Assembly: GCA_014236755.1 (NCBI GenBank)
Contig: JACCKY010000016.1
Location: 1-64,000, forward strand
DNA from: Candidatus Petromonas tenebris
GTDB taxonomy: Bacteria; Bacillota; Clostridia; Peptostreptococcales; Caminicellaceae
DNA length: 64,000 bases
Direction: 5' to 3'
Shown: piece by piece, positions 1 through 64,000 of the stretch
Layout: each line of letters opens with the position of its first letter
How positions within the stretch are numbered: the first letter of the stretch is position 1
Notes under the pieces: model-generated
Databases searched by the model: none
What the model saw: the letters and a program-made list of their open reading frames with translations, nothing else
What the model was told of the DNA's origin: nothing
Made by a program: the position numbers and the translations under genes

Positions 1-1
1 A

Positions 2-94
2 AAATCATTGCGTCAGGTTGTTACAGCTACAGCTGATGGAGCGATAGCAGCTGTTCAAGCTGAAAAATATATTGAAAATGCTTTTAATGAATAA
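2..94 (+). CDS. trxB: Thioredoxin reductase, C-terminal end (partial)
   Basis: Only the last 30 codons are present; the gene begins upstream of the window. The tail LRQVVTATADGAIAAVQAEK followed by YIENAFNE is the conserved C-terminal helix of thioredoxin reductase, an FAD/NADPH enzyme that keeps cytosolic thioredoxin reduced. In glycine-fermenting clostridia trxB often sits in or next to the glycine reductase operon, which would fit the glycine riboswitch downstream, but that linkage is inference. The frame is set by the uninterrupted match; the other two frames contain early stops. Confidence 0.8.
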   Translation, partial: KSLRQVVTATADGAIAAVQAEKYIENAFNE

Positions 95-143
95 AAATAG
101 ATAAGCCATTTTAAAGTTTGTTTATGAAACTAATTATAATAAC

Positions 144-322
144 TTAACTCGCCTCGCTAGTTCTTTATGGATATCCTTCAATAATCCTCTTCAGGCTCCG
201 TAGAAGAGCTGTTTTAATAGAAAAGATATAGAGGTAAAAACAGCTCTTGAAAGTCGCTTCAGAGGAAACATTGAAGGATATTTAAAGCTATACTGTTAGA
301 GTAACTAGCACAAGGAAGTTAA
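144..322. repeat. Fold-back repeat family 1, full copy
   Basis: A 179-bp imperfect palindrome. The ends TTAACT and AGTTAA are inverted, GCTAGTT near the left end faces AACTAGC near the right, ATATCCTTCAAT faces ATTGAAGGATAT, and AGAGCTGTTTT faces AAAACAGCTCTT near the centre. Near-identical copies lie at 26345-26523 (other orientation) and 60559-60735, and a truncated copy at 29164-29227. It has no coding capacity, so it looks like a MITE or a mobile RNA-hairpin element. Transcribed, it would form a long hairpin. Confidence 0.85.
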
Positions 323-424
323 ATTAATTTGTAAAATAAATGGGTGATGAATTCATCTCCCATTTTATTAAGACAATCAAAGGCTACTAGCTTTTAGCTA
401 GTAGCTGGTAGTTTAAGTTTATAT

Positions 425-600
425 TATAGATAACACAGCCCAAGGTTTAATTTATGGGGACTTTGAAAATCCTTCTGGTTCATGTGAAGATTTGCCCTCT
501 TTAAAAAAAAATAATAGTAGCAACAAATGCTTCAAAATCACTCAGGAGGAAACCTCAAAATCCCTAAAAGTAATAAATTTAAATTTGAAACTTGGATGGC
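425..600. repeat. Fold-back repeat family 2, diverged copy
   Basis: This shares with 17434-17617 and 53985-54145 the block ATCCTTCTGGTTCATGTGAA, then GATTTGCCCTCTTTAAA, then TAGCAACAAATGCTTCAAAA. The left end TATAGATAACA is present, but the right-end complement has decayed, so this is the oldest-looking of the three copies. Between this element and family 1 (323-424) there is only AT-rich sequence with a short CTAGCTTTTAGCTAG palindrome near 388. Confidence 0.75.
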
Positions 601-715
601 AATAGAAAATGAATATTTATAAAAAAGTATTGCAAAAAATTAATAAATAGAGTATAATGTATACAAAATATTTGTTTGTAAGCTTAAAATCAATAATAAA
701 ATTACTGAATGAAGA

Positions 716-907
716 GTTTGGGAGAGAGTCAAGTTGTTTGACCGCCGAAGGTATAAGTTATAACTTAGCTGGTTATAATGAATTTCTCAGGCAAAAGGAC
801 CATACTCTGACAGTACTCTGGAAAGCCTGGTCTAAAAGGCACCGAAGGGGCAATTCCAATAATTTTATAATTGTTGGAAGAAACTTTCAGGTAGATGACA
901 GAGGAGC
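716..907 (+). promoter_or_regulatory. Tandem glycine riboswitch (two aptamers)
   Basis: Two consecutive aptamers carry the glycine riboswitch core. Aptamer 1 (about 716-812) has GGGAGAG, CGCCGAAGG, TTTCTCAGGCAAAAGGACC and ACTCTG. Aptamer 2 (about 813-907) has CTCTGGAAAG, GGCACCGAAGGGGCAA, ACTTTCAGG and GACAGAGGAG. An open frame of 89 codons across it is an artefact. It ends in a terminator hairpin, so it should act at transcription. The next gene starts about 280 bp later behind its own promoter, so the regulated gene is unclear: either read-through into the NuoE/F operon or an orphan element. Confidence 0.88.
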
Positions 908-943
908 AAGTGGCATAGAAAATTAGTCGCTGCTCCTTTTATT
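903..943 (+). terminator. Riboswitch expression-platform terminator
   Basis: GGAGC (903-907) pairs with GCTCC (932-936), extended imperfectly inwards, and is followed by TTTTATT. The left arm overlaps the 3' strand of aptamer 2's closing stem (CAGAGGAG), so glycine binding and termination compete. That arrangement suits an ON switch. Confidence 0.7.
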
Positions 944-1001
944 GTTATAAAAATAACTTTATAAGCCATGAATAAATAATCGTGATTATATAATAAACGC
1001 G

Positions 1002-1030
1002 TTTACAAAACAACTTAAAAATGTTATAAT
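1002..1030 (+). promoter_or_regulatory. Sigma-A-type promoter for the NuoE/F operon
   Basis: TTTACA at 1002-1007 and TATAAT at 1025-1030 are separated by 17 bp. The promoter lies downstream of the riboswitch terminator, so the operon need not depend on glycine. The leader to the first start codon is about 190 nt, and I see no further regulatory fold in it. Confidence 0.6.
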
Positions 1031-1223
1031 AAATATGCGTCCTAAATAAGTTTATATGATATATATGATGACTTTGGCATAGAACCTCCTTAATTAATAT
1101 GGGCGGGTATAGATGCCAAAATTTTTTACAAGAAAAACATTCAGAAAATTATAAACAATGAACAATGCCTACTAAAAAATTTCGTTAACTTATAAATAAA
1201 AATTTGTGAGGGGAGTGAATATA

Positions 1224-1751
1224 TTGAATTGTTGTAAAGGGGAACATAGTAACAAATCAAAGTTAGGTATGGAGAATATTGATTTTAAAAAGTTAGATCT
1301 TATACTGGAAAAGTATAGGGATATATCAGGCAGCTTGATAAGTGTATTGCAGGAGGTACAAGAAATTTATTCATATCTTCCAATGGAAGTTTTAAATTAC
1401 ATTGCCGACAAAATGAAAATCAAGCCTGCAAAGGTTCATGGAGTGGCAACCTTTTATACACAGTTTAGACTGAAGCCTGTAGGAAAATATATGATCATGC
1501 TGTGCCAGGGAACGGCTTGCCATGTAAATGGTTCTAAGGCTATTGAAGAAGCACTTTCTGATGAATTGAACATTAAAGAGGGAGAGACAACAGAGGATAA
1601 TTTGTTCACATTAAACAATGTTGCATGTCTTGGGTGCTGTAGTTTGTCACCGGTCATGATGATCAATGACGAAACCTACGGAAAACTTACACCAGAAAAA
1701 GCAAGGAAAATCGTAAGGGAAATGAAAGAAAAAGAGCAAAAGGTGGTGTAA
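1224..1751 (+). CDS. NuoE-like [2Fe-2S] thioredoxin-fold subunit
   Basis: This is a small electron-transfer subunit of the kind found in NADH-linked hydrogenases and formate dehydrogenases (NuoE/HydC/HymA family). The four cluster ligands are visible as CQGTAC (C-x4-C) and CLGCC (C-x3-C) in the C-terminal half, after the helical N-terminal domain. I chose the TTG at 1224 because AGGGGAG lies 8 nt upstream; a GTG at 1206 and an ATG at 1269 are possible alternatives. It ends 2 nt before the NuoF-like gene, so the two are co-transcribed and translationally coupled. It should pass electrons from the NuoF flavin to the large fusion subunit. Confidence 0.85.
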   Translation: MNCCKGEHSNKSKLGMENIDFKKLDLILEKYRDISGSLISVLQEVQEIYSYLPMEVLNYIADKMKIKPAKVHGVATFYTQFRLKPVGKYMIMLCQGTACHVNGSKAIEEALSDELNIKEGETTEDNLFTLNNVACLGCCSLSPVMMINDETYGKLTPEKARKIVREMKEKEQKVV

Positions 1752-1753
1752 AT

Positions 1754-3508
1754 ATGAAGATAGTCATAGGGCAGGGTAGCTGCGGAATAGCAGCTGGAGC
1801 CAATAAAGTATATAGTGAAATAGAAAAGGAAATAGGAGAAAGAGGATTACAGGTAGATGTAGAGCTTACTGGCTGCATAGGAATGTGTTTTCTGGAGCCT
1901 ATCGTTGACGTAATAGATGAAGAAGGATTAAAAACAACCTATGTTAATGTAACACCGGAAATGGCTAAAGAGATTATTGAAAAACATATTTTAAAAAATC
2001 AAGCGATAAATGAGTATTCAATCGTGGCAGATGACTTAAGTATTTTAAAAAAGCAAAAAAGAGTTGCATTGAGAAATTGCGGTTTAATTAACCCTGAAAA
2101 TATTGATGAATATATACAAAAAGGTGGATATAAGGCTATTGAGAAATGTGTAAAGGAAATGAGTCCTGATGAAGTAATAGAGGAAGTAAAAAAATCTGGT
2201 CTTAGAGGCAGAGGTGGAGCAGGTTTTCCAACTTGGTTTAAATGGGAAGCAGCCAGAAAATCTTCAGATAGTATAAAGTATATTGTATGCAATGCTGATG
2301 AAGGAGACCCGGGCGCTTTTATGGATAGGAGTATATTGGAGGGAGACCCCCACAGTCTTATTGAAGGTATGCTTATAGGAGGTTTTGCCATAGGAGCAAA
2401 GGAAGGAATCATATATGTTAGGGCAGAATACCCACTGGCAATTTTGCGACTGAAAAAGGCCATAAAGCAGGCCAGAGAAAAGGGATTTTTAGGGACAAAT
2501 ATATTTGGTGAAGAAGGCTTTGATTTTGATCTAAGAATCAAGGCCGGAGCCGGTGCTTTTGTATGTGGAGAAGAAACGGCCCTTATTGCTTCTCTTGAAG
2601 GAGAAAGGGGAATGCCTAGACTCAAACCTCCTTTTCCTGCTCAAAAAGGTTACTGGGGTAGGCCTACTAACATAAATAATGTGGAAACCTTGGCCAACAT
2701 TCCATGGATATTGGAAAAGAGTGGAGAAGTCTTTTCTGCTATGGGTACTGAAAAGAGCAAGGGGACAAAGGTCTTTGCCCTTACGGGAAAAATCAAAAAA
2801 GGCGGCTTAGTTGAAGTTCCTATGGGAATTCCTCTAAAAGAAATTATTTTCGATATAGGGGGAGGAATCATAAACGATAGGAAATTTAAAGCAGTTCAGA
2901 TGGGAGGACCATCAGGAGGATGTATTCCTGCTCAGCTTATAGATACGCCCGTTGACTATGAATCTATAACTAAAACTGGTGCTATTATGGGGTCCGGTGG
3001 AATGGTAGTAATGGACGAAGGTACATGTATGGTAGATATGGCTCGTTTCTTCCTTGAGTTTACCCGGAAGGAGTCCTGTGGTAAATGCATACACTGCAGA
3101 ATTGGAACGAAAAGGATGCTGGAAATACTTACCCGTATTTGTGAAGGTCAGGGTAAAGACGGGGACATAGAGCTTTTAGAGGAATTAGGCATAAAGATTA
3201 AAGAGGGTTCCCTGTGTGGTCTCGGACAGACGGCTCCTAATCCCGTACTAAGTACCATAAGATATTTTAGAGATGAATATGAAAGTCATATTTATCATAA
3301 AAAATGTCCTGCAAAGCAATGCATAAGTCTTTTAACCTATTCTATCTTAAAAGAAAAGTGTGTTGGATGTGGACTTTGTGGAAGGCAATGTCCAGTAAAT
3401 GCAATTGAAGGCGAGATAAAGAAAAGCCATAAAATAGATCAGGAAAAATGTATTAAATGTGGTAAGTGCAAGGATGTTTGTAAATTTGAAGCAGTAGAAC
3501 TTATGTAA
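1754..3508 (+). CDS. NuoF-like NADH-binding flavoprotein subunit
   Basis: NADH- and FMN-binding subunit of a soluble electron-transfer or bifurcating complex. Domain order: thioredoxin-like ferredoxin (about residues 1-80), NuoF flavin/NADH domain with GRGGAGFPT near 152 and the NADEGDPGA loop, an SLBB domain, the NuoF Fe-S domain with ESCGKCIHCRIG near 440, and two C-terminal [4Fe-4S] motifs (CVGCGLCGRQCP and CIKCGKCKDVC). This layout matches HydB/HymB/HylB-type subunits rather than respiratory NuoF, which lacks the terminal ferredoxin domain. It lies between the NuoE-like and fusion genes with gaps of a few bases. Confidence 0.9.
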   Translation: MKIVIGQGSCGIAAGANKVYSEIEKEIGERGLQVDVELTGCIGMCFLEPIVDVIDEEGLKTTYVNVTPEMAKEIIEKHILKNQAINEYSIVADDLSILKKQKRVALRNCGLINPENIDEYIQKGGYKAIEKCVKEMSPDEVIEEVKKSGLRGRGGAGFPTWFKWEAARKSSDSIKYIVCNADEGDPGAFMDRSILEGDPHSLIEGMLIGGFAIGAKEGIIYVRAEYPLAILRLKKAIKQAREKGFLGTNIFGEEGFDFDLRIKAGAGAFVCGEETALIASLEGERGMPRLKPPFPAQKGYWGRPTNINNVETLANIPWILEKSGEVFSAMGTEKSKGTKVFALTGKIKKGGLVEVPMGIPLKEIIFDIGGGIINDRKFKAVQMGGPSGGCIPAQLIDTPVDYESITKTGAIMGSGGMVVMDEGTCMVDMARFFLEFTRKESCGKCIHCRIGTKRMLEILTRICEGQGKDGDIELLEELGIKIKEGSLCGLGQTAPNPVLSTIRYFRDEYESHIYHKKCPAKQCISLLTYSILKEKCVGCGLCGRQCPVNAIEGEIKKSHKIDQEKCIKCGKCKDVCKFEAVELM

Positions 3509-3531
3509 AAGTGATAAGGGGGGAGATTTTT

Positions 3532-6500
3532 ATGCCGAAAATTAGATTGAATATAAATGGAAAAGAAGTTGTAGGATATAAAGGACAGACTATACTTGAA
3601 GTAGCAAGGGAAAATGATATTTACATACCTACCCTTTGTTATGATGAAAGAACAGAAATATATGGTTCCTGTGGATTATGTGTTGTAGAAGTAGAAGGTA
3701 TTCCTAAGCTTTTAAGGGCCTGTGCTACTGAAATCAGTGACGGTATGATAATACAGACTAACACAGAAAGAGTCAGGGGTTCGAGAAAAATTGCACTGGA
3801 ATTTCTTCTGTCAGATCACGTTGGAGACTGTAGACCTCCCTGTGTTTTGGCATGTCCAGGAAATACTGACTGCCAAGGATACGTTGGTCTTATTGCAAAT
3901 GGACAATATAAGGAAGCTTTAAAACTCATAAAGGAACAGCTTCCTCTTCCAGCCAGCATAGGTAGAGTATGTCCTCATCCTTGTGAGGATGCATGTAGAA
4001 GACAGCTTGTGGAGGAGCCTATTTCCATAGCATGGCTTAAGAGCTTTGTAGCCGATATAGATTTAAAGGATGAAGAAGTATTTATGCCTGAAATCAAGTC
4101 TCCTACTGGAAAAAGAGTTGCAGTTATAGGAGGAGGGCCTGGAGGTCTTACAGCCGCCTATTACCTTGCTAAGGAAGGACATAAGGTGGTGATTTATGAA
4201 GCTATGCCTGAGATGGGAGGTATGCTTAGATATGGTATTCCCCAATATCGACTGCCGAAGGAAGTATTAAATAAAGAAATAAAAATAATTGAAAATATGG
4301 GCGTAAAAATGGTCACCAACATAAGGATTGGAAAGGACGTAGAGCTGGAGCATATAAGAAAAGAGTTTGACGCCGTCTACATATCCATAGGAGCGTGGAA
4401 AAGTGCAAACTTGAATTGCCCAGGAGAAGATCTGGAAGGAGTAATCGGTGGAATCGAATTTCTCACTAAATTTGCTGTAAATGAACCCATACGAACTGGG
4501 GATAGAATAGCAGTAGTTGGAGGCGGAAATACGGCAATGGATGCCTGCAGAACTGCCATAAGACTTGGAGCAAAGGAAGTATATGCGTTATACCGCAGGA
4601 CTAAAGTAGAAATGCCGGCAGAAGAGGTAGAAGTTAAAGAGGCGGAAGAAGAGGGCGTTAAATTTAAATTTCTCGTAACTCCAATTGAAATAATAGGTGA
4701 AAATGGAAAGGTGTCAAAGATAAGGTTGCAGAAAATGAAACCGGGAAAACCCGATAAAAGCGGTAGAAGAAGACCTATTCCTATTGAAGGAGAGGAAGAG
4801 ATTATTGAAGTAGATTCAGTAATTTGCTCCATAGGTCAAAAAGTAGACATAGAAGGCTTTGAAGAACTGGAACGTACTAGTCGTGGTACGATTTATGCAG
4901 ATGAAAATACCTTCCTTACGAACCTTCCTGGTGTATTTGCAGGAGGCGATGCAACAAATAAAGGCGCTGGCATAGCTATAGAAGCCATAGGAGAGGCTAA
5001 AAGAGCTGCAGAGGTTATATGCAGATATCTTGAGGGAAAGATTATCCCTTACAAGAAACCATATTTTGTAGAAAGACACGATTTGACAGAAGAAGATTTC
5101 AAAGAAATTGAAAAAACCTATAGACCTTCTATGCCCCATCTCCCTGCAAAAATAAGAAAGCATAACTTTGAAGAAGTGGTAAGGGGATACAATGAAGAAG
5201 ATGCTAAGAAGGAAGCAATGAGATGCCTTGAGTGTGGATGCCATGACTATTTTGAGTGTCAGCTATTTAAATATGCCAATGAGTATGAGGTAGAACCTGA
5301 AAGAATTGCGGGAGAAGTTCATAAACGGCAAATAGAAGATAATCATCCATTTATCGATAGAAATCCTGATAAATGTATTTTATGTGGATTATGTGTGAGA
5401 GTTTGTGATGAAGTAATGGGAGTAGGAGCCTTAGGCCTTGTGAATAGAGGGTTTGATACAATTGTAAAGCCTGCCCTTGATATGCCTCTTAAAGAAACAG
5501 GATGTATCTCCTGTGGGCAGTGCATTAGCGTATGTCCTACAGGAGCATTGGGAGAGAAGCTAAGCATAGATAAATCCGTTCCCGTAGAGACAAAGGTAAC
5601 TCCTACTATTTGTTCCCACTGTAGTGTAGGATGCAATATCAATCTCAATACCAAGGGAGATCTTCTTATGCGTTCCCTACCAAATAAAGAAAGTAAAGTT
5701 GACCGGGGGCTTCTCTGTGTAAAAGGAAGATTTGGATTCGATATAGGCACAAAGGGTGAAAGACTTACAAAGCCTTTAATCCGTAAAGAAGGTAACCTTG
5801 AGGAGGTTTCTTGGGAAGAGGCCCTTGTTTATACCGCTAAAAAGGCGCAAAGCTTGGGGCTTCTGTATGGAAGCAGTTCATTAGGTATAGCTGTTTCTGA
5901 CAGATATACAAATGAAGAAATATATTTAATATCCAAGTTTGGCCATGAGGTATTGAAAACAAAAAATATATGCTCCTTTAATAATCAAATCGGAGGAATA
6001 AAAGAGGTCCTTGGATACGATGCTTCGACAAATACCTTTGATGAGCTTATATCGACTGATACTATCATTTTAGTGGGATCCGATGTAATGAAAGATCATA
6101 CTATCGTCGGACTTAAGATTAAAAAAGCTGTAGATAATGGAGCCAAATTAGTTGTTATAAATCCATTTGACTCTCAAGTTGATGAATGGGCTTACAGAAA
6201 GATTACTCCAAAGAATGATTTAAGGTTTCTAAAGGAAATAATCAAGGCCTTAATAGATGAAGGATTCAAACCTAATGCTGAAAAGACTACAGGATTTGAG
6301 GAACTCAAAAAAGATATAGAAAATATTGAAATAAGCAAAGATGCAAAGGAAATAGCAATGCTTTATGGAAACTCTAAGAGAGCTATGATTGTATTTGATC
6401 AAAATAACATTACTTCCGATGCAGCAAAACTAATTGCAAATATTGCCGTAATATCGGGTCATATAATGAGGGCCCGTAGTGGGATTATTCAGCTTAAACC

Positions 6501-7113
6501 CGGCAGCAACAGCCAAGGGCTTATAGATATGGGTATTTATAAAGATTCTTTGGAAGTTGTCGATGGAATCAACAAGAAAACTATTAAAGGACTCCTGGTA
6601 TTCGGTGAAGATATATCGGATGTGGATTTAAGTAATCTTGACTTTTTGATGGTTCAGGATACCCATTTAACGAAAACAGCAAAAATGGCCGACGTAGTTT
6701 TACCTGCAGCTACCTTTGCAGAGTCAAGGGGAACCTTCACGAGTGCTGAACGAAGAATACAGCAGGTAAGACAGGCAATCTCTCCAATTACAGGACTGGA
6801 AAACTGGCAGGTTGTTACTGGATTGGCTAACGCATTAAGTACAAATATGGAATACAATGATCCTGCTGATATACTCCATGAAATATCATTAAACATACCT
6901 GAATATTTTAAGGCAGATAAGGAAATTGATGCAGGAGTATTCTGGCCTATAGGTAAAAATCCAATTCTTTATACTAATGGAAGTGGTTTTAACTTCCCTG
7001 ATAAAAAGGCGAGACTACAGGTTGTAAAGGATGGAAACTTCTTTATGAAAATTAAAAACACTAACAATTTGACAAATACCTTTATAGAGTTTCTTGAAAA
7101 AGAAAAAGTATAG
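3532..7113 (+). CDS. Fusion: [2Fe-2S] / GltD-like FAD-NAD(P) module / ferredoxin / FdhA-NuoG-like domain
   Basis: A 1193-residue multidomain redox protein. Order: NuoG-type [2Fe-2S] domain (YGSCGLC near 45); the cysteine-rich N-terminal motif of GltD-type enzymes (CRPPCVLACPG near 98); the FAD site VIGGGPGG near 197; the NAD(P) site VVGGGNTAMD near 327; two [4Fe-4S] motifs (CILCGLCVRVC, CISCGQCISVCP) near 614-660; then a molybdopterin-oxidoreductase-like region starting CSHCSVGC near 693. That last region keeps ADVVLPAATFAESRGTF, but where formate dehydrogenases have Cys/Sec-His it reads NICSFNNQIGG. The molybdopterin C-terminal domain also seems absent. So it is probably not a formate dehydrogenase but an electron-routing subunit linking NADH, a second pyridine nucleotide or ferredoxin. 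The start at 3532 follows AAGGGGGGAG; an upstream GTG at 3511 has no such site. Confidence 0.85.
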   Translation: MPKIRLNINGKEVVGYKGQTILEVARENDIYIPTLCYDERTEIYGSCGLCVVEVEGIPKLLRACATEISDGMIIQTNTERVRGSRKIALEFLLSDHVGDCRPPCVLACPGNTDCQGYVGLIANGQYKEALKLIKEQLPLPASIGRVCPHPCEDACRRQLVEEPISIAWLKSFVADIDLKDEEVFMPEIKSPTGKRVAVIGGGPGGLTAAYYLAKEGHKVVIYEAMPEMGGMLRYGIPQYRLPKEVLNKEIKIIENMGVKMVTNIRIGKDVELEHIRKEFDAVYISIGAWKSANLNCPGEDLEGVIGGIEFLTKFAVNEPIRTGDRIAVVGGGNTAMDACRTAIRLGAKEVYALYRRTKVEMPAEEVEVKEAEEEGVKFKFLVTPIEIIGENGKVSKIRLQKMKPGKPDKSGRRRPIPIEGEEEIIEVDSVICSIGQKVDIEGFEELERTSRGTIYADENTFLTNLPGVFAGGDATNKGAGIAIEAIGEAKRAAEVICRYLEGKIIPYKKPYFVERHDLTEEDFKEIEKTYRPSMPHLPAKIRKHNFEEVVRGYNEEDAKKEAMRCLECGCHDYFECQLFKYANEYEVEPERIAGEVHKRQIEDNHPFIDRNPDKCILCGLCVRVCDEVMGVGALGLVNRGFDTIVKPALDMPLKETGCISCGQCISVCPTGALGEKLSIDKSVPVETKVTPTICSHCSVGCNINLNTKGDLLMRSLPNKESKVDRGLLCVKGRFGFDIGTKGERLTKPLIRKEGNLEEVSWEEALVYTAKKAQSLGLLYGSSSLGIAVSDRYTNEEIYLISKFGHEVLKTKNICSFNNQIGGIKEVLGYDASTNTFDELISTDTIILVGSDVMKDHTIVGLKIKKAVDNGAKLVVINPFDSQVDEWAYRKITPKNDLRFLKEIIKALIDEGFKPNAEKTTGFEELKKDIENIEISKDAKEIAMLYGNSKRAMIVFDQNNITSDAAKLIANIAVISGHIMRARSGIIQLKPGSNSQGLIDMGIYKDSLEVVDGINKKTIKGLLVFGEDISDVDLSNLDFLMVQDTHLTKTAKMADVVLPAATFAESRGTFTSAERRIQQVRQAISPITGLENWQVVTGLANALSTNMEYNDPADILHEISLNIPEYFKADKEIDAGVFWPIGKNPILYTNGSGFNFPDKKARLQVVKDGNFFMKIKNTNNLTNTFIEFLEKEKV

Positions 7114-7166
7114 TTGATATATTTTAAAACCTTTCAAAAAGTTATTAAAATATTACTAAAAAGAAT

Positions 7167-7205
7167 ATCCCTCCAGGATTATTTCTCCCGGAGGGATTAT
7201 TTGTC
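7167..7205 (+). terminator. Terminator after the NuoE/F/fusion operon
   Basis: ATCCCTCC (7167-7174) pairs with GGAGGGAT (7190-7197), followed by a weak T-rich tail. It is about 50 nt after the fusion gene's stop. Confidence 0.65.
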
Positions 7206-7550
7206 TACAAACTAAGAAAATAAAAATTGTGATTTTCTTACTCTGTACAAATACCTTTACGGGTTGTGGGCTTATAAAGCAAAGCTTTAAGTCTATTCCA
7301 TACATTCTCTTACAGATGAGGATATGCTTGTCTTATCCTTTATTATTTTAAATTATCAAAGATATTAAAAAATCAGAAATATTACACAAATACATTTATA
7401 ATATAATCTCGATTATGATATAATTTTGCTAGTCAGAAAAATAACAAACCTATTTTTGGCACCTAGGAAAACGTTTGTAAATATGTTTCCTAGAAGGATA
7501 TGGGGGTTATTTTTCAAAAATAAAAAACTTAAAAGAAGGGAGTGCAAAAA
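7206..7550 (+). other. AT-rich intergenic leader with a hairpin
   Basis: There is no gene here. TATAAT-like boxes lie near 7396 and 7418. CTAGGAAA (7463-7470) faces TTTCCTAG (7486-7493), so the leader of the truncated grd gene could form a stem. AAGGGAG at 7537 is the ribosome site for the ATG at 7551. Confidence 0.4.
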
Positions 7551-7770
7551 ATGAAATTAGAAATTGGAAATTTTCATGTAAAAGACATAGTTTTCGGTAC
7601 TAAAACTGCCTATGAAAATGGAATTTTAACTATTAATAAGGAAGAGGCACTGGCAGTAGTACGTGAGGATGAGCATATTACAGAGGCAGATCTAGTAATA
7701 GTAAAACCGGGAGATGAAGTTCGTTTATGCCCTGTAAAAGAAGCTATTGAGCCTAGGGTTAAGGTAAATG
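7551..7770 (+). pseudogene. Glycine/betaine reductase component B alpha subunit, N-terminal remnant
   Basis: It begins MKLEIGNFHVKDIVFG and runs through PGDEVRLCPVKEAIEPRVKV, which is the characteristic N-terminus of GrdE/GrdG/GrdI proproteins (selenoprotein-linked glycine, sarcosine or betaine reductase, component B alpha; normally about 430 residues). After about 72 residues the similarity stops and the DNA continues inside a BCCT transporter in a different frame. The rest of the gene, and the selenoprotein partner expected beside it, are gone. The RBS and start codon are intact. The neighbouring transporter family suggests it was the betaine version (grdG/grdI), but the fragment alone cannot decide that. 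Confidence 0.75.
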
Positions 7771-8635
7771 GTGACCCACATATCGTTATTAGTTGTATTT
7801 GCCATAGTTCTTTGGGGACTTGCTGCACCGGGGAATTTTGAAAAAGCGGCAAATAATTCATTTAATTTTCTAGTTGGTAATTTTGGATGGTTCTATCTTA
7901 TCTCTATGTTTACCTTTGTAGTATTTTCAATTTGGATTGCATTTAGTAAATATGGAAGTATTAAACTGGGTCCCGATGATTCAGAGCCGGAGTACAGTTT
8001 GATTTCATGGTTTGCAATGCTTTTTAGTGCCGGTATGGGTGTAGGACTGGTATTCTGGGGAGTTGCAGAGCCATTAAATCACTTTGTAAATCCACTGGGA
8101 ATGGAAGGTGGAACAGCAGCAGCTGCTGATTTTGCTATAAAGAAATCTTTCTTCCATTGGGGATTACATCCATGGGCCAATTACAGTGTCTTGGCATTAG
8201 CTTTGGCATATATTCAGTACAATGGGTATAAATACCGGCTTAGAAGTAGCTAAAGAAGCTATTAAATCCACTTCAACTGCATACTTTGTAGTTATGGATC
8301 AATATCCTATGGGCTTTACCATCTCCATAGTTACTGTTGTATTACTTACTACCTTCTTTGTTACATCTGCCGATTCAGCAACCTTTGTTCTTGGTATGAT
8401 GTCATCTAATGGTAACTTAAATCCAACTGCTAAGAGAAAGATTATATGGGGTATAATTCAATCAGCTCTAGCAACGGCACTTATGTTATCGAGTGTTAAT
8501 GCCCTTGGAATGCTTCAAACTGCTTCCATAGCAGCTGCTTTCCCATTTGCTTTCATCATGCTGTTTGGAATGGTATCGCTAGTCAAAGCTCTTAGATCGG
8601 AATTTAAAATAACTCAAAGAGAAAAAACGTTTTAA
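7770..8635 (+). pseudogene. BCCT-family betaine/choline/carnitine transporter with ends and middle missing
   Basis: Two pieces in different frames. The first, 7770-about 8225, reads HISLLVVFAIVLWG, then the transmembrane segments around SLISWFAMLFSAGMGVGLVFW and the WGVAEP motif. The second, about 8222-8635, reads NTGLEVAKEAIKSTSTAYFV and then TSADSATFVLGMMSS, the late transmembrane region. A BCCT protein has about 500 residues; roughly 250 from the middle and the very N-terminus are missing here. The 5' break is fused to the grd remnant. No functional product is expected. BCCT carriers bring in betaine, which fits the reductase remnant beside it. Confidence 0.8.
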
Positions 8636-8652
8636 TAGGATAAAGGATAAGA

Positions 8653-8686
8653 CCTCTAAACATAATGTTTGGGGGTTTTTATTTTT
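8653..8686 (+). terminator. Terminator after the BCCT remnant
   Basis: CCTCTAAACAT pairs with ATGTTTGGGGG (8653-8675, with G-U pairs), followed by TTTTTATTTTT. It is 17 nt past the stop codon of the transporter remnant. Confidence 0.75.
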
Positions 8687-8850
8687 GTCTAAAAAAACAG
8701 AATAACTTATTTCTTTTTTAACTAATTTTCCAATTCAAATTTAATCTGATATAATATAGACATTCAATTTTAATATGTGCTTTAAAGATTTATATAACTA
8801 CATAAATTAGAATTACGGTCTTATTAAAAAAGATTTAAAGGGGGGGAAGA

Positions 8851-10718
8851 ATGAAACCAATTCTCATAATTGCTCCTCATAAAAAAATTGAGCGTTTGTC
8901 TAAAGATATAGCTAAAAGATACGATGACGTAGAGGTTCAGTTGGGCTTGTTGGATGAAGCGGTTAGGATAGCTAAAAAGTCAGAAAAACAAGGAGTAGAA
9001 GTAATTATTTCTAGGGGAGGAACAGCCCGAAAAATCGAAAAATTACTTCCGACCATGCCTGTGATTGAAATCCCAGTCTCACCCTATGATATGTTAGATG
9101 CAATATCAGAAGCTAAAAAAATAGGAAAAAATATAGTTGTTTTAGGTTTCGAAAATATCATACATGATGTGGAGAAAGCAGGTCCTATATTAGATATAGA
9201 TTTACGTACATATAATATAGAAAACCAACAAGACGCGGAAAGATATTTAAGGGAATTAATTGATTCAGGTAAAAAAATAGACGTATTACTAGGAGGAACG
9301 GTAGCTGAGAAATTAGCCTCTAAATATAATATACCTACTATCTTACTAAATACAGGTATTAAGACAATAGAAGATAGTATAAAAGCAGCTAGAAGACTTG
9401 TAGAAGTAAGACAAAAAGAAAAGGAGAAAACTGAGCAATTTAAAGCTATACTTCACTATATTAATGAAGGGGTAATTTCCGTAGAAATCAGGGAATAATT
9501 ACTACCTTCAATTCAGCTGCAGAAAAAATATTAGGAATTTCTGATCGAGATATTGTTGGAAAACCTATTAAGAAATTCATTCCAGATACGAAGCTAATTA
9601 AGGTAATGAAGAAAAACAAAGCAGAGTTAGGACAAATTATTCAGATGGAAAAGATTCAAATTCTTGCCAACAGAGTTCCTATTGTAGTAAAAGATAAAGT
9701 AGTTGGAGCAGTTGCCACCTTTCAAGATATAACTAAAATACAAGAATATGAACAAAGGATACGCTCTAAACTTTTAGATAAAGGATACGTTTCAAAATAT
9801 AATTTTTTCCATATAAAAGGGAAGAGTAAAAAAATATTAGAAGCTAAAGCAAAAGCAATTAAATATGCATCTACAGACAGTACTGTACTAATTACTGGAG
9901 AAAGTGGTACAGGAAAGGAAATGTTTGCACAAAGTATTCATTCCGAGAGTGAAAGAAAGAGAGGGCCTTTCGTAGCTGTAAATTGTGCTGCTATACCTAA
10001 AAATTTATTGGAAAGTGAACTCTTTGGATATGAGGAAGGAGCCTTTACAGGGGCAAGTAAGAAAGGTAAAACAGGACTGTTTGTTCAAGCTCATGGAGGA
10101 ACCATATTTTTAGATGAAATTGGGGAAATATCAACTGAGCTTCAGGCGAGATTGTTAAGGGTTGTTCAGGAAAGAGAAGTAAGACCAATAGGTTCAAACA
10201 GAGTAATTCCTATAGATGTCCGGATAATTTCAGCTACCAATAAAAATCTTTTGGTTGAAGTCCAAAAAGGTAATTTTAGAAGAGATTTATACTATCGTTT
10301 AAATATATTAAAATTACATATTCCCACTTTAGCAGAGAGAAAAGAAGATATAAAACTACTTAGCGAGCACTTTGTAGATCGATTTTCACATAAATATGTC
10401 AAAAATATTAAAATTTCAAATAATGCATTGAAAGAATTAGAAAAATACCATTGGCCCGGAAATATAAGAGAACTGGAAAATGTTATAGAAAGCCTTGTAG
10501 TGTTAGCCCATGATATGATTACAGCGGCAGAAGTCCGAGAGATGATAAAAGAACATGAGGTTGATGAAGGAGGAAATCCGGACACCTTAGAAGAAGTGAA
10601 AAGAAGACATATTTTTAAAATATTATCTGAATGTAAAGGAAATCAAACTATGGCTGCAGATAGGTTAGGAATAAGTCGAACCCATTTATGGAGGATACTT
10701 AAAAAATATCAAAATTAG
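8851..10718 (+). pseudogene. PrpR-type sigma-54 activator, single-base frameshift
   Basis: Sigma-54-dependent regulator. The first frame (8851-9498) holds a PrpR_N sensor domain (RGGTARKI, then the ILLNTG region) and the start of a PAS domain. The second frame carries the rest of the PAS, an AAA+ domain with GESGTGKE, the sigma-54 contact GAFTGA, FLDEIGE and a GNIRELENV box, and a Fis-type HTH ([15 protein letters not shown]). The frames meet near 9485: adding one A to the run in GTAGAAATCAGGG restores V-E-N-Q-G-I-I-T-T, which aligns with the intact paralogue at 19050. So the gene is either frameshifted or affected by a homopolymer sequencing error. Its natural target is the sigma-54 promoter about 115 bp beyond its end. 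The second-frame ATG at 9606 is not a credible start. Confidence 0.85.
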
Positions 10719-10770
10719 AACTGTTACAATATGTAATGCGAATGTTACTGATTGTAACAGTTCTTTTTCT
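10717..10770 (+). terminator. Terminator (possible activator-site overlap)
   Basis: AGAACTGTTACAAT (10717-10730) pairs with ATTGTAACAGTTCT (10751-10764), followed by a T-rich run. The arms and loop contain repeated TGTTAC/GTAACA words about 70-110 bp upstream of the sigma-54 promoter, so the same DNA could serve as the enhancer site for the regulator. Confidence 0.75.
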
Positions 10771-10831
10771 TTTTTTATTCTGATTTGCCTCTTAAGAAAG
10801 TAGATGTGAGGTAAAATGGGAAAATCAGATA

Positions 10832-10848
10832 TTGGCATAATTATTGCA
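10832..10848 (+). promoter_or_regulatory. Sigma-54 (-24/-12) promoter of the larA-like/leuCD/tct operon
   Basis: TTGGCATAATTATTGCA has GG (10834-10835) and GC (10846-10847) exactly 10 nt apart, the sigma-54 rule. It follows a sigma-54 activator gene directly and precedes the operon at 11137. The leader of roughly 280 nt contains a GTCGAGTCGAC palindrome near 10880 and the one at 10944. Confidence 0.85.
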
Positions 10849-10943
10849 AATTAAATTTAATAAAATGAGAATCAGGAGTCGAGTCGACTACTCCATAGAA
10901 GAAGAAAGAACAAATGCATGGAGGGGAGGAATGCTAATACTTA

Positions 10944-10957
10944 GACAAACGTTTGTC
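10944..10957. promoter_or_regulatory. Perfect 14-bp palindrome in the operon leader
   Basis: GACAAACGTTTGTC is a perfect dyad about 95 bp downstream of the expected sigma-54 start site. A position inside the transcribed leader suggests a roadblock repressor site. No regulator can be assigned. Confidence 0.4.
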
Positions 10958-11136
10958 GTAGGATAAGGGAAGTAATCATTGAAAACATGTTAAAACTTTA
11001 ATTATTCAAAATAAAGGAATATAAGAAAATAATAGATAATAAGAATAAATATAACAATTGTTTTATGATTACAGAATTATTATATAAAATCAAAGTTTGT
11101 AGATATTAGTTGAAATATATAGAAGGAGGCAAAAAA

Positions 11137-12408
11137 ATGTCAGAATATACTGAAATAAAACTGAAATATGGAACTGATTATCGTAAAGTTTCTATTCCTA
11201 CTAAAAATATATTGGATATTATAACTCCAGAGGATTTGCCGGCGGCTTCTGATCAATTAGAAGAAGTCAGGAGGTCTTTGAGGGAACCTATTGCTTCTGA
11301 GCCTTTATCGGTATTAGCAAAGGGAAAGGAGAATGTAGTTATATTATGTAGCGATATTACTAGACCATCACCAAGTTATTTATTAGTTCCCCCTATTTTA
11401 GAAGAGTTAAATGCTGCAGGTGTGGATGATGATAAAATCACTATTGTTTTTGGTTTAGGTTACCATCGTCCCCATAATGCGGAAGAAATGAAAAAATTAG
11501 TAGGAGAAGAAGTATATAATCGAGTGAAATGTATTGACCACGATAGAAACAATTGTGTCTATATGGGTGATACCTCCAGAGGTACCCCTGTATGGTTATT
11601 TGAACCAGTAGCGAAAGCTGATTTCATTATTGGAACCGGTAATCTGGAATTCCACTATAAAGCTGGTTATAGCGGTGGTTACAAGGCATTAATGCCTGGA
11701 GTATGTAGTAAAGAATCAGTACAAGCAAACCATGTGATGATGATACAACCTGGAACTATGCCCGGTAAGGCTGATGGAAATCCAATGAGAGAAGATATTG
11801 AAGAGGCAGGCAAGATCGGCGGAATGAAATTTTTAGTAAATGCAGTTTTAGATTCCAATAAGGATATTGTAAAGTGCGTTGCTGGAGACCCCATAAAAGC
11901 ACATCGAGAAGGAGCTAAATATATAGATATGATGTATAAGAGACCTATACCTCAAAAAGCTGATATTGTACTTTGCTGTCCCGGTGGACATCCAAAAGAT
12001 ATAAATTTATATCAAGCTCAGAAGGGATTTGAACATGCTAGCTACGCTGTAAAGGATGGTGGCATAATAATCCTATTTGCCAAATGTGATGAAATGTTAG
12101 GAGAGGCTACCTTTGAAGACTGGATGATAAGGGCAAAATCACCTGATGATCCTGTAAAGTGGATACAAGAAGAATTTGTTCTAGGAGCCCATAAGGCTGT
12201 AGTTTACTGTATGGTATTACAAAAGAAAAAGGCATATTTAGTTTCTGAAATGCCAGATAATTTGGCAAAAAAATGTTTCTTTGATCCAGCCAAATCTGTA
12301 GAAGAGGCTTTAGAAAAAGCCTTAGATGAAATGGGTTCAGATGCTAAAATACTTGTAATGCCATATGCTAACTCTACATTACCATATGTGGTAGAAGAGG
12401 AGGAATAA
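11137..12408 (+). CDS. LarA-like nickel-pincer racemase (lactate/malate racemase family)
   Basis: A 423-residue member of the LarA (DUF2088) family, which interconverts 2-hydroxyacid enantiomers with a nickel-pincer nucleotide. Visible family features: SDITRPSP near 72, GYHRP near 108 (catalytic His), the IDHD histidine, and HYKAGYSGGYKA near 175, which includes the expected cofactor-linked lysine. LarB/C/E cofactor genes are not in the window. Family members include lactate and malate racemases. Next to a LeuCD-like hydro-lyase, an acid transporter and malic enzyme, a malate-type substrate is more likely than lactate (inference). The ATG at 11137 has AGAAGGAGG 7 nt upstream; an earlier TTG at 11110 has no ribosome site. 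Confidence 0.8.
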   Translation: MSEYTEIKLKYGTDYRKVSIPTKNILDIITPEDLPAASDQLEEVRRSLREPIASEPLSVLAKGKENVVILCSDITRPSPSYLLVPPILEELNAAGVDDDKITIVFGLGYHRPHNAEEMKKLVGEEVYNRVKCIDHDRNNCVYMGDTSRGTPVWLFEPVAKADFIIGTGNLEFHYKAGYSGGYKALMPGVCSKESVQANHVMMIQPGTMPGKADGNPMREDIEEAGKIGGMKFLVNAVLDSNKDIVKCVAGDPIKAHREGAKYIDMMYKRPIPQKADIVLCCPGGHPKDINLYQAQKGFEHASYAVKDGGIIILFAKCDEMLGEATFEDWMIRAKSPDDPVKWIQEEFVLGAHKAVVYCMVLQKKKAYLVSEMPDNLAKKCFFDPAKSVEEALEKALDEMGSDAKILVMPYANSTLPYVVEEEE

Positions 12409-12410
12409 AG

Positions 12411-13700
12411 ATGCATGCTATTGAGAAAATTCTTGCCAGAGCTGCAGGAAAAGATCAAGTATCTACTGGAGAAATAGTGAAAGCTAAGGTTGATTTTGCT
12501 GAAGTGAATGATTTATACTTACAAACTATTTACTCTTTCTACGAGATGGGTGGTAAGAAAGTATGGGATAAGAATAAACTTTGTTTTGTATTTGATCACT
12601 ATGCTCCTGCACCAACAATAAAGTCTGCTAAAATTCATAAAGAAATGAGAGAATTTGTTCAGGACCAAGAGTTAACCCATCATTTTGATATTAATACCGG
12701 AGTGTGTCATCAAGTTATGCCAGAGGCTGGCGTGGTTTGGCCTGGAATGGTTTTAGTTGCCACAGATTCCCATACTACTACCCATGGAGCTTTTGGAGCC
12801 TTTGGTACTGGAGTAGGCGCTACAGATATGGCCACAATCATGATTTCAGGAGAGATCTGGTTTAGAGTTCCGGAAATTATTAAAATTGAAATAAATGGTG
12901 AGCTTCAGCCAGGTGTAATGGCCAAAGATGTTATTTTACATGTTCTAGGCAAGTTAGGTGCCGATGTAGCTGTGTACAAGGCCATAGAATTTACAGGAAG
13001 TTATATAGAAAATCTGGATGTGGCTGAAAGAATGGTTATATGTAATATGGCCGTTGAGATGGGTGCAAAGACCGCTTATATGCAGCCTAATGAAAAGGTA
13101 ATTAATTATGTTAAAGCTAGAACTAATAGAGAATTTGACATATTGGAAACAGATTCTGATTTTAAATATGCTGAAAACTATATATTTGATGTAAATGCTT
13201 TAACCCCTCAGGTATCAGTTCCACATAGTGTAGATAAGGTAATATCTATTGAAGAAATACCAGCAGAAGTAGAAGTTAATCAAGCTTTTATTGGCACTTG
13301 TACTGGAGGACGTGTAGCGGATATAGCTGCAGCGGTAGAGGTGCTTAGGGGTAAAAAGATAAATCCCAATACCCGTTTAGTTGTTATTCCTGCTTCCAAT
13401 GAGGTTTTATTGGAAGCTAATAAACTTGGCTACATAGAAGATTTAATTAAAGCAGGTGCTACTATTTCTACCCCAGGGTGTGGACCTTGTCTAGGAGCAC
13501 ATGAAGGAGTACTGGCTCCAGGGGAGGTATGTGTAACAGCTTCAAATCGTAACTTCCCTGGAAGAATGGGTAGCACGAAAGCAGCTGTTTATATAGCTTC
13601 TCCAATGACAGTAGCAGCTGCTGCTTTAACTGGCAGAATTATTGATCCAAGAACCTTTATTGATGAGGGGGGAGATAAGTATGCAACAAATCTCGGGTAA
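12411..13700 (+). CDS. LeuC-like hydro-lyase large subunit (aconitase family)
   Basis: A 429-residue large subunit of the 3-isopropylmalate dehydratase/homoaconitase family, with the catalytic [4Fe-4S] cluster. Cluster ligands are visible in GTCTGGRVADI and PGCGPCLGAH, and substrate-site motifs in TDSHTTTHGAFGAF and NRNFPGRMGS. No leuA or leuB accompanies it, so leucine synthesis is unlikely. Maleate hydratases (to D-malate) and 2,3-dimethylmalate or citramalate dehydratases belong to this branch. It starts 2 nt after the LarA-like stop and overlaps the small subunit by 20 nt. Confidence 0.88.
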   Translation: MHAIEKILARAAGKDQVSTGEIVKAKVDFAEVNDLYLQTIYSFYEMGGKKVWDKNKLCFVFDHYAPAPTIKSAKIHKEMREFVQDQELTHHFDINTGVCHQVMPEAGVVWPGMVLVATDSHTTTHGAFGAFGTGVGATDMATIMISGEIWFRVPEIIKIEINGELQPGVMAKDVILHVLGKLGADVAVYKAIEFTGSYIENLDVAERMVICNMAVEMGAKTAYMQPNEKVINYVKARTNREFDILETDSDFKYAENYIFDVNALTPQVSVPHSVDKVISIEEIPAEVEVNQAFIGTCTGGRVADIAAAVEVLRGKKINPNTRLVVIPASNEVLLEANKLGYIEDLIKAGATISTPGCGPCLGAHEGVLAPGEVCVTASNRNFPGRMGSTKAAVYIASPMTVAAAALTGRIIDPRTFIDEGGDKYATNLG

Positions 13701-14193
13701 AGCCTTTATATTCGGTAATAACATAGATACAGATCAAATATATCCTGGACGTTATTTAGAGTTAGTTGAGCCTGAGGAAATTGCGGCACATTGTTTAGAA
13801 GGAGCTAATCCTGACTTTGCAAAGGAAGTTAGTAAAGGAGATATAGTTGTTGCGGGTAAAAATTTTGGATGTGGATCTAGTAGAGAACATGCTGCTATTG
13901 CATTAGTTCATGCGGGAGTAGGAGCAGTAGTAGCTGAATCATTTGCTCGAATTTTTTATAGAAATGCCATTAATTTGGGGCTAGCTGTATTAGTATGTCC
14001 TGAAATAACTAGCAAAGTGAATGAAGGAGACTTTCTAGAAGTAAATTTAGAGGAGGGTATGGTTTATAATAAAACATCCGGTGAATCAATTCAAGGAGAA
14101 AAGCTTTCTGAATATATCATGGATATACTAAGTAGTGGTGGAATAAAGCCATTATTTAGGAAAATGACTGCTCAAATGGAAGATGCAAAATAA
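13681..14193 (+). CDS. LeuD-like hydro-lyase small subunit
   Basis: Swivelling small subunit of the hydro-lyase, with GNNIDTDQIYPGRY at the N-terminus and NFGCGSSREHA at the active-site loop; the loop arginine binds the substrate carboxylate. The ATG at 13681 follows GAGGGGGGAGA and lies inside the last codons of the large subunit, giving translational coupling; the longer frame from 13642 is unlikely. The YPGRY segment differs from the YLT-type loop of genuine isopropylmalate isomerases, consistent with a smaller substrate (inference). Confidence 0.88.
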   Translation: MQQISGKAFIFGNNIDTDQIYPGRYLELVEPEEIAAHCLEGANPDFAKEVSKGDIVVAGKNFGCGSSREHAAIALVHAGVGAVVAESFARIFYRNAINLGLAVLVCPEITSKVNEGDFLEVNLEEGMVYNKTSGESIQGEKLSEYIMDILSSGGIKPLFRKMTAQMEDAK

Positions 14194-14301
14194 TTGTAAC
14201 ATATAAAACAAGGTCTATTTTAAGGAAAGGAGGTGTAAACAAAGTTTTTGAAAGTATAATTTTAACATAGTGCAGAAATTAAAAAAAGGGGGAAGTTAGG
14301 G

Positions 14302-15366
14302 ATGAATGTATTTAGAAAATCAAGTAAACTTTGGATAAGTGTCTTTGTTATAGGATTACTAGTTTTTAGCTTGGTAGCTTGTTCAACACAGACTACAGAG
14401 GAACCTGCAAAAGAAGAAGCAAAGAAAGAAGCTTCAAAAGATGATAGTCCAAAGGAAGAAACTAAAAAGGATACTGAGAAGTTTCCTTCAAAGCCAGTAA
14501 ACTATATCGTCTGCTTTAATCCCGGTGGAGAGTCAGACATAACTGCTAGAGCTCAGCAAAAACCACTAGAAGAAGTTTTAGGCGTTGATGTGGTAGTTCA
14601 ATACAAAATAGGCGGTGGTGGAGCTGTAGGCTGGCAGGAATTAGTAAATAATACTGACCCTGATGGATACACTGTTGCAGGTTTCAATCTACCCCATATT
14701 ATTCTACAGCCTATGGTAAGAGAAGATGCAGGCTATAAAACTGAAGAGCTTAAACCTATATATCTTTTTCAATCTACTCCTAATATATTAGTAGTAAAAA
14801 AGGATAGTGACATCAAGACTCTAGAAGACTTCGTAAATTATGCCAAAGAAAATCCAGGTGCCGTTACTATTGCCGGAAGTGGTAGCTACAGCGCAAACCA
14901 TCTTGGGACCTTAGAATTTAACAAAGAAGCAGGTATACAAACTACATATATCCCAGCAAGTGGTTCTGGAGAAGCTGTTCCGCAACTACTAGGTGGACAC
15001 GTAACAGCTTTAATGACCTATACTACAATGGGTATTAAGCACAGTGATGATATGAGAATATTAGCTGTTGCTTCTGAGGAAAGAGTTCCTGCATTGCCAG
15101 ATGTTCCAACATTTAAAGAGTTAGGTTATGATTATGTTGAAGGTGCATTCCGTGGTATAGCTGGCCCACCAGAAATGCCTGATGATAAAGTTAAAGTCTG
15201 GGCCGATGCAGCTGCAAAGGTTAATGAAATGCCTGAATTCAAGAAAAAATTAGAAGACTTAGGATTTGAAATACTCAATATAGGACCAGAAGAAGCAAAG
15301 AAGTTAATAGCTGAGAAGGCTGAGTACTATGAAAAAATTCTCAAAGAACTAGATTTAATTAAATAA
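14302..15366 (+). CDS. tctC: TctC-type tricarboxylate-binding lipoprotein
   Basis: Solute-binding protein of a tripartite tricarboxylate transporter. The N-terminus is a lipoprotein signal with hydrophobic core and lipobox LVAC (Cys at about 27), followed by a charged Glu/Lys-rich linker, then a Bug/TctC domain starting FPSKPVNYIVCFNPGG. As a lipoprotein it should sit on the outer face of the membrane. RBS GGGGGAAG lies just upstream of 14302. A hairpin after the gene separates it from the membrane subunits, the usual way to make more binding protein than permease. Family substrates are citrate-like di- and tricarboxylates. Confidence 0.88.
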   Translation: MNVFRKSSKLWISVFVIGLLVFSLVACSTQTTEEPAKEEAKKEASKDDSPKEETKKDTEKFPSKPVNYIVCFNPGGESDITARAQQKPLEEVLGVDVVVQYKIGGGGAVGWQELVNNTDPDGYTVAGFNLPHIILQPMVREDAGYKTEELKPIYLFQSTPNILVVKKDSDIKTLEDFVNYAKENPGAVTIAGSGSYSANHLGTLEFNKEAGIQTTYIPASGSGEAVPQLLGGHVTALMTYTTMGIKHSDDMRILAVASEERVPALPDVPTFKELGYDYVEGAFRGIAGPPEMPDDKVKVWADAAAKVNEMPEFKKKLEDLGFEILNIGPEEAKKLIAEKAEYYEKILKELDLIK

Positions 15367-15374
15367 AACTAAAT

Positions 15375-15402
15375 TTGGCGCCCGCTTTAAGTGGGTGCCA
15401 AG
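15375..15402 (+). promoter_or_regulatory. Intercistronic hairpin between tctC and tctA
   Basis: TTGGCGCCCGC faces GTGGGTGCCAA across a short A/T loop, with no T-run. It probably stabilises the upstream tctC message or partly attenuates. Confidence 0.65.
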
Positions 15403-15461
15403 CTAATTATCGATTTTCGATCACAGTATTTGATAAAAGTATATCTCTAGGGGGTGTAATA

Positions 15462-16979
15462 GTGGACATTATTTTTCAAGCACTAATGTCAGTTTTATCT
15501 ATTAAAAATTTACTTTTGATGACCGTAGGAATATCAGCTGGTATTATAGCAGGTGCGCTTCCCGGCTTTTCTGCTACAATGGCTGTGGCTTTAATTGTTC
15601 CCTTTACATTTACTATGGATCCTATAACGGGTCTTGCAACCTTAGGAGCCATATATAGCGGAGCCATTTTTGGAGGGTGTTTCTCTGCTATTTTAGTTAA
15701 TACACCTGGAACACCTTCGTCAATAGGAACAACCTTTGATGGATTTCCTATGACCAAGCAGGGCCGTGGTGAAGAAGCTATATATACGGCTACCTTTGCG
15801 TCTGCTGGCGGAGGAGTAATTGGGGTTTTAGCTTTAATTTTTCTATCAATACCCTTAGCCAAGGTTGCACTTAAGTTTGGTCCCCCCGAATATTTCTGGG
15901 TTAGTATTTTTGGACTCACAATTATAGCAAGTTTAGCATCTAAATCTTTACTGAAGGGTTTAGCAGGAGGTTTTTTTGGACTTTTAATAAGCATGATAGG
16001 AATTGCACCCATAGGTGGAGACGTTAGATTCACCATGGGAATAAGTTCTTTTCAGGGAGGAGTAGAAGTTTTATCAGTTTTAATTGGATTCTTTTGTATA
16101 CCTGAAATGTTAAAAATGGCAGGAGATATAAATAAACAAAAACTTGAAGATGTAAATGTAGACAAGCAAACAGGCGTATTGATGAAAGCTTTTTTGAATA
16201 CCTTCCAAAAGCCTATTAATTTCATTAAGTCCTCTGTAATTGGTTCCTTTGTTGGTGTTTTACCGGGTGCAGGAGGAAATATTGCTAACTTAGTGGCCTA
16301 TAATGAAGCCCAAAGATCCTCAAAGGAGCCTGAAACCTTTGGTACTGGAAATCCAGCCGGTCTAGTTGCAACAGAGTCATCTAATAACGCCACTGTAGGA
16401 GGATCCATGGTTCCACTACTTACCTTAGGTATTCCAGGATCGCCACCCGCGGCAATTTTATATGGAGCTCTCATGCTACAGGGACTTAAACCTGGTCCAG
16501 AACTATTTACTGCCAATGTCAAAATAACATATTCCTTTATGATATCTCTATTGATAGCTCAAATTCTTATGTTGTTTATTGGATTGTTTACAGGAAAATC
16601 TATGTATAAAATTGTTACCAAGATTCCAGATAGAATACTTGTACCTTCTGTAATATTCCTTACAGTACTAGGCTCTTATGCCATTAGGAACAATGTAATG
16701 GATGTTGTTGTTATGATGATTAGTGGTTTTATAGGATATATTTTAAAAGAATTAGGATTCCATCCAGGACCCATAGTGCTTGGCTTAATTTTAGGACCTA
16801 TTGCAGAGAAAGGATTTGTACAGGGATATCTAATGGGTAAAGCTTCAGGTCAATCATTACTAATTTTCTTTACTAGACCAATTTCTATTATACTAATCAT
16901 AATTACTATATTTTCTGCTAGTTGGCCTTTTATTAGGGCATGGAGCAAGAAGAAAGAGAAGGGAGCTGTGATTAACTAA
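15462..16979 (+). CDS. tctA: TctA large membrane subunit
   Basis: A 505-residue permease with many hydrophobic segments and the TctA signatures GALPGFSATMAVAL near 30, NTPGTPSS near 80 and LGIPGSPPAA near 325. It forms the channel of the tripartite tricarboxylate transporter with TctB and receives substrate from TctC. The GTG at 15462 follows AGGGGGTG; the longer frame from 15375 runs through the hairpin. Its stop overlaps the TctB start (TAATG). Confidence 0.9.
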   Translation: MDIIFQALMSVLSIKNLLLMTVGISAGIIAGALPGFSATMAVALIVPFTFTMDPITGLATLGAIYSGAIFGGCFSAILVNTPGTPSSIGTTFDGFPMTKQGRGEEAIYTATFASAGGGVIGVLALIFLSIPLAKVALKFGPPEYFWVSIFGLTIIASLASKSLLKGLAGGFFGLLISMIGIAPIGGDVRFTMGISSFQGGVEVLSVLIGFFCIPEMLKMAGDINKQKLEDVNVDKQTGVLMKAFLNTFQKPINFIKSSVIGSFVGVLPGAGGNIANLVAYNEAQRSSKEPETFGTGNPAGLVATESSNNATVGGSMVPLLTLGIPGSPPAAILYGALMLQGLKPGPELFTANVKITYSFMISLLIAQILMLFIGLFTGKSMYKIVTKIPDRILVPSVIFLTVLGSYAIRNNVMDVVVMMISGFIGYILKELGFHPGPIVLGLILGPIAEKGFVQGYLMGKASGQSLLIFFTRPISIILIIITIFSASWPFIRAWSKKKEKGAVIN

Positions 16980-17422
16980 TGAAAGCTAAAAATACAGATT
17001 TAATCGGCGGATTATTTATGGTAATTACAGCATTATTCTTCTGGACGAAGATGGATAAGTTCACTCCCTATGCTAAGATCTTTCCTAAGGCTATTATCAT
17101 TTTAGTATTTCTGTCTGGTATAGGTCTGCTGATAAAATCGAGAACTAATGGGGCTAATTCTGAATTGTTTGTATTAGACGATAAGGCAAAGATGATACTT
17201 GTTGCGGCCATATCTCTTGCTTGGGTGTTGTTATTTAAGAAAATAGGCTTTGTAGTTACAAGTTTTTTAGCCCTTGGAATATTAATATGGGTATTAGGAG
17301 AAAAGAAGAGTTTGAAAAATTTCATTATGTCATTTTTAATAGCTGGAGGAGAAATAGGATTATTGTACTATGTTTTTTCTAAGGTATTATATGTTCCTTT
17401 CCCTAAGGGATTTTTTTTCTAA
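16979..17422 (+). CDS. tctB: TctB small membrane subunit
   Basis: A 147-residue protein with four predicted membrane helices, located by the ATGA-type overlap with tctA. It completes the tripartite transporter. TctB is poorly conserved, so the call rests largely on position, size and hydrophobicity. Family repeat 2 starts 12 nt after the stop. Confidence 0.82.
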   Translation: MKAKNTDLIGGLFMVITALFFWTKMDKFTPYAKIFPKAIIILVFLSGIGLLIKSRTNGANSELFVLDDKAKMILVAAISLAWVLLFKKIGFVVTSFLALGILIWVLGEKKSLKNFIMSFLIAGGEIGLLYYVFSKVLYVPFPKGFFF

Positions 17423-17433
17423 ATAAGGAATAC

Positions 17434-17617
17434 TATAGATAACAAAGTTCAAGGTTAAATTTATTAGGATTTTGAGAATCCTTCTGGTTCATGTGAAGAT
17501 TTGCCCTCTTTAAATAAAAGAAGACAGAAGTAGCAACAAATGCTTCAAAATCACCTAGAAGGAAACCTCAAAATCCCTAGAGTAATATAAATTGAATCTT
17601 AGAGTTGTCTATCTATA
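17434..17617. repeat. Fold-back repeat family 2, full copy
   Basis: A 184-bp palindromic element with ends TATAGATAACAA and TTGTCTATCTATA; internally GGATTTTGAGAATCCTTCTGG faces the complementary AGGAAACCTCAAAATCCC. It lies between tctB and the malic enzyme gene and could act as a terminator or RNA-stability element. Copies are at 425 and 53985. Confidence 0.85.
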
Positions 17618-17644
17618 ACAAATCTTAAAATTTGGAGGCGAACT

Positions 17645-18820
17645 ATGGTAGATTATAAAGAATTGTCATTAAAAATGCATAAAGCAAATAAGGGAAAACT
17701 AGCAGTAATAAGTAAAGTAAAGGTTGAAAATAGAGACGATTTAGCAACTGCCTATACTCCAGGTGTTGCACAGCCATGTGTAGAGATTTACAAAGATAAA
17801 GATGCGGTTTATGAATATACTTTTAAATCAAATCTTGTTGCAGTGGTGAGTGATGGAAGTGCTGTTTTAGGACTTGGAGATATTGGAGCTCATGCCTCTA
17901 TTCCGGTTATGGAAGGAAAGGCTGTGTTATTTAAAAGTTTTGCCGATGTAGATGCTTTTCCTATTTGTTTAGATACTAAGGATGTAAATGAAATAGTAAG
18001 GACGGTTAAACTCTTAGAGCCAGTATTTGGAGGTATAAATTTAGAGGATATTGGTGCTCCAAGGTGTTTTGAGATAGAAAAAAGACTAAAGGAAGAACTT
18101 AATATACCGGTGTTTCACGATGATCAACATGGAACAGCAATAGTAGTCGCTGCAGGATTAATAAATGCTTTAAAGCTTGCAAGAAAAAATTTTGAGGAAG
18201 TAGAGGTTGTTGTAAATGGCCCGGGTTCTGCTGGTATAGCCACAACAAAATTACTTCTTAATTTAGGAGTTAAGAATGTAGTCCTTTGTGGGAGAAAAGG
18301 TGCCATTCATGAAGATTATGATGGGGGTAATTGGGCACAGCTTGAGATGGCTAAAATTACTAATAAAAATAGGGAGACGGGAACATTAGAAGAGGTTATC
18401 AAAGATAAGGATGTATTTATTGGTGTTTCAGCACCTAATATAGTTACTAAGGAAATGATTGCTAGCATGACAGATAAGCCTATAGTATTTGCTATGGCAA
18501 ATCCTGTACCAGAAATAATGCCTGATAAGGCAAAGGATGGTGGAGCATTTATAGTTGGAACAGGCAGATCTGATTTTGATAATCAAGTTAATAATGTTTT
18601 AGCCTTTCCTGGAGTGTTCAGAGGAGTATTGGATGTTAGAGCTTCAGATATTAATGAAGAGATGAAAGTAGCGGCAGCCTATGCAATAGCTAATACTGTT
18701 CCAGATGAAGAATTGACTGTAGATAATATTCTACCGAAAGCATTTGATAAAAGAGTAGTAAAGAATGTAGCTGAAGCCGTAAAGAAAGCAGCTAGAGAAA
18801 CGGGTGTTGCCCGCAAATAA
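17645..18820 (+). CDS. NAD(P)-dependent malic enzyme
   Basis: A 391-residue short-form malic enzyme: L-malate + NAD(P)+ to pyruvate + CO2 + NAD(P)H. Visible motifs are AYTPGVAQPC near 38, the GDIGAHA nucleotide region, NLEDIGAPRCFEIE with FHDDQHGTAIV (metal-binding aspartates) near 155, and the dinucleotide fold VVNGPGSAGIAT near 190. RBS GGAGGCG is 8 nt upstream. It stands after the tct operon across a fold-back repeat and gives the putative D-malate route a way into pyruvate if the LarA-like enzyme racemises malate. Confidence 0.92.
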   Translation: MVDYKELSLKMHKANKGKLAVISKVKVENRDDLATAYTPGVAQPCVEIYKDKDAVYEYTFKSNLVAVVSDGSAVLGLGDIGAHASIPVMEGKAVLFKSFADVDAFPICLDTKDVNEIVRTVKLLEPVFGGINLEDIGAPRCFEIEKRLKEELNIPVFHDDQHGTAIVVAAGLINALKLARKNFEEVEVVVNGPGSAGIATTKLLLNLGVKNVVLCGRKGAIHEDYDGGNWAQLEMAKITNKNRETGTLEEVIKDKDVFIGVSAPNIVTKEMIASMTDKPIVFAMANPVPEIMPDKAKDGGAFIVGTGRSDFDNQVNNVLAFPGVFRGVLDVRASDINEEMKVAAAYAIANTVPDEELTVDNILPKAFDKRVVKNVAEAVKKAARETGVARK

Positions 18821-18831
18821 AAGTCTAAAGA

Positions 18832-18866
18832 GGAAGTTGCCTGAAATCAGGGAGCTTCTTTTTTTA
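18832..18866 (+). terminator. Terminator after malic enzyme
   Basis: GAAGTTGCCTGA faces TCAGGGAGCTTC, followed by TTTTTTT. The hairpin is imperfect but well placed, 12 nt past the stop. Confidence 0.7.
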
Positions 18867-19049
18867 AAAATTATTTTAAAAACCTTATACTTTCATATTA
18901 TAAAATTATGTACTATCCTGAGGGTATTTCACCCATATTTAGATCCAATAAATATACCCTCTAAGGAAGGGTTGGGATATTATGTGTTATATTAGTTCCT
19001 ATGATTGTTATATAATAGAATTAATAGAGTAGTGATAGGAGGATTTATA

Positions 19050-20936
19050 ATGAAAATAGCTTTTATAGCTCCATATGATGAACTTTCTAAATTGGTACAA
19101 AAAATATCAAAAGAAATGAAAGTAAAAGTAGATGTATTTTCAGGTAAATTTCAAAGTGGAGTGGAGATAGCTAGAAAACTTGAAAGTGAAAAATATGAAA
19201 TTCTTATAAGCAGAGGGGCAACTTATTCAAATATCTCAAAGGTTGTAAATATACCTGTAATAAACTGCGATATGTCTTCTTTTGATATCCTATATGCAGT
19301 ACATGAAGCTGTTAAATTTTCAAAAAAAGTTGGACTTATTATACATGAGAAGATACCCTTTAATGATAACTTTTTATCAGAAGTTTTTGATATTGAATTA
19401 TTATATATGACTGAGTACAGAAGTAGTTTTGAAGTAGAAGAAATGGTAGAAGAAGCAATCGCTAAAGGTTCAGAGGTAATAATTGGCGGGATAACTACTA
19501 AAGAATATGCAGAAAAGCTAGGTGTAAAAGGCATCCTTTTAAAGACTTCTCCTGAAACTGTAAGACAAGTTATAAATAATGCAGTAGAGATAATAACTCT
19601 ATCCAGAAAGCAAATGCTTCAAGCGGAAAGATTAAACCAAATACTTAATTTTTCCTATGAAGGAATAATCGTTACTGATCCCAATGGAATAGTAACTTTT
19701 TTTAATCCAGCAGCGGAAAAAATAATGGGCATTAAAGCAAAAGACATAATCGGTAATAGGGCAGATAAATTCATTCCTACTACAGGACTTATTAATGTTG
19801 TTAAAACCGGTGAGCCAGAACTTGGAGCAATACAAAAGGTAAAAAATAATACTATAATAACTAATAGAATACCTATAAAGGTTAAGGAGTCAATACAAGG
19901 AGCGGTAGCTACATTTCAGGATATAAGTAAAATTCAGGATTATGAAATAAAAATACGTTCTGAAATATATAAAAAGGGACTTGTAGCTAAATATACCTTT
20001 GATAATTACATAGGTGACAGCAAACAAGTAAAAACACTGCTTTCTAAGGCTAAGATGTATGCAAAATCCGATTCCACCGTACTTATATCAGGAGAATCGG
20101 GAACAGGTAAAGAAATTTTAGCCCAAGGTATTCACAATGCAAGCAGGCGAAAGGACTATCCATTTGTGGCTGTGAACTGTTCGGCAATTCCAGAACACCT
20201 TTTAGAAAGTGAGCTCTTTGGCTATGACGAAGGAGCCTTTACAGGGGCTAAAAAGGGTGGAAAAATGGGACTGTTTGAACTTGCCCATAAAGGAACGATT
20301 TTTTTAGATGAAATTGGTTCTATGCCAATGAATCTACAATCCAGTTTACTTAGGGTACTGCAGGAAAGAGAGGTTTGGAGAGTAGGTTCTAATAAGGTTA
20401 TTCATGTAGATGTAAGAATAATAGCAGCAACTAATAATGACCTTTTTGAAGCAGTGGAAAGAGGAGATTTTCGAAGAGATCTTTACTATAGGTTGAATGT
20501 ATTAAAGCTTAACACAGTGCCTCTCAGGGATAGAAAAGAGGATATAGAAGAGCTGTTTGATTACTTTATAAATATTTTTTGTAAAAAACCTATAAAGATA
20601 AGTGACAAGATAAAAAGCAAACTTAAAAATTACTATTGGCCTGGAAATGTTAGGGAACTGGAAAATTTTGTTGAAAGAATATCTCTTCTTCATGAACATA
20701 TTCCAATTGAAGAAATATATAGGGATTTTATTGGAGGCAGTAAAAAAGAAAATGTAAATAATATAGAAGATAGTGACTTGCTAATAATTAGGAAAGGAAC
20801 TTTAAGAGAGATGGAACAAGAAATCATATCGAGACTTTATCAAGAATATGGTGAAAATGCTACTTTATTATCTGAAAAATTAAATATAAGCCGTACGACC
20901 CTATGGAAAAAACTAAAAAAGTTAAAACACGGTTAA
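19050..20936 (+). CDS. PrpR-type sigma-54-dependent activator
   Basis: An intact paralogue of the frameshifted gene at 8851. Order: PrpR_N sensor domain (about 1-190, with SRGATYSNI), PAS domain (about 205-310), AAA+ domain with GESGTGKE near 350, GAFTGAKKGG (sigma-54 contact) and FLDEIGSMP, then a C-terminal Fis-type HTH (LSEKLNISRTTLWKK). PrpR_N domains sense small organic acids or their CoA-pathway intermediates. The ATG at 19050 follows ATAGGAGG; the frame open from 19005 lacks a site. The target is almost certainly the -24/-12 promoter at 21039 ahead of the MatC/leuCD operon, and it could also serve the 10832 promoter. Confidence 0.92.
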   Translation: MKIAFIAPYDELSKLVQKISKEMKVKVDVFSGKFQSGVEIARKLESEKYEILISRGATYSNISKVVNIPVINCDMSSFDILYAVHEAVKFSKKVGLIIHEKIPFNDNFLSEVFDIELLYMTEYRSSFEVEEMVEEAIAKGSEVIIGGITTKEYAEKLGVKGILLKTSPETVRQVINNAVEIITLSRKQMLQAERLNQILNFSYEGIIVTDPNGIVTFFNPAAEKIMGIKAKDIIGNRADKFIPTTGLINVVKTGEPELGAIQKVKNNTIITNRIPIKVKESIQGAVATFQDISKIQDYEIKIRSEIYKKGLVAKYTFDNYIGDSKQVKTLLSKAKMYAKSDSTVLISGESGTGKEILAQGIHNASRRKDYPFVAVNCSAIPEHLLESELFGYDEGAFTGAKKGGKMGLFELAHKGTIFLDEIGSMPMNLQSSLLRVLQEREVWRVGSNKVIHVDVRIIAATNNDLFEAVERGDFRRDLYYRLNVLKLNTVPLRDRKEDIEELFDYFINIFCKKPIKISDKIKSKLKNYYWPGNVRELENFVERISLLHEHIPIEEIYRDFIGGSKKENVNNIEDSDLLIIRKGTLREMEQEIISRLYQEYGENATLLSEKLNISRTTLWKKLKKLKHG

Positions 20937-20957
20937 TGCTTTGTTAATAAAATGAAC

Positions 20958-21006
20958 GAGTGTTCATGTTACTGTTTAAATGATGAACACTCCTTTTGTT
21001 TTTTTG
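20958..21006 (+). terminator. Terminator after the activator gene
   Basis: GAGTGTTCAT (20958-20967) pairs with ATGAACACTC (20983-20992), followed by CTTTTGTTTTTTT. Confidence 0.85.
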
Positions 21007-21038
21007 AATAATTTCTTATAAAAGGCTGAAAAACGTAG

Positions 21039-21055
21039 TTGGCATGGTTGTTGCT
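21039..21055 (+). promoter_or_regulatory. Sigma-54 (-24/-12) promoter of the matC-like operon
   Basis: TTGGCATGGTTGTTGCT has GG at 21041-21042 and GC at 21053-21054, exactly 10 nt apart. It lies between the activator and the carrier gene, about 110 bp upstream of its start. Confidence 0.85.
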
Positions 21056-21164
21056 TTATTATAATTGCGAAATCGAAAAATATATGAAGGAGGGTAGAAG
21101 AGAAAGTATATAATTTATTAATAAGTAATTATATATCTCTATTAAAAGAAAAGGAGGAATAATA

Positions 21165-22418
21165 ATGAATTTAGGTGGATTATCATTAATATTTTTATTA
21201 ATAGCTATAGCTTTAGGCTTTTTCAAGAAGATGAATACAGGACTTGTTGCTATAGGGCTTGCACTTGTTATCGGCCGTATAGGTGGAATTGGTGATAAGG
21301 CAATAGTTGGAGGCTTTAGTGGGAAACTATTTGTTATGCTTTTAGGGGTTACTTATTTATTCAGTATGGCTCAGGTAAACGGTACCCTTGAGTTATTTGC
21401 AAGGAAAGTAGTAGCTTTAGCTGGGAAAAGAACAAATTTAATCCCTATTGTTATATATCTTTTAGCTACTTTTCTTTCAGCTATAGGACCAGGGACAATA
21501 CCAGTAATGGCTCTTATGGCAGTTTTCACAATGGCACTTGCTGCGGAAATGAAAGTATCTCCATTACTTCTTGCTCCAATGGGGCTTCTTGGAGCAATGG
21601 CAGGAGGTATTTCACCGATAGCTCCTACAGGGATCATAGGTATTACTCTTGCTGCAGAACAAGGAATTACAGGAATAGCAACTCCATACTTTTTAAACTC
21701 ACTACTTGGAGAAACACTATTTGCAGCACTACTTTACATTGTTCTAAAGGGTTATAAGATAAAGGCAGAAGCCCCAATTAAATTAAACGAACTGCCGAAA
21801 TTTAATAAAGATCAAGTTATCACGCTTATAGGCATATTTGCAATGGTTATTACTGTAATGTTCTTTAAAGTTAATGTTGGTCTTGCAGCATTCTTTGTAG
21901 CAGGGGTTTTATCCTTCCTTAAGGTAGCAAAGGAGAAGGAAGCAATTGCAAACGTGCCATGGGGAACACTTCTTTTAGTTACAGGTGTTGGAGTTTTGAT
22001 GAATGTAGTAATTAAGTTAGATGGTATAAATATGTTATCAGCTTTCTTAGCTAAGTTCATGAATGAAAAAACGGCTTCACCAATAATGGGACTTACAGCT
22101 GGAATAATGTCGTGGTTTAGCTCAACTTCAGGAGTCGTTATGCCTACACTTATTCCTACTGTAAAGGGAATCATGGAGAATTTAGGTTCAGGTATTAATC
22201 CAACGGATTTAATATCAGCCATTACTATAACTGCTCATACAGCAGGTCTTAGTCCAGTATCTACAGGTGGTGCTTTGGCCCTTGCATCCTATGTAGCTAA
22301 TACCCACGTATCAGAAGAAGAGCAACAAAAACTATTTGTAGAGTTCTTTGCTATTGCCGTTGGTGGGGTTTTATTCTTAACAGTAATGGCTGGACTTGGT
22401 ATATATAGAATATTTTAA
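21165..22418 (+). CDS. MatC-like dicarboxylate carrier
   Basis: A 417-residue integral membrane protein with about 10-12 hydrophobic segments, resembling the dicarboxylate carrier MatC/SLC13-type permeases. The duplicated half motifs are visible (SAIGPGTIPVMALM near 98; SSTSGVVMPTLIPT near 325; HTAGLSPVSTGGA near 365). AAGGAGGAATA is its RBS. It is the first gene of the sigma-54 operon, so it probably brings in the substrate of the LeuCD-like enzyme that follows. The exact substrate cannot be read from sequence; a short branched or unsaturated dicarboxylate fits the downstream enzymes. Confidence 0.75.
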   Translation: MNLGGLSLIFLLIAIALGFFKKMNTGLVAIGLALVIGRIGGIGDKAIVGGFSGKLFVMLLGVTYLFSMAQVNGTLELFARKVVALAGKRTNLIPIVIYLLATFLSAIGPGTIPVMALMAVFTMALAAEMKVSPLLLAPMGLLGAMAGGISPIAPTGIIGITLAAEQGITGIATPYFLNSLLGETLFAALLYIVLKGYKIKAEAPIKLNELPKFNKDQVITLIGIFAMVITVMFFKVNVGLAAFFVAGVLSFLKVAKEKEAIANVPWGTLLLVTGVGVLMNVVIKLDGINMLSAFLAKFMNEKTASPIMGLTAGIMSWFSSTSGVVMPTLIPTVKGIMENLGSGINPTDLISAITITAHTAGLSPVSTGGALALASYVANTHVSEEEQQKLFVEFFAIAVGGVLFLTVMAGLGIYRIF

Positions 22419-22442
22419 TTAAAGTTAGAGGAGGAATATAAA

Positions 22443-23705
22443 ATGGGAATGACAATTTCGGAAAAAATTCTTGCCCATGCTGCTGGAGTTGATAAGGCAA
22501 GTGCAGGAGATATTTTATGGGTAAAAGTTGATAAAGCAATGATGGACGATATATTGGGTCCTAGAGTTGAAATAGCAGAAAAGCTTAAAGAACTAAATGC
22601 AGGTGTATGGGATAAGGATAAGGTTGTAGTAATATCTGATCACTATACTCCTCCTGCTAATGCAAAGCAAGCAGAAATAGTAAAGTTTACAAGGGAATGG
22701 GCTAAGGAATATGGTGTGGATAATTATTATGAGTTCGTTGGACCATGCCATCAGATAATGGTTGAAAATGGCCATGCTCTACCAGGAAAGGTAGTACTTG
22801 GCACTGATTCGCATACTTGCATGTATGGTGCTATGGGAGCCTTTGCAACGGGTATTGGTTCTACTGAAATGTTAGGAGTATTAGTAACAGGAGAAATATG
22901 GTTAAAGGTTCCTGAAACTATTAGAGTAGTTTGGGAAGGCCATCTTCAAAAAGGAGTAATGGCAAAGGATGTTGTTCTTAAAACTATAGGAAAAATCGGT
23001 CATGCAGGTGCAACCTATAAAGCAGTTGAGAATGTAGGAAGTACTATTGAAAATATGATAATGGACGAAAGAATGGCAATCTCTAATATGGCTGTAGAAA
23101 TGGGAGCTAAAGCTGGGATAATTCCTACTGATGAGAAAACAAAGGAATACTTGGCTCAAAGGGGAATAACCGAAGGATACGAGATTTATGAAAGTGATGA
23201 AGATGCTGAGTACTGTGAAACACTCTATTTTAAAGCAGAAGAATTAGAGCCTGTAGTTGCATGTCCTCATGAAGTAGATAATGTAACAGAGATTAAAAAT
23301 GTTGAAGGAACAGAGATACACCAAGCATATATAGGCTCTTGTACAGGTGGAAGATATAACGATTTACTTGAAGCATCAAAAGTGTTGAAGGAAAGAAAGA
23401 TAGCTAAGGGAGTACGTCTTTTAGTTTCCCCTGCATCTAAGGAAGTATGGGATAGGTGTGCTAAAGATGGGATACTTCAAATTTTATCTGAAGCAGGTGC
23501 TACTATACTTGCTGCAAGCTGTGGTGCGTGTTTAGGACTTCATTCAGGTGCTTTAGCTCCTGGAGAAGTATGTATATCTTCAACTAATAGAAACTTCCTT
23601 GGAAGAATGGGAAGTAAGGATTCTAAAGTATATTTAGCTTCTCCTGTATCAGTTGCAGCAGCAGCTATAGAAGGTAAAATAGTAGATCCAAGGAAATATT
23701 TATAA
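22443..23705 (+). CDS. LeuC-like hydro-lyase large subunit, second set
   Basis: A 420-residue aconitase-family large subunit, distinct from the one at 12411. Motifs: TDSHTCMYGAMGAF near 120, cluster ligands in GSCTGGRYNDL and ASCGACLGLHSG, and NRNFLGRMGS near the end. RBS GAGGAGG. In this operon it probably interconverts an unsaturated acid (citraconate, maleate or a methylated relative) with a 2-hydroxydiacid. Not biosynthetic: leuA is absent and the flanking genes are catabolic. Confidence 0.87.
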   Translation: MGMTISEKILAHAAGVDKASAGDILWVKVDKAMMDDILGPRVEIAEKLKELNAGVWDKDKVVVISDHYTPPANAKQAEIVKFTREWAKEYGVDNYYEFVGPCHQIMVENGHALPGKVVLGTDSHTCMYGAMGAFATGIGSTEMLGVLVTGEIWLKVPETIRVVWEGHLQKGVMAKDVVLKTIGKIGHAGATYKAVENVGSTIENMIMDERMAISNMAVEMGAKAGIIPTDEKTKEYLAQRGITEGYEIYESDEDAEYCETLYFKAEELEPVVACPHEVDNVTEIKNVEGTEIHQAYIGSCTGGRYNDLLEASKVLKERKIAKGVRLLVSPASKEVWDRCAKDGILQILSEAGATILAASCGACLGLHSGALAPGEVCISSTNRNFLGRMGSKDSKVYLASPVSVAAAAIEGKIVDPRKYL

Positions 23706-23724
23706 TAAAGGGAGGCTTCAGTAT

Positions 23725-24225
23725 ATGTCAGATAAAATAATTAAAGGAAGCGTATGGAAATATGGAGACAATATAAATACCGATATAATTTCACCACCTG
23801 CATATATGGAACTAAGTATAGCAGAAGCATCAAAATATGCAATGAGTCCAATAGACCCTGAGTTTTCAACAAAGTTTAATAAGGGAGATATATTAGTTGC
23901 AGAAAATAATTTTGGTTCTGGCTCGAGCAGAGAAACAGCACCACTTACTTTAAAACATTTAGGTGTGGATATAATCATTGCGAAATCCTTTGCAAGAATA
24001 TTTTATCGAAATGCTATTAATCTTGGGATTTTAGTTTTAGAGTGTAATGAAACCCATAAAATTGAAGATAGAGATGAACTTGAGGTTAATTATCTTGAGG
24101 GTGAAATTAAAAATATTACTAAAAATGAAACCTATAAATGTTCTAAGATGCCTGAACATATTATGAAAATAATTAATGCTGGGGGACTTGTGCCTTTTCT
24201 TAAAGAGTATAAAAAAGACAGATAG
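23725..24225 (+). CDS. LeuD-like hydro-lyase small subunit, second set
   Basis: A 166-residue small subunit with DNINTDIISPPAYMEL and NFGSGSSRETAPL; the loop Cys of the first set (GCGSSRE) is Ser here. It follows the large subunit by 19 nt with RBS GGGAGG and pairs with it to form the heterodimeric hydro-lyase. The differing substrate loops (ISPPAY here, YPGRY in the first set) suggest that the two enzymes act on different acids (inference). Confidence 0.87.
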   Translation: MSDKIIKGSVWKYGDNINTDIISPPAYMELSIAEASKYAMSPIDPEFSTKFNKGDILVAENNFGSGSSRETAPLTLKHLGVDIIIAKSFARIFYRNAINLGILVLECNETHKIEDRDELEVNYLEGEIKNITKNETYKCSKMPEHIMKIINAGGLVPFLKEYKKDR

Positions 24226-24236
24226 GAGTGTTAGAA

Positions 24237-25439
24237 ATGACTACAAAATTAAAGGGAGCACTAGACGGTATAAAAGTACTTGATTTGACAAGGGTGTTGG
24301 CAGGCCCCTTTGCAACTATGATGCTTGCCGATATGGGGGCTGAAGTTATAAAAATAGAAATTCCAGGTCGAGGTGATGATAGTAGACAATTTGGACCATT
24401 TAAAAATGGTGAAAGCTCTTACTATATAAATCTTAACAGAAATAAAAAAGGTATAACCCTTAATTTGAAATCAGAAAAGGGTAAAAAAATATTTTTAGAA
24501 TTAGTAAAACAGGCCGATGTAGTCATGGAAAACTACAGACCTGGAACTATGGAAAAGTTAGGTCTTGGATATGAAGACCTTAAAAAAGTAAACCCAGGAC
24601 TAGTTTACGGTTGTGTATCAGGTTTTGGACATTATGGACCATATAAGGATAGAGCAGGATATGATATCATTGGCCAGGCTATGGGTGGTCTTATGAGTAC
24701 TACAGGCTGGCCGGATGGTGAACCTACAAGAACAGGTACTGCTATGGGTGATGTTTTAGCAGGTCTTTCAGTAACAATAGGTGTACTTTCAGCCTTAAGA
24801 TATAGGGATGTAACAGGAATAGGTCAAAAGGTTGACGTATCATTAGTAGATTCTGTTGTAGCGAGTCTTGAAATTATTAATCAGATATATCTGGTAGATG
24901 GTAAGATTCCTCAAAGGATAGGAAATAGATATGAATCCGTTTATCCATACGATTCATTTAGAGCTAAGGATGGAAGTCTTGTAATAGGATGTGGTAATGA
25001 TAAACTTTGGAATAAGCTTTGTGGTATAATGGGAACCCCTGAATTAGCTACCGATGAAAGATACGATAAAAATCCGAAAAGGGTTGCTAAGCATAAAGAG
25101 GTAAAAGAAATAGTTGAAAAATGGACTTTAACAAAGAATGTAGATGAGTTGATAGATATCATGCTAAGAGCAGGAATTCCTTGTGCTCCAATTAATAATA
25201 TTGAGCAAGTTGTAAAGGACCCACATATTGCAGGTGCTAGAGAAATGTTTGTAGAAATAGAACATCCAAAGGCAGGCAACATGAAGATTACAGGTTCCCA
25301 TATAAAATTATATAAAACTAAGCCATCAGTTAAAACTCCAGCTCCACTTCTAGGAGAACATAATGATGATATCTTGAAGAAATATCTTGGTTATGACGAT
25401 GAAGAAATAAAGGCACTAAAAGAGAAGAATGTTATTTAA
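24237..25439 (+). CDS. Class III CoA-transferase (CaiB/BaiF family)
   Basis: Moves CoA between organic acids. N-terminal LDLTRVLAGPFATMMLADMG is the family signature, followed by GAEVIKIE; TAMGDVLAG near 170 holds the catalytic aspartate. About 400 residues, the usual length. The ATG at 24237 follows ATAGGAG; a GTG at 24228 is too close to that site. Beside an HMG-CoA-lyase-like gene, the best match is the citramalate CoA-transferase plus citramalyl-CoA lyase pairing known from Chloroflexus. A 3-hydroxy-3-methylglutarate or itaconate substrate is also possible. Confidence 0.88.
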   Translation: MTTKLKGALDGIKVLDLTRVLAGPFATMMLADMGAEVIKIEIPGRGDDSRQFGPFKNGESSYYINLNRNKKGITLNLKSEKGKKIFLELVKQADVVMENYRPGTMEKLGLGYEDLKKVNPGLVYGCVSGFGHYGPYKDRAGYDIIGQAMGGLMSTTGWPDGEPTRTGTAMGDVLAGLSVTIGVLSALRYRDVTGIGQKVDVSLVDSVVASLEIINQIYLVDGKIPQRIGNRYESVYPYDSFRAKDGSLVIGCGNDKLWNKLCGIMGTPELATDERYDKNPKRVAKHKEVKEIVEKWTLTKNVDELIDIMLRAGIPCAPINNIEQVVKDPHIAGAREMFVEIEHPKAGNMKITGSHIKLYKTKPSVKTPAPLLGEHNDDILKKYLGYDDEEIKALKEKNVI

Positions 25440-25452
25440 GGAGTGAATTGAT

Positions 25453-26343
25453 GTGCAAGTTAATAAAGCAAATATCATTGAAGTGTGTCCAAGGGATGGA
25501 TTTCAAAATATAAATGAGTTTATACCAACTGAGACAAAGCTTAAGGTAATTGATGGATTGGTAAACTCAGGATTCCAAAAAATACAGGTAACTTCATTTG
25601 TACATCCAAAGGCAGTACCACAGATGAAGGATGCTAAGGAAATAGCACAAACAGTTATTGAAAAATATCCGAATGTAGATTTTACTGCCCTTGTTCCGAA
25701 TCTTTTCGGAGCAAAGGCAGCCTATGAATCAGGGATTAAAGAAATAAGCTATGTTATATCAGCGAGTGAAGCCCACAACAAAGAGAATGTTAGAAGAACA
25801 ATTGAAGAATCCTTTGAAGGATTAGCAGAAATAAGAAATAGATTTAAAGATTTAACTCTAAAACTTGATATCGCTACGGCTTTTGGTTGTCCATTCTTGG
25901 GAGAGGTGCCTGTAAGTCAGGTATTAAAAATGATAGGTACTGCGCTAAAGATTGGAGTAGATTATATATTCCTTGCAGATACAATAGGTGTGGCAAATCC
26001 AAAGCAAGTAGGAGAAACTCTTGAAGCTGTTAAAGATAAGTATCCAGATAGGGATTTTGGACTTCATTTACATGATACAAGGGGGATGGGCCTTGCCAAT
26101 GTGTTAGTTGCCATCGAAAGAGGCATTTCAACTTTTGAGTCTGCAGCAGGAGGACTCGGAGGCTGTCCCTTCGCACCGGGAGCAGCAGGTAATATTGCTT
26201 CAGAAGACCTCGTTAATATGCTTGAACGAATGGATATTTCAACGGGAATAGATTTAAATAAACTTATAGATACTACTGACTTTATAAAAGAAAAAATAAA
26301 AGCTGATTTAACAGGACATCTGGCAAACATTTGTAGAAAATAA
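25453..26343 (+). CDS. HMG-CoA lyase-like enzyme (possible citramalyl-CoA lyase)
   Basis: A 296-residue DRE-TIM metallolyase. Signatures: EVCPRDGFQN at the N-terminus, the metal-site HLHDTRGMGLAN near 200, and the cysteine loop GGLGGCPFAPGA near 236. It cleaves a beta-hydroxyacyl-CoA with a tertiary alcohol into acetyl-CoA plus a keto acid or acetoacetate. No leucine-catabolic genes (3-methylcrotonyl-CoA carboxylase) are near, so the neighbouring CoA-transferase points to citramalyl-CoA cleavage to acetyl-CoA + pyruvate. It starts at GTG 25453 after GGAG, 13 nt behind the transferase. Confidence 0.85.
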   Translation: MQVNKANIIEVCPRDGFQNINEFIPTETKLKVIDGLVNSGFQKIQVTSFVHPKAVPQMKDAKEIAQTVIEKYPNVDFTALVPNLFGAKAAYESGIKEISYVISASEAHNKENVRRTIEESFEGLAEIRNRFKDLTLKLDIATAFGCPFLGEVPVSQVLKMIGTALKIGVDYIFLADTIGVANPKQVGETLEAVKDKYPDRDFGLHLHDTRGMGLANVLVAIERGISTFESAAGGLGGCPFAPGAAGNIASEDLVNMLERMDISTGIDLNKLIDTTDFIKEKIKADLTGHLANICRK

Positions 26344-26344
26344 T

Positions 26345-26523
26345 TTAACCTCTTGTGCTAGTTACTCTAACAGTATGTCTTTAAATATCCTTCAATGTTT
26401 CCTCTGAAGTGACTCCTAAAAGCTGTTTTTACCTCTAAATTTTTTCTATATAAAACAGCTCTTCTACGGAGCCTGAAGAGGATTATTGAAGGATATCTAT
26501 AAGGAACTGGCACAACAAGTTAA
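26345..26523. repeat. Fold-back repeat family 1, full copy, inverted
   Basis: The reverse-complement orientation of 144-322 and the same 179-bp length. It lies 2 nt after the HMG-CoA-lyase-like stop and 20 nt before the dehydrogenase start, so it splits the operon's last gene from the rest and would form a long RNA hairpin between the two messages. Confidence 0.88.
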
Positions 26524-26543
26524 TTTAGTATAGGAGGAGAAAA

Positions 26544-27623
26544 ATGAAAAGTTATAAAATTGCAGTTATCCCTGGAGACGGGGTAGGAATCGAAGTAATG
26601 CAAGAAAGTACTAAGGTACTTGAAACTATATCTAATCTAACGGGAGATATAAACTTTAAGTTTGATAATTATGAATGGGGTTGTGAGTATTACACAAAGC
26701 ATGGAAGAATGATGGATGAAGATGGGCTTAAAAGACTTGAGCAATATGATGCTATATTATTAGGAGCAGTTGGTTTTCCTGGAGTTCCTGATCATGTTTC
26801 GCTAAGGGACCTTTTACTTAAAATAAGACAGGGCTTTAATCAATATATTAATCTAAGACCTGTAAAACTTTTACCTAATATTGATTGTCCCTTAAAGGAT
26901 AAAAAACCAGAAGACATTGATATGGTTTTTATCAGGGAAAATACAGAGGGAGAATATGCAGGAATAGGTGGAATACAAAGGGAAAACACAGAAGATGAGG
27001 TGGCTATTCAAACAAGTGTGTTTACAAGAAAAATAACTGAGAAAATAATGGATTATGCCTTTAATTTAGCCAGAGAAAGAAATAAGCTAAACAAGGTAAC
27101 TAGCGTTACAAAATCAAATGCCCTTAACTATAGTATGGTATTTTGGGATAAAGTATTTGAACAAAAGTCAAAACAGTATCCTGATATAGCTACTGAGTCC
27201 TTCCATGTAGATGCAACAGCAATGTATATGATCCAAAAGCCTGAAACCTTTGATGTTATTGTAACCTCTAATCTTTTCGGAGATATTTTAACAGATTTAG
27301 GTGCTGCATTACAGGGTGGTCTTGGTTTTGCAGCAGGTGCAAACATTAATCCTGAAAGAAAATATCCTTCAATGTTTGAACCTGTTCATGGTTCAGCACC
27401 TCTTCTGGCAGGAAAAGGTATAGCAAATCCCCTTGCTATGATATGGACAACAAAGATGATGCTTGATTTCCTAGGGCATAAGGATTTAGGAGACAATATA
27501 ATGAATGCAATAATTAAAACCTTAGAGAATAAAGTAAAATTAACACCAGATTTAGGGGGTAAGGGAACAACTTCTTTAGTAGGCGATGAAATTTGTAAGG
27601 CTTTAAAAATGCAATTGAGATAA
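26544..27623 (+). CDS. DmlA/TtuC-like decarboxylating dehydrogenase (D-malate/tartrate/3-alkylmalate)
   Basis: A 359-residue beta-decarboxylating dehydrogenase. It has YEWGCEYYTKHGRMM and GAVGFPGVPDHVSLRDLLL near 75 with IRQGFNQYINLRPV, features of the D-malate/tartrate dehydrogenase branch rather than LeuB or isocitrate dehydrogenase. RENTEGEYAG carries the substrate loop, SNLFGDILTDLG the metal aspartates, and EPVHGSAP the NAD site. Reaction: oxidation plus decarboxylation of a (2R)-3-substituted or plain malate to a 2-oxoacid. With the LeuCD-like pair it could turn methylmalate into 2-oxobutyrate or D-malate into pyruvate. RBS AGGAGGAG. Confidence 0.85.
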   Translation: MKSYKIAVIPGDGVGIEVMQESTKVLETISNLTGDINFKFDNYEWGCEYYTKHGRMMDEDGLKRLEQYDAILLGAVGFPGVPDHVSLRDLLLKIRQGFNQYINLRPVKLLPNIDCPLKDKKPEDIDMVFIRENTEGEYAGIGGIQRENTEDEVAIQTSVFTRKITEKIMDYAFNLARERNKLNKVTSVTKSNALNYSMVFWDKVFEQKSKQYPDIATESFHVDATAMYMIQKPETFDVIVTSNLFGDILTDLGAALQGGLGFAAGANINPERKYPSMFEPVHGSAPLLAGKGIANPLAMIWTTKMMLDFLGHKDLGDNIMNAIIKTLENKVKLTPDLGGKGTTSLVGDEICKALKMQLR

Positions 27624-27635
27624 AATCCACGAAAA

Positions 27636-27680
27636 AATGCTACTTTAAATCTTAAGATTTAAAGTAGCATTTTTTTTATA
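27636..27680 (+). terminator. Terminator after the MatC/leuCD-like operon
   Basis: AATGCTACTTTAAATCTT is followed directly by its perfect complement and then TTTTTTT: an 18-bp stem 12 nt after the stop. Confidence 0.95.
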
Positions 27681-27805
27681 CATGTTGTTAAAGGCCTTCC
27701 ATAAGGAATATAATTAAAGTGAAATAATCAACAATATTTACCAAGTATCAGTAGCTTATTCTGGAGAAAGATTCTAGAATAAATAAAAAAACAGGGGGTT
27801 TATTT

Positions 27806-28774
27806 ATGTTTAAACCAAAAGTGTTGTTGGTAGCACTACTTATTTTTACACTTGTTTTTGGAACAGTTGCTTGTACGATTACTACTAATGAGCAACCTGT
27901 TGAAGAACCGGATCAAAAGGAAGCTCAGGATAAGCCAGCTGCAGAAGACAAGGATCAACCAGCTAAAGAAAATGAAGATTCTGCTGGATATGCCCACCCG
28001 GAAAGTTTAGTTTCACCTAAGCAGCTGAAAAAAATGATTGAGGAAGGTCAAGTAAAGGTAGTTTATTTTAGGGACGCTAAGCTGCCTGGTGGATACATAC
28101 CTGGAGCTGTAAAAATAGCTAGAGGGGATATAGCTACAGAGATAGATGGTGTAAAGGGAATGATTGCACCTAAGGAACAGATAGAAAAGGTCCTTGGTCA
28201 AGCAGGTATTTCTAACGAAGATACGATTGTAATCTATGATGATGACAATGAACTATGGGCTGCACGTTTATGGTGGGTAATGAAGGTTTATGGACATGAA
28301 GATGTAAGGTTATTAAACGGAGGCTTAGGAGCTTGGAAAGCAGTAGGATTTGATACTGAAATGGCGGCAGCTGAGCCTAAAGCAGTAACATATACTGCAA
28401 AGGAAGCAAATAAAGATTTGATTGCAGATTTAGAACTAGTTAAGAAAAGCTATGATAGAGAAAGTCTAGTGGTATTAGACACCCGTTCAGAAAAGGAATG
28501 GAATGACGGACACATTCCGGGAGCAGTTTGGATTGAGTGGACTCAGGCACTGAATGAAGACGGAACATATAAGAGTGTCGAAGAACTTAAAGAACTTTAT
28601 AAGGGCAAAGGAATAACTGCTGATAAAGAAGCAATTATACCACACTGCAAGAGTGCAGTAAGGGCTGCCCATACAATGTTTGCTTTAACTGAATTATTGG
28701 GTTATGATAACGTAAGAAACTATGATGGTTCATGGCTTGAATATTCACAAAGTGGTGAGCCCATAGAAAAATAA
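27806..28774 (+). CDS. Lipoprotein sulfurtransferase with two rhodanese domains
   Basis: A 322-residue thiosulfate/mercaptopyruvate sulfurtransferase-type protein anchored outside the cell. The signal peptide ends in lipobox GTVAC, and an acidic, Pro/Glu-rich linker to about residue 65 follows. The first rhodanese domain has Asp-rich YDDDNELWAA where a catalytic Cys would be and is probably inactive. The second has the loop HCKSAVRAAH near 283 with the catalytic Cys. Its length and duplicated-domain layout are typical. It resembles the lipoprotein at 40720. It probably handles sulfane sulfur at the cell surface, near the YeeE/TusA genes at 30.3 kb. Confidence 0.88.
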   Translation: MFKPKVLLVALLIFTLVFGTVACTITTNEQPVEEPDQKEAQDKPAAEDKDQPAKENEDSAGYAHPESLVSPKQLKKMIEEGQVKVVYFRDAKLPGGYIPGAVKIARGDIATEIDGVKGMIAPKEQIEKVLGQAGISNEDTIVIYDDDNELWAARLWWVMKVYGHEDVRLLNGGLGAWKAVGFDTEMAAAEPKAVTYTAKEANKDLIADLELVKKSYDRESLVVLDTRSEKEWNDGHIPGAVWIEWTQALNEDGTYKSVEELKELYKGKGITADKEAIIPHCKSAVRAAHTMFALTELLGYDNVRNYDGSWLEYSQSGEPIEK

Positions 28775-28788
28775 AGACATATATGAGA

Positions 28789-28823
28789 GGCCAGGGTTTA
28801 AAACCTGGCCTTGTTTCTTTTTT
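28789..28823 (+). terminator. Terminator after the rhodanese gene (possibly bidirectional)
   Basis: GGCCAGGGTTT pairs with AAACCTGGCC, followed by TTGTTTCTTTTTT. It ends at the 3' end of the convergent small gene. Confidence 0.9.
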
Positions 28824-29061
28824 AATGCATTCTCTTACGTGCGACTAAATGATACTGATTATCTTCATGTCCTCCCTTTGGCAGAACTTCAAACCCATTG
28901 TTCTCTAATATCTTTAGTATATGCTTGGATTTTTCAGCATCATTTCCTTCCATAGTGATGATTAGCTCTTCGTCTTTACCAACAGATTTTATTATATCCA
29001 TAAGTCTAGCGTTTCCATCTGTCTCCAATTCCATATTATAGTTTATATAATGGTCTGACAT
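28822..29061 (-). CDS. Small conserved-looking protein, TusA-like half-domain
   Basis: 79 residues with RBS GGAGG upstream on the minus strand. The pattern of a helix, strand LIITMEG, helix (KSKHILKILENNGFEV) and terminal strand YHLVARKR resembles the second half of TusA/SirA-like proteins, but the sulfur-carrying CPxP motif is absent. The fold assignment is an inference from pattern only. Convergent with the rhodanese gene, in a sulfur-rich neighbourhood. I do not recognise a named family. Confidence 0.55.
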   Translation of the reverse strand: MSDHYINYNMELETDGNARLMDIIKSVGKDEELIITMEGNDAEKSKHILKILENNGFEVLPKGGHEDNQYHLVARKRMH

Positions 29062-29163
29062 ACTTGACCTCCTTAATTGTTTTTCTCTTTATTATTTTTT
29101 GTAGCATTGACAATATTATTCTTGAAGTTATAAATTAAACTGAAACTAATGATATAATTAAAA

Positions 29164-29227
29164 TAACCTCTTGTGCTAGTTAATCTAACAGTATAGTTTT
29201 AAATATCCTTCAATGTTTCCTCTGATA
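29164..29227. repeat. Fold-back repeat family 1, truncated copy
   Basis: It matches the first 64 bp of the 26345 copy (TAACCTCTTGTGCTAGTTA through TTCAATGTTTCCTCTGA) and then stops abruptly; the second half of the palindrome is missing. It sits between two minus-strand genes. Confidence 0.8.
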
Positions 29228-29240
29228 AGTTGATGATAAT

Positions 29241-29280
29241 AAAACTGCCTAGATAGTTTATAAGCTATCTAGGCAGTTTT
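29241..29280. terminator. Hairpin terminator of the nucleoside hydrolase gene
   Basis: AAAACTGCCTAGATAG (29241-29256) and its exact complement (29265-29280) form a 16-bp stem. On the minus strand the gene's stop codon lies inside the stem. The tail is weak. Confidence 0.7.
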
Positions 29281-30146
29281 ACATTTCCCCATGCATCAAA
29301 AATGATATCATTAAATTTATCTACATCTTTAATTTTTGTAGGAATATTTACAGCATAATAGTCAGATGCAGAATCATCTATTTTCAAATATCCTGTTTTG
29401 AGATCTTCAGGAGTTGAAACAACTTTTCTAAAGTTTTCGTCAAATAGCTCTGGATGTGTTATATAAACTGCTGCAACAATATCCCAGTTGTAAAATCCTT
29501 TTATACCGAACTCCTTCATTACAAATTCAAACCAATCAATGGTCTTTTCTTTTATATACTCATATATTTTCATGGAATTGTTTTCCATTAGTCTTTTATA
29601 TTCATTTTCACCGAAAAGTGCCTGAAGACAGATATGGCCTGTTAACACGGTAACTTTACTATCAGAGCTTAAAACCTTGTAGGAGGCCTCTGGATCGCAG
29701 GAAAAATTCAGTTCATCCAGATTTTTACCATTAATGATTAAAGGCTCCGTTATACCTCCCATCAGTACTATTTCATTTAGGTTCCTAAAGAAAGTATTAT
29801 CTAGTTCATAGGCTCCTAGAAGGTTAGTCAAAGACCCTGTTGCTAGGAGAGTTATCTCTCCCGGGGATTTTTGAACCATTTCAGCTAAATACTCAGCAGC
29901 CGCACTCTTCCTATCCATTTTTGAAGGGGCTCCCTTATAAAGAGGGATATTCTTAATACCTAGTTTATCAAACATTTCACAAGTATTGTTATGTACTACG
30001 TCAATGGTGCTGTTGCCAAAGGTGGTGGTAACTCCCAAAAGATCAATATCTCTTCTTCCTAATAAATATAATAGGGTAAGCCCATCATCTACATCTTTAT
30101 TTTTTACGCCCATAGTATTATCACAATCAAAAATTACTTTATGCAT
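29265..30146 (-). CDS. Nucleoside hydrolase (inosine/uridine-preferring family)
   Basis: 293 residues. Hydrolyses the N-glycosidic bond of ribonucleosides to base plus ribose. The metal-binding N-terminus FDCDNTMGVKNKDVDDGLTL has the family aspartates; LLATGSLTNL near 100, LMGG and the NFSCDPEA segment near 170 also match. Minus-strand start at 30146 with the site AGGTAGGTAGAT. No purine or pyrimidine genes are adjacent. It stands alone between repeats and the YeeE genes. Confidence 0.9.
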   Translation of the reverse strand: MHKVIFDCDNTMGVKNKDVDDGLTLLYLLGRRDIDLLGVTTTFGNSTIDVVHNNTCEMFDKLGIKNIPLYKGAPSKMDRKSAAAEYLAEMVQKSPGEITLLATGSLTNLLGAYELDNTFFRNLNEIVLMGGITEPLIINGKNLDELNFSCDPEASYKVLSSDSKVTVLTGHICLQALFGENEYKRLMENNSMKIYEYIKEKTIDWFEFVMKEFGIKGFYNWDIVAAVYITHPELFDENFRKVVSTPEDLKTGYLKIDDSASDYYAVNIPTKIKDVDKFNDIIFDAWGNVKLPR

Positions 30147-30352
30147 ATTACTTATCTACCTACCTTTGTTATTTTTATCCTTTTCATTTTACCATAGAAG
30201 CTGATAAAATATAAAGTATAAAGTTATATAATATATAGTTATCCAACATAATTATCCTATATATTAATAAGACCTATTATAAAGATATAATATAATTGAC
30301 GGTTTGTTTAATATTTAACATTAATCGAAACGTCCTTAAAGGAGTGTACAAA

Positions 30353-31048
30353 TTGACTTCAGGTAGAATAGAGGAACTAAAAAAGAGGCGACAAAGAGAG
30401 TTTAAAAGGAAAAAAAATCAGATTAAATACGCCGTTTTCTGTATAATTGTTGCAATAATAATATATGCTTTTTTCTTAATTCATAATGTTAACTACAGTA
30501 TATTGTGGCTAATAGGACTTTTGCTGGGATTTGTACTTCAAAGGTCTAGGTTTTGCTTCACGGCGAGCTTTAGAGATCCCATAATGGTAGGCAGTACCTC
30601 CCTGTTTAAGGCTGTAGTCGTAGCTTTTATGATATCTACTGTTGGATTTGCAATTGTTCAATATAACTTTATCCAAGGAGTACAAAATATTAGTTTGAAT
30701 GATATTCCCGGACAGATTCACCCCGTAGGAATCCATACGGCTCTTGGAGCCATACTCTTTGGAATAGGCATGGTAGTTTCAGGAGGATGTGCAAGTGGTA
30801 CCCTTATGAGGATTGGAGAGGGATTTTTACTACAAATAGTGGTCTTGATAGGATTTATAGTAGGAGTGCTTATGGGAGCCAGACATTTTGAATTTTGGGA
30901 TAAATTTATTATTTCGCAGGCTTCCACCGTATATATTCCAAATTATACTGGACTTCCAATGGCAACAATCATCCAAGTAGTTGTATTAATATTACTTTAT
31001 TTACTGGCTGACTGGTACGATAAAAAGAATAGCATGATGTCAATGTAA
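30353..31048 (+). CDS. YeeE/YedE-family sulfur transporter, first half
   Basis: An integral membrane protein of about 231 residues with five to six helices and the YeeE signatures RSRFCFTASFRD near 62 and VSGGCASGTLMRIGEG near 144. The conserved cysteines are those thought to guide thiosulfate through the TsuA pore. The TTG at 30353 follows AAAGGAGTG; the track-length frame from 30296 has no site. Followed by a TusA-like gene and a second YeeE half. Role: uptake of thiosulfate or another sulfur/selenium oxyanion. Confidence 0.85.
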   Translation: MTSGRIEELKKRRQREFKRKKNQIKYAVFCIIVAIIIYAFFLIHNVNYSILWLIGLLLGFVLQRSRFCFTASFRDPIMVGSTSLFKAVVVAFMISTVGFAIVQYNFIQGVQNISLNDIPGQIHPVGIHTALGAILFGIGMVVSGGCASGTLMRIGEGFLLQIVVLIGFIVGVLMGARHFEFWDKFIISQASTVYIPNYTGLPMATIIQVVVLILLYLLADWYDKKNSMMSM

Positions 31049-31063
31049 TCAGAGGTGAACTAA

Positions 31064-31291
31064 ATGAAAGAAGTAAGAATTGACTGTATGTACGAAACAT
31101 GTCCTATCCCTTTGCTTAAGGCTCTGAAAGAGCTAAAGAAGATGGAAATAGGAGATATTTTGATAATGGAGACTGATCACAGTTGCTCTATAACCAATGT
31201 TATAGACTGGGCTAAAAAACAGGGGCATAATGTGGACTACGTAGAAATAAGTGAAGGAGAATGGGAAATATATATAGAAAAGATGAGATAA
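31064..31291 (+). CDS. TusA-like sulfur carrier
   Basis: 75 residues. TCPIPLLKALKEL contains the CPxP sulfur-accepting cysteine at about residue 13, and the protein ends with the typical two strands. TusA-family proteins carry persulfide from a donor to an acceptor. Set between two YeeE halves it matches TsuB/YeeD, the partner that receives thiosulfate sulfur as it enters. It starts 15 nt after the first YeeE gene and ends 11 nt before the second. Confidence 0.92.
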   Translation: MKEVRIDCMYETCPIPLLKALKELKKMEIGDILIMETDHSCSITNVIDWAKKQGHNVDYVEISEGEWEIYIEKMR

Positions 31292-31302
31292 AGGAGGCAA
31301 GT

Positions 31303-31821
31303 ATGCAAATATATCAAAAGCTTTTTAAAAAACCTTGGCCCTACTTGATGGGTGGAGCATTATTAGCAATATTAAATATAATATTATTTGCTTCTACAGG
31401 AGAACCGTGGAAGATAACGTCGGGTTTTTTGTACTGGGGTGCTGCAATACTAGAATTTTTTGGTATGGACCCTGGAAAGTGGTATTACTTTAGTGTTTAT
31501 AATAACGGATTAGACTCTGGAGAGACTTTTTTGAATAATTATTATTCTGTCATAAATCTGGCAGTTATTATGGGAGCTTTAATAGCTGCACTTCTTGCCT
31601 CGGAATTCAAGTGGAAAAAAATAAAAAATAAAAGACAGTTATTTTTTGGATTATTAGGTGGTATATTGATGGGATACGGTACCAGGTTAAGTTTTGGGTG
31701 CAATATTGGTTCATACTTTAGTGCAATACCATCCTTTTCTTTACATGGTTGGGTTTTTGGTATCTTTATGTTTATAGGAGCATGGATAGGTTCAAAAGTA
31801 TTGTTTAGGTATTTACTCTAA
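31303..31821 (+). CDS. YeeE/YedE-family sulfur transporter, second half
   Basis: A 172-residue membrane protein with about five hydrophobic segments and the C-terminal YeeE motif GYGTRLSFGCNIGSYFSAI near 131, which has the conserved Cys. The ATG at 31303 follows AAAGGAGG. Whole YeeE proteins have about 350-400 residues with both motifs in one chain; here they are divided over two genes that flank tusA, so a heteromeric pore is likely. Confidence 0.85.
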   Translation: MQIYQKLFKKPWPYLMGGALLAILNIILFASTGEPWKITSGFLYWGAAILEFFGMDPGKWYYFSVYNNGLDSGETFLNNYYSVINLAVIMGALIAALLASEFKWKKIKNKRQLFFGLLGGILMGYGTRLSFGCNIGSYFSAIPSFSLHGWVFGIFMFIGAWIGSKVLFRYLL

Positions 31822-31826
31822 TTGGC

Positions 31827-31990
31827 TTTGCTAGTTTCTGATAGTAGCAGCTTATAAGAATCTGCTTTAGACTCTGGTAAGGGGAGGCTTTCCTTTACAA
31901 CTAAAACATTAAGAGAAAAAAATAGCCCCTCAAAGTTGCCTCAGCAGAAACCTTATAGTCAGCTTAGGCATCTTGGAATACGGTAGCAAG
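31827..31990. repeat. Fold-back element, third type, single copy
   Basis: A 164-bp imperfect palindrome: TTTGCTA at the left end and TAGCAAG at the right, CTTATAAG..TCTGCTTTAG facing CAGCAGAAACCTTATAG, and AAGGGGAGGCT facing AGCCCCTC. The architecture is like families 1 and 2, but the sequence is unrelated. It lies between the YeeE and ABC genes. Confidence 0.6.
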
Positions 31991-32025
31991 ATAATTAACA
32001 CAAGAGGGCATTTTAGATATTAAGG

Positions 32026-32407
32026 GTGAATAAGAAATTGTATAAAAAAATTAAGCCTTATGTAATGCTTTTGCCGGTAATGGCTGTGATTTTAGGAATA
32101 CTTGCATCGGGACTGCCTATGGGGTTTCTCCAAAGCTAATGTGATATTTCCTCTAATTATGCCATTGGTTGCTTCTTCGTTTATAATCATATTTGCCTTT
32201 TCCTTTGGAGCCTTTGAAGTGCCTTATTTGTTGGGACCGACAAGTCCTAAGACTCTACCAGTAAAGGCATATATTGAATACACTAATCCCGATCTAACCC
32301 ATAGACCCTATACTATGGTTATAAATATGATTTTGACCTTCTATTCATTGATCTTAGTGTGGCTTTACAGTAAGACCTTTAAACTAATATCAAAATATAA
32401 AAGTTAA
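32026..32407 (+). pseudogene. ABC transporter permease with the central part deleted
   Basis: The N-terminal piece (32026-32139) reads KIKPYVMLLPVMAVILG and then ends at a stop. The C-terminal piece, in another frame from about 32120, begins KANVIFPLIMPLVASS and includes FAFSFGAFEVPYLLGP and the last membrane helix. These are the first and last parts of a PotB/ThiP-type permease of about 280 residues; some 150 residues between them, including most helices, are missing. Followed 19 nt later by the second permease, so it once formed a permease pair. Not functional as read. Confidence 0.78.
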
Positions 32408-32426
32408 AGGATACGGGTGTAATCAC

Positions 32427-33233
32427 ATGGAAAAAAGAAATCTTATATTTAAAATCATTATGAATATTTTAATATTTTTTCTAATAGCGCCATTAATAAT
32501 TTTAGCAATATGGAGCTTTTCTAAGATATGGCCTTGGCCCGATTTATTTCCAAAAAGTTTTGGAATCAGAGGATTCAAGTATATATTTAATCCTTCAAAT
32601 AAGTCTTTGAAGATACTGATGTTTAGCGTATGGCTATCTACTGTGGTTACAGTTATAACACTTCTTATAAGCATACCAGCGGCAAAAGCCTTGGGAGTTT
32701 ATAACTTCAAGGGAAAGAGAGTGTTTAAGATCCTAGTCCTTGCTCCCATAATTGTACCTCCCGTAGTTGTGGCAATGGGAATCCATGTGGCTTTTATAAG
32801 AATGGGACTTGCAAATACTTTTGTAGGAGTTGTACTGGTTCATCTTATCCCTTGTATTCCATATGGAGTCAGGATATTAACGAACGTTTTTGAAATCCTG
32901 GGAGAATCAATGGAGATTCAGGCAAGGGTTCTAGGAGCAAATCCCTTTCAAGCTTTTATACACATTACCTTGCCCCTACTTGCACCAGGGCTTTTGTCAG
33001 CAGGAAGTATGGTATTTATTGTTTCCTTTAGCCAATATTTTTTAACCTTTTTAATAGGCGGAGGAAAGATAGTTACCTTCTCAATGTTGATGTTTCCCTT
33101 TATTAAAAGTGGAGATAGAATGATGGCTTCAGTTTATAGTAGCATATTTATATTGACTACATTGACTGTACTCTTAGTTATGGAAAAGATGGTAAAATCC
33201 TACTATAAGGGAGAAAATTATTTTTACCTTTAA
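32427..33233 (+). CDS. ABC transporter permease (PotC/ThiP type)
   Basis: 268 residues with six predicted helices and the ABC-contact loop GANPFQAFIHITLPLLAPG near 172. It belongs to the binding-protein-dependent permeases that move polyamines, thiamine, iron or phosphonate-like solutes. Its normal partner upstream is broken, and no solute-binding protein is present in the window, so the importer is probably not active as it stands unless it works as a homodimer. Confidence 0.85.
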   Translation: MEKRNLIFKIIMNILIFFLIAPLIILAIWSFSKIWPWPDLFPKSFGIRGFKYIFNPSNKSLKILMFSVWLSTVVTVITLLISIPAAKALGVYNFKGKRVFKILVLAPIIVPPVVVAMGIHVAFIRMGLANTFVGVVLVHLIPCIPYGVRILTNVFEILGESMEIQARVLGANPFQAFIHITLPLLAPGLLSAGSMVFIVSFSQYFLTFLIGGGKIVTFSMLMFPFIKSGDRMMASVYSSIFILTTLTVLLVMEKMVKSYYKGENYFYL

Positions 33234-33250
33234 TTTAAGGAGAATGCAAA

Positions 33251-34282
33251 ATGTCCCAAATCCAACTAAAAAACATATCTAAACACTTTGAAGGCAAACA
33301 AGTTTTAAAAGACATAAATCTGTTTGTAAAAGAGGGAGAAATGGTTTCTCTACTAGGTCCGTCGGGATGCGGAAAAACTACAACCTTGAAGATTTTAGCA
33401 GGACTTATAGAGCCTGACTGCGGAGATATACTGATAAATGGAGACTCTGTATTAAATATACCAGTAGAAAGAAGGGGAGTAGTAATCGTCTTTCAGGATT
33501 ATCTTTTGTTTCCCCATATGACAGTTGAGGAAAATGTTGCCTTCGGTCTGAAAATGGCTAAAGTCAAAAAGTCTAAGAGAATAAAAAGAGTAAGAGACAT
33601 GATAGATCTAGTTCAGCTAAATGGACATGAGAAAAAATATCCAAGAGAGCTTTCGGGAGGTCAAAGACAGAGAGTTGCCATAGCAAGGGCACTGGCCATA
33701 GAGCCTAGAGTGTTGCTTCTGGATGAGCCCTTTTCCAACTTGGATACAAGACTGAGGGAGACTATGAGAGAATTCGTATGCCAAATACAAAAAAAACTGG
33801 GGATAACAACTATATTGGTCACCCATGACAAAGAAGAAGCCCTTATGACCTCCGATCAAGTTGCTATTATGCTTGGAGGGGAGATAAAACAGTTTGGAAG
33901 CCCTGCTGAGATATACGAACGTCCTGTTTCTACTATAGTTGCCGACTTTTTTGGAGAGAAAAATTATATAAAGGGAGAAATAAAGGATAGATTTTTCATA
34001 TGTGATGTAGGAAAATTTAAAACCGATTTTAATGGATTTTCAAAGGTTAAGGCTATGGTAAGGCCTGAGGAAATAGAAATATCTGCTAGAGATGGCGAGA
34101 ATGGTATACTGGGAATAATAAAGTCAAAAACATATGCAGGAGAGAGGGTTTATTATACTATTAAAACGGGTAACATGGAGTGGAAGTGTATACTTAGCTC
34201 CCAAAAGACGTTTAATGTGGATGAAAAGGTCTTTATTAAGATAGATTTTAATAAGGTAGTATTTTTTAAAGACGAGGAGTAG
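33251..34282 (+). CDS. ABC transporter ATPase (PotA/FbpC type)
   Basis: 343 residues. Walker A GPSGCGKTTT near 37, Q-loop FQDYLLFPHMT, signature LSGGQRQRVAIARA near 135, Walker B LLLDEPFSNLD, switch His in VTHDKEEA, and a C-terminal TOBE-type domain from about 245. It energises import with the permease 17 nt upstream. The C-terminal domain is typical of the polyamine/iron/sugar importer group, and no specific substrate is readable. Confidence 0.9.
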   Translation: MSQIQLKNISKHFEGKQVLKDINLFVKEGEMVSLLGPSGCGKTTTLKILAGLIEPDCGDILINGDSVLNIPVERRGVVIVFQDYLLFPHMTVEENVAFGLKMAKVKKSKRIKRVRDMIDLVQLNGHEKKYPRELSGGQRQRVAIARALAIEPRVLLLDEPFSNLDTRLRETMREFVCQIQKKLGITTILVTHDKEEALMTSDQVAIMLGGEIKQFGSPAEIYERPVSTIVADFFGEKNYIKGEIKDRFFICDVGKFKTDFNGFSKVKAMVRPEEIEISARDGENGILGIIKSKTYAGERVYYTIKTGNMEWKCILSSQKTFNVDEKVFIKIDFNKVVFFKDEE

Positions 34283-34286
34283 AATA

Positions 34287-34961
34287 ATGGTATCCATTAT
34301 AATTCCAGTATTAAATGAAGAAAAAAAGATAAAAGGTCTATTGGAACAGGTCGACACCTTACAGGGAGATAAGGAAATCATAGTAGTGGACGGTGGAAGT
34401 GAGGATCAAACTGTGGATATAGCATCAAAATATGCTAAAGTTATCCACAGTAAAAAGGGCAGAGCTAAACAGATGAATCGAGGAGCAGAAGAAGCAAAGG
34501 GGGAAATACTCTGGTTTGTTCATTCTGATTCCATACTAAACATTGATTCCTTAAAAAACATTGAGATGGCTATAAGCCAGGGATATATAGGTGGAGGGAT
34601 GTCCCTGTATTTTTATGATTATGATACCTTATTTATGAGGTTTGTATCTAAAACATCAAACCTTAGGGCGAAGTATTTGGGATTATATTTCGGCGACCAG
34701 GGTATCTTTGTTAAAAAGGATATATTTTTCAAATTGGGTGGATACCCCGACATAGAACTGATGGAGGACTGGGAGCTATCGAAAAAGCTAACTAAAATCG
34801 GAAAGATGAAGATGCTGAAAACTAAAATTGGAACATCGGCAAGAAGATTTAAGGAGTGGGGGCAACTCAAGACCCTTTTATTTATGCATAAAATAAAGAT
34901 TTTGTATATGCTGGGAGTACCTCCTTCGAAGCTGAAGGAATTATATAGGGAGGTGAGATAA
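34287..34961 (+). CDS. GT2-fold transferase, rSAM/selenodomain-associated type 2
   Basis: 224 residues. N-terminal SIIIPVLNEEKKI and VVDGGSEDQTVD are the nucleotide-sugar-binding start of a family 2 glycosyltransferase; LWFVHSDS gives the DxD-like position and GDQGIFVKKDIF is the signature of the TIGR04283-type group. It starts 4 nt after the ATPase gene and overlaps the next transferase by 1 nt. Proteins of this pair have been linked by co-occurrence to selenium- or arsenic-sugar chemistry; the reaction here is unknown. Confidence 0.82.
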   Translation: MVSIIIPVLNEEKKIKGLLEQVDTLQGDKEIIVVDGGSEDQTVDIASKYAKVIHSKKGRAKQMNRGAEEAKGEILWFVHSDSILNIDSLKNIEMAISQGYIGGGMSLYFYDYDTLFMRFVSKTSNLRAKYLGLYFGDQGIFVKKDIFFKLGGYPDIELMEDWELSKKLTKIGKMKMLKTKIGTSARRFKEWGQLKTLLFMHKIKILYMLGVPPSKLKELYREVR

Positions 34962-35668
34962 TGAAGGCTCTTATTTTAATGACAAGGGTACCAATTCCTG
35001 GGAGAACCAAGACACGTCTAATGGAAATTCTTTCGGGAGATGAGTGTGCAAAGCTTCACAAATGCTTTCTTATGGACTTATTCAATATTTTTAAATTTAT
35101 AAAGGATGATATCCAAATTTTTTTAACGTATACTCCCGAAAATTCATTTGATTTTATGAAAAGGTTAGTTCCTGATTATATAGAATGCTTTCCCCAGCAG
35201 GGAAAAGACCTAGGGGAGAGAATGTATAATGCCTTCAATTATATTTTTGATAAGGGCTATAAAAAGGTGGCTCTCATGGGCTCCGATATACCGGATATTC
35301 AACCTAAAGAGATTGAAAGTTCCTTTAAAAAACTGGAATGTAGTGATGTAGTGTTAGGGCCTACCCTTGATGGAGGATATTATTTCATAGGTATGAAAAG
35401 TCCCTGTAAAGATTTATTTGACAGTAAGTTGAAATGGGGAAATAAATCGGTGCTTGAAGGTACGGTAGATATAGCAAATAATCTAGGACTGGAGGTTGCA
35501 CTGATTAATAAACACAGGGATATAGACACAAAGGAGGATCTTTTTGCCTTTAAACAGAAGATAGATAGCGGTGAATTTAAAGATACAATCCTTCCCCATA
35601 ATACTATAAAATTTATAAATGACTACTGGAGTGAGAGAAAGTATGCTAAGAGATATATTAAAGGATAA
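34961..35668 (+). CDS. DUF2064 GT-A-fold transferase, rSAM/selenodomain-associated type 1
   Basis: 235 residues. LILMTRVPIPGRTKTRL near the N-terminus, MGSDIPDI near 107 and GPTLDGGYYFIGM near 128 are the DUF2064/TIGR04282 motifs, a nucleotidyl/glycosyl-transferase-like fold. It overlaps the GT2-type gene (ATGA) and the kinase-like gene, so the three are co-translated. The enzymatic role is not established; the operon context suggests one pathway for a small phosphorylated sugar-like product. Confidence 0.82.
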   Translation: MKALILMTRVPIPGRTKTRLMEILSGDECAKLHKCFLMDLFNIFKFIKDDIQIFLTYTPENSFDFMKRLVPDYIECFPQQGKDLGERMYNAFNYIFDKGYKKVALMGSDIPDIQPKEIESSFKKLECSDVVLGPTLDGGYYFIGMKSPCKDLFDSKLKWGNKSVLEGTVDIANNLGLEVALINKHRDIDTKEDLFAFKQKIDSGEFKDTILPHNTIKFINDYWSERKYAKRYIKG

Positions 35669-36644
35669 GATTAAAGACTATATATTGACAAAAAAAGTAG
35701 GTAGGGACTTGGATATATCCAAAGGCTTCAAAGTAGATTTTTTAGCCCAAGGAGAATATAACATTAATTACACTATTGACGACGGAAAAAGAAAATATGT
35801 TTTCAGAGTCAATACTGGAAGTCAGCTGGAGCTGGACAATCAGATAAGATATGAATATAATGCCATAAAAAGTCTTGAAATAAGTGGGGTGACTCCTAAG
35901 GTTTATTATTTAGATGACACCAAAGAGTTTTTCAACTATGGCATTTTAATTATGGAGTTTTTAGAGGGACGACCTCTAGAATACGATAAGGATATGGATA
36001 AGGCTGCAGGAATATTTTCAAGAATTCACTCAATAGATATTGATAGATTTCAAAATGATTTTATTATTGAGGAAAATATCTGCACCGAGAGGATAAAAGA
36101 AGGTAAAAGACTTCTAAAGGACTACTTGGAATCACCTAAGGTAGACAAGGCATTAAAGAAGTTCTTTGCAAAATTTTTAGATTGGGCAGAAAAAAATAAA
36201 GACAGGGAAAAATACTTTTTGGAAAATAGGTGGCATGTGATAAACAATACTGAAGTAAATTCCCATAACTTTATCATAGGGATGGAAAGAAGTTATTTGA
36301 TCGACTGGGAAAAACCCGTAATAAGTGATCCATGCCAGGATCTCACCCAGTTTCTAGCACCTACCACCACCCTATGGAAGGCAAATTACCTACTGTCTCC
36401 AGAAGAAAAGGATAGATTTTTTAAAGTCTATATAGAAGGTCTTGGAGGTGAAGACAAGGATATAAGGGAAAGAGTTCATTTGTATGACCCTTACCTACTG
36501 CTAAGGGCATTGTCATGGTGTGCCTATGCTTGGCTTGAGTATCAAAAGCCCGATAAAGAAATAAAAAATATGGATACATTTAGAAAAATAGAGCAGTATC
36601 TGGATGTAGATTTTATGAATAATTTACTGAAAGAATATTGGTAG
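35643..36644 (+). CDS. APH/choline-kinase-fold phosphotransferase with altered catalytic loop
   Basis: 333 residues. FLAQGEYNINYTI near 28 is the ATP-site loop, and MEFLEGRPL and the metal-binding IDWEKP near 230 are kinase-like. At the catalytic loop the usual HGDxxxxN reads NNTEVNSHNF: His and Asp are replaced and the final Asn is kept. So it may have a changed mechanism or substrate. The ATG at 35643 lies inside the end of the DUF2064 gene (26-nt overlap) after GGAGTGAGAG. The long C-terminal helical part resembles choline-kinase-like proteins. Confidence 0.72.
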   Translation: MLRDILKDKIKDYILTKKVGRDLDISKGFKVDFLAQGEYNINYTIDDGKRKYVFRVNTGSQLELDNQIRYEYNAIKSLEISGVTPKVYYLDDTKEFFNYGILIMEFLEGRPLEYDKDMDKAAGIFSRIHSIDIDRFQNDFIIEENICTERIKEGKRLLKDYLESPKVDKALKKFFAKFLDWAEKNKDREKYFLENRWHVINNTEVNSHNFIIGMERSYLIDWEKPVISDPCQDLTQFLAPTTTLWKANYLLSPEEKDRFFKVYIEGLGGEDKDIRERVHLYDPYLLLRALSWCAYAWLEYQKPDKEIKNMDTFRKIEQYLDVDFMNNLLKEYW

Positions 36645-36651
36645 CGGCGAG

Positions 36652-36677
36652 AACAAAGCGTCTGACGACGCTTTGTT
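36652..36677 (+). terminator. Hairpin after the kinase-like gene
   Basis: AACAAAGCGTC, loop TGAC, GACGCTTTGTT: an 11-bp perfect stem 8 nt after the stop, with only a short T-poor tail. Beyond it, 36678-36770 is low-complexity sequence made of drifting TTCGTAGTTAGTAG and CTTAGTTCTTAGCTCTTGGC repeats, with no coding content. Confidence 0.6.
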
Positions 36678-36845
36678 AGTTCGTAGTTAGTAGTTCGTAG
36701 TTGGTAGCCCTGATTAGCTCTTAGTTCTTAGCTCTTGGCTCTTGGCAAATCCTAGTCGTTCTTTAGGGTCTTTCTTTAGCCTTTTTAATATTTAACTGGT
36801 AAAAGTTTGTAATTCATCACAAAAAATGTTTAAGTTCCTTGGCGA

Positions 36846-36880
36846 GAAAAAAAGCAGCGTTCGCTGCTTTTTTTTAACAG
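36846..36880. terminator. Bidirectional terminator
   Basis: GCAGCG/CGCTGC stem (36854-36867) flanked by AAAAAAA on the left and TTTTTTTT on the right, so it stops transcripts from both sides. The LysR gene's stop lies at its right edge. Confidence 0.9.
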
Positions 36881-37764
36881 AATCCTCTTTTAGAAGATTT
36901 GATAAAGTTGAGAAAATCCGTTTCATAGGGATTTAGACTATAATCCTTTTTATGTGCGATGTAAAAAGTACTGATTATTTCTAAGTCCTCAATTTCGATT
37001 TCCTTTAATACACCATCCTTTAATTCCCTTTTTATAGTCAACTCAGGTATAAAAGAAATTCCTTTTCCGGATATAACAGAGGTCTTGATTGCTTCCATGG
37101 AGTTAAGCTCATAGATGATATTTAAATCATCGATTTTAACTCCATGGGGTTTTAAGGATTCAACAATAGTCCTCTTTGTACCTGAGCCTTCTTCACGAAA
37201 TATCAAAGGAAGCTTCGTAAGTTCCTGGATAGATATTTTATCCTTGACAAGGGGTAGTGATGTAACCAGTAGAAGTCTATCAGAGGTAATTTTCTGGATT
37301 TTAAGTTCCTTGTTTTTTTCACTTCCGTGAAGTATGCCTATATTTACTGTTTTGCTTAACAGATTCTCAATAACTTTACTGGTATTACTTATTTCCAAGT
37401 TGATATCAATGTCTTTGTTGTTTTGTTTATAAACATATATACTACATGGCAGGGCATATTCTCCCACCGCTTTGCATGAACCTATCAATAAATGTTTCTT
37501 ATGGGTTTTGAGATTTTCAAGATCTCTTTCAATATTATCTTGAAGAGATAGGATAGTAGTTGCATAATCGAAAACGACCTTTCCTGCTTCAGTAAGCTCT
37601 ACTCCCTTATTACTTCTATTAAGAAGGTTTACCTGGAGTTCTTTTTCTAAAGCTTGAATTTGCATACTGAGACCGGGCTGTGTTAGATGGAGTATTTTGG
37701 CAGCCTTCGATATACTGTTTGCTTTTACAGTTACATAAAACGCCTTTAGATACTGAATATTCAT
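36874..37764 (-). CDS. LysR-family transcriptional regulator
   Basis: 296 residues. N-terminal winged helix (AFYVTVKANSISKAAKILHL, then TQPGLSMQIQALE), then the effector domain with GSCKAVGEYALP near 96. Divergent from the flavoprotein gene at 38027 with a 262-bp shared intergenic region, the usual arrangement for a LysR regulator and its target. That region contains ATAGTATTTTCTCATAGAAACTAT-like dyads just upstream of the LysR start that could be its binding sites. The effector is unknown; sulfur status is a guess from the target genes. Confidence 0.9.
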   Translation of the reverse strand: MNIQYLKAFYVTVKANSISKAAKILHLTQPGLSMQIQALEKELQVNLLNRSNKGVELTEAGKVVFDYATTILSLQDNIERDLENLKTHKKHLLIGSCKAVGEYALPCSIYVYKQNNKDIDINLEISNTSKVIENLLSKTVNIGILHGSEKNKELKIQKITSDRLLLVTSLPLVKDKISIQELTKLPLIFREEGSGTKRTIVESLKPHGVKIDDLNIIYELNSMEAIKTSVISGKGISFIPELTIKRELKDGVLKEIEIEDLEIISTFYIAHKKDYSLNPYETDFLNFIKSSKRGFC

Positions 37765-38026
37765 ATAACCACCTATTATGATTTATAGTATTTTCTCATA
37801 GAAACTATTATACCATAAAAAATCATAATATATCTTTTAAATTAAATAAAACTACTTTTACTTTAGAATATGAGTAGCTATAATAATTTATTATTATACA
37901 TCATAAATAATGCTTATTAAATGATAAGACGAATTTATATTATAATTAATCTAAGGATTGTAAAGATTTTAACAAAGGTCGTTTGATAATAATCAAGCTT
38001 AAAGAAAAAAAGAAGGGGGCAAAAAT

Positions 38027-39859
38027 ATGGATAAAGTTACCTATCCAAAGAAAGCTTTGGATAAGATGCAGGAAATAGTGAATGACTGTATGGGAGATGC
38101 TCCTCCATACTGTGAAGCAACATGTCCGATGCATACCGATGTAAAAGGATATGTAAATCTTATCGCAGATGGAAAACATAAGGAAGCGGTAAATGTAATC
38201 AGGGAAAAGCTTTTTATACCTAGAGTACTGGGGAGAATTTGTGCACATCCATGTGAAGAACAGTGTAAGCGTGAAAAAGAGTTTAGACAGCCAATGTCCA
38301 TCGCTGCACTGAAAAGGTTTGCTGCAGACCATTATGACGATGAAAAGGATTGGGACTTAAAAATTGAACCTGAAAATGGCAAAACAGTAGCTGTGATCGG
38401 AGCAGGACCTGCAGGAGCACAGGCAGCTCTTGACCTAAGAAGAAAAGGGTACAAGGTAACCATATATGAAAGACTTCCAGTGGTTGGAGGCATGATGAGA
38501 GTTGGAATACCTGAGTACAGACTGCCAAGACATATTATTGATCATGAATATAGCCTTCTCAATAAGATAGGTGTTGAATTTAAAATGGGAGTTGAAGTTG
38601 GGAAGGATATCTCCTTTGACGAAATTAAAGATAAGCATGACGCAGTAGTGATAGCGGTAGGAGCTCATAAAGGGGTTGTAATTCCCATTCCTGGTCATGA
38701 CCTTGATGGAGTTTTAGATGCAGTTAATTTCTTAAGAGAGGTAAGTCTTACAAGAAAATACGATATAGGAAAGAAAATAGCAGTAATAGGTGGAGGTAAC
38801 GTTGCTATAGACGTTGCTAGAAGTGCCAGAAGAGTTGGAGCCGAAGAAGTACATTTGGTATGTTTAGAGTCAAAACCAGAAATGCCTGCCCATGATTGGG
38901 AGATTGAAGAGGCTGAGGAAGAAGGAGTAATCCTTCACGATGGTTTCGGACCAGAGCAGATAATAGGTAAAGACGGTAAAGTAGCTGGATTCCAGATTAA
39001 AAAGTGTACATCAGTATTTGATAAGGACGGCAAGTTTAATCCACAATATGATGAAAATATCAAGGAAACTTTAGAGGTAGACAATGTTATATTTGCCGTA
39101 GGCCAGGCTGTAGATAACTCCTTTGTTCCCGAAGGAAAGCTTGAGACTGTAAGAGGTGGAAGATTTAAGGCAGATCCTACCACTTTACAAACAAAAATAG
39201 AAAAAGTATTTATAGCAGGAGATGCAAGTGGTAGATCAGTTATAGCGATAGAAGCAATGGCTGAAGGAAGAAAGGCTGCTATTTCAGTTGATAGATACTT
39301 AAAGGGTCAGGATATGTTTGCAGATAGACAGTACGAGGGTACCTATGAGACTTGGCTTGAAACAGAGCTTAAGGAGGATGTCGTTGATCTTCCTAGAATA
39401 GAAACGTCTAAAGTAAAACCTGAAGAAAGAATTAAGAATTTTGATGAGGTTGACTTAGGATTTACAGAGGAACAAGCGGTAAAAGAAGCATCAAGATGTT
39501 TAGCGTGTGAATGTAAACTCTGTATGAAGGAATGTGAAATGCTGAATGATTACTGTGAATGCCCGAAGGAATTGTTTGAAAGCATACTTAAGACTGGTGA
39601 GATAGACCCGATAATTCCTTATTCATGTAACATGTGCAGCCAATGTACTCTAGTATGTCCTAAGGAATTTGAAATGAAAGACAGATTTATGGATATAAGA
39701 AAACAGATGATAAAAGCAAACGGTGGTAAATCACCTATTAAGGGTCATAAGGCCATAGAGATGCATCAGGCCTTAGGTTTCTCAAAGCTATTTAACACTG
39801 CCAAACCGGCTAAATATGGTTATAACGAGGCAGATGTTAAGGAAAAAGGGAGGTCTTAA
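38027..39859 (+). CDS. GltD-like FAD/NAD(P)H oxidoreductase with C-terminal HdrC-like ferredoxin
   Basis: 610 residues. N-terminal Cys motifs (CEATCPMHTD near 30; CAHPCEEQCKRE) as in GltD/NfnB; FAD site VIGAGPAGAQAA near 126; NAD(P) site VIGGGNVAIDVA near 255; the GDASGRS flavin loop near 397; then CKLCMKEC and CNMCSQCTLVCP near 495-545, a [4Fe-4S] domain like HdrC/GlpC. It would feed NAD(P)H electrons to the CCG protein encoded next. The gene is divergent from a LysR regulator and heads an operon with a CCG protein, a surface rhodanese and a VTT protein. RBS AAGAAGGGGGC. No glutamate synthase large subunit is nearby. Confidence 0.85.
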   Translation: MDKVTYPKKALDKMQEIVNDCMGDAPPYCEATCPMHTDVKGYVNLIADGKHKEAVNVIREKLFIPRVLGRICAHPCEEQCKREKEFRQPMSIAALKRFAADHYDDEKDWDLKIEPENGKTVAVIGAGPAGAQAALDLRRKGYKVTIYERLPVVGGMMRVGIPEYRLPRHIIDHEYSLLNKIGVEFKMGVEVGKDISFDEIKDKHDAVVIAVGAHKGVVIPIPGHDLDGVLDAVNFLREVSLTRKYDIGKKIAVIGGGNVAIDVARSARRVGAEEVHLVCLESKPEMPAHDWEIEEAEEEGVILHDGFGPEQIIGKDGKVAGFQIKKCTSVFDKDGKFNPQYDENIKETLEVDNVIFAVGQAVDNSFVPEGKLETVRGGRFKADPTTLQTKIEKVFIAGDASGRSVIAIEAMAEGRKAAISVDRYLKGQDMFADRQYEGTYETWLETELKEDVVDLPRIETSKVKPEERIKNFDEVDLGFTEEQAVKEASRCLACECKLCMKECEMLNDYCECPKELFESILKTGEIDPIIPYSCNMCSQCTLVCPKEFEMKDRFMDIRKQMIKANGGKSPIKGHKAIEMHQALGFSKLFNTAKPAKYGYNEADVKEKGRS

Positions 39860-39860
39860 A

Positions 39861-40634
39861 ATGAGTAAAAAGACAAAAAGAGTATTTGTACCTGGCTGTA
39901 GCTTGCCCTCATATAATCCTGAAGCGGTAAAAAAGACACTGGAATACCTTCAAAAGAAGCTTCCAGGAACAGGAGCCATATTAAAATGTTGCGGAAAACC
40001 AACTAAGGCCTTAGGTCAGCTAGATAAATTTCATGAAAGATACGATCAGTTTCAGGCTGAGGTTGATAAATTGGGTGCCGATGAAATTATAGTTGCTTGT
40101 CAATCATGTTTTTTAACTATGACGGAAAATAGTCCTAATCAAAAAGTTATATCATTATGGGAATTATTACCTAAAATAGGATTGCCGGAAGAATCCGTGG
40201 GAATAGGAAAGAATAGCGATATAGTATTTGCAATACATGATTCATGTCCTACAAGAAATAGAGCTACAATCCATGAGGGAATAAGATGGATTATTAATGA
40301 ACTGGGTTATAAATATGAAGAACCCCCTCATACCAGGGAAACTACCAGATGCTGTGGCTTTGGAGGTATGGTTGTTCCTGCAAATCCCGACTTAGCACTA
40401 AGGGTAATGAAAAGAAGGACTTCAGAGATGGAGTCAGATTATGTAGTAGCATATTGTGCTGCCTGTAGAGAATCTATGGTAAAGGGCGGCAAGAAAGCAG
40501 TTCATATACTAGACTTGATATTTGGGGGACCATGGAATTCAAAATCTGAATTTCCGGGAGTTCCGGGAAGTCCTATAAAAGCTTGGGCTAATAGATACAA
40601 GTCAAAGAAAAATATTAACAAAGTATTGGGATAA
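39861..40634 (+). CDS. CCG-domain Fe-S protein (HdrB/GlpC-like)
   Basis: 257 residues with two CCG domains: LKCCGKP near 38 and TRCCGFGG near 160, each with upstream cysteines (VPGCSLPSY, CQSCF, HDSCPTR, CAAC). In heterodisulfide reductase subunit B such domains bind the clusters that split disulfides. It follows the GltD/HdrC-like protein by 1 nt with RBS GGGAGG. Together they look like an NAD(P)H-dependent two-subunit reductase for a disulfide, polysulfide or persulfide substrate (inference from the rhodanese next door). Confidence 0.83.
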   Translation: MSKKTKRVFVPGCSLPSYNPEAVKKTLEYLQKKLPGTGAILKCCGKPTKALGQLDKFHERYDQFQAEVDKLGADEIIVACQSCFLTMTENSPNQKVISLWELLPKIGLPEESVGIGKNSDIVFAIHDSCPTRNRATIHEGIRWIINELGYKYEEPPHTRETTRCCGFGGMVVPANPDLALRVMKRRTSEMESDYVVAYCAACRESMVKGGKKAVHILDLIFGGPWNSKSEFPGVPGSPIKAWANRYKSKKNINKVLG

Positions 40635-40641
40635 GATTCGT

Positions 40642-40673
40642 TTTTAAGGGAAAGAAAAATCTTTCCCTTAAAA
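40642..40673 (+). promoter_or_regulatory. Intercistronic hairpin before the rhodanese gene
   Basis: TTTTAAGGGAAAGA faces TCTTTCCCTTAAAA, a 14-bp perfect stem. It is followed by AT-rich sequence without a clean T-run. It may be a partial terminator or stability element; some of the rhodanese message may start downstream of it. Confidence 0.65.
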
Positions 40674-40719
40674 TAAAAACTATTTAGTTAAAAAATTTAC
40701 AAGAGGGAGGAGCAAATTA

Positions 40720-41694
40720 ATGAAGAAGTTATTATTAGTAATTTTATCTCTAGTATTAGTATTTTCTTTTGCAGCATGCAGTTCACCAGATGTAAAGACA
40801 GATAAGGAACTTGAAAAGCAGCAAAGCAAGTATGATGAATACGCAGATCCTAGTGTGATCATGAGTGCAAAGGATGCAAAGCAGCTTATTGAATCTGATG
40901 AAAAAGTAGTAGTTATTGATATTAGAAAAGCTCCAGAATACTTATTAGGACATATACCTAAGGCTATAAATATTTGGAGAGATGATTACAGTGCCGATAA
41001 AGGTGAATATCCATTTGGCGGTATGAGGGCAAGCATTGAGAAGTTTGTGAAATTATTAGGAGATTTAGGAATTGACAATGATACTATGGTTTTACTTTAC
41101 GATGCAAAGGGAGACTATGATGCAGCTAGATTCTTCTGGCAGTTAGAAATGGTTGGACACAAGAAAATGGCTTTAATAGACGGAGGAATTAATGGTTGGA
41201 AGGCATCAGGATTCGATACTACAACTAAAAAACCGGAAGTTAAGGCTACAACATATAAGTTTGAAGGTGAACCTGATTTGAGTAAGCTAGCAACTCTTGA
41301 GGACGTAAAGGCAGCTATCGATGATCCAAATGTAGTAATATTAGATACTCGTTCAATAGGAGAAGCTACTGGAAAAGATTTAAAAAGCGGTGCCTATAGA
41401 AAGGGAAGAATTCCTTCAAGTATATGGATTGAGTATAAGGAAGCTATTTACGTAGGAGAAGGAGAGGACACAACCTTCAAGACTGCTAAAGAGCTTAAGG
41501 AAATATATGAAGCTAAGGGAATAACCCCAGATAAAACTATTATACCTTACTGTCAATCCGGTGTACGTTCTGCCCATACTACATTTGTATTAAGTAAGCT
41601 GTTGGGATATAAAAACGTTAAGAACTATGATGGATCATGGATTGAGTGGAGTTATAATGAGGATTTACCATTAGAAACTGGAGAAATAAAATAA
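40720..41694 (+). CDS. Lipoprotein sulfurtransferase with two rhodanese domains, second
   Basis: 324 residues. Signal peptide and lipobox FAAC (Cys about 20), short linker, first rhodanese domain with LLYDAKGDYDAARF lacking the Cys, second with the active loop YCQSGVRSAH near 283. Paralogous to the protein at 27806 but with loop CQSGVRS instead of CKSAVRA, and GYRKGRIPSSIW before it. It is exported and anchored, so it should work on extracellular thiosulfate or polysulfide. Co-oriented with the flavoprotein and CCG genes upstream and the VTT gene downstream. RBS GAGGGAGGAG. Confidence 0.88.
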   Translation: MKKLLLVILSLVLVFSFAACSSPDVKTDKELEKQQSKYDEYADPSVIMSAKDAKQLIESDEKVVVIDIRKAPEYLLGHIPKAINIWRDDYSADKGEYPFGGMRASIEKFVKLLGDLGIDNDTMVLLYDAKGDYDAARFFWQLEMVGHKKMALIDGGINGWKASGFDTTTKKPEVKATTYKFEGEPDLSKLATLEDVKAAIDDPNVVILDTRSIGEATGKDLKSGAYRKGRIPSSIWIEYKEAIYVGEGEDTTFKTAKELKEIYEAKGITPDKTIIPYCQSGVRSAHTTFVLSKLLGYKNVKNYDGSWIEWSYNEDLPLETGEIK

Positions 41695-41758
41695 TAGGTA
41701 ATAAGAATGATGGGTGGTCCATAGACCCTCCCCCTCATTTAGAATGGAGGTGCTTTTA

Positions 41759-42469
41759 ATGGCAAAGGCAAAGCAAGCTGATCAAAAGAAAAAGTCAGAT
41801 ATAGGAAAACTGATAATTGCCGCATTAGTAATTGGACTAGGATTTTTTATAGCTTGGAAAACTGGAGTAGTTAGTAAGCTTAAAGATGTCCAGGCGATGC
41901 AGGCCTTCTTGAAATCATTTGGAGTGTGGGGATATCTTGTTTTTATATTGGTCTTTATTGCATCATGTGTATTTATGCTGCCAGGATCAATGCTTACCAT
42001 AGTAGCGGGAATCGCTTTTGGTCCAATAATAGGTGGAGTTGTTTCATTGATAGGGGCAACCCTTGGTGCTACTGCAGCATTCCTTGTTGCTAAATATGTA
42101 GCTAGAGGCATGATTGAAAGCAAGATTGGCCAAAACGAAATGTTTAAAAAAATTGATGATGGAGTTGAAAAGAATGGAACTAGCTTTTTAATACTGACTC
42201 GTTTAGTTCCCGTGTTCCCATTTTCTTTTCAGAATTATGCTTACGGATTAACTAAAATAAAACTAGGAACATACTTCATAGTATCATTGATTTGTATGGC
42301 GCCGGGAGCCTTTATTTACGCATATATGGCCGGTGAAATAGTAACAAATGGTTTTTCAACGGGATTGCTGGTTAAGTTTGCTGCGGCAGGAGTGATATTA
42401 TTCCTGATTTCATTAATACCTAAATATATAGCTAAGAAAAAAGGTATTAATATGGAAGAGTTGAAATAA
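41759..42469 (+). CDS. VTT (TVP38/TMEM64/DedA-like) membrane protein
   Basis: 236 residues. One N-terminal helix, then the VTT core with PGSMLTIVAGIAFG near 83, GATLGATAAFLVAKY near 110 and the RLVPVFPFSFQNYAYG re-entrant segment near 163. Members act in membrane homeostasis or lipid flipping; a transport role for small solutes is debated. The ATG at 41759 follows ATGGAGGTG; the frame from 41714 runs through a small hairpin (GGGTGGTC/GACCCTCCC). The gene is the last of the sulfur operon, so a role with the rhodanese is possible but unproven. Confidence 0.82.
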   Translation: MAKAKQADQKKKSDIGKLIIAALVIGLGFFIAWKTGVVSKLKDVQAMQAFLKSFGVWGYLVFILVFIASCVFMLPGSMLTIVAGIAFGPIIGGVVSLIGATLGATAAFLVAKYVARGMIESKIGQNEMFKKIDDGVEKNGTSFLILTRLVPVFPFSFQNYAYGLTKIKLGTYFIVSLICMAPGAFIYAYMAGEIVTNGFSTGLLVKFAAAGVILFLISLIPKYIAKKKGINMEELK

Positions 42470-42522
42470 TATAAATTATTGTCAAAAATGTACTAATAAA
42501 GCTATATAGAAACGATTTTGAT

Positions 42523-42551
42523 AGAGCATGCACAGGTATGCTCTTTTTTTG
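42523..42551 (+). terminator. Terminator of the flavoprotein-rhodanese-VTT operon
   Basis: AGAGCAT (42523-42529) pairs with ATGCTCT (42538-42544), followed by TTTTTTG. The stem-loop is almost the same word as the terminators at 47941 and 60778. Confidence 0.9.
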
Positions 42552-42659
42552 TTAAGGTGGCAGGGGATTTGAAAAATAATTCTGAATCTAGTAAAATTAG
42601 TATTAAATTAAGATAATTTCATAAACTGCAAATTTCAGTGGGCGGAAGGTGAATAGAGA

Positions 42660-44687
42660 ATGCATTTTGAGAAAGAAATTATTATTAATAGCCATAAGGG
42701 GCTGCATACTAGAGCTGCTGCCATAGTAGCCTTTAATGCAGCAAAGATTAACAAAAAATATGGAGTTAATCTGTTTATTCAAAAAAACAAAAGAGAAAAC
42801 AAAATTCCCATAGCAAGCATGTTGGCTTTAACTAATCTTGGAATAAAAATGGGAGATAGGGTGCTAATAAGCAGTGAGGGGAATGAAAATTCAAGGTTAG
42901 CAGTTTATGAGATGGAAAAGTGTTTAAGGGGTAAAATTGATGTTGAAACAATAGATTTAGATGAGATTGACAAGGTACTAGATAAAAACACCTTAACAAG
43001 TGAAAAGTTAATCGAAAATATAACAAATGGTGTAGTTGTAGTAAATGAAGATAACAGAATAATTCTATTCAATAAAGCCGCTGAAAGGATTACTGGTATC
43101 ACAAGTAATGAAATAATAGGAAAAAAGGCAAATGAAGTATTAGAAGGGTCTAAGCTTCATGAAGTTTTAAAAACAGGAAAAAAATCAGTTCATGATAAGC
43201 AAAAACTAGGAAATACTACGATTATCACTAACCGAGCTCCTATTATAGTTGATAATAACATTATAGGAGCTGTGGCAGTCTTTCAGGATATTAGTGAAAT
43301 AGAAAGGCTTTCCGGTAGGTTGGAGTCAGTAATGGAAATTAAGGAAAGATTCGGTAATATTCTTAGATATGCAAGTGATGGAATATGTATGGTGGACGAA
43401 AAGGGAATTATTACCTATGTTAATCCTGAATTTGAAAAAATCTGGAATGTAAACAAGTCTGAAATACAGGGGAAGTATATTGAAGATGTTCTTCCAAATT
43501 CTGCTATTGCCAAGGTTATTAAAACCGGTAAGAAGCACCTTGGAGTGATAGTAAAAGAGGAGGAAGGGGTAAAAATAATTTCAAATGCTTCTCCCATTTT
43601 TATCAACGACGTATTTAAGGGCGTAGTTTCAATATCTAAGGAAGAAACACAACTTTATACAATGGTTCAGAAGCTTAATGAAGCTGAAGCCAAAATTAAA
43701 TATTTTAAGGAAGAGCTTGATCGAAAGCAAAATATTGATGAAGCTTTTCGAATTATTATTGGTGAGAGTGGTATACTTAAGGATGTTTTGCACATTGCAT
43801 CAAAGGCAGCTAGGACATCATCGACGGTACTTATTTATGGCGAAAGTGGAACAGGTAAAGAACTATTAGCTAAAGCCATTGCCAGGGCTAGCACGAGAAA
43901 AAATGAAACCTTCGTAAGATTAAACTGTGCGGCAATTCCAGAAAATCTTTTGGAAAGTGAACTGTTTGGCCATGTAAAAGGGGCCTTTACCGGTGCAATA
44001 AGGGAAAAAATCGGGAAGTTTGAGCTGGCCAATAAGGGAACCATCTTTTTAGATGAAATAGGCGATCTAAGCAAAGAAATGCAGGTAAAGCTTTTGAGGG
44101 TGCTACAGGAAAGAGAATTTGAGAAAGTAGGAGGAACTCAGACAATAAAGGTCAATGTAAGAGTGATAGCAGCCACAAACAAAAATTTGGAACAAATGGT
44201 GAAAAAAGGTGATTTTAGAGAGGATTTATATTATAGATTAAATGTTATTCCTATTACACTTCCTCCTCTAAGAGAACGAAAAGGAGATATACCACTATTG
44301 GCTGAACATTTTATAGAAAAAATCTGTAAGCGTGAAGAAATGGAAACAAAGACTATTTCGCCGGAAATGTTACAATGCTTTACTAATTATGATTGGCCCG
44401 GTAATATCAGAGAACTTGAAAATATCATTGAGAGAGCAATAGCTCTAAGTGAAGGTAATACTTTGACGGAAGACTGTTTACCAAGCTACATTAAAGCTAG
44501 AAATACGTCCAAGAGTCAAGAACTTATAAACTTAGTAAATGGAGATTTAATGACTCTGGAGGACTACGAAAGACAAATAATAAAATTGGCCTTAGAAAAA
44601 CATAAATCATTTAATAAAGCTGGAAAAGTATTGGGAATCACCCATAGAACCGTGGCTTTAAAAGCAAGAAAATATGGACTGAAGTAG
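42660..44687 (+). CDS. Sigma-54 activator with N-terminal HPr domain and two PAS domains
   Basis: 675 residues. HPr-like domain (about 1-95) keeping the phosphorylatable histidine in HKGLHTRAAA; PAS 1 about 115-225 (VVVNEDNRIILFNKAAERI); PAS 2 about 235-340; AAA+ domain with GESGTGKE near 394, GAFTGA near 443, FLDEIGD and GNIRELENI; Fis-type HTH at the end (GKVLGITHRTVALK). Placed directly upstream of the -24/-12 promoter of the dha operon, which itself encodes a PTS EIIA and an HPr. So PTS phosphorylation of the activator's own HPr domain probably tunes dha transcription (inference). RBS GGAAGGTG before the ATG at 42660. Confidence 0.92.
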   Translation: MHFEKEIIINSHKGLHTRAAAIVAFNAAKINKKYGVNLFIQKNKRENKIPIASMLALTNLGIKMGDRVLISSEGNENSRLAVYEMEKCLRGKIDVETIDLDEIDKVLDKNTLTSEKLIENITNGVVVVNEDNRIILFNKAAERITGITSNEIIGKKANEVLEGSKLHEVLKTGKKSVHDKQKLGNTTIITNRAPIIVDNNIIGAVAVFQDISEIERLSGRLESVMEIKERFGNILRYASDGICMVDEKGIITYVNPEFEKIWNVNKSEIQGKYIEDVLPNSAIAKVIKTGKKHLGVIVKEEEGVKIISNASPIFINDVFKGVVSISKEETQLYTMVQKLNEAEAKIKYFKEELDRKQNIDEAFRIIIGESGILKDVLHIASKAARTSSTVLIYGESGTGKELLAKAIARASTRKNETFVRLNCAAIPENLLESELFGHVKGAFTGAIREKIGKFELANKGTIFLDEIGDLSKEMQVKLLRVLQEREFEKVGGTQTIKVNVRVIAATNKNLEQMVKKGDFREDLYYRLNVIPITLPPLRERKGDIPLLAEHFIEKICKREEMETKTISPEMLQCFTNYDWPGNIRELENIIERAIALSEGNTLTEDCLPSYIKARNTSKSQELINLVNGDLMTLEDYERQIIKLALEKHKSFNKAGKVLGITHRTVALKARKYGLK

Positions 44688-44691
44688 AGAT

Positions 44692-44740
44692 AGGGGCTGA
44701 TAAAAATTATCTTTGCTTGATAATTTTTATCAGCCCCTGT
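44692..44740 (+). terminator. Terminator after the HPr-activator gene
   Basis: AGGGGCTGATAAAAATTATC pairs exactly with its complement ending at 44738: a 20-bp stem 5 nt past the stop, with a weak T tail. Confidence 0.8.
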
Positions 44741-44851
44741 TACTTGAAGCAGTTTAAAAAAACTGTTATAAACTTTTTAAAATCTTTTCAAGCAAGAATA
44801 TTTCAACCCCAGCTTAAATCTTAGCCTTAAGATCAGCTGTCTTGATTTTGA

Positions 44852-44868
44852 TTGGTATAATTATTGCT
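44852..44868 (+). promoter_or_regulatory. Sigma-54 (-24/-12) promoter of the dha operon
   Basis: TTGGTATAATTATTGCT has GG at 44854-44855 and GC at 44866-44867, 10 nt apart. An inverted repeat ATCTTA/TAAGAT at 44818-44833 lies unusually close upstream; it could be part of an activator site. Confidence 0.82.
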
Positions 44869-44936
44869 ATACATAATTACAGACTGCAGGTTTATTAGCA
44901 CGATAACTTAAAATATCTAAAGGGGGAATTATTGAA

Positions 44937-45935
44937 ATGAAAAAAATTATTAACAATCCGGAAAATGTTGTAAACGAAATGCTTGAAGGTATAGTAAAGG
45001 CCCATCCACAATATGTAAAAAGACTTGAAGGACTCAATGTACTAGTGAGAGCAAATAGCCCGGTGAAAGGTAAAGTGGCCTTAGTAAGTGGTGGTGGAAG
45101 TGGCCATGAGCCATCCCATGGAGGATTTGTAGGAGAAGGTATGCTTGATGGAGCTGTGGCTGGTGAAGTATTTACATCTCCAACTCCGGATCAGATTTTT
45201 GAAGCAATTAAGGCAGTAGATGGAGGAGAGGGAGTATTACTGGTGATTAAGAACTATACCGGAGATGTAATGAACTTTCAAATGGCTGGAGAGTTGGCTG
45301 AGGCGGAAGGCATTAAAGTAGCAGATGTTATTATAAATGATGACGTAGCCGTTGAAAATAGTACATACACTACAGGTAGAAGGGGAATAGCAGGAACCGT
45401 ATTGGTTCATAAGATTGCAGGAGCTGCTGCTGAAAAGGGAATGGACCTTGAAGAAGTTAAAAGAATTGCTGAAAAGGTTATCGCCAATGTCAGGACCATG
45501 GGCATGTCACTCACTCCCTGTACAGTACCTGCAGTAGGTAAGCCTGGTTTTCAGTTGGGTGAAGATGAGATGGAAGTAGGCCTTGGTATCCACGGAGAAC
45601 CGGGAACCCATAGGGAAAAAGTAAAAACCGCAGCGGAAATAACAAAGGATTTACTAGATAAAATCTTTGAAGACATAGAGCTGGTAGAAAAGGATGAAGT
45701 AGCTGTTTTAGTAAATGGCCTGGGGGGAACTCCGTTAATGGAACTGTATATAGCCAACAATGAAGTTGATAAAATACTAAAGGAAAAGGGTATAAAAACC
45801 TATAAGACAATTGTAGGCAATTACATGACCTCTTTGGAAATGGCGGGATTTTCTGTATCCATACTAAAGCTTGATGAAGAACTTAAGGAACTACTAGATT
45901 ACAAAGCAGATACACCAGCATTTAAACAACTATAG
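44937..45935 (+). CDS. dhaK: Dihydroxyacetone kinase subunit K
   Basis: 332 residues. Binds dihydroxyacetone covalently through a histidine, visible in GLGIHGEPGTH near 222, with GGGSGHEPSHGGFVG near 43 shaping the site. DhaL-ADP then phosphorylates it to DHAP in the cytosol. PTS-type operon: dhaK, dhaL and dhaM in order, then HPr. RBS AAAGGGGGAA. A 30-bp palindromic hairpin follows. No glycerol dehydrogenase gene is in the window, so dihydroxyacetone or a related short ketose may come from outside. Confidence 0.95.
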   Translation: MKKIINNPENVVNEMLEGIVKAHPQYVKRLEGLNVLVRANSPVKGKVALVSGGGSGHEPSHGGFVGEGMLDGAVAGEVFTSPTPDQIFEAIKAVDGGEGVLLVIKNYTGDVMNFQMAGELAEAEGIKVADVIINDDVAVENSTYTTGRRGIAGTVLVHKIAGAAAEKGMDLEEVKRIAEKVIANVRTMGMSLTPCTVPAVGKPGFQLGEDEMEVGLGIHGEPGTHREKVKTAAEITKDLLDKIFEDIELVEKDEVAVLVNGLGGTPLMELYIANNEVDKILKEKGIKTYKTIVGNYMTSLEMAGFSVSILKLDEELKELLDYKADTPAFKQL

Positions 45936-45965
45936 AATTTGGGATAGATATATCTATCCCAAATT
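45936..45965 (+). promoter_or_regulatory. Perfect 30-bp palindromic hairpin between dhaK and dhaL
   Basis: Positions 45936-45950 are the exact reverse complement of 45951-45965 (arms begin AATTTGGGATAGATA). It has no T-run. It directly abuts the dhaK stop and may protect dhaK mRNA or lower dhaLM expression. Confidence 0.8.
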
Positions 45966-46007
45966 AATATTCTGTATGTGGTACTATGAATTAGGGAGGA
46001 GATCTCA

Positions 46008-46646
46008 ATGATAACTAGAGATTTGCTAGTGGAAATTTTAAAAAATGTAGCTGATACAATAAAAGAAAACAAAGAATTGCTTACTGACTTAGATGCAGCT
46101 ATAGGTGATGCCGATCACGGTATCAATATGAATAAGGGTTTTAAGACTGTTTCCGAAAAATTGGATACGGTAAAGGATAAAGACTGTGGAACTATATTGA
46201 AAACAGTTGCGATGACACTTATATCAACTGTAGGTGGGGCTTCAGGGCCTCTCTATGGAACAGCTTTTTTAAAGGCTTCAATGGCTGTAAATGGAAAAAT
46301 GGAGCTGGATAATGAAGATATTATAAAAATGTTCGATGAAGCAATAAAGGGCATAGTTATGAGGGGAAAAGCTCAAAGGGGAGAAAAAACTATGCTGGAT
46401 GCCCTTATTCCTGCATATGAGGCTCTAAAAGGTTCTTTAGAAAAGGGTGATGATCTATCAGAGGCCTTTATTGAGGCTGCTGACGCTGCCAAGGAAGGAG
46501 TAGAATATACTAAAACCATAAAAGCCACTAAAGGGAGAGCAAGTTATCTTGGTGACAGAAGTATAGGCCATCAAGATCCAGGTGCAACCTCAAGTTATTT
46601 GATTTTAAGGACAGTAGCCAATACACTAAATCAACAGGAGGATTAA
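46008..46646 (+). CDS. dhaL: Dihydroxyacetone kinase subunit L
   Basis: 212 residues. ADP-binding subunit whose bound nucleotide is recharged by DhaM. DLDAAIGDADHG near 26 has the Mg-binding aspartates; GGASGPLYG near 78 and the TKGRASYLGDRSIGHQDPGA loop near 178 are family motifs. RBS GGGAGGAG. The stop lies 4 nt before the dhaM start. Confidence 0.95.
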   Translation: MITRDLLVEILKNVADTIKENKELLTDLDAAIGDADHGINMNKGFKTVSEKLDTVKDKDCGTILKTVAMTLISTVGGASGPLYGTAFLKASMAVNGKMELDNEDIIKMFDEAIKGIVMRGKAQRGEKTMLDALIPAYEALKGSLEKGDDLSEAFIEAADAAKEGVEYTKTIKATKGRASYLGDRSIGHQDPGATSSYLILRTVANTLNQQED

Positions 46647-46650
46647 AAAT

Positions 46651-47049
46651 ATGATAGGAATTGTAGTAGTGTCCCATAGTGAAAAGATTGCCCAGGGAGT
46701 GGTGGAACTATGCAGCCAAATGGGCCGGGAGAATATAAAAATAGAAGCTGCCGGGGGAACTGGTGATGGGAGAATAGGAACGGATGCCATGAAGATAATG
46801 GAGGCTATCAAAAGGGCCGATAATGGAGATGGTGTTTTAGTTCTTGTAGATATGGGTAGTGCAGTTATGAGTACTGAGGTGGCTCTTGAATTGTTAGACG
46901 AAGATTTAAGAAATAAAGTTCTCATAGCAGATGCACCTATAGTTGAGGGTAGTATCGGTGCAGTAGTTCAGGCATCTATGGGCAGTAGTCTTGAAGAGGT
47001 CAAATCAGTTGCAGAGCAGAGTAAAAGCATGATTAAGGTAAAGGAGTAA
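46651..47049 (+). CDS. dhaM: PTS-dependent DHA kinase phosphotransferase subunit (EIIA-Man-type)
   Basis: 132 residues, the single EIIA domain form of DhaM. VVSHSEKIAQG carries the phosphorylated histidine at about residue 9; GTGDGRIGTDA follows. It takes phosphate from HPr and recharges ADP on DhaL. The E. coli version has HPr and EI-like domains fused; here HPr is a separate gene 36 nt downstream. RBS CAGGAGG. Confidence 0.93.
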   Translation: MIGIVVVSHSEKIAQGVVELCSQMGRENIKIEAAGGTGDGRIGTDAMKIMEAIKRADNGDGVLVLVDMGSAVMSTEVALELLDEDLRNKVLIADAPIVEGSIGAVVQASMGSSLEEVKSVAEQSKSMIKVKE

Positions 47050-47084
47050 TACACATAACTTTATAGCCAGAGGGGGTTATAGCA

Positions 47085-47345
47085 TTGTTTACAAAAAAAG
47101 TGGTTGTAAAAAATGAAACTGGATTACATGCCAGACCAGCTTCTCAGTTTGTACAGATAGCTTCTAAATATAAATCGGACATAACACTTAAAGTAAATGA
47201 CAAAATCGTTAATCCTAAAAGTATTATTTCATTGTTATCGGTAGGGATTACATATAATAGTGAGGTTACAGTTTCTGCTGAAGGAGAGGATGCAAAACAG
47301 GCAGTAGATGCGCTGGTGAAGTTTATTGAGAATTTGAAAGAATAA
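47085..47345 (+). CDS. HPr phosphocarrier protein
   Basis: 86 residues. TGLHARPA holds His-15 and NPKSIISLLSVG the regulatory Ser-46 site, so both EI and HPr kinase sites are kept. It starts at TTG after AGAGGGGG. Its position in the dha operon suggests a dedicated phosphate donor for DhaM, and perhaps for the HPr-containing activator's circuit. Enzyme I is not in the window. Confidence 0.93.
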   Translation: MFTKKVVVKNETGLHARPASQFVQIASKYKSDITLKVNDKIVNPKSIISLLSVGITYNSEVTVSAEGEDAKQAVDALVKFIENLKE

Positions 47346-47385
47346 AGTTTTGTAAAAACAAGATATTTTGTGGGGAGATGTTGAT

Positions 47386-47916
47386 ATGAAACTAAAGGGT
47401 AAGAAAATCATAGCACTTATTCATGATGACTTTGAGGATCTGGAACTGTGGTACCCTGTCCTGCGACTTAGAGAAGAGGGAGCAACAGTGCATATTGTAG
47501 GAGATGAAGGAAATAAAAAATATATAGGCAAATATGGAGTTCCGGCCCAGTCTGATTTTGCCTTTACAGAAATTGACCCGTCACAGTATGACGCGCTTTT
47601 AGTTCCAGGAGGATGGGCGCCGGATAAGCTTAGAAGATTCAAAGAGGTAATAGATATTGTAAAATATATGGATGAGAACGAAAAACCTATAGGACAGATA
47701 TGCCACGCAGGGTGGGTGCTGATATCTGCAAAGATACTAAAGGGTAAAAAAGTTACGAGTACACCAGGTATAAAGGATGATATGGAGAATGCAGGAGCTG
47801 TATGGCTTGATGTACCTAGTATAGTAGATGGTCATATAGTATCGAGTAGGAGGCCGCCTGATCTGCCTGAGTACATGAAGGATTTTATAGAGGTTTTAGA
47901 AAAAAAGAATAGTTAA
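47386..47916 (+). CDS. DJ-1/PfpI family protein
   Basis: 176 residues. LIHDDFEDLELWYPVLRLRE near the N-terminus, LLVPGGWAPDKLR near 68 and the nucleophile elbow GQICHAGW near 102 (Cys-His) match PfpI/YhbO-type proteins, variously described as proteases, deglycases or methylglyoxal-handling enzymes. As part of a dihydroxyacetone operon a role against reactive carbonyls fits (inference). The ATG at 47386 follows GGGGAGATG. Its last five codons (KKNS and stop) and terminator are duplicated exactly at 60739. Confidence 0.85.
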   Translation: MKLKGKKIIALIHDDFEDLELWYPVLRLREEGATVHIVGDEGNKKYIGKYGVPAQSDFAFTEIDPSQYDALLVPGGWAPDKLRRFKEVIDIVKYMDENEKPIGQICHAGWVLISAKILKGKKVTSTPGIKDDMENAGAVWLDVPSIVDGHIVSSRRPPDLPEYMKDFIEVLEKKNS

Positions 47917-47986
47917 AAATTTTATAAAATATTGCTATTAAGAGCATGCAACAAGGTATGCTCTTTTATTAATGCAAAAATTCAGT
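47902..47986 (+). repeat. 85-bp exact direct repeat, left copy
   Basis: Identical over 85 of 85 bases to 60739-60823. It includes the last codons and stop of the PfpI gene and the terminator (47941-47970: AGAGCATGC..GGTATGCTCTTTTATT). The two copies bracket about 12.7 kb of genes with different codon habits, so they look like the footprints of an insertion or duplication event. Confidence 0.92.
47941..47970 (+). terminator. Terminator of the dha/PfpI operon
   Basis: AGAGCAT faces ATGCTCT, followed by TTTATT. It is part of the 85-bp direct repeat, so an identical terminator stands at 60778-60807. Confidence 0.88.
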
Positions 47987-48063
47987 ATCCAACTCTTGCC
48001 CTAGTATAGCATGGTTAGATTACTATGCTCAAACTACAAATTGGAAAAATGTTGCGTAAAGGG

Positions 48064-48112
48064 TTGACATTATTTAAAGAATTGTATACAATAATAACAA
48101 ACAGTATACAAA
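48064..48112 (+). promoter_or_regulatory. Promoter and double GntR-type operator of the TRAP unit
   Basis: TTGACA (48064-48069), 17-bp spacer, TACAAT (48087-48092). The perfect palindrome ATTGTATACAAT (48081-48092) covers the -10, and a second GTATAC (48104-48109) is centred 20 bp further. ATnGTATACnAT is the motif class of FCD-type GntR regulators. The same arrangement stands before the PFOR gene. The 48113-48579 stretch that follows holds a long leader and a doubtful small ORF. Confidence 0.8.
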
Positions 48113-48309
48113 ATTCAAGCTGTATATTTATGCTATTCTAAAAACAAAATTCCAGGGAGATAAAAAACAAAAAACTTCCATTAAGAAATTTCCTGTGGCT
48201 ATCGGGAAAACGATATCAGAATCAATAGGAAAAGAAACTGGTTTTATTTATTAAGCATAAAGTAGTATATGCAACAAAAGGATAAATTTCATAAAATTCT
48301 CAATTTATA

Positions 48310-48480
48310 ATGCCTTTTAGAAAATTAAATACAGTAAGAGAAGGGAGTGATGCAACTTTAGTTGCAAATCTGTATTATTTAAATAAAGTAATTGCTTTTG
48401 TTAATAAGTTAGAAAAGGAGGGGATAAGTGTAAAAATAATTGATCCTAATGTGAAGAATTTCAATAATTACTTTGCTTGA
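48310..48480 (+). other. Doubtful 56-codon open frame, possible gene remnant
   Basis: An open frame starting MPFRKLNTVREGSDATLV and ending PNVKNFNNYFA has a plausible protein-like composition but no ribosome site. It lies in the leader of the TRAP operon. It could be the tail of a gene lost at the island edge. No family recognised. Confidence 0.2.
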
Positions 48481-48579
48481 CAAATTAGCAAGTTTATGTC
48501 TAGGATTAGGTGGACATAATGCTAAATCAGCGTTAGGGATTTCGTCGGTATACATATAAAAATTTAAGGGGGATTTTTT

Positions 48580-49611
48580 ATGAAAAAGAGAAAATTATTA
48601 AGCAGCTTGGTGGCTCTATTTATGGTTTTATTAATTGTGACTGGTTGTGGGAAAAGCACTCCTGCTGATACAAAACAAGGAGATACAGGAAAAGTTTACA
48701 AAATGAAAATCGCTAGTATTTTATCAGATAGTGACCCTGAAACTCTTGGGCTGAAAAAATTAAAGGAACTTATAGAAACCAAGTCGGACGGTAATATTAA
48801 AGTAGAACTTTATCCGAATGCTCAGCTAGGAGCAGCATCAACATATTTGGATACTTTAAGGCAAGGAACTATACAGATGGCTTCACCAGGTAGCGTAATG
48901 GCACAACTTCAACCACTAGTTGCTGCACCAGAAATGCCTTTCCTTTTTAGAGATTGGGATCATGCAAGAAAAGTACTCACTGATCCAAAATATACTGACA
49001 AGCTTGTTGAAGGTATGATTGAAAAGAATGGAATACGTGCTCTTGGATTTGCACCAAGAAGCTTTAGAGTTATGTCATTTAATAAAGAAGTTAGTAGTTT
49101 CGATGACTTGAAGGGAAAACGCTTGCGAGTTCCTAATATTCCCTTTTATATAGAACTTGCTAAGGCACTAGGTACAAACCCTGTTGCATTACCATTAACT
49201 GAATTGTTTAGTGCATTGGAACAAAATGTTGTTGATGGACAGGAAAATCCATATGCTACAATATCTACAAGTAAGTTTTATGAAGTTCAGGATTATATAC
49301 TTGAGTCAAATCATATATTCACTGTACACGGTTGGTATATAAACGAAAAGTTCTTCCAGAGCCTTCCAGATGAATATCAAAAAATAGTAACCGAGTCTGC
49401 AAAAGAAGCAATTGACTATACATTTGATATTTCCATAGAGGCAGAAAAAGAAGCAAAGGAATTACTAAAGAAAGAAGGCGTAAAGATTATTGTTCCAGAC
49501 GAACAATTCAAGGCTAAGATAAGAGAGGCAAAAGGTCCAGCTCGTGAATTCTTCTATAAAACATATCCAGGCAGCAAAGAATGGGCAGAAATGGTTGATG
49601 CTGTACAATAA
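48580..49611 (+). CDS. TRAP transporter solute-binding lipoprotein (DctP family)
   Basis: 343 residues. Signal peptide with lipobox VTGC (Cys about 23), then a DctP domain: MKIASILSDSDPE, YPNAQLGAASTYLDTLRQG near 82, and the conserved Arg region LKGKRLRVPN near 178 that binds a substrate carboxylate. It captures an organic acid outside the membrane for the DctQ/M permease. RBS AAGGGGGA. First gene of the GntR-type unit. A stem-loop follows, as in many binding-protein genes. The substrate is unknown but should carry a carboxylate. Confidence 0.92.
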   Translation: MKKRKLLSSLVALFMVLLIVTGCGKSTPADTKQGDTGKVYKMKIASILSDSDPETLGLKKLKELIETKSDGNIKVELYPNAQLGAASTYLDTLRQGTIQMASPGSVMAQLQPLVAAPEMPFLFRDWDHARKVLTDPKYTDKLVEGMIEKNGIRALGFAPRSFRVMSFNKEVSSFDDLKGKRLRVPNIPFYIELAKALGTNPVALPLTELFSALEQNVVDGQENPYATISTSKFYEVQDYILESNHIFTVHGWYINEKFFQSLPDEYQKIVTESAKEAIDYTFDISIEAEKEAKELLKKEGVKIIVPDEQFKAKIREAKGPAREFFYKTYPGSKEWAEMVDAVQ

Positions 49612-49623
49612 GTAAGTAATTTA

Positions 49624-49665
49624 TTAGCATAAAGTTACCTGTAAAAGAAGGTAACTTTATGCTAA
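49624..49665 (+). promoter_or_regulatory. Hairpin between dctP- and dctQ-like genes
   Basis: TTAGCATAAAGTTACCT pairs with AGGTAACTTTATGCTAA, a 17-bp perfect stem without a T-run. It likely raises binding-protein mRNA relative to the permease. Confidence 0.8.
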
Positions 49666-49752
49666 ACAATAATGACTTCAATTCATTATTATAAAAATAA
49701 TTTTTATGGCTGTATGTTTAAATTAATGGTCAATTATTGGGAGGTTATGATT

Positions 49753-50274
49753 ATGGAAGAAAAAGCCAGTTTGCAGAGGGCAATAAATAAGGAAGAAAAA
49801 AATAGTTTTAAGAGTATCTTAAATAAGTTTTTTACTAGATTTATGGTTTTATCTTTATCAATGATGGTTATTCTGGTATTTATAAATGCAATAATGCGAT
49901 ATATTTTTAAAACAAGTTTACCAGTATCAGAGGAGTATTCGCGATTCTTTTTCATGTGGACAACATTCTTGGGAGTAATTGCTGCATTCAAAGATAAGCA
50001 GCATGTTGCAGTTACAATTGTTATCGACCAATTAAAAGGGAAGACCAAACGTATTTTTTATGTTATTGCCCAGATAATTTCATTAATTGCTATGATTATT
50101 GTTCTAATTGGCGGAATAAAATATACGATATCTGCGTCAACTTACAAAACAGTAGCAACAGGAATAAACTTTGGTATAATTGCAAGTGGTATTGTGGTTA
50201 TGGTTGCTGGTTCAATTGGTATTATTATTTATGATACATACAATACTTTAAAAGAAGAGACGAAGGGAGAATAA
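49753..50274 (+). CDS. TRAP transporter small permease (DctQ family)
   Basis: 173 residues with four hydrophobic helices and the family stretch SEEYSRFFFMWTTFLG near 62, followed by AAFKDKQHVAV. The ATG at 49753 has GGGAGG 8 nt upstream; longer reading from 49672 would put the start inside the hairpin tail. It partners the DctM-like gene 5 nt downstream. Confidence 0.9.
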   Translation: MEEKASLQRAINKEEKNSFKSILNKFFTRFMVLSLSMMVILVFINAIMRYIFKTSLPVSEEYSRFFFMWTTFLGVIAAFKDKQHVAVTIVIDQLKGKTKRIFYVIAQIISLIAMIIVLIGGIKYTISASTYKTVATGINFGIIASGIVVMVAGSIGIIIYDTYNTLKEETKGE

Positions 50275-50279
50275 GAATT

Positions 50280-51563
50280 ATGGAAATGGCTGCTTTTCTA
50301 GGTACTTTGTTTGGCTTCATGACTTTTGGGATCCCTATTGCTATAGTGTTAGTTTTATGTGCTATTGTTCTAATGCTTGTAATGGGGCAGTTTGATCCTT
50401 TGGCTATTGCACAAGCTATGGTTACAGGAACTAATAGTTTCCCGTTAATGGCTATTCCGTTTTTTATGCTTGCTGGAGAAATAATGTCTCAGGGAGGATT
50501 ATCAGCTAGAATTGTAGAATTTGCAAATTTGTCGGTAGGAAAAGTGAGAGGTGGATTGGGATATGCTGCCATTATAGCGAGCATTATATTTGCTGGTCTG
50601 TCAGGAAGTGCTGTTGCTGATGCTGCTGCACTAGGTGCGATTTTAATACCGATTATGAAATCAAAAGGATATAAGTTAGGACGTTCTGCTGGATTTATAT
50701 GTGCTGGTGCAGTAATAGCGCCTATCATACCTCCAAGTATACCTATGATTGTTTTGGGAACATCCGTAAATCTGTCCATAACTAGGCTTTTTATGGCTGG
50801 AATAATTCCTGGACTTATACTGGGTATTGCATTGCTTATTGCATGGTTTTTCGTTGTTAGAATTGATGGATACACCGATACAATAACGTATACAAAAGAG
50901 GAAAGAAGAAAGATTTTTAAAGAATCATTACCAGCATTGATGATGCCCGTACTTATTGTGGGAGGAATAAGACTTGGTATATTTACACCTACAGAAGCTG
51001 GAGCTTTTGCAGTAGTATATGCTTTGATTGTATGTAGATTTGTATATAAAGAATTGGATATTGACCAAATTGGTGATATTTTTTCTGCAGCAGCTAAAAG
51101 TACTGCAACAGTTATGTTTATTGTTGCTGCAGCCACTGCTGTAGGTTTTTATATTACAACTGCACAAGTTCCTGCACAAGTGGCAGGTGCATTGGGAGGA
51201 CTTATTGATAAGCCAATGCTATTGTTACTTACAATAAATGCATTTCTTTTCGCAATTGGTATGGTTATGGATTTGACACCAAATATTCTTATTTTTGCAC
51301 CTGTATTATTCCCTGTTATACAGCAAGCTGGCATCGATCCATACTTCTTTGCAGTTATTATGACGTTAAATCTTTGTATAGGTCTTATATCACCACCAGT
51401 TGGAACCGTTTTATATGTAGGATGCGGTGTTGCTAAAATTGATTTTGGTCGATTAGTTAAGGGAATTCTGCCGTTTTTGCTAGTGGAAATAAGTATTTTG
51501 TTACTTTGTATTTTATTCCCATCACTTATTATGGGACCTCTCAAATTAATAATGGGAACGTAA
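50280..51563 (+). CDS. TRAP transporter large permease (DctM family)
   Basis: 427 residues, about 12 helices. FPLMAIPFFMLAGEIMSQGG near 60, SGSAVADAAALG near 103, PPSIPMIVLGTS near 152 and LTPNILIFAPVLFP near 330 are the standard DctM features. It couples uptake to the sodium or proton gradient. In the 180 bp after it, TTAAGGAT/ATCCTTAA and ATTCCCAGTAA/TTACTGGGAAT form two hairpins before the next gene. Confidence 0.93.
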   Translation: MEMAAFLGTLFGFMTFGIPIAIVLVLCAIVLMLVMGQFDPLAIAQAMVTGTNSFPLMAIPFFMLAGEIMSQGGLSARIVEFANLSVGKVRGGLGYAAIIASIIFAGLSGSAVADAAALGAILIPIMKSKGYKLGRSAGFICAGAVIAPIIPPSIPMIVLGTSVNLSITRLFMAGIIPGLILGIALLIAWFFVVRIDGYTDTITYTKEERRKIFKESLPALMMPVLIVGGIRLGIFTPTEAGAFAVVYALIVCRFVYKELDIDQIGDIFSAAAKSTATVMFIVAAATAVGFYITTAQVPAQVAGALGGLIDKPMLLLLTINAFLFAIGMVMDLTPNILIFAPVLFPVIQQAGIDPYFFAVIMTLNLCIGLISPPVGTVLYVGCGVAKIDFGRLVKGILPFLLVEISILLLCILFPSLIMGPLKLIMGT

Positions 51564-51751
51564 AACTATATATCTTGCATTATTAAAATATATTTAAAGA
51601 CAACTAGTAATATGGTATTAGCATTTAAGGATATGCCAATGCTATCCTTAATATAATTCCCAGTAAACTCTTTTCTTATAAGTAGTAATTTTAGTTACTG
51701 GGAATATGTCTTAAATTGACTAATAAATTAATTATATAAGGAGTGTTTTAT

Positions 51752-52135
51752 ATGAAATTAATGCACACTAAGCTACCAGATTTCATTAGAAAGATGAAAG
51801 AAGCGGCGGCTAAAATAGGTTCTACTTGTAAGGAATGTAAAGTTGTTGGTCTAGAAAATTTAAAAACAGCAAAAATGCAGTCTTTAAGGACAGGGAGAAT
51901 TGAGCAAGCGGTAGAAGAGCTAGCTAAAATGGAAGATGTGCATAAAGTAGAAGTTGCTATTATTCCTCGTATTCCTGAATCAATGCACAGTGCAATTGTA
52001 AGAGGATTTGATGAAAATGGAAACCCTACCCATGCAATCCTTGAAACAATCAATATACTTCATCCGACAGAGGATATTTTGTTGCATGACTGTCCAGATG
52101 TTGATGACAGAAGGCCGCCGATTGGAAATCACTAG
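51752..52135 (+). CDS. Uncharacterised 127-residue protein of the TRAP cluster
   Basis: Not recognised. The N-terminus has CKECK near 28, the middle is helical (IEQAVEELAKMEDVHKVEVA), and the C-terminus has HDCPDVDDRRPP. The Cys/His/Asp-rich ends could hold a metal. The ATG at 51752 follows AAGGAG. It precedes the 340-residue unknown by 65 nt, and both lie in the presumed GntR unit. Probably an enzyme subunit or accessory protein for the imported acid (inference). Confidence 0.7.
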   Translation: MKLMHTKLPDFIRKMKEAAAKIGSTCKECKVVGLENLKTAKMQSLRTGRIEQAVEELAKMEDVHKVEVAIIPRIPESMHSAIVRGFDENGNPTHAILETINILHPTEDILLHDCPDVDDRRPPIGNH

Positions 52136-52200
52136 TTTTTATTTGGACTCCATAAAAAATGGCTTAATCAGTATATAAATTTAAAAGAGGTGGAATAAAA

Positions 52201-53223
52201 ATGAGCAGACTAAAATATAAAATTATTCCAGAAGGAATGTTAGATGGAATTTTAGTTCCATTATCAATCGTATTTATTGATTATGCAGATGTAAAAGCTT
52301 GTAATATCTCTATGCGTGAAGCATGTGAAAAAGTTGCAGCTACTATTCCTGGACCAGCCGGTATTAACATGTTTGACATGACAGCTACCACAACTAATAG
52401 TGATGGTGTTATGATTGATGGATCTATGACATGTATGGCAGCTTCTGATTATGGTAAAATCAACAAAGATTTTGGCTACCTTGAAATGGTTGAGGTCCCT
52501 TACTCAGAAGAATTAATTAAGGAAGAACCTCATTTAAAACAGTGGATGAAATCTTATCCCGATAGAAGACTTATTATGGGGCCAGATCCTAAGAAAAAGA
52601 AAATTCCAATTCACAATGCTGTTCTGACAGGAAGAGCAGGAAACAATAACTCTGCTACTGAGATGATGCACTATATTACTATGGAAGAAATTCTTTTGCC
52701 TATCACTGGACAGCTTCAGATTATGAAAGATGGTAAGGTTGAAATTGGTGGAACGGGCTGGATTATTTCAGTTGGTATTGGTATGGTTGTTGGTGAAGAA
52801 TATGGACGTATTGTTCCTCATAGACAGTTCAAATGTGGAGAAACTGCACACAATTCTGGAGAATATGCGAAATTCCTTAAAAGCCATATTCCATGTATCG
52901 CAGCCGACAAGTCAGTTCTTGCAAAATATATCATCCAGGCTTTGCAAACTGGTGTAATTCCAGGAAGGGATATTGGTGCTTCCCCTGCGGTTCTTTCCGT
53001 AGCAAGACATATGAAAATCAAGCCGGATTTCGATAACATGAGTGAAGCCTCCTTTAAAGAATTAGCAAGTGTTGGATTTACAAAAGAATGGATGAATGAA
53101 GAAGTAGAAGAATTAACACCAGAAGAAATTATTGCAAGAGCAGATGAAATCATTCCAGGTATTGATAATCCTCGTAAATATAATGTATCTGATATTGTGC
53201 AAGTAAAGTACGTTGATGTTTAA
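52201..53223 (+). CDS. Uncharacterised 340-residue protein of the TRAP cluster
   Basis: Not recognised. It is soluble, with no signal. Repeated Gly/Thr/Met-rich segments: FDMTATTTNSDGVMIDGS near 58, NAVLTGRAGNNNSATEMMHY near 139, PHRQFKCGETAHNSGEY near 207 and VIPGRDIGASPAVLSV near 257. The conserved look of the last two suggests an active site with Cys, His and Arg. RBS AGAGGTGG. Largest unknown in the island, so the best candidate for the main catabolic enzyme acting on the TRAP substrate. Confidence 0.75.
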   Translation: MSRLKYKIIPEGMLDGILVPLSIVFIDYADVKACNISMREACEKVAATIPGPAGINMFDMTATTTNSDGVMIDGSMTCMAASDYGKINKDFGYLEMVEVPYSEELIKEEPHLKQWMKSYPDRRLIMGPDPKKKKIPIHNAVLTGRAGNNNSATEMMHYITMEEILLPITGQLQIMKDGKVEIGGTGWIISVGIGMVVGEEYGRIVPHRQFKCGETAHNSGEYAKFLKSHIPCIAADKSVLAKYIIQALQTGVIPGRDIGASPAVLSVARHMKIKPDFDNMSEASFKELASVGFTKEWMNEEVEELTPEEIIARADEIIPGIDNPRKYNVSDIVQVKYVDV

Positions 53224-53248
53224 TATCTAACAAATAGTAAAATTATAA

Positions 53249-53286
53249 ACACTGAAACGAGAAATTATGGTTTCTCGTTTCAGTGT
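53249..53286 (+). terminator. Strong hairpin after the 340-residue unknown
   Basis: ACACTGAAACGAGAAA pairs exactly with its complement (53271-53286): a 16-bp stem without a T-run, so either a rho-type or partial terminator before nadD. Confidence 0.65.
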
Positions 53287-53364
53287 CATTGCAATGAAAA
53301 GTGTAGTAATGGAATTAAAGAATTTTACAAATATTGAAGGAAAAATAAAAGAAAGGAATATTAT

Positions 53365-53982
53365 ATGGAGAAGATAGGCATTTATGGAGGTACATTCAAT
53401 CCCATTCATAATGGACATTTGAATATGGCAAAGCAAATGGGAAATATGCTGGAGCTTGATCGTATATTGATCATTCCTGCCAACGTGCCGCCACATAAAG
53501 TGGGGGTTCCTATAACAGAAGAGAAGCACAGATATGAAATGTGCCGTCTTGCTTGTGAAGAAAGCCGTCTTTTTCAAGTTTGTGATATAGAACTTAAGCG
53601 AGAAGGCAGAAGCTACACAGTAGACACTCTAAATGAAATTTCTAGTAAATACAATAATAGCCGTCTGTATTTTATGATGGGTTCCGATTCATTTCTATCT
53701 GTAATAAAATGGGTAGGATTTGAAAAAATTATTCGGCTTGCAACATTGTGTACTGCCCCTAGAAATACAAAGGAAATCCCTCAGTTATTAAAAATGGAAC
53801 AGTTATTAAGGAGTAAAGGAGCTATCACAAGAATTTGTGATATTCCTATTATGCCTATATCTTCTACGGAAATAAGAAACAGGATTTCTAAAGGATTAAA
53901 TGTTGAAGAAGTGCTTCCCCAAAAAATAGTTGATTACATAAAAAAGAATGGACTTTATATGAAAAATAAAGGTGTGCTTTAA
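53365..53982 (+). CDS. nadD: Nicotinate-nucleotide adenylyltransferase
   Basis: 205 residues. GIYGGTFNPIHNGHL at the N-terminus is the HxGH nucleotidyl-transfer site, VPPHK near 41 and the C-terminal PISSTEIRNRI motif (ISSTxIR) are diagnostic. It converts nicotinate mononucleotide to deamido-NAD. Clostridial nadD usually sits beside obg or yqeK; here it lies in a catabolic cluster and is possibly a second copy. RBS AGAAAGGAA. Repeat family 2 begins 2 nt after the stop. Confidence 0.92.
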   Translation: MEKIGIYGGTFNPIHNGHLNMAKQMGNMLELDRILIIPANVPPHKVGVPITEEKHRYEMCRLACEESRLFQVCDIELKREGRSYTVDTLNEISSKYNNSRLYFMMGSDSFLSVIKWVGFEKIIRLATLCTAPRNTKEIPQLLKMEQLLRSKGAITRICDIPIMPISSTEIRNRISKGLNVEEVLPQKIVDYIKKNGLYMKNKGVL

Positions 53983-53984
53983 AC

Positions 53985-54145
53985 TATAGATAACAAAGTT
54001 CAAGGTTAAATTTATTAAGATTTTGAGAATTCTTCTGGTTCATGTGAAGATTTGCCCTCTTTAAATAAAAGAAGACAGAAGTAGCAACAAATGCTTCAAA
54101 ATCTCTAGAGAAATATAAATTAAATCTTAGAGTTGTCTATCTATA
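53985..54145. repeat. Fold-back repeat family 2, shorter copy
   Basis: 161 bp. Ends TATAGATAACAA and TTGTCTATCTATA; same core as 17434 but with about 20 bp missing near the right arm. Its presence inside the island shows either that the element moved in after the island arrived or that the island comes from a related genome. Confidence 0.85.
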
Positions 54146-54245
54146 TTGATACTGAAATGACTTTTTAGAATATGATCAATGTAAAAGCTTACCGAAGGCA
54201 AATAGTGTTAAATTGTATCAAATACAGAGAAATGGGGAGATTGTG

Positions 54246-54608
54246 ATGCAGGACGATACTAAAGTTATAGTACAGGTCGATAAAACGGTAGTAAAAGTTA
54301 CTGGATTAGAAGTGAAAGGGTTAAACATTCAACAACTGGAAGAAATTATCAATGACAAATTAAAAAGTGTAATCAGGATTATTGGTGTAACAGGTAACTC
54401 TTTAGAAATGGATGTTTACGGTGTTGAAGAGGAAGATATTTTAAGGGAGAAGAGTGGCTTAATTAAAGCTATTGCATTAGCAGACGGAATTACTGTTTCC
54501 GATTTGACAAAACTTTCTTCTGTTAAGAAGATTCAGAGTGTAGATATTAATTCAGTACCGGACTACATCGAAAATGGATGCATGGGTGAAAGGTGGCAAA
54601 AATTGTGA
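54246..54608 (+). CDS. Uncharacterised 120-residue protein
   Basis: Not recognised. Strand-rich N-terminus (KVIVQVDKTVVKVTGLEVKG), helix IQQLEEIINDKLKS, and a repeat-like middle with GVTGNSLEMDVYGVEEEDIL. The ATG at 54246 follows GGGGAGA. Its stop overlaps the next start (GTGA), so it is co-translated with the molybdopterin-binding-type protein and probably forms a complex with it. Confidence 0.7.
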   Translation: MQDDTKVIVQVDKTVVKVTGLEVKGLNIQQLEEIINDKLKSVIRIIGVTGNSLEMDVYGVEEEDILREKSGLIKAIALADGITVSDLTKLSSVKKIQSVDINSVPDYIENGCMGERWQKL

Positions 54609-55132
54609 TAAATAAAGCTGTTATTATCCCTACAGGTGATGAAATCAAGACAGGGATTGTTTTGGATACGGATAGTCCTATGATTATGCAGGTTTTGTTA
54701 AGTATGAACGGTAGATGTAATATTATCCGAAATGAACCTGTAGCTGACAGAGAAAACTTGATTACGGACTGCATACAGCGCTATGTTCACGAAAATGTAG
54801 ACTTAATTATTTTAATAGGTGGTTCTGGAGGGGGGCATAGACATAGCACCACGTTGGGAAAGGATTTTACCCATTCCTCTTTAGAATTGCTGTTAGAAGA
54901 AAAGTATTCCTCTGAGCTTTATGGAAAAAATGGACACATGTGGAGCAAGCTTTTGTGCGGTACTATTAAAAATACTATGGTTATTAATGTACCTGGGCCA
55001 TTCCAGGAAGCACGTGCGGCAATTGAAGCATTTAAGAAAGCTTATGAACGAGATGAAAAAAATTTAAAACAAATCAATTTGAAAATGATGGAAGCGGTGA
55101 AGGCACAATATGGTGCAAAAAGTAAGGTGTAG
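54605..55132 (+). CDS. Molybdopterin-binding-domain (MoCF/CinA-like) protein
   Basis: 175 residues. VIIPTGDEIKTG near the N-terminus and LIILIGGSGGGHRHSTT near 72 are the two loops of the MoaB/MogA/CinA-type fold, and VINVPGPFQEARAA is the third. The usual Asp of the GGTG(x)xxxxD loop seems replaced, so classic molybdopterin adenylation is doubtful. The GTG at 54605 overlaps the preceding TGA and has AGGTGG 8 nt upstream. No other molybdenum cofactor genes are near. Possibly a repurposed domain acting on the pathway substrate. Confidence 0.7.
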   Translation: MINKAVIIPTGDEIKTGIVLDTDSPMIMQVLLSMNGRCNIIRNEPVADRENLITDCIQRYVHENVDLIILIGGSGGGHRHSTTLGKDFTHSSLELLLEEKYSSELYGKNGHMWSKLLCGTIKNTMVINVPGPFQEARAAIEAFKKAYERDEKNLKQINLKMMEAVKAQYGAKSKV

Positions 55133-55242
55133 AAAATATGCACCTTGCTTTATAGTATTGCAGAAAAAAATAGTGAAATGTTATGGGTATTTAAATAAAC
55201 TACGTTTATAACCAAGTGGAATAAAGCTTTTGAGGTGAATTT

Positions 55243-55848
55243 ATGGAAAACAGAAATTCTAAAAATATGTTTCATGGGGAAGCATTTTTGTTGAAAACGA
55301 TTTCTAATGACGGTTACAGCGTAATAGTCGGCGGTATCTGTCCTGAGGGAAAAAAAAAGGAAGCAATTCGAGCATATTCTGCAATTAGCAAAATTAAACT
55401 TGGCCAGTCAAAAGATGAATTTTTAGTGGATTATATTTTGGCAAATGCGATTACCCACCTATCTCCTGAGTGGATAAATATAGTGGGAGCTTCCATACGG
55501 ATTCATGGTGTACAGAAAAGTACAGGAGGGATTATAGGAAACCCATTTGAAGAACATGAATCTGCTAAAGGTAACATGGAAGAAGTAATGCCAGGTTTGT
55601 TTTTGATTTCTTTAGCAGGTGGTCCGGGTATTGCTTTTGCAGGAACTTATGACGATGCAATATTATTAGAAAAGATAATTCGAGAAAAAAATATGGCACA
55701 AAATAGGAAAATAGAAGGGATTTTAAAGAGGTTGGACGAAATAACGAAACTTTATATTTTAGTTGCTGATGGAAGTGGAGAAGAGAGCTTTGGAGGAATA
55801 TTCATATCTGATAAAAACGGGAAAAATTGTTTGTTGTTGAGACCTTGA
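55243..55848 (+). CDS. Uncharacterised 201-residue protein
   Basis: Not recognised. It is soluble. Segments GYSVIVGGICPEGKKKEA near 24, AITHLSPEWINIVGASIRIH near 70 and SLAGGPGIAFAGTYDDA near 123 look like conserved loops of an alpha/beta enzyme. GTG-rich leader with GAGGTG before the ATG. Last gene before the PFOR promoter, in line with the unknown genes upstream. Confidence 0.65.
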   Translation: MENRNSKNMFHGEAFLLKTISNDGYSVIVGGICPEGKKKEAIRAYSAISKIKLGQSKDEFLVDYILANAITHLSPEWINIVGASIRIHGVQKSTGGIIGNPFEEHESAKGNMEEVMPGLFLISLAGGPGIAFAGTYDDAILLEKIIREKNMAQNRKIEGILKRLDEITKLYILVADGSGEESFGGIFISDKNGKNCLLLRP

Positions 55849-55911
55849 GTTTTTTAAATACTTTATGGAGTTTTATAATAAAAAAAGTCCTAGTGAAGGT
55901 TATAGTAGTAG

Positions 55912-55960
55912 TTGACATTATCCAACTAATTGCATACAATATTATTAAATGGTATACAAT
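55912..55960 (+). promoter_or_regulatory. Promoter and double GntR-type operator of the PFOR gene
   Basis: TTGACA (55912-55917), 17-bp spacer, TACAAT (55935-55940). ATTGCATACAAT (55929-55940) covers the -10, and GTATAC (55952-55957) is centred 20 bp downstream. Spacings equal those at 48064-48112 in every respect, so one repressor probably controls both. Confidence 0.82.
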
Positions 55961-56029
55961 TACAATTTTATATGACTTATACTAAGTGTATTAATTTTAA
56001 TAATGCATAAGGAAAGGAATGATAGTAAA

Positions 56030-59000
56030 ATGAATAAGCGCAGAAAACAAACTATGGATGGTAACACAGCAGCGGCGTATGCTTCATACGCATTTACAGA
56101 AGTAGCTGTAATCTATCCTATTACTCCATCTTCACCGATGGCTGAATCAATTGATGTATGGTCTGCTCAAGGAAGAAAAAATATTTTCGGGCAGCCAGTT
56201 GTGGTAAAAGAAATGCAGTCAGAAGGAGGTGCTGCAGGAGCATTACATGGCTGTCTTCAGGGTGGCGCATTAGCCTCCACTTATACAGCATCACAAGGTT
56301 TATTATTAATGATACCTAATATGTATAAAATTGCAGGAGAACTTCTTCCAGGCGTATTTCATGTTAGTGCCCGTTCGTTAGCGTCTAATGCCCTTAGCAT
56401 CTTTGGTGATCATCAAGATGTTATGGCTACACGTCAGACAGGGTTTGCTATATTGGCATCCAGCAGTGTACAACAATGCATGGATCTTGGAGCGGTAGCA
56501 CATTTGGTTGCGATTAAATCTCGTATACCTGTACTTCACTTTTTTGATGGTTTTAGAACATCGCACGAGATGCAAAAGATTGAGCTGCTTGAATACGATG
56601 AACTTGCAAAATTAGTTGATATGGATGCTGTGAATGAGTTTCGTGCACGCTCTCTTAACCCTGATCATCCAGTACTTCGTGGTACAACCCAAAACCCGGA
56701 TATCTTTTTCCAAACTCGTGAAGCAGTCAACAAATTCTATGAGCCGTTGCCAGAAGTATTCCAACACTATATGGACGAAATAAATAAATTAACAGGACGT
56801 GATTATAAGCTGTTTAACTACTATGGGTCTCCGACAGCAGATAAGGTTATTATCGCGATGGGATCTGGATGTGATGTAATCAGAGAAACAATTGAATACT
56901 TTAACGCACAAGGCGCAAATTATGGTCTGTTGGAAGTTCATCTTTATCGTCCATTCTTTGCAGAACATATGTTTAATGCATTACCTAAAACGGTAAAACG
57001 TATTGCTGTATTAGATCGTACCAAAGAACCTGGTGCTGAAGGTGAACCCCTTTATTTGGATGTTAGAAATGCATTCTTTGGAAAAGAAGATGCTCCATTG
57101 ATTGTTGGAGGACGTTACGGTCTTGGTTCTAAGGATTTTACACCTGCAAATGTCATGGAAGTATTTACTAATCTTGAGCAAGAGGAGCCACGTGATGGAT
57201 TTACCGTTGGTATTGTTGATGACGTTACATATAAATCACTTCCAGCATATGAGAAAAAATTTAATCCGACACCTAAGGGAACGATAGCATGTAAATTCTG
57301 GGGACTTGGCTCAGATGGTACAGTAAGTGCAAATAAATCTGCTGTAAAAATCATCGGTGACCATACTGACAAGTATGTACAGGCATACTTTGCTTATGAT
57401 TCTAAAAAATCAGGTGGTTTAACGGTTTCTCATTTACGATTTGGAGATGCTCCAATTATGGCACCTTATCTGATTAACATGGCAGACTTTATCGCTTGCC
57501 ATAATCAGGCCTATGTACAAAAGTACGATTTGCTTGATGGTGTTAAAGAGGGAGGTATATTCCTGCTTAATTGTGTCTGGAGTCCAGAAGAATTGGAAAA
57601 GGAACTGCCTGCATCACTGAAACGTCAGATGGCAGAAAAAAATGTTGAATTTTACACTATTAATGCAGTTGAAATTGCTAAAAGCTTAGGCCTCGGCAAT
57701 CGTATCAATATGATCATGCAGGCAGCATTTTTCAAATTAGCGAAGGTTATGCCTTTAGATGAGGCAATAAAATATCTAAAACAAGCAGTGGAAAAGAACT
57801 ATGGTAGACAGGGACAAGACGTTGTTGATATGAACTGGAAGGCGATTGATGCCGGCATAACTTCCATTACTAAAATTACAATTCCAGATAGCTGGAAGGA
57901 TGAGCAGGACGAAAAAGTAGAAGTTAAGACCGATTTGCCTGATTTCGTTGAGAAAATTGTGATTCCAATGAATAGTCAAAAGGGAGATTTATTACCGGTG
58001 AGTGCATTCAATGGAATTGAAGATGGAACCTATCCAACGGGTGTTACACAATATGAGAAACGTGGTATCGCTATCGAGGTTCCCTACTGGGATGCTCAAA
58101 AATGTATTCAGTGTAATCAGTGCGCATTTGTATGTCCACACTCAGTGTTGAGACCTATGTTATTGACAGATGAACAGGTGAAAGCAGCTCCTGTAGGTAT
58201 CATTACCAAAGCTGCCAATGGGTTTAAAGGAAAACAATTTTACATGGGATTTTCTGCTTTGGACTGTACAGGTTGTGGTAATTGCGTTGACGTTTGTCCT
58301 ACTAAGGAAAAAGCACTTGAGATGAAACCTCTTGCACCAAAACGTGAAGAGTTTGAGAAATTATGGGAGTTTGCAAAAAGTGTTGAACCTATACAACTTA
58401 CAAAAGAACAAAAGGCAACAGTTAAGGGCAGCCAATTCCTGCAACCACTATTTGAGTTTTCAGGTGCATGTGCCGGCTGCGGAGAAACGCCTTATGCAAA
58501 ATTGATTACTCAACTTTTCGGAGACAGAATGGTAATTTCTAATGCTGCTGGTTGTGCTACTGTTTGGGGTGGTTCAGCACCATCTATTCCTTATACAAAG
58601 AATCGTTTGGGACATGGTCCTGCCTGGGGATTCTCGCTATTTGAGGATAATGCAGAGTATGGATTCGGTATGTATCTAGGTGCAAAGACTGTTCGTAAGG
58701 CAGTTGCTGATAAAGTAAGGGCTGTACTCAAAAAGGGTGTCGATAAAGAACTTGAAGAGGCAATGAACCAGTGGCTTGACGGATTTGAAAAATCAGAAGG
58801 AACACGCGAAAGAGCAGATAAACTAGCTAAGTTGCTGGAACAATATCGTGATATTCCAGAACTTGCGGAAATTTACGAGCGTCGTGATTATTTCGTTAAG
58901 CAATCGAACTGGATTTTTGGTGGAGATGGCTGGGCTTATGATATTGGGTATGGTGGTTTAGACCATGTACTTGCTTCCGGAGAAGATATCAATGTAATAG

Positions 59001-59569
59001 TTTTCGATACTGAAGTGTACTCAAACACTGGTGGACAGTCATCGAAATCAACACCGACAGCAGCTATTGCTAAATTTGCAGCTTCAGGAAAATATACGAA
59101 GAAAAAAGACCTTGGTATGATGGCAATGAGCTATGGTTATGTTTATGTGGCGCAGATTGCCATGGGTGCGAACAAGGCACAGACGTTGAAGGCGATTCTC
59201 GAAGCAGAAGCTTATCCAGGTCCATCTTTGATTATTGCGTATTCGCCATGTGTTAATCATGGTATCAAAGGCGGTATGGGAAAATCCCAGAGACAGGCAA
59301 AACGTGCTGTAGAAGCTGGGTACTGGTCATTATATCGATATAATCCATTGTTGAAAAAAGAAGGAAAAAACCCATTTATTTTGGACTCCAAGGACCCAAC
59401 AGCTAGCTTTGAGGAATTCCTTTTAAGTGAAGTTCGTTTTGCATCCCTACTTAAACAGTATCCTGATACTGCCAAGGAACTGTTTAAAAAAGCGGAACAG
59501 GATGCAAAAGACAGACTGGAAAGCTATAAGCGTTTAAGTCAGCAAGAATACAATAATCCTCTGGTTTGA
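56030..59569 (+). CDS. nifJ: Pyruvate:ferredoxin oxidoreductase (single-chain)
   Basis: 1179 residues. Pyruvate + CoA + oxidised ferredoxin to acetyl-CoA + CO2 + reduced ferredoxin. N-terminal YPITPSSPMAE and FGDHQDVMATRQTG; CoA/gamma domain near 420-600; ferredoxin domain with CIQCNQCAFVCP and CTGCGNCVDVCP near 690-755; TPP domain with GACAGCGETPY near 815, GGDGWAYDIGYGGLDHV near 965 and NTGGQSSKSTP near 1004. Full length. The ATG at 56030 follows AAGGAAAGGAA; the ATG at 56003 precedes that site. Codons CGT and GGT are frequent, unlike the AGA-rich genes before 47.9 kb. The two-site promoter ties it to the TRAP unit, so the imported acid may be degraded to pyruvate or another 2-oxoacid. Confidence 0.95.
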   Translation: MNKRRKQTMDGNTAAAYASYAFTEVAVIYPITPSSPMAESIDVWSAQGRKNIFGQPVVVKEMQSEGGAAGALHGCLQGGALASTYTASQGLLLMIPNMYKIAGELLPGVFHVSARSLASNALSIFGDHQDVMATRQTGFAILASSSVQQCMDLGAVAHLVAIKSRIPVLHFFDGFRTSHEMQKIELLEYDELAKLVDMDAVNEFRARSLNPDHPVLRGTTQNPDIFFQTREAVNKFYEPLPEVFQHYMDEINKLTGRDYKLFNYYGSPTADKVIIAMGSGCDVIRETIEYFNAQGANYGLLEVHLYRPFFAEHMFNALPKTVKRIAVLDRTKEPGAEGEPLYLDVRNAFFGKEDAPLIVGGRYGLGSKDFTPANVMEVFTNLEQEEPRDGFTVGIVDDVTYKSLPAYEKKFNPTPKGTIACKFWGLGSDGTVSANKSAVKIIGDHTDKYVQAYFAYDSKKSGGLTVSHLRFGDAPIMAPYLINMADFIACHNQAYVQKYDLLDGVKEGGIFLLNCVWSPEELEKELPASLKRQMAEKNVEFYTINAVEIAKSLGLGNRINMIMQAAFFKLAKVMPLDEAIKYLKQAVEKNYGRQGQDVVDMNWKAIDAGITSITKITIPDSWKDEQDEKVEVKTDLPDFVEKIVIPMNSQKGDLLPVSAFNGIEDGTYPTGVTQYEKRGIAIEVPYWDAQKCIQCNQCAFVCPHSVLRPMLLTDEQVKAAPVGIITKAANGFKGKQFYMGFSALDCTGCGNCVDVCPTKEKALEMKPLAPKREEFEKLWEFAKSVEPIQLTKEQKATVKGSQFLQPLFEFSGACAGCGETPYAKLITQLFGDRMVISNAAGCATVWGGSAPSIPYTKNRLGHGPAWGFSLFEDNAEYGFGMYLGAKTVRKAVADKVRAVLKKGVDKELEEAMNQWLDGFEKSEGTRERADKLAKLLEQYRDIPELAEIYERRDYFVKQSNWIFGGDGWAYDIGYGGLDHVLASGEDINVIVFDTEVYSNTGGQSSKSTPTAAIAKFAASGKYTKKKDLGMMAMSYGYVYVAQIAMGANKAQTLKAILEAEAYPGPSLIIAYSPCVNHGIKGGMGKSQRQAKRAVEAGYWSLYRYNPLLKKEGKNPFILDSKDPTASFEEFLLSEVRFASLLKQYPDTAKELFKKAEQDAKDRLESYKRLSQQEYNNPLV

Positions 59570-59641
59570 TTTTTTATAAGAAATAGTATAAAATATAAGA
59601 TTAGAATAGATATCTGAACAAATTAACAAAGAGGGAATAAA

Positions 59642-60307
59642 ATGAAAAAAAGAAATGATAGTAGCAGTAATTTGAGCAAAAAAGTGTACGAACAGATTAA
59701 ACGGATGATTCTGCACCTTGAAATAAAGCCGGGCGAGCGTATACCAGAGGAAAAGCTTGCAAATTTTGTTAATGGCAGCAGGACGCCCGTGCGAGAGGCG
59801 TTACGGAAGCTGGCTAATGAGGGACTAGTGAACATTTATCCTAGACGATTTTCAGAAGTGGCTTATTATGATGAAGAGGCTGTTAAACAGATTGGTGTGG
59901 TTCGTTTATCTCAGGATTTACTTTCCTGCCAGTTAGCAATAATGCATGGCTCCAATGCCGATTTTGCCCTGTTGCGCCAGTTGGCGGAAAAGTGTGAAAT
60001 CGGAGCCAAAAGTGGGAACATTTATGAGCGTATAGCGTTCGATTCAGAATTCCATCTTCAGATTGCAGAAATCGGCGGAAATAAATTTTTAATTCAGAAC
60101 CAGAAAAAGCTATATCTGTTGATACATCTTATTCAAATATCGAAGTATACGAGTGTTGAGGACAGTATTGCGCAGATTCAAAACCATAAAGACATTGTTG
60201 AAGCTTTGTATAATCGCGACTTTGAAAAGATTAAAGTTGTAGTCTGCAAACATTTACAGTCATTCTATAATATTGACCAAGAAATCATCGACATGTATAT
60301 TAAATAA
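59642..60307 (+). CDS. GntR-family regulator with FCD-type effector domain
   Basis: 221 residues. Winged HTH (YEQIKRMILHLEIKPGERI, then SRTPVREALRKLANEGLV), followed by an all-helical FCD domain. RTPVREALRKL is the recognition-helix signature of the FadR subfamily. It lies 72 nt after PFOR with RBS AGAGGG. It is the only regulator in the island and therefore the likely owner of the ATTGTATACAAT operators at 48081 and 55929. FCD domains usually bind a carboxylate, most simply the TRAP substrate or its product. Confidence 0.9.
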   Translation: MKKRNDSSSNLSKKVYEQIKRMILHLEIKPGERIPEEKLANFVNGSRTPVREALRKLANEGLVNIYPRRFSEVAYYDEEAVKQIGVVRLSQDLLSCQLAIMHGSNADFALLRQLAEKCEIGAKSGNIYERIAFDSEFHLQIAEIGGNKFLIQNQKKLYLLIHLIQISKYTSVEDSIAQIQNHKDIVEALYNRDFEKIKVVVCKHLQSFYNIDQEIIDMYIK

Positions 60308-60391
60308 TTAAACAAAGGATAAGAATATATACGAGGTAAAGAAGATGTAATAGGCTTATTAGAAAAAATAATTCCAAAACATAAAGTTTCT

Positions 60392-60434
60392 AATAGATGT
60401 AAATTTTATTCTAAAATTTACATCTATTTTTTTT
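60392..60434 (+). terminator. Terminator at the end of the island's genes
   Basis: AATAGATGTAAATTTTA pairs with TAAAATTTACATCTATT, then TTTTTT: a 17-bp stem. Confidence 0.93.
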
Positions 60435-60436
60435 AG

Positions 60437-60545
60437 GAGCGTGCCTAGCAAAGCTATAATTTGCTTACTGGTGGAAGTCCAGTCTAGGTAGTCGCAAGGA
60501 GACTAGTAACTTTAGTAACTATAAGAGTGTTAGGGAAACTGTCAG
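60437..60545 (+). other. Possible group II intron 5' fragment or structured RNA
   Basis: GAGCGTGCCTAGCAAAG, GGTGGAAGTCCAGTC, TCGCAAGGAGACTAG and GTTAGGGAAACTGTC resemble the domain I start of a bacterial group II intron (GUGYG 5' end and short helices). There is no maturase gene or 3' end. The repeat family 1 copy begins 13 nt later. A decayed intron at an island edge is plausible, but another structured RNA cannot be excluded. Confidence 0.35.
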
Positions 60546-60558
60546 ACAAGTAGTTAAA

Positions 60559-60735
60559 TTAACTTGCCTCGCTAGGTCCTTATAGATATCCTTCAAAAAT
60601 CCTCTTCGGGCTTCATAGAAGAGCTGTTTTAATAGAAAAGATTAGAGGTAAAAACAGCTCTTTAAAGTCACTTCAGAGGAAACATTGAAGGATATTTAAA
60701 ACTATACTGTTAGAGTATCTAGCACAAGAGGTTAA
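60559..60735. repeat. Fold-back repeat family 1, full copy at the island boundary
   Basis: 177 bp, same orientation as 144-322. It ends AGAGGTTAA at 60735, only 3 nt before the right copy of the 85-bp direct repeat. The position suggests it took part in, or marks, the junction. Confidence 0.88.
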
Positions 60736-60738
60736 ATT

Positions 60739-60823
60739 AAAAAGAATAGTTAAAAATTTTATAAAATATTGCTATTAAGAGCATGCAACAAGGTATGCTC
60801 TTTTATTAATGCAAAAATTCAGT
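60739..60823 (+). repeat. 85-bp exact direct repeat, right copy
   Basis: Identical to 47902-47986. It begins with the last codons and stop of the PfpI gene, without the rest of that gene, and contains its terminator. The racemase-type operon follows after about 120 bp, so before insertion it presumably stood next to the PfpI gene. Confidence 0.92.
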
Positions 60824-60945
60824 GTGCACTTTGCATATTAATATAACAATATAGTATTCCCATGAACACAAGAAAATATGATAATATTCAAACAACACAA
60901 AAAATTCTGAAATAATTAAAAAATAAAAGATGGAGGAGAGAAGCC

Positions 60946-61602
60946 ATGGAACAGCACAAGATTGCAGTAATACGAGTAGTTACTATAGAAGAAGAAAAAC
61001 TGAATTTACATGGAAAACTTATTGAAAAATACTTTCCCAACTTAATTACAGAATCATATTGCATACCTGACCAATACAATGGTGTATATGATGACATCAG
61101 CCATGAAATTGCAACTGAAAAGATTATCGATATAGTAAAACAGATACAGAGTCAGTATGACGGAATAATAGTAAGCTGTGCCGGCGATCCCGCTGTGGAA
61201 GTATTGAATCAGGAACTTGATATACCAATAGTTGGAGCGGGACATTCTGTAGCAAGTTATAGTTTAAACTTTGGAGATAAGATAGGGGTATTGGGAATAA
61301 GAGAAGAGGCACCGGAAGCTGTAAAGAAAATACTGGGCGATAAACTGGTGAAATCTGCTAAACCTGTAAAAGTTAACAATACAAATGACTTATTAACGGA
61401 AGAAGGAAAAAAATCCGTAATTGAGGCAGCAAAGAAACTAGAAGAAGCAGGTGTTGATACTATAATCTTAGCATGTACAGGATTATCCACCATAGGAGTA
61501 GCAAAATATTTAAATGACAATATAGGTATACCTGTCATTGATCCTGTATTTTCAGAGGCTTTAGTAATGAACAGCATATGTAAGTATAAATACTTTTTTT
61601 AG
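60946..61602 (+). CDS. Asp/Glu/hydantoin racemase family protein
   Basis: 218 residues. Two catalytic cysteines in the family positions: IVSCAGDPAV near 81 and ILACTGLSTIG near 184. Such enzymes racemise amino acids or hydantoins without a cofactor. It is followed by DUF917 and DUF1177 genes, a grouping that also occurs with AroM-like proteins. RBS GGAGGAGAG. The substrate is unknown; a cyclic amide or thiohydantoin fits the DUF917 gene. Confidence 0.83.
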   Translation: MEQHKIAVIRVVTIEEEKLNLHGKLIEKYFPNLITESYCIPDQYNGVYDDISHEIATEKIIDIVKQIQSQYDGIIVSCAGDPAVEVLNQELDIPIVGAGHSVASYSLNFGDKIGVLGIREEAPEAVKKILGDKLVKSAKPVKVNNTNDLLTEEGKKSVIEAAKKLEEAGVDTIILACTGLSTIGVAKYLNDNIGIPVIDPVFSEALVMNSICKYKYFF

Positions 61603-61614
61603 TAGGTGATATTT

Positions 61615-62703
61615 ATGGAAAGTTACAATATTAAAATTACTGAAGAAATTGCAGAGGCGGCTGTATTAGGGGGACTATTCCTTGGAGGGGGCGGTGGCGG
61701 TTCATCCAAGGAAGGAATGCGAGCTGCTGAAGAAGCTTTAAAATTAGGAGAATTAACATTAGTTTCCTATGATCATATAAACAGAGACGATATAGTAATT
61801 ACGGCATCAGCAGTAGGTTCACCGGCCGCGATAGAAAAGTTTGTTTCTGCTGAGCAGTGTAAGAAGGCATATGAAATGTATAGGGATTTACTTGATGGAG
61901 AAATAGGCGGAATAATTACCAATGAAAATGGGGGACATTCAACTACAAATGGATGGATAGTATCTGCAATGGCCGGTATACCTCTAATAGATGCTCCTTG
62001 CAACGGCAGGGCCCATCCAACGGCTTCCATGGGAAGTATGGGGTTAAGTCAAATAAAAGGATATAAGACTATACAAATAGCTATAGGAGGAAATCCAAAT
62101 CTAGGAAAAGAGATAGAAGTAATAGCGAAAGGAAGTCTAAATGCAACATCATCAGTAGTAAGACATGCGGCAGTTGAAGCAGGTGGATTGGTAACTGTCC
62201 TTAGAAATCCTGTAAAGGCAGAATATCTAGAGAACAATGCAGCTATAGGAGGTCTTAAACAAGCTATAGATATTGGAAAAGTATTTCTCAAGCATAAAAA
62301 AGATATGGAAGCTGTATTGAAAGAGTTGTCGGAAATGATTTCATTAGAAGTAATAGTAAGAGGAATAGTAAAGAAATATGAAATCAGAACCCAGGGAGGA
62401 TTTGATGTAGGATTTGTAGCAGTCGAAGCTCAAGATGGAGGTTATGAAATTACCTTCTGGAACGAATACATGACATTGGAATATGAAGGTGAAAGATTGG
62501 CTACTTTTCCCGACTTAATAGTTACTTTAGATAGTAAAACTGGAAGGGTTCTAACAAGTGCTGAACTAAAAGAGAAGGATGAAATTATAGTTGTAAAAGT
62601 GGACAGAGGTAAATTAAAACTTGGTCAAGGAATGTTTGATAAAAAACTTTTTCAAAAGGTTGAAGAGGTTCTAGAGAAAGAGATTATAAAATATGCATTT
62701 TAG
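61615..62703 (+). CDS. DUF917 family protein
   Basis: 362 residues. GGLFLGGGGGGSSKEGMRAA near 17, GGIITNENGGHSTTNG near 100, DAPCNGRAHPTASMGSMG near 122 are DUF917 hallmarks. Family members include S-methyl-thiohydantoin desulfurase and hydantoinase-linked proteins. The ATG at 61615 follows TAGGTGAT. Part of the racemase-DUF917-DUF1177 operon. Confidence 0.85.
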   Translation: MESYNIKITEEIAEAAVLGGLFLGGGGGGSSKEGMRAAEEALKLGELTLVSYDHINRDDIVITASAVGSPAAIEKFVSAEQCKKAYEMYRDLLDGEIGGIITNENGGHSTTNGWIVSAMAGIPLIDAPCNGRAHPTASMGSMGLSQIKGYKTIQIAIGGNPNLGKEIEVIAKGSLNATSSVVRHAAVEAGGLVTVLRNPVKAEYLENNAAIGGLKQAIDIGKVFLKHKKDMEAVLKELSEMISLEVIVRGIVKKYEIRTQGGFDVGFVAVEAQDGGYEITFWNEYMTLEYEGERLATFPDLIVTLDSKTGRVLTSAELKEKDEIIVVKVDRGKLKLGQGMFDKKLFQKVEEVLEKEIIKYAF

Positions 62704-62720
62704 AGAGGAGACGGTGCACA

Positions 62721-63653
62721 ATGCTTAAACAGGTTATGGAGATGTATGAGTTATTAGATAGTCCAAATGCAAGTGGTAAACAAATAGAAGAGTTTTTAAG
62801 AAGCAGAGGAGCAGAAAGTGTAGTGACTGAAACTGTAACTGGCGATAAGGGAAGTACAGATTTTATAAAAGTAACAATCAAAGGTAGTGAAGGTAAAAGT
62901 ATAGGTGGAGATGCTCCAACCTTGGGGATTATAGGAAGGCTTGGAGGTCTTGGGGCAAGGCCAGAAGTTGTTGGATTTGTATCAGATGGAGACGGCGCCC
63001 TTACAGTATTATCTGCAGCATTAAAGCTGATAGATATGAACAAAAATGGAGACACCCTAAAGGGAGATGTAGTAATTACAACTCATATTTGTCCTAATGC
63101 TCCTACTAGAGAACATTTTCCCGTTAGATTCATGGATTCACCAGTAGATATTGAAACAATGAACAAAATGGAAATAACAGACCAAATGGATGCTATTTTA
63201 TCTATCGACACTACAAAGGGCAACAAAATTATAAACACCAGGGGATTTGCTATTTCCAGCACTGTGAAAGAAGGATACATCCTAAAGGTAAGCGATGATT
63301 TGCTTGAAATTATGATGAGGACAAGCGGAAGATTGCCCTATGTATTTCCCATATCTCAGCAGGACATAACGCCCTACGGAAATGGACTTTATCATTTAAA
63401 TAGCATATTACAACCAGCCGTTGTTGCTAAGGCTCCTGTAGTAGGCGTTGCTATAACCACTGAGGTACCGGTTGCAGGTTGTGCTACTGGAGCAACCCAT
63501 CTTACAGACGTAGAAATGACAGCAAGATTTGTAGTTGAAGTAGCTAAAGACTTTGGAGAAAAGAAATGTAAATTTTACGATGAAAAGGAATATGAATTAA
63601 TTTTAAAGCTGTATGGAGATATGAAGAGATTCCAAACTAAAGGAGAGCAATAA
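62721..63653 (+). CDS. DUF1177 family protein
   Basis: 310 residues. MLKQVMEMYELLDSPNASG at the N-terminus, TLGIIGRLGGLGARPEVVG near 73, and THICPNAPTREHFPVRFMDS near 120 are DUF1177 features. Function not established. It follows DUF917 by 17 nt with RBS GAGAGGAGAC and precedes a truncated gene by 1 nt. Confidence 0.85.
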   Translation: MLKQVMEMYELLDSPNASGKQIEEFLRSRGAESVVTETVTGDKGSTDFIKVTIKGSEGKSIGGDAPTLGIIGRLGGLGARPEVVGFVSDGDGALTVLSAALKLIDMNKNGDTLKGDVVITTHICPNAPTREHFPVRFMDSPVDIETMNKMEITDQMDAILSIDTTKGNKIINTRGFAISSTVKEGYILKVSDDLLEIMMRTSGRLPYVFPISQQDITPYGNGLYHLNSILQPAVVAKAPVVGVAITTEVPVAGCATGATHLTDVEMTARFVVEVAKDFGEKKCKFYDEKEYELILKLYGDMKRFQTKGEQ

Positions 63654-63654
63654 A

Positions 63655-64000
63655 ATGAAAAAGATACAAGTTACCCTTTTAGTGGAAGAATCAAAGGAGT
63701 TGATTGCTAGAGCCATATTAGAGCATAAAAAGCTTAAAACTAGTTTAAAAAGTGGAAAGGTTATACTAAAGGGTGGCACAACAATTTCAAAAATAAGTGA
63801 AAAGATTATCGGAATACCTTTAAGAATATCCGGTCGAATCTCAGAAAGAGGTACTGTATCTAGTCTTATAAACTCAGACTGTCCTCATACTATCCTAATA
63901 GAAAAAAACAAAATAAGAAATATCGATAATAGCCTAAATGAAGAATTCAATAATTTAACCGAAAATGACTTGGTGATCATTGGAGCCAATGCAATAGATG
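63655..64000 (+). CDS. Uncharacterised protein, partial (runs off the window)
   Basis: The first 115 residues only. MKKIQVTLLVEESKELIARA then ILKGGTTISKISEKIIGIPL, and a lysine-rich C-terminal part ending NDLVIIGANAID. The GGTTISK segment may bind phosphate or a nucleotide. RBS AAAGGAGAG. Fourth gene of the racemase-type operon. No family recognised. Confidence 0.65.
   Translation, partial: MKKIQVTLLVEESKELIARAILEHKKLKTSLKSGKVILKGGTTISKISEKIIGIPLRISGRISERGTVSSLINSDCPHTILIEKNKIRNIDNSLNEEFNNLTENDLVIIGANAID

Follow-up and report, generated by a model that had tools for sequence, protein, structure and literature searches.

A conserved, undescribed gene set between a TRAP transporter and a pyruvate:ferredoxin oxidoreductase belongs to a predicted GntR-controlled regulon

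What do the five open reading frames between a TRAP transporter and a pyruvate:ferredoxin (flavodoxin) oxidoreductase (PFOR) encode, and do they share a function with these neighbours? We addressed this question for a 64,000-nucleotide stretch of DNA from Candidatus Petromonas tenebris (the window), whose host genome comprises 2.94 Mb in 120 contigs. A first-pass annotation had named these open reading frames, and all were found where it had placed them, flanked by the TRAP genes (48580-51563) and PFOR (56033-59569). The five are given the working names W127, W340, W120, W179, and W201, and the locus is laid out as follows.

48580..49611, plus strand: TRAP solute-binding protein DctP (PF03480, E = 3e-77; NCBIfam dctP above cut-off)
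49750..50274, plus strand: TRAP small permease DctQ (PF04290)
50280..51563, plus strand: TRAP large permease DctM (TIGR00786 above cut-off)
51752..52135, plus strand: W127, core gene of an undescribed family (16/16 loci; no Pfam, NCBIfam, PHROG, or PDB relative)
52201..53223, plus strand: W340, core gene of an undescribed family and putative catalytic subunit (16/16 loci)
53365..53982, plus strand: NadD, nicotinate-nucleotide adenylyltransferase, an optional passenger (equivalog match; window, L019, and L020 only)
54246..54608, plus strand: W120, core gene of an undescribed family with a C-terminal C-x2-ER motif (15/15 loci with sequence there)
54593..55132, plus strand: W179, core gene with a MoaB/MogA/CinA-type domain (PF00994, E = 5e-12)
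55243..55848, plus strand: W201, frequent member from an undescribed family (11/16 loci; no library relative)
56033..59569, plus strand: PFOR (TIGR02176, 1899 bits)
59642..60307, plus strand: GntR/FCD regulator, the presumed repressor at both operators (PF00392 and PF07729)

Neighbourhood analysis, as the first-pass annotation had suggested, showed that the set is conserved as a unit in 15 Firmicutes loci besides the window (16 loci in all). Each gene is 25-89% identical to its counterparts in up to 15 of these other loci, with the order mostly kept, and because of this conservation we regard the genes of the set as real. W127 and W340 occur together in every locus, and W120 and W179 are present wherever the contig extends to them; the TRAP genes are found in 12 loci and W201 in 11.

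We also surveyed a sample of 398 genomes from this one phylum (Firmicutes), together with one scan of species genomes for the patterns of close relatives. W340 was found in 10 of the 398 genomes, distributed across nine families, and an independent search of the same genomes for W120 returned exactly the same ten; the probability of this joint occurrence by chance, ignoring kinship, is 4e-20. The co-occurrence in other genomes on which the first-pass annotation had staked its proposal was thus borne out. W340 is also encoded in named records, i.e., Clostridium bovifaecis, Sedimentibacter acidaminivorans, S. hydroxybenzoicus, and two metagenome-assembled genomes (MAGs). No relative was found in the viral contigs and plasmids searched. 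A weak match in G395 (E = 5.8e-5) appeared by eye to be a tyrosyl-tRNA synthetase and was taken as chance.

Four of the five proteins resisted assignment. W127, W340, W120, and W201 gave only chance-level matches in Pfam-A, NCBIfam, PHROGs, and PDB sequences, when searched as single sequences, as profiles (PDB), and with up to 15 diverse members of each family (Pfam, and NCBIfam for W340). These searches agree with the earlier view of the proteins as unknown. Profile comparison likewise detected no relation of the five W families to each other or to the isomerase encoded beside them in related loci, and a literature search found no description of this gene set or gene combination. An alignment of W340 homologues contains a series of invariant residues (D59, D83, E109, H111, N148-N150, E154, E163, and H217). 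AlphaFold2 models built from six-sequence alignments were unusable for both W340 (pLDDT 37) and W120 (pLDDT 51), since these alignments were too shallow.

W179 is the exception. Its match to PF00994 (MoCF_biosynth) reaches 46.2 bits against a gathering cut-off of 26.6 (E = 5e-12), confirming the CinA/MoCF-type fold recognized earlier, and its scores against the MoaB, MogA, and CinA equivalog models fall below the cut-offs. We rejected its assignment as a MoaB/MogA molybdopterin adenylyltransferase, given scores under the cut-offs of NF006932, TIGR02667, and NF001813 and an altered GGTG...D.TP motif, which here reads GGSGGGHR...D.TH. The protein starts at either GTG 54605 (175 aa) or GTG 54593 (179 aa); the proposed GTGA coupling of the W120 stop to W179 holds if the former start is used, and an overlap between W120 and W179 is also seen in several relatives. 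With respect to the NadD located among the five genes, its identity stands (TIGR00482 and NF000840 above cut-off; equivalog score of 192.7 vs. 150 bits), but its membership of the conserved core does not. It is present in only three of the 16 loci (the window, L019, and L020) and a second NadD is encoded elsewhere in the genome, and so we consider it a passenger gained by optional insertion. Two sequence elements around this gene were also assessed: the inverted repeat at 53248-53287 was rejected as a plus-strand terminator, given that this strand lacks a T run there, and a riboswitch reading of the repeat at 53.98-54.16 kb was rejected since it has no Rfam match and represents a dispersed palindromic element.

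The first-pass annotation had proposed common control of the set with PFOR. Two promoters with double operators provide the basis for evaluating this.

48063..48111, plus strand: promoter TTGACA-17-TACAAT with double operator TTGTATACAAT-N11-GTATACAA, ahead of the TRAP/W operon
55911..55959, plus strand: counterpart promoter, also with a double operator, ahead of PFOR

These two segments are 80% identical over 49 nucleotides, including the TTGACA and TACAAT boxes, and each promoter has its -10 box overlapped by two TTGTATACAA-like palindromes spaced approximately 20 bp from one another. Searching with the pattern TGTATRY-N10-12-ATTGTATRCAA recovered these two promoter sites and no others in the 2.94-Mb genome, whereas the reversed control pattern had no matches in any genome scanned. 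The double operator therefore occurs at both promoters and nowhere else in the genome, in line with the common control proposed. Sites were also detected in relatives that carry the same GntR gene, namely C. bovifaecis (two), S. acidaminivorans (one), S. hydroxybenzoicus (two), and the Tissierellia MAG (one), and all six fall upstream of operons of this regulon in the fetched loci; that of the Tissierellia MAG (L024) precedes an operon with the order 4HBD-DctQMP-LarA22-ADH-SDR-W127-W340 (enzymes described below). UBA4845 has no such site, and this GntR gene is likewise missing from its locus (L023). As far as sequence patterns can indicate, there is strong support that the TRAP/W operon and PFOR-GntR form one regulon, and we infer that GntR binds both double operators.

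The first-pass annotation had also held that the set lacks a recognizable dehydrogenase, aldolase, or lyase; this is correct for the window, but not for the operons of relatives, which encode several enzymes of known families. Foremost among these is a LarA-family group-22 protein (nickel pincer cofactor-dependent isomerase, NF052515), the gene for which lies in or beside the cluster in 13 of the 16 loci, two members having been scored with the NCBIfam model and the others assigned by similarity. Across the genome sample, a group-22 isomerase scored over the cut-off in nine of the ten genomes with W340, compared to 84 of 398 overall (p = 5e-6). The window genome is without one, both in the cluster and in the genome as a whole. 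LarB-LarC-LarE adjoin the cluster in L023. Characterized LarA relatives racemize or epimerize 2-hydroxyacids (PMC11770544, PMC7583248); no substrate of the group-22 isomerases was found in the literature searched.

Further enzymes occur in fewer loci, namely a zinc alcohol dehydrogenase (ADH) in five, an SDR in four, and a 4-hydroxybutyryl-CoA dehydratase (4HBD; 890 bits to 1u8v) in five. Alignment with 1u8v shows that equivalents of the cluster ligands C99, C103, H292, and C299 are kept in six 4HBD proteins, including the window genome's own. The latter belongs to another operon and lies at contig position 71917, 12 kb beyond GntR. It adjoins a CoA-transferase-like gene, so named by eye. The L032 locus has the order W127-SDR-ADH-W340-W179-OFOR alpha/beta/gamma-4HBD-W120-LarA22-W201-regulator; the OFOR subunits and 4HBD are thus inside the core, and a VorB-type enzyme is found in place of PFOR. 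L028 contains a MogA/MoaB-like gene within the set.

Altogether, the gene context suggests the following scheme. GntR would control two transcription units, one comprising the TRAP genes and W127-W340-(NadD)-W120-W179-W201, the other PFOR-GntR. The TRAP system may bring in an organic acid, a 2-hydroxyacid being the likeliest candidate, and where present, as in most relatives, the group-22 nickel-pincer isomerase would first interconvert its stereoisomers. W127, W340, W120, W179, and usually W201 are envisaged as a single multi-subunit enzyme of an undescribed kind, with W340 as its putative catalytic subunit and W179 as a subunit that may bind a nucleotide or pterin-like cofactor; with or without the help of ADH and SDR, this enzyme could convert the imported acid to a 2-oxoacid, from which PFOR or a VOR-type enzyme would then yield an acyl-CoA and reduced ferredoxin. 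The presence of ADH, SDR, and 4HBD in the same operon in several relatives points to a 4-hydroxyacyl-CoA, e.g., 4-hydroxybutyryl-CoA, as the acyl-CoA formed. With no CoA-transferase observed in those related operons that carry 4HBD, its likeliest source is the 2-oxoacid oxidoreductase. Conversion of 5-hydroxy-2-oxopentanoate to 4-hydroxybutyryl-CoA would fit; this compound, under the names tried, was not mentioned in the literature searched.

We consider this scheme in its entirety, from the GntR-controlled regulon through a new multi-subunit enzyme to the conversion of a hydroxyacid via a 2-oxoacid to an acyl-CoA, to have about an even chance of being correct. At a more general level, the five genes probably encode a step not yet described in the breakdown of an imported (hydroxy)acid, and the route from carboxylate to 2-oxoacid to acyl-CoA reasoned out in the first-pass annotation is consistent with the gene context. 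The scheme is a composite of several species, since the window genome is without a group-22 isomerase and encodes its 4HBD 12 kb away; lacking this isomerase, its substrate or stereochemistry may differ. Two further points count against the scheme. The usual substrate of TIGR02176-type PFOR is pyruvate, and the window's enzyme is a full-length match to this model (1899 bits vs. a cut-off of 911 bits). In addition, NadD and the fold of W179 may signify a cofactor-related role.

This second point leads to the alternative that the set serves to synthesize or mature a nucleotide-type cofactor (e.g., a pterin or a nickel-pincer nucleotide variant) used by the neighbouring isomerase or dehydrogenases, instead of converting the substrate itself. 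NadD makes NaAD, the substrate of LarB, and its insertion in three loci would accord with such a role, as would the molybdopterin/nucleotide-binding fold of W179, the MogA/MoaB-like gene within the set of L028, and the strong co-occurrence of the set with a nickel-pincer enzyme. We nevertheless find this doubtful: the window genome keeps the set despite having no group-22 isomerase to serve, and 75 of the 84 genomes with this isomerase have no W340. Moreover, LarB, LarC, and LarE are separate genes that suffice for the known nickel-pincer cofactor, and a regulon shared with TRAP and PFOR is of the type that responds to a substrate.

A second alternative is that the set splits a C-C bond of the imported acid, giving pyruvate for PFOR and an aldehyde, e.g., succinate semialdehyde, which ADH would reduce to 4-hydroxybutyrate for 4HBD. 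That the enzyme of the window type is a true PFOR (TIGR02176) agrees with this, as do the ADH and 4HBD of the related operons and the CoA-transferase-like gene beside 4HBD in the window genome. However, such a lyase reaction appears quite unlikely when these same operons with 4HBD show no CoA-transferase, L032 contains a VorB-type enzyme rather than PFOR, and no aldolase family was recognized among the proteins. Finally, that the genes are adjacent through history and the W proteins have unrelated housekeeping roles is highly improbable, for although the window is rich in catabolic clusters and NadD and a MITE-like repeat indicate that insertions occur here, this is contradicted by the finding of W340 and W120 in precisely the same 10 of 398 genomes, from nine families, and by the neighbourhood kept in 16 loci.

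Returning to the hydroxyacid scheme, four undescribed families in near-perfect genomic partnership, a closed regulon, and known flanking enzymes provide an unusually tight frame for a new enzyme reaction. The set also offers a route to the substrate of the group-22 nickel-pincer isomerases, the gene for which is carried by 84 of the 398 sampled genomes. It is possible, and we put this forward tentatively, that the five W proteins represent a new class of enzyme complex with folds so far not linked to a reaction, that they mediate a new hydroxyacid reaction in anaerobes, and that this feeds a fermentation from 2-oxoacid through 4-hydroxyacyl-CoA to enoyl-CoA.

Comparison with known systems places the set as follows. 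The W120 profile matched the beta subunit of D-lysine 5,6-aminomutase over 44 residues (74-117; E = 0.011), which we treat as a lead only; the match is short, W120 lacks the cobalamin-binding motif and segment, and so assignment as this subunit was rejected and the likeness may be due to chance. W179 is a member of the MoaB/MogA/CinA family (PF00994) by profile score, but it carries GGSGGGHR...D.TH where the MogA-like protein of L028 retains GGTG..D.TP. The five W proteins are not members of the LarA superfamily of nickel-pincer hydroxyacid racemases and epimerases, nor does the window genome encode a group-22 member; the presence of one within the cluster in 13 of 16 loci points to 2-hydroxyacid chemistry. 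The regulon of relatives includes a close relative of AbfD (4-hydroxybutyryl-CoA dehydratase/vinylacetyl-CoA isomerase, 1u8v) with all ligand residues, whereas in the window genome its counterpart lies 12 kb downstream, outside the operon of the set. FCD-type GntR repressors use TTGTATACAA-like operators, and the window GntR shares their domain make-up and the palindrome at the -10 box; unlike their operators, those described here form a strict palindrome pair approximately 20 bp apart that is confined to this regulon. Overall, the gene set is real, conserved, and undescribed, and belongs to a tightly defined regulon as predicted from its operators; a regulon of importer, isomerase, and oxidoreductase is of a known kind, while the core enzyme is an undescribed one.

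The whole cluster, comprising the TRAP transporter, the five-gene W set, PFOR and the GntR/FCD regulator gene, lies between two copies of a 90-nt hairpin sequence that are 98% identical and spaced 12.8 kb apart. This flanking pair could mark a block that has moved. The repeats and the other features located in the window are as follows:

47902-47991 and 60739-60828: 90-nt flanking repeat with hairpin
53980-54165, 17432-17617 and 418-542: copies of a MITE-like palindrome
60555-60740, 144-327 and 26341-26505, both strands: second non-coding repeat
53248-53287: inverted repeat of 16 bp, perfect, in the W340-NadD interval
60946-63650: Asp/Glu racemase-family, thiohydantoin-desulfurase-like (S-Me-THD) and DUF1177 genes
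42660-44687: sigma-54 activator bearing two PAS domains and, at its N-terminus, an HPr domain
709-812: glycine riboswitch

Two further repeats recur in the window. The MITE-like element, a dispersed, AT-rich imperfect palindrome of ~170-190 nt with the ends TATAGATA...TATCTATA, is present in ~40 copies genome-wide, one of which (53980-54165) occupies the interval between NadD and W120. The second non-coding repeat is 91-92% identical across its three window sites, and an Rfam search with it returned no match at gathering score. The inverted repeat between W340 and NadD is accompanied by a T run on the minus strand only.

Downstream of the GntR gene lies a separate operon made up of the racemase-family, S-Me-THD and DUF1177 genes; the sigma-54 activator is located upstream of the dihydroxyacetone kinase genes DhaK, DhaL and DhaM.

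Gene content varies at the loci of other Firmicutes that carry the W set. At L028, a MogA/MoaB-like gene (8065-8574) is inserted between W179 and W201. At L029, four-carbon acid sugar kinase-like and PdxA2-like genes (1792-4212), identified by eye from sequence, lie near the set; these assignments hint at tetronate-type substrates.
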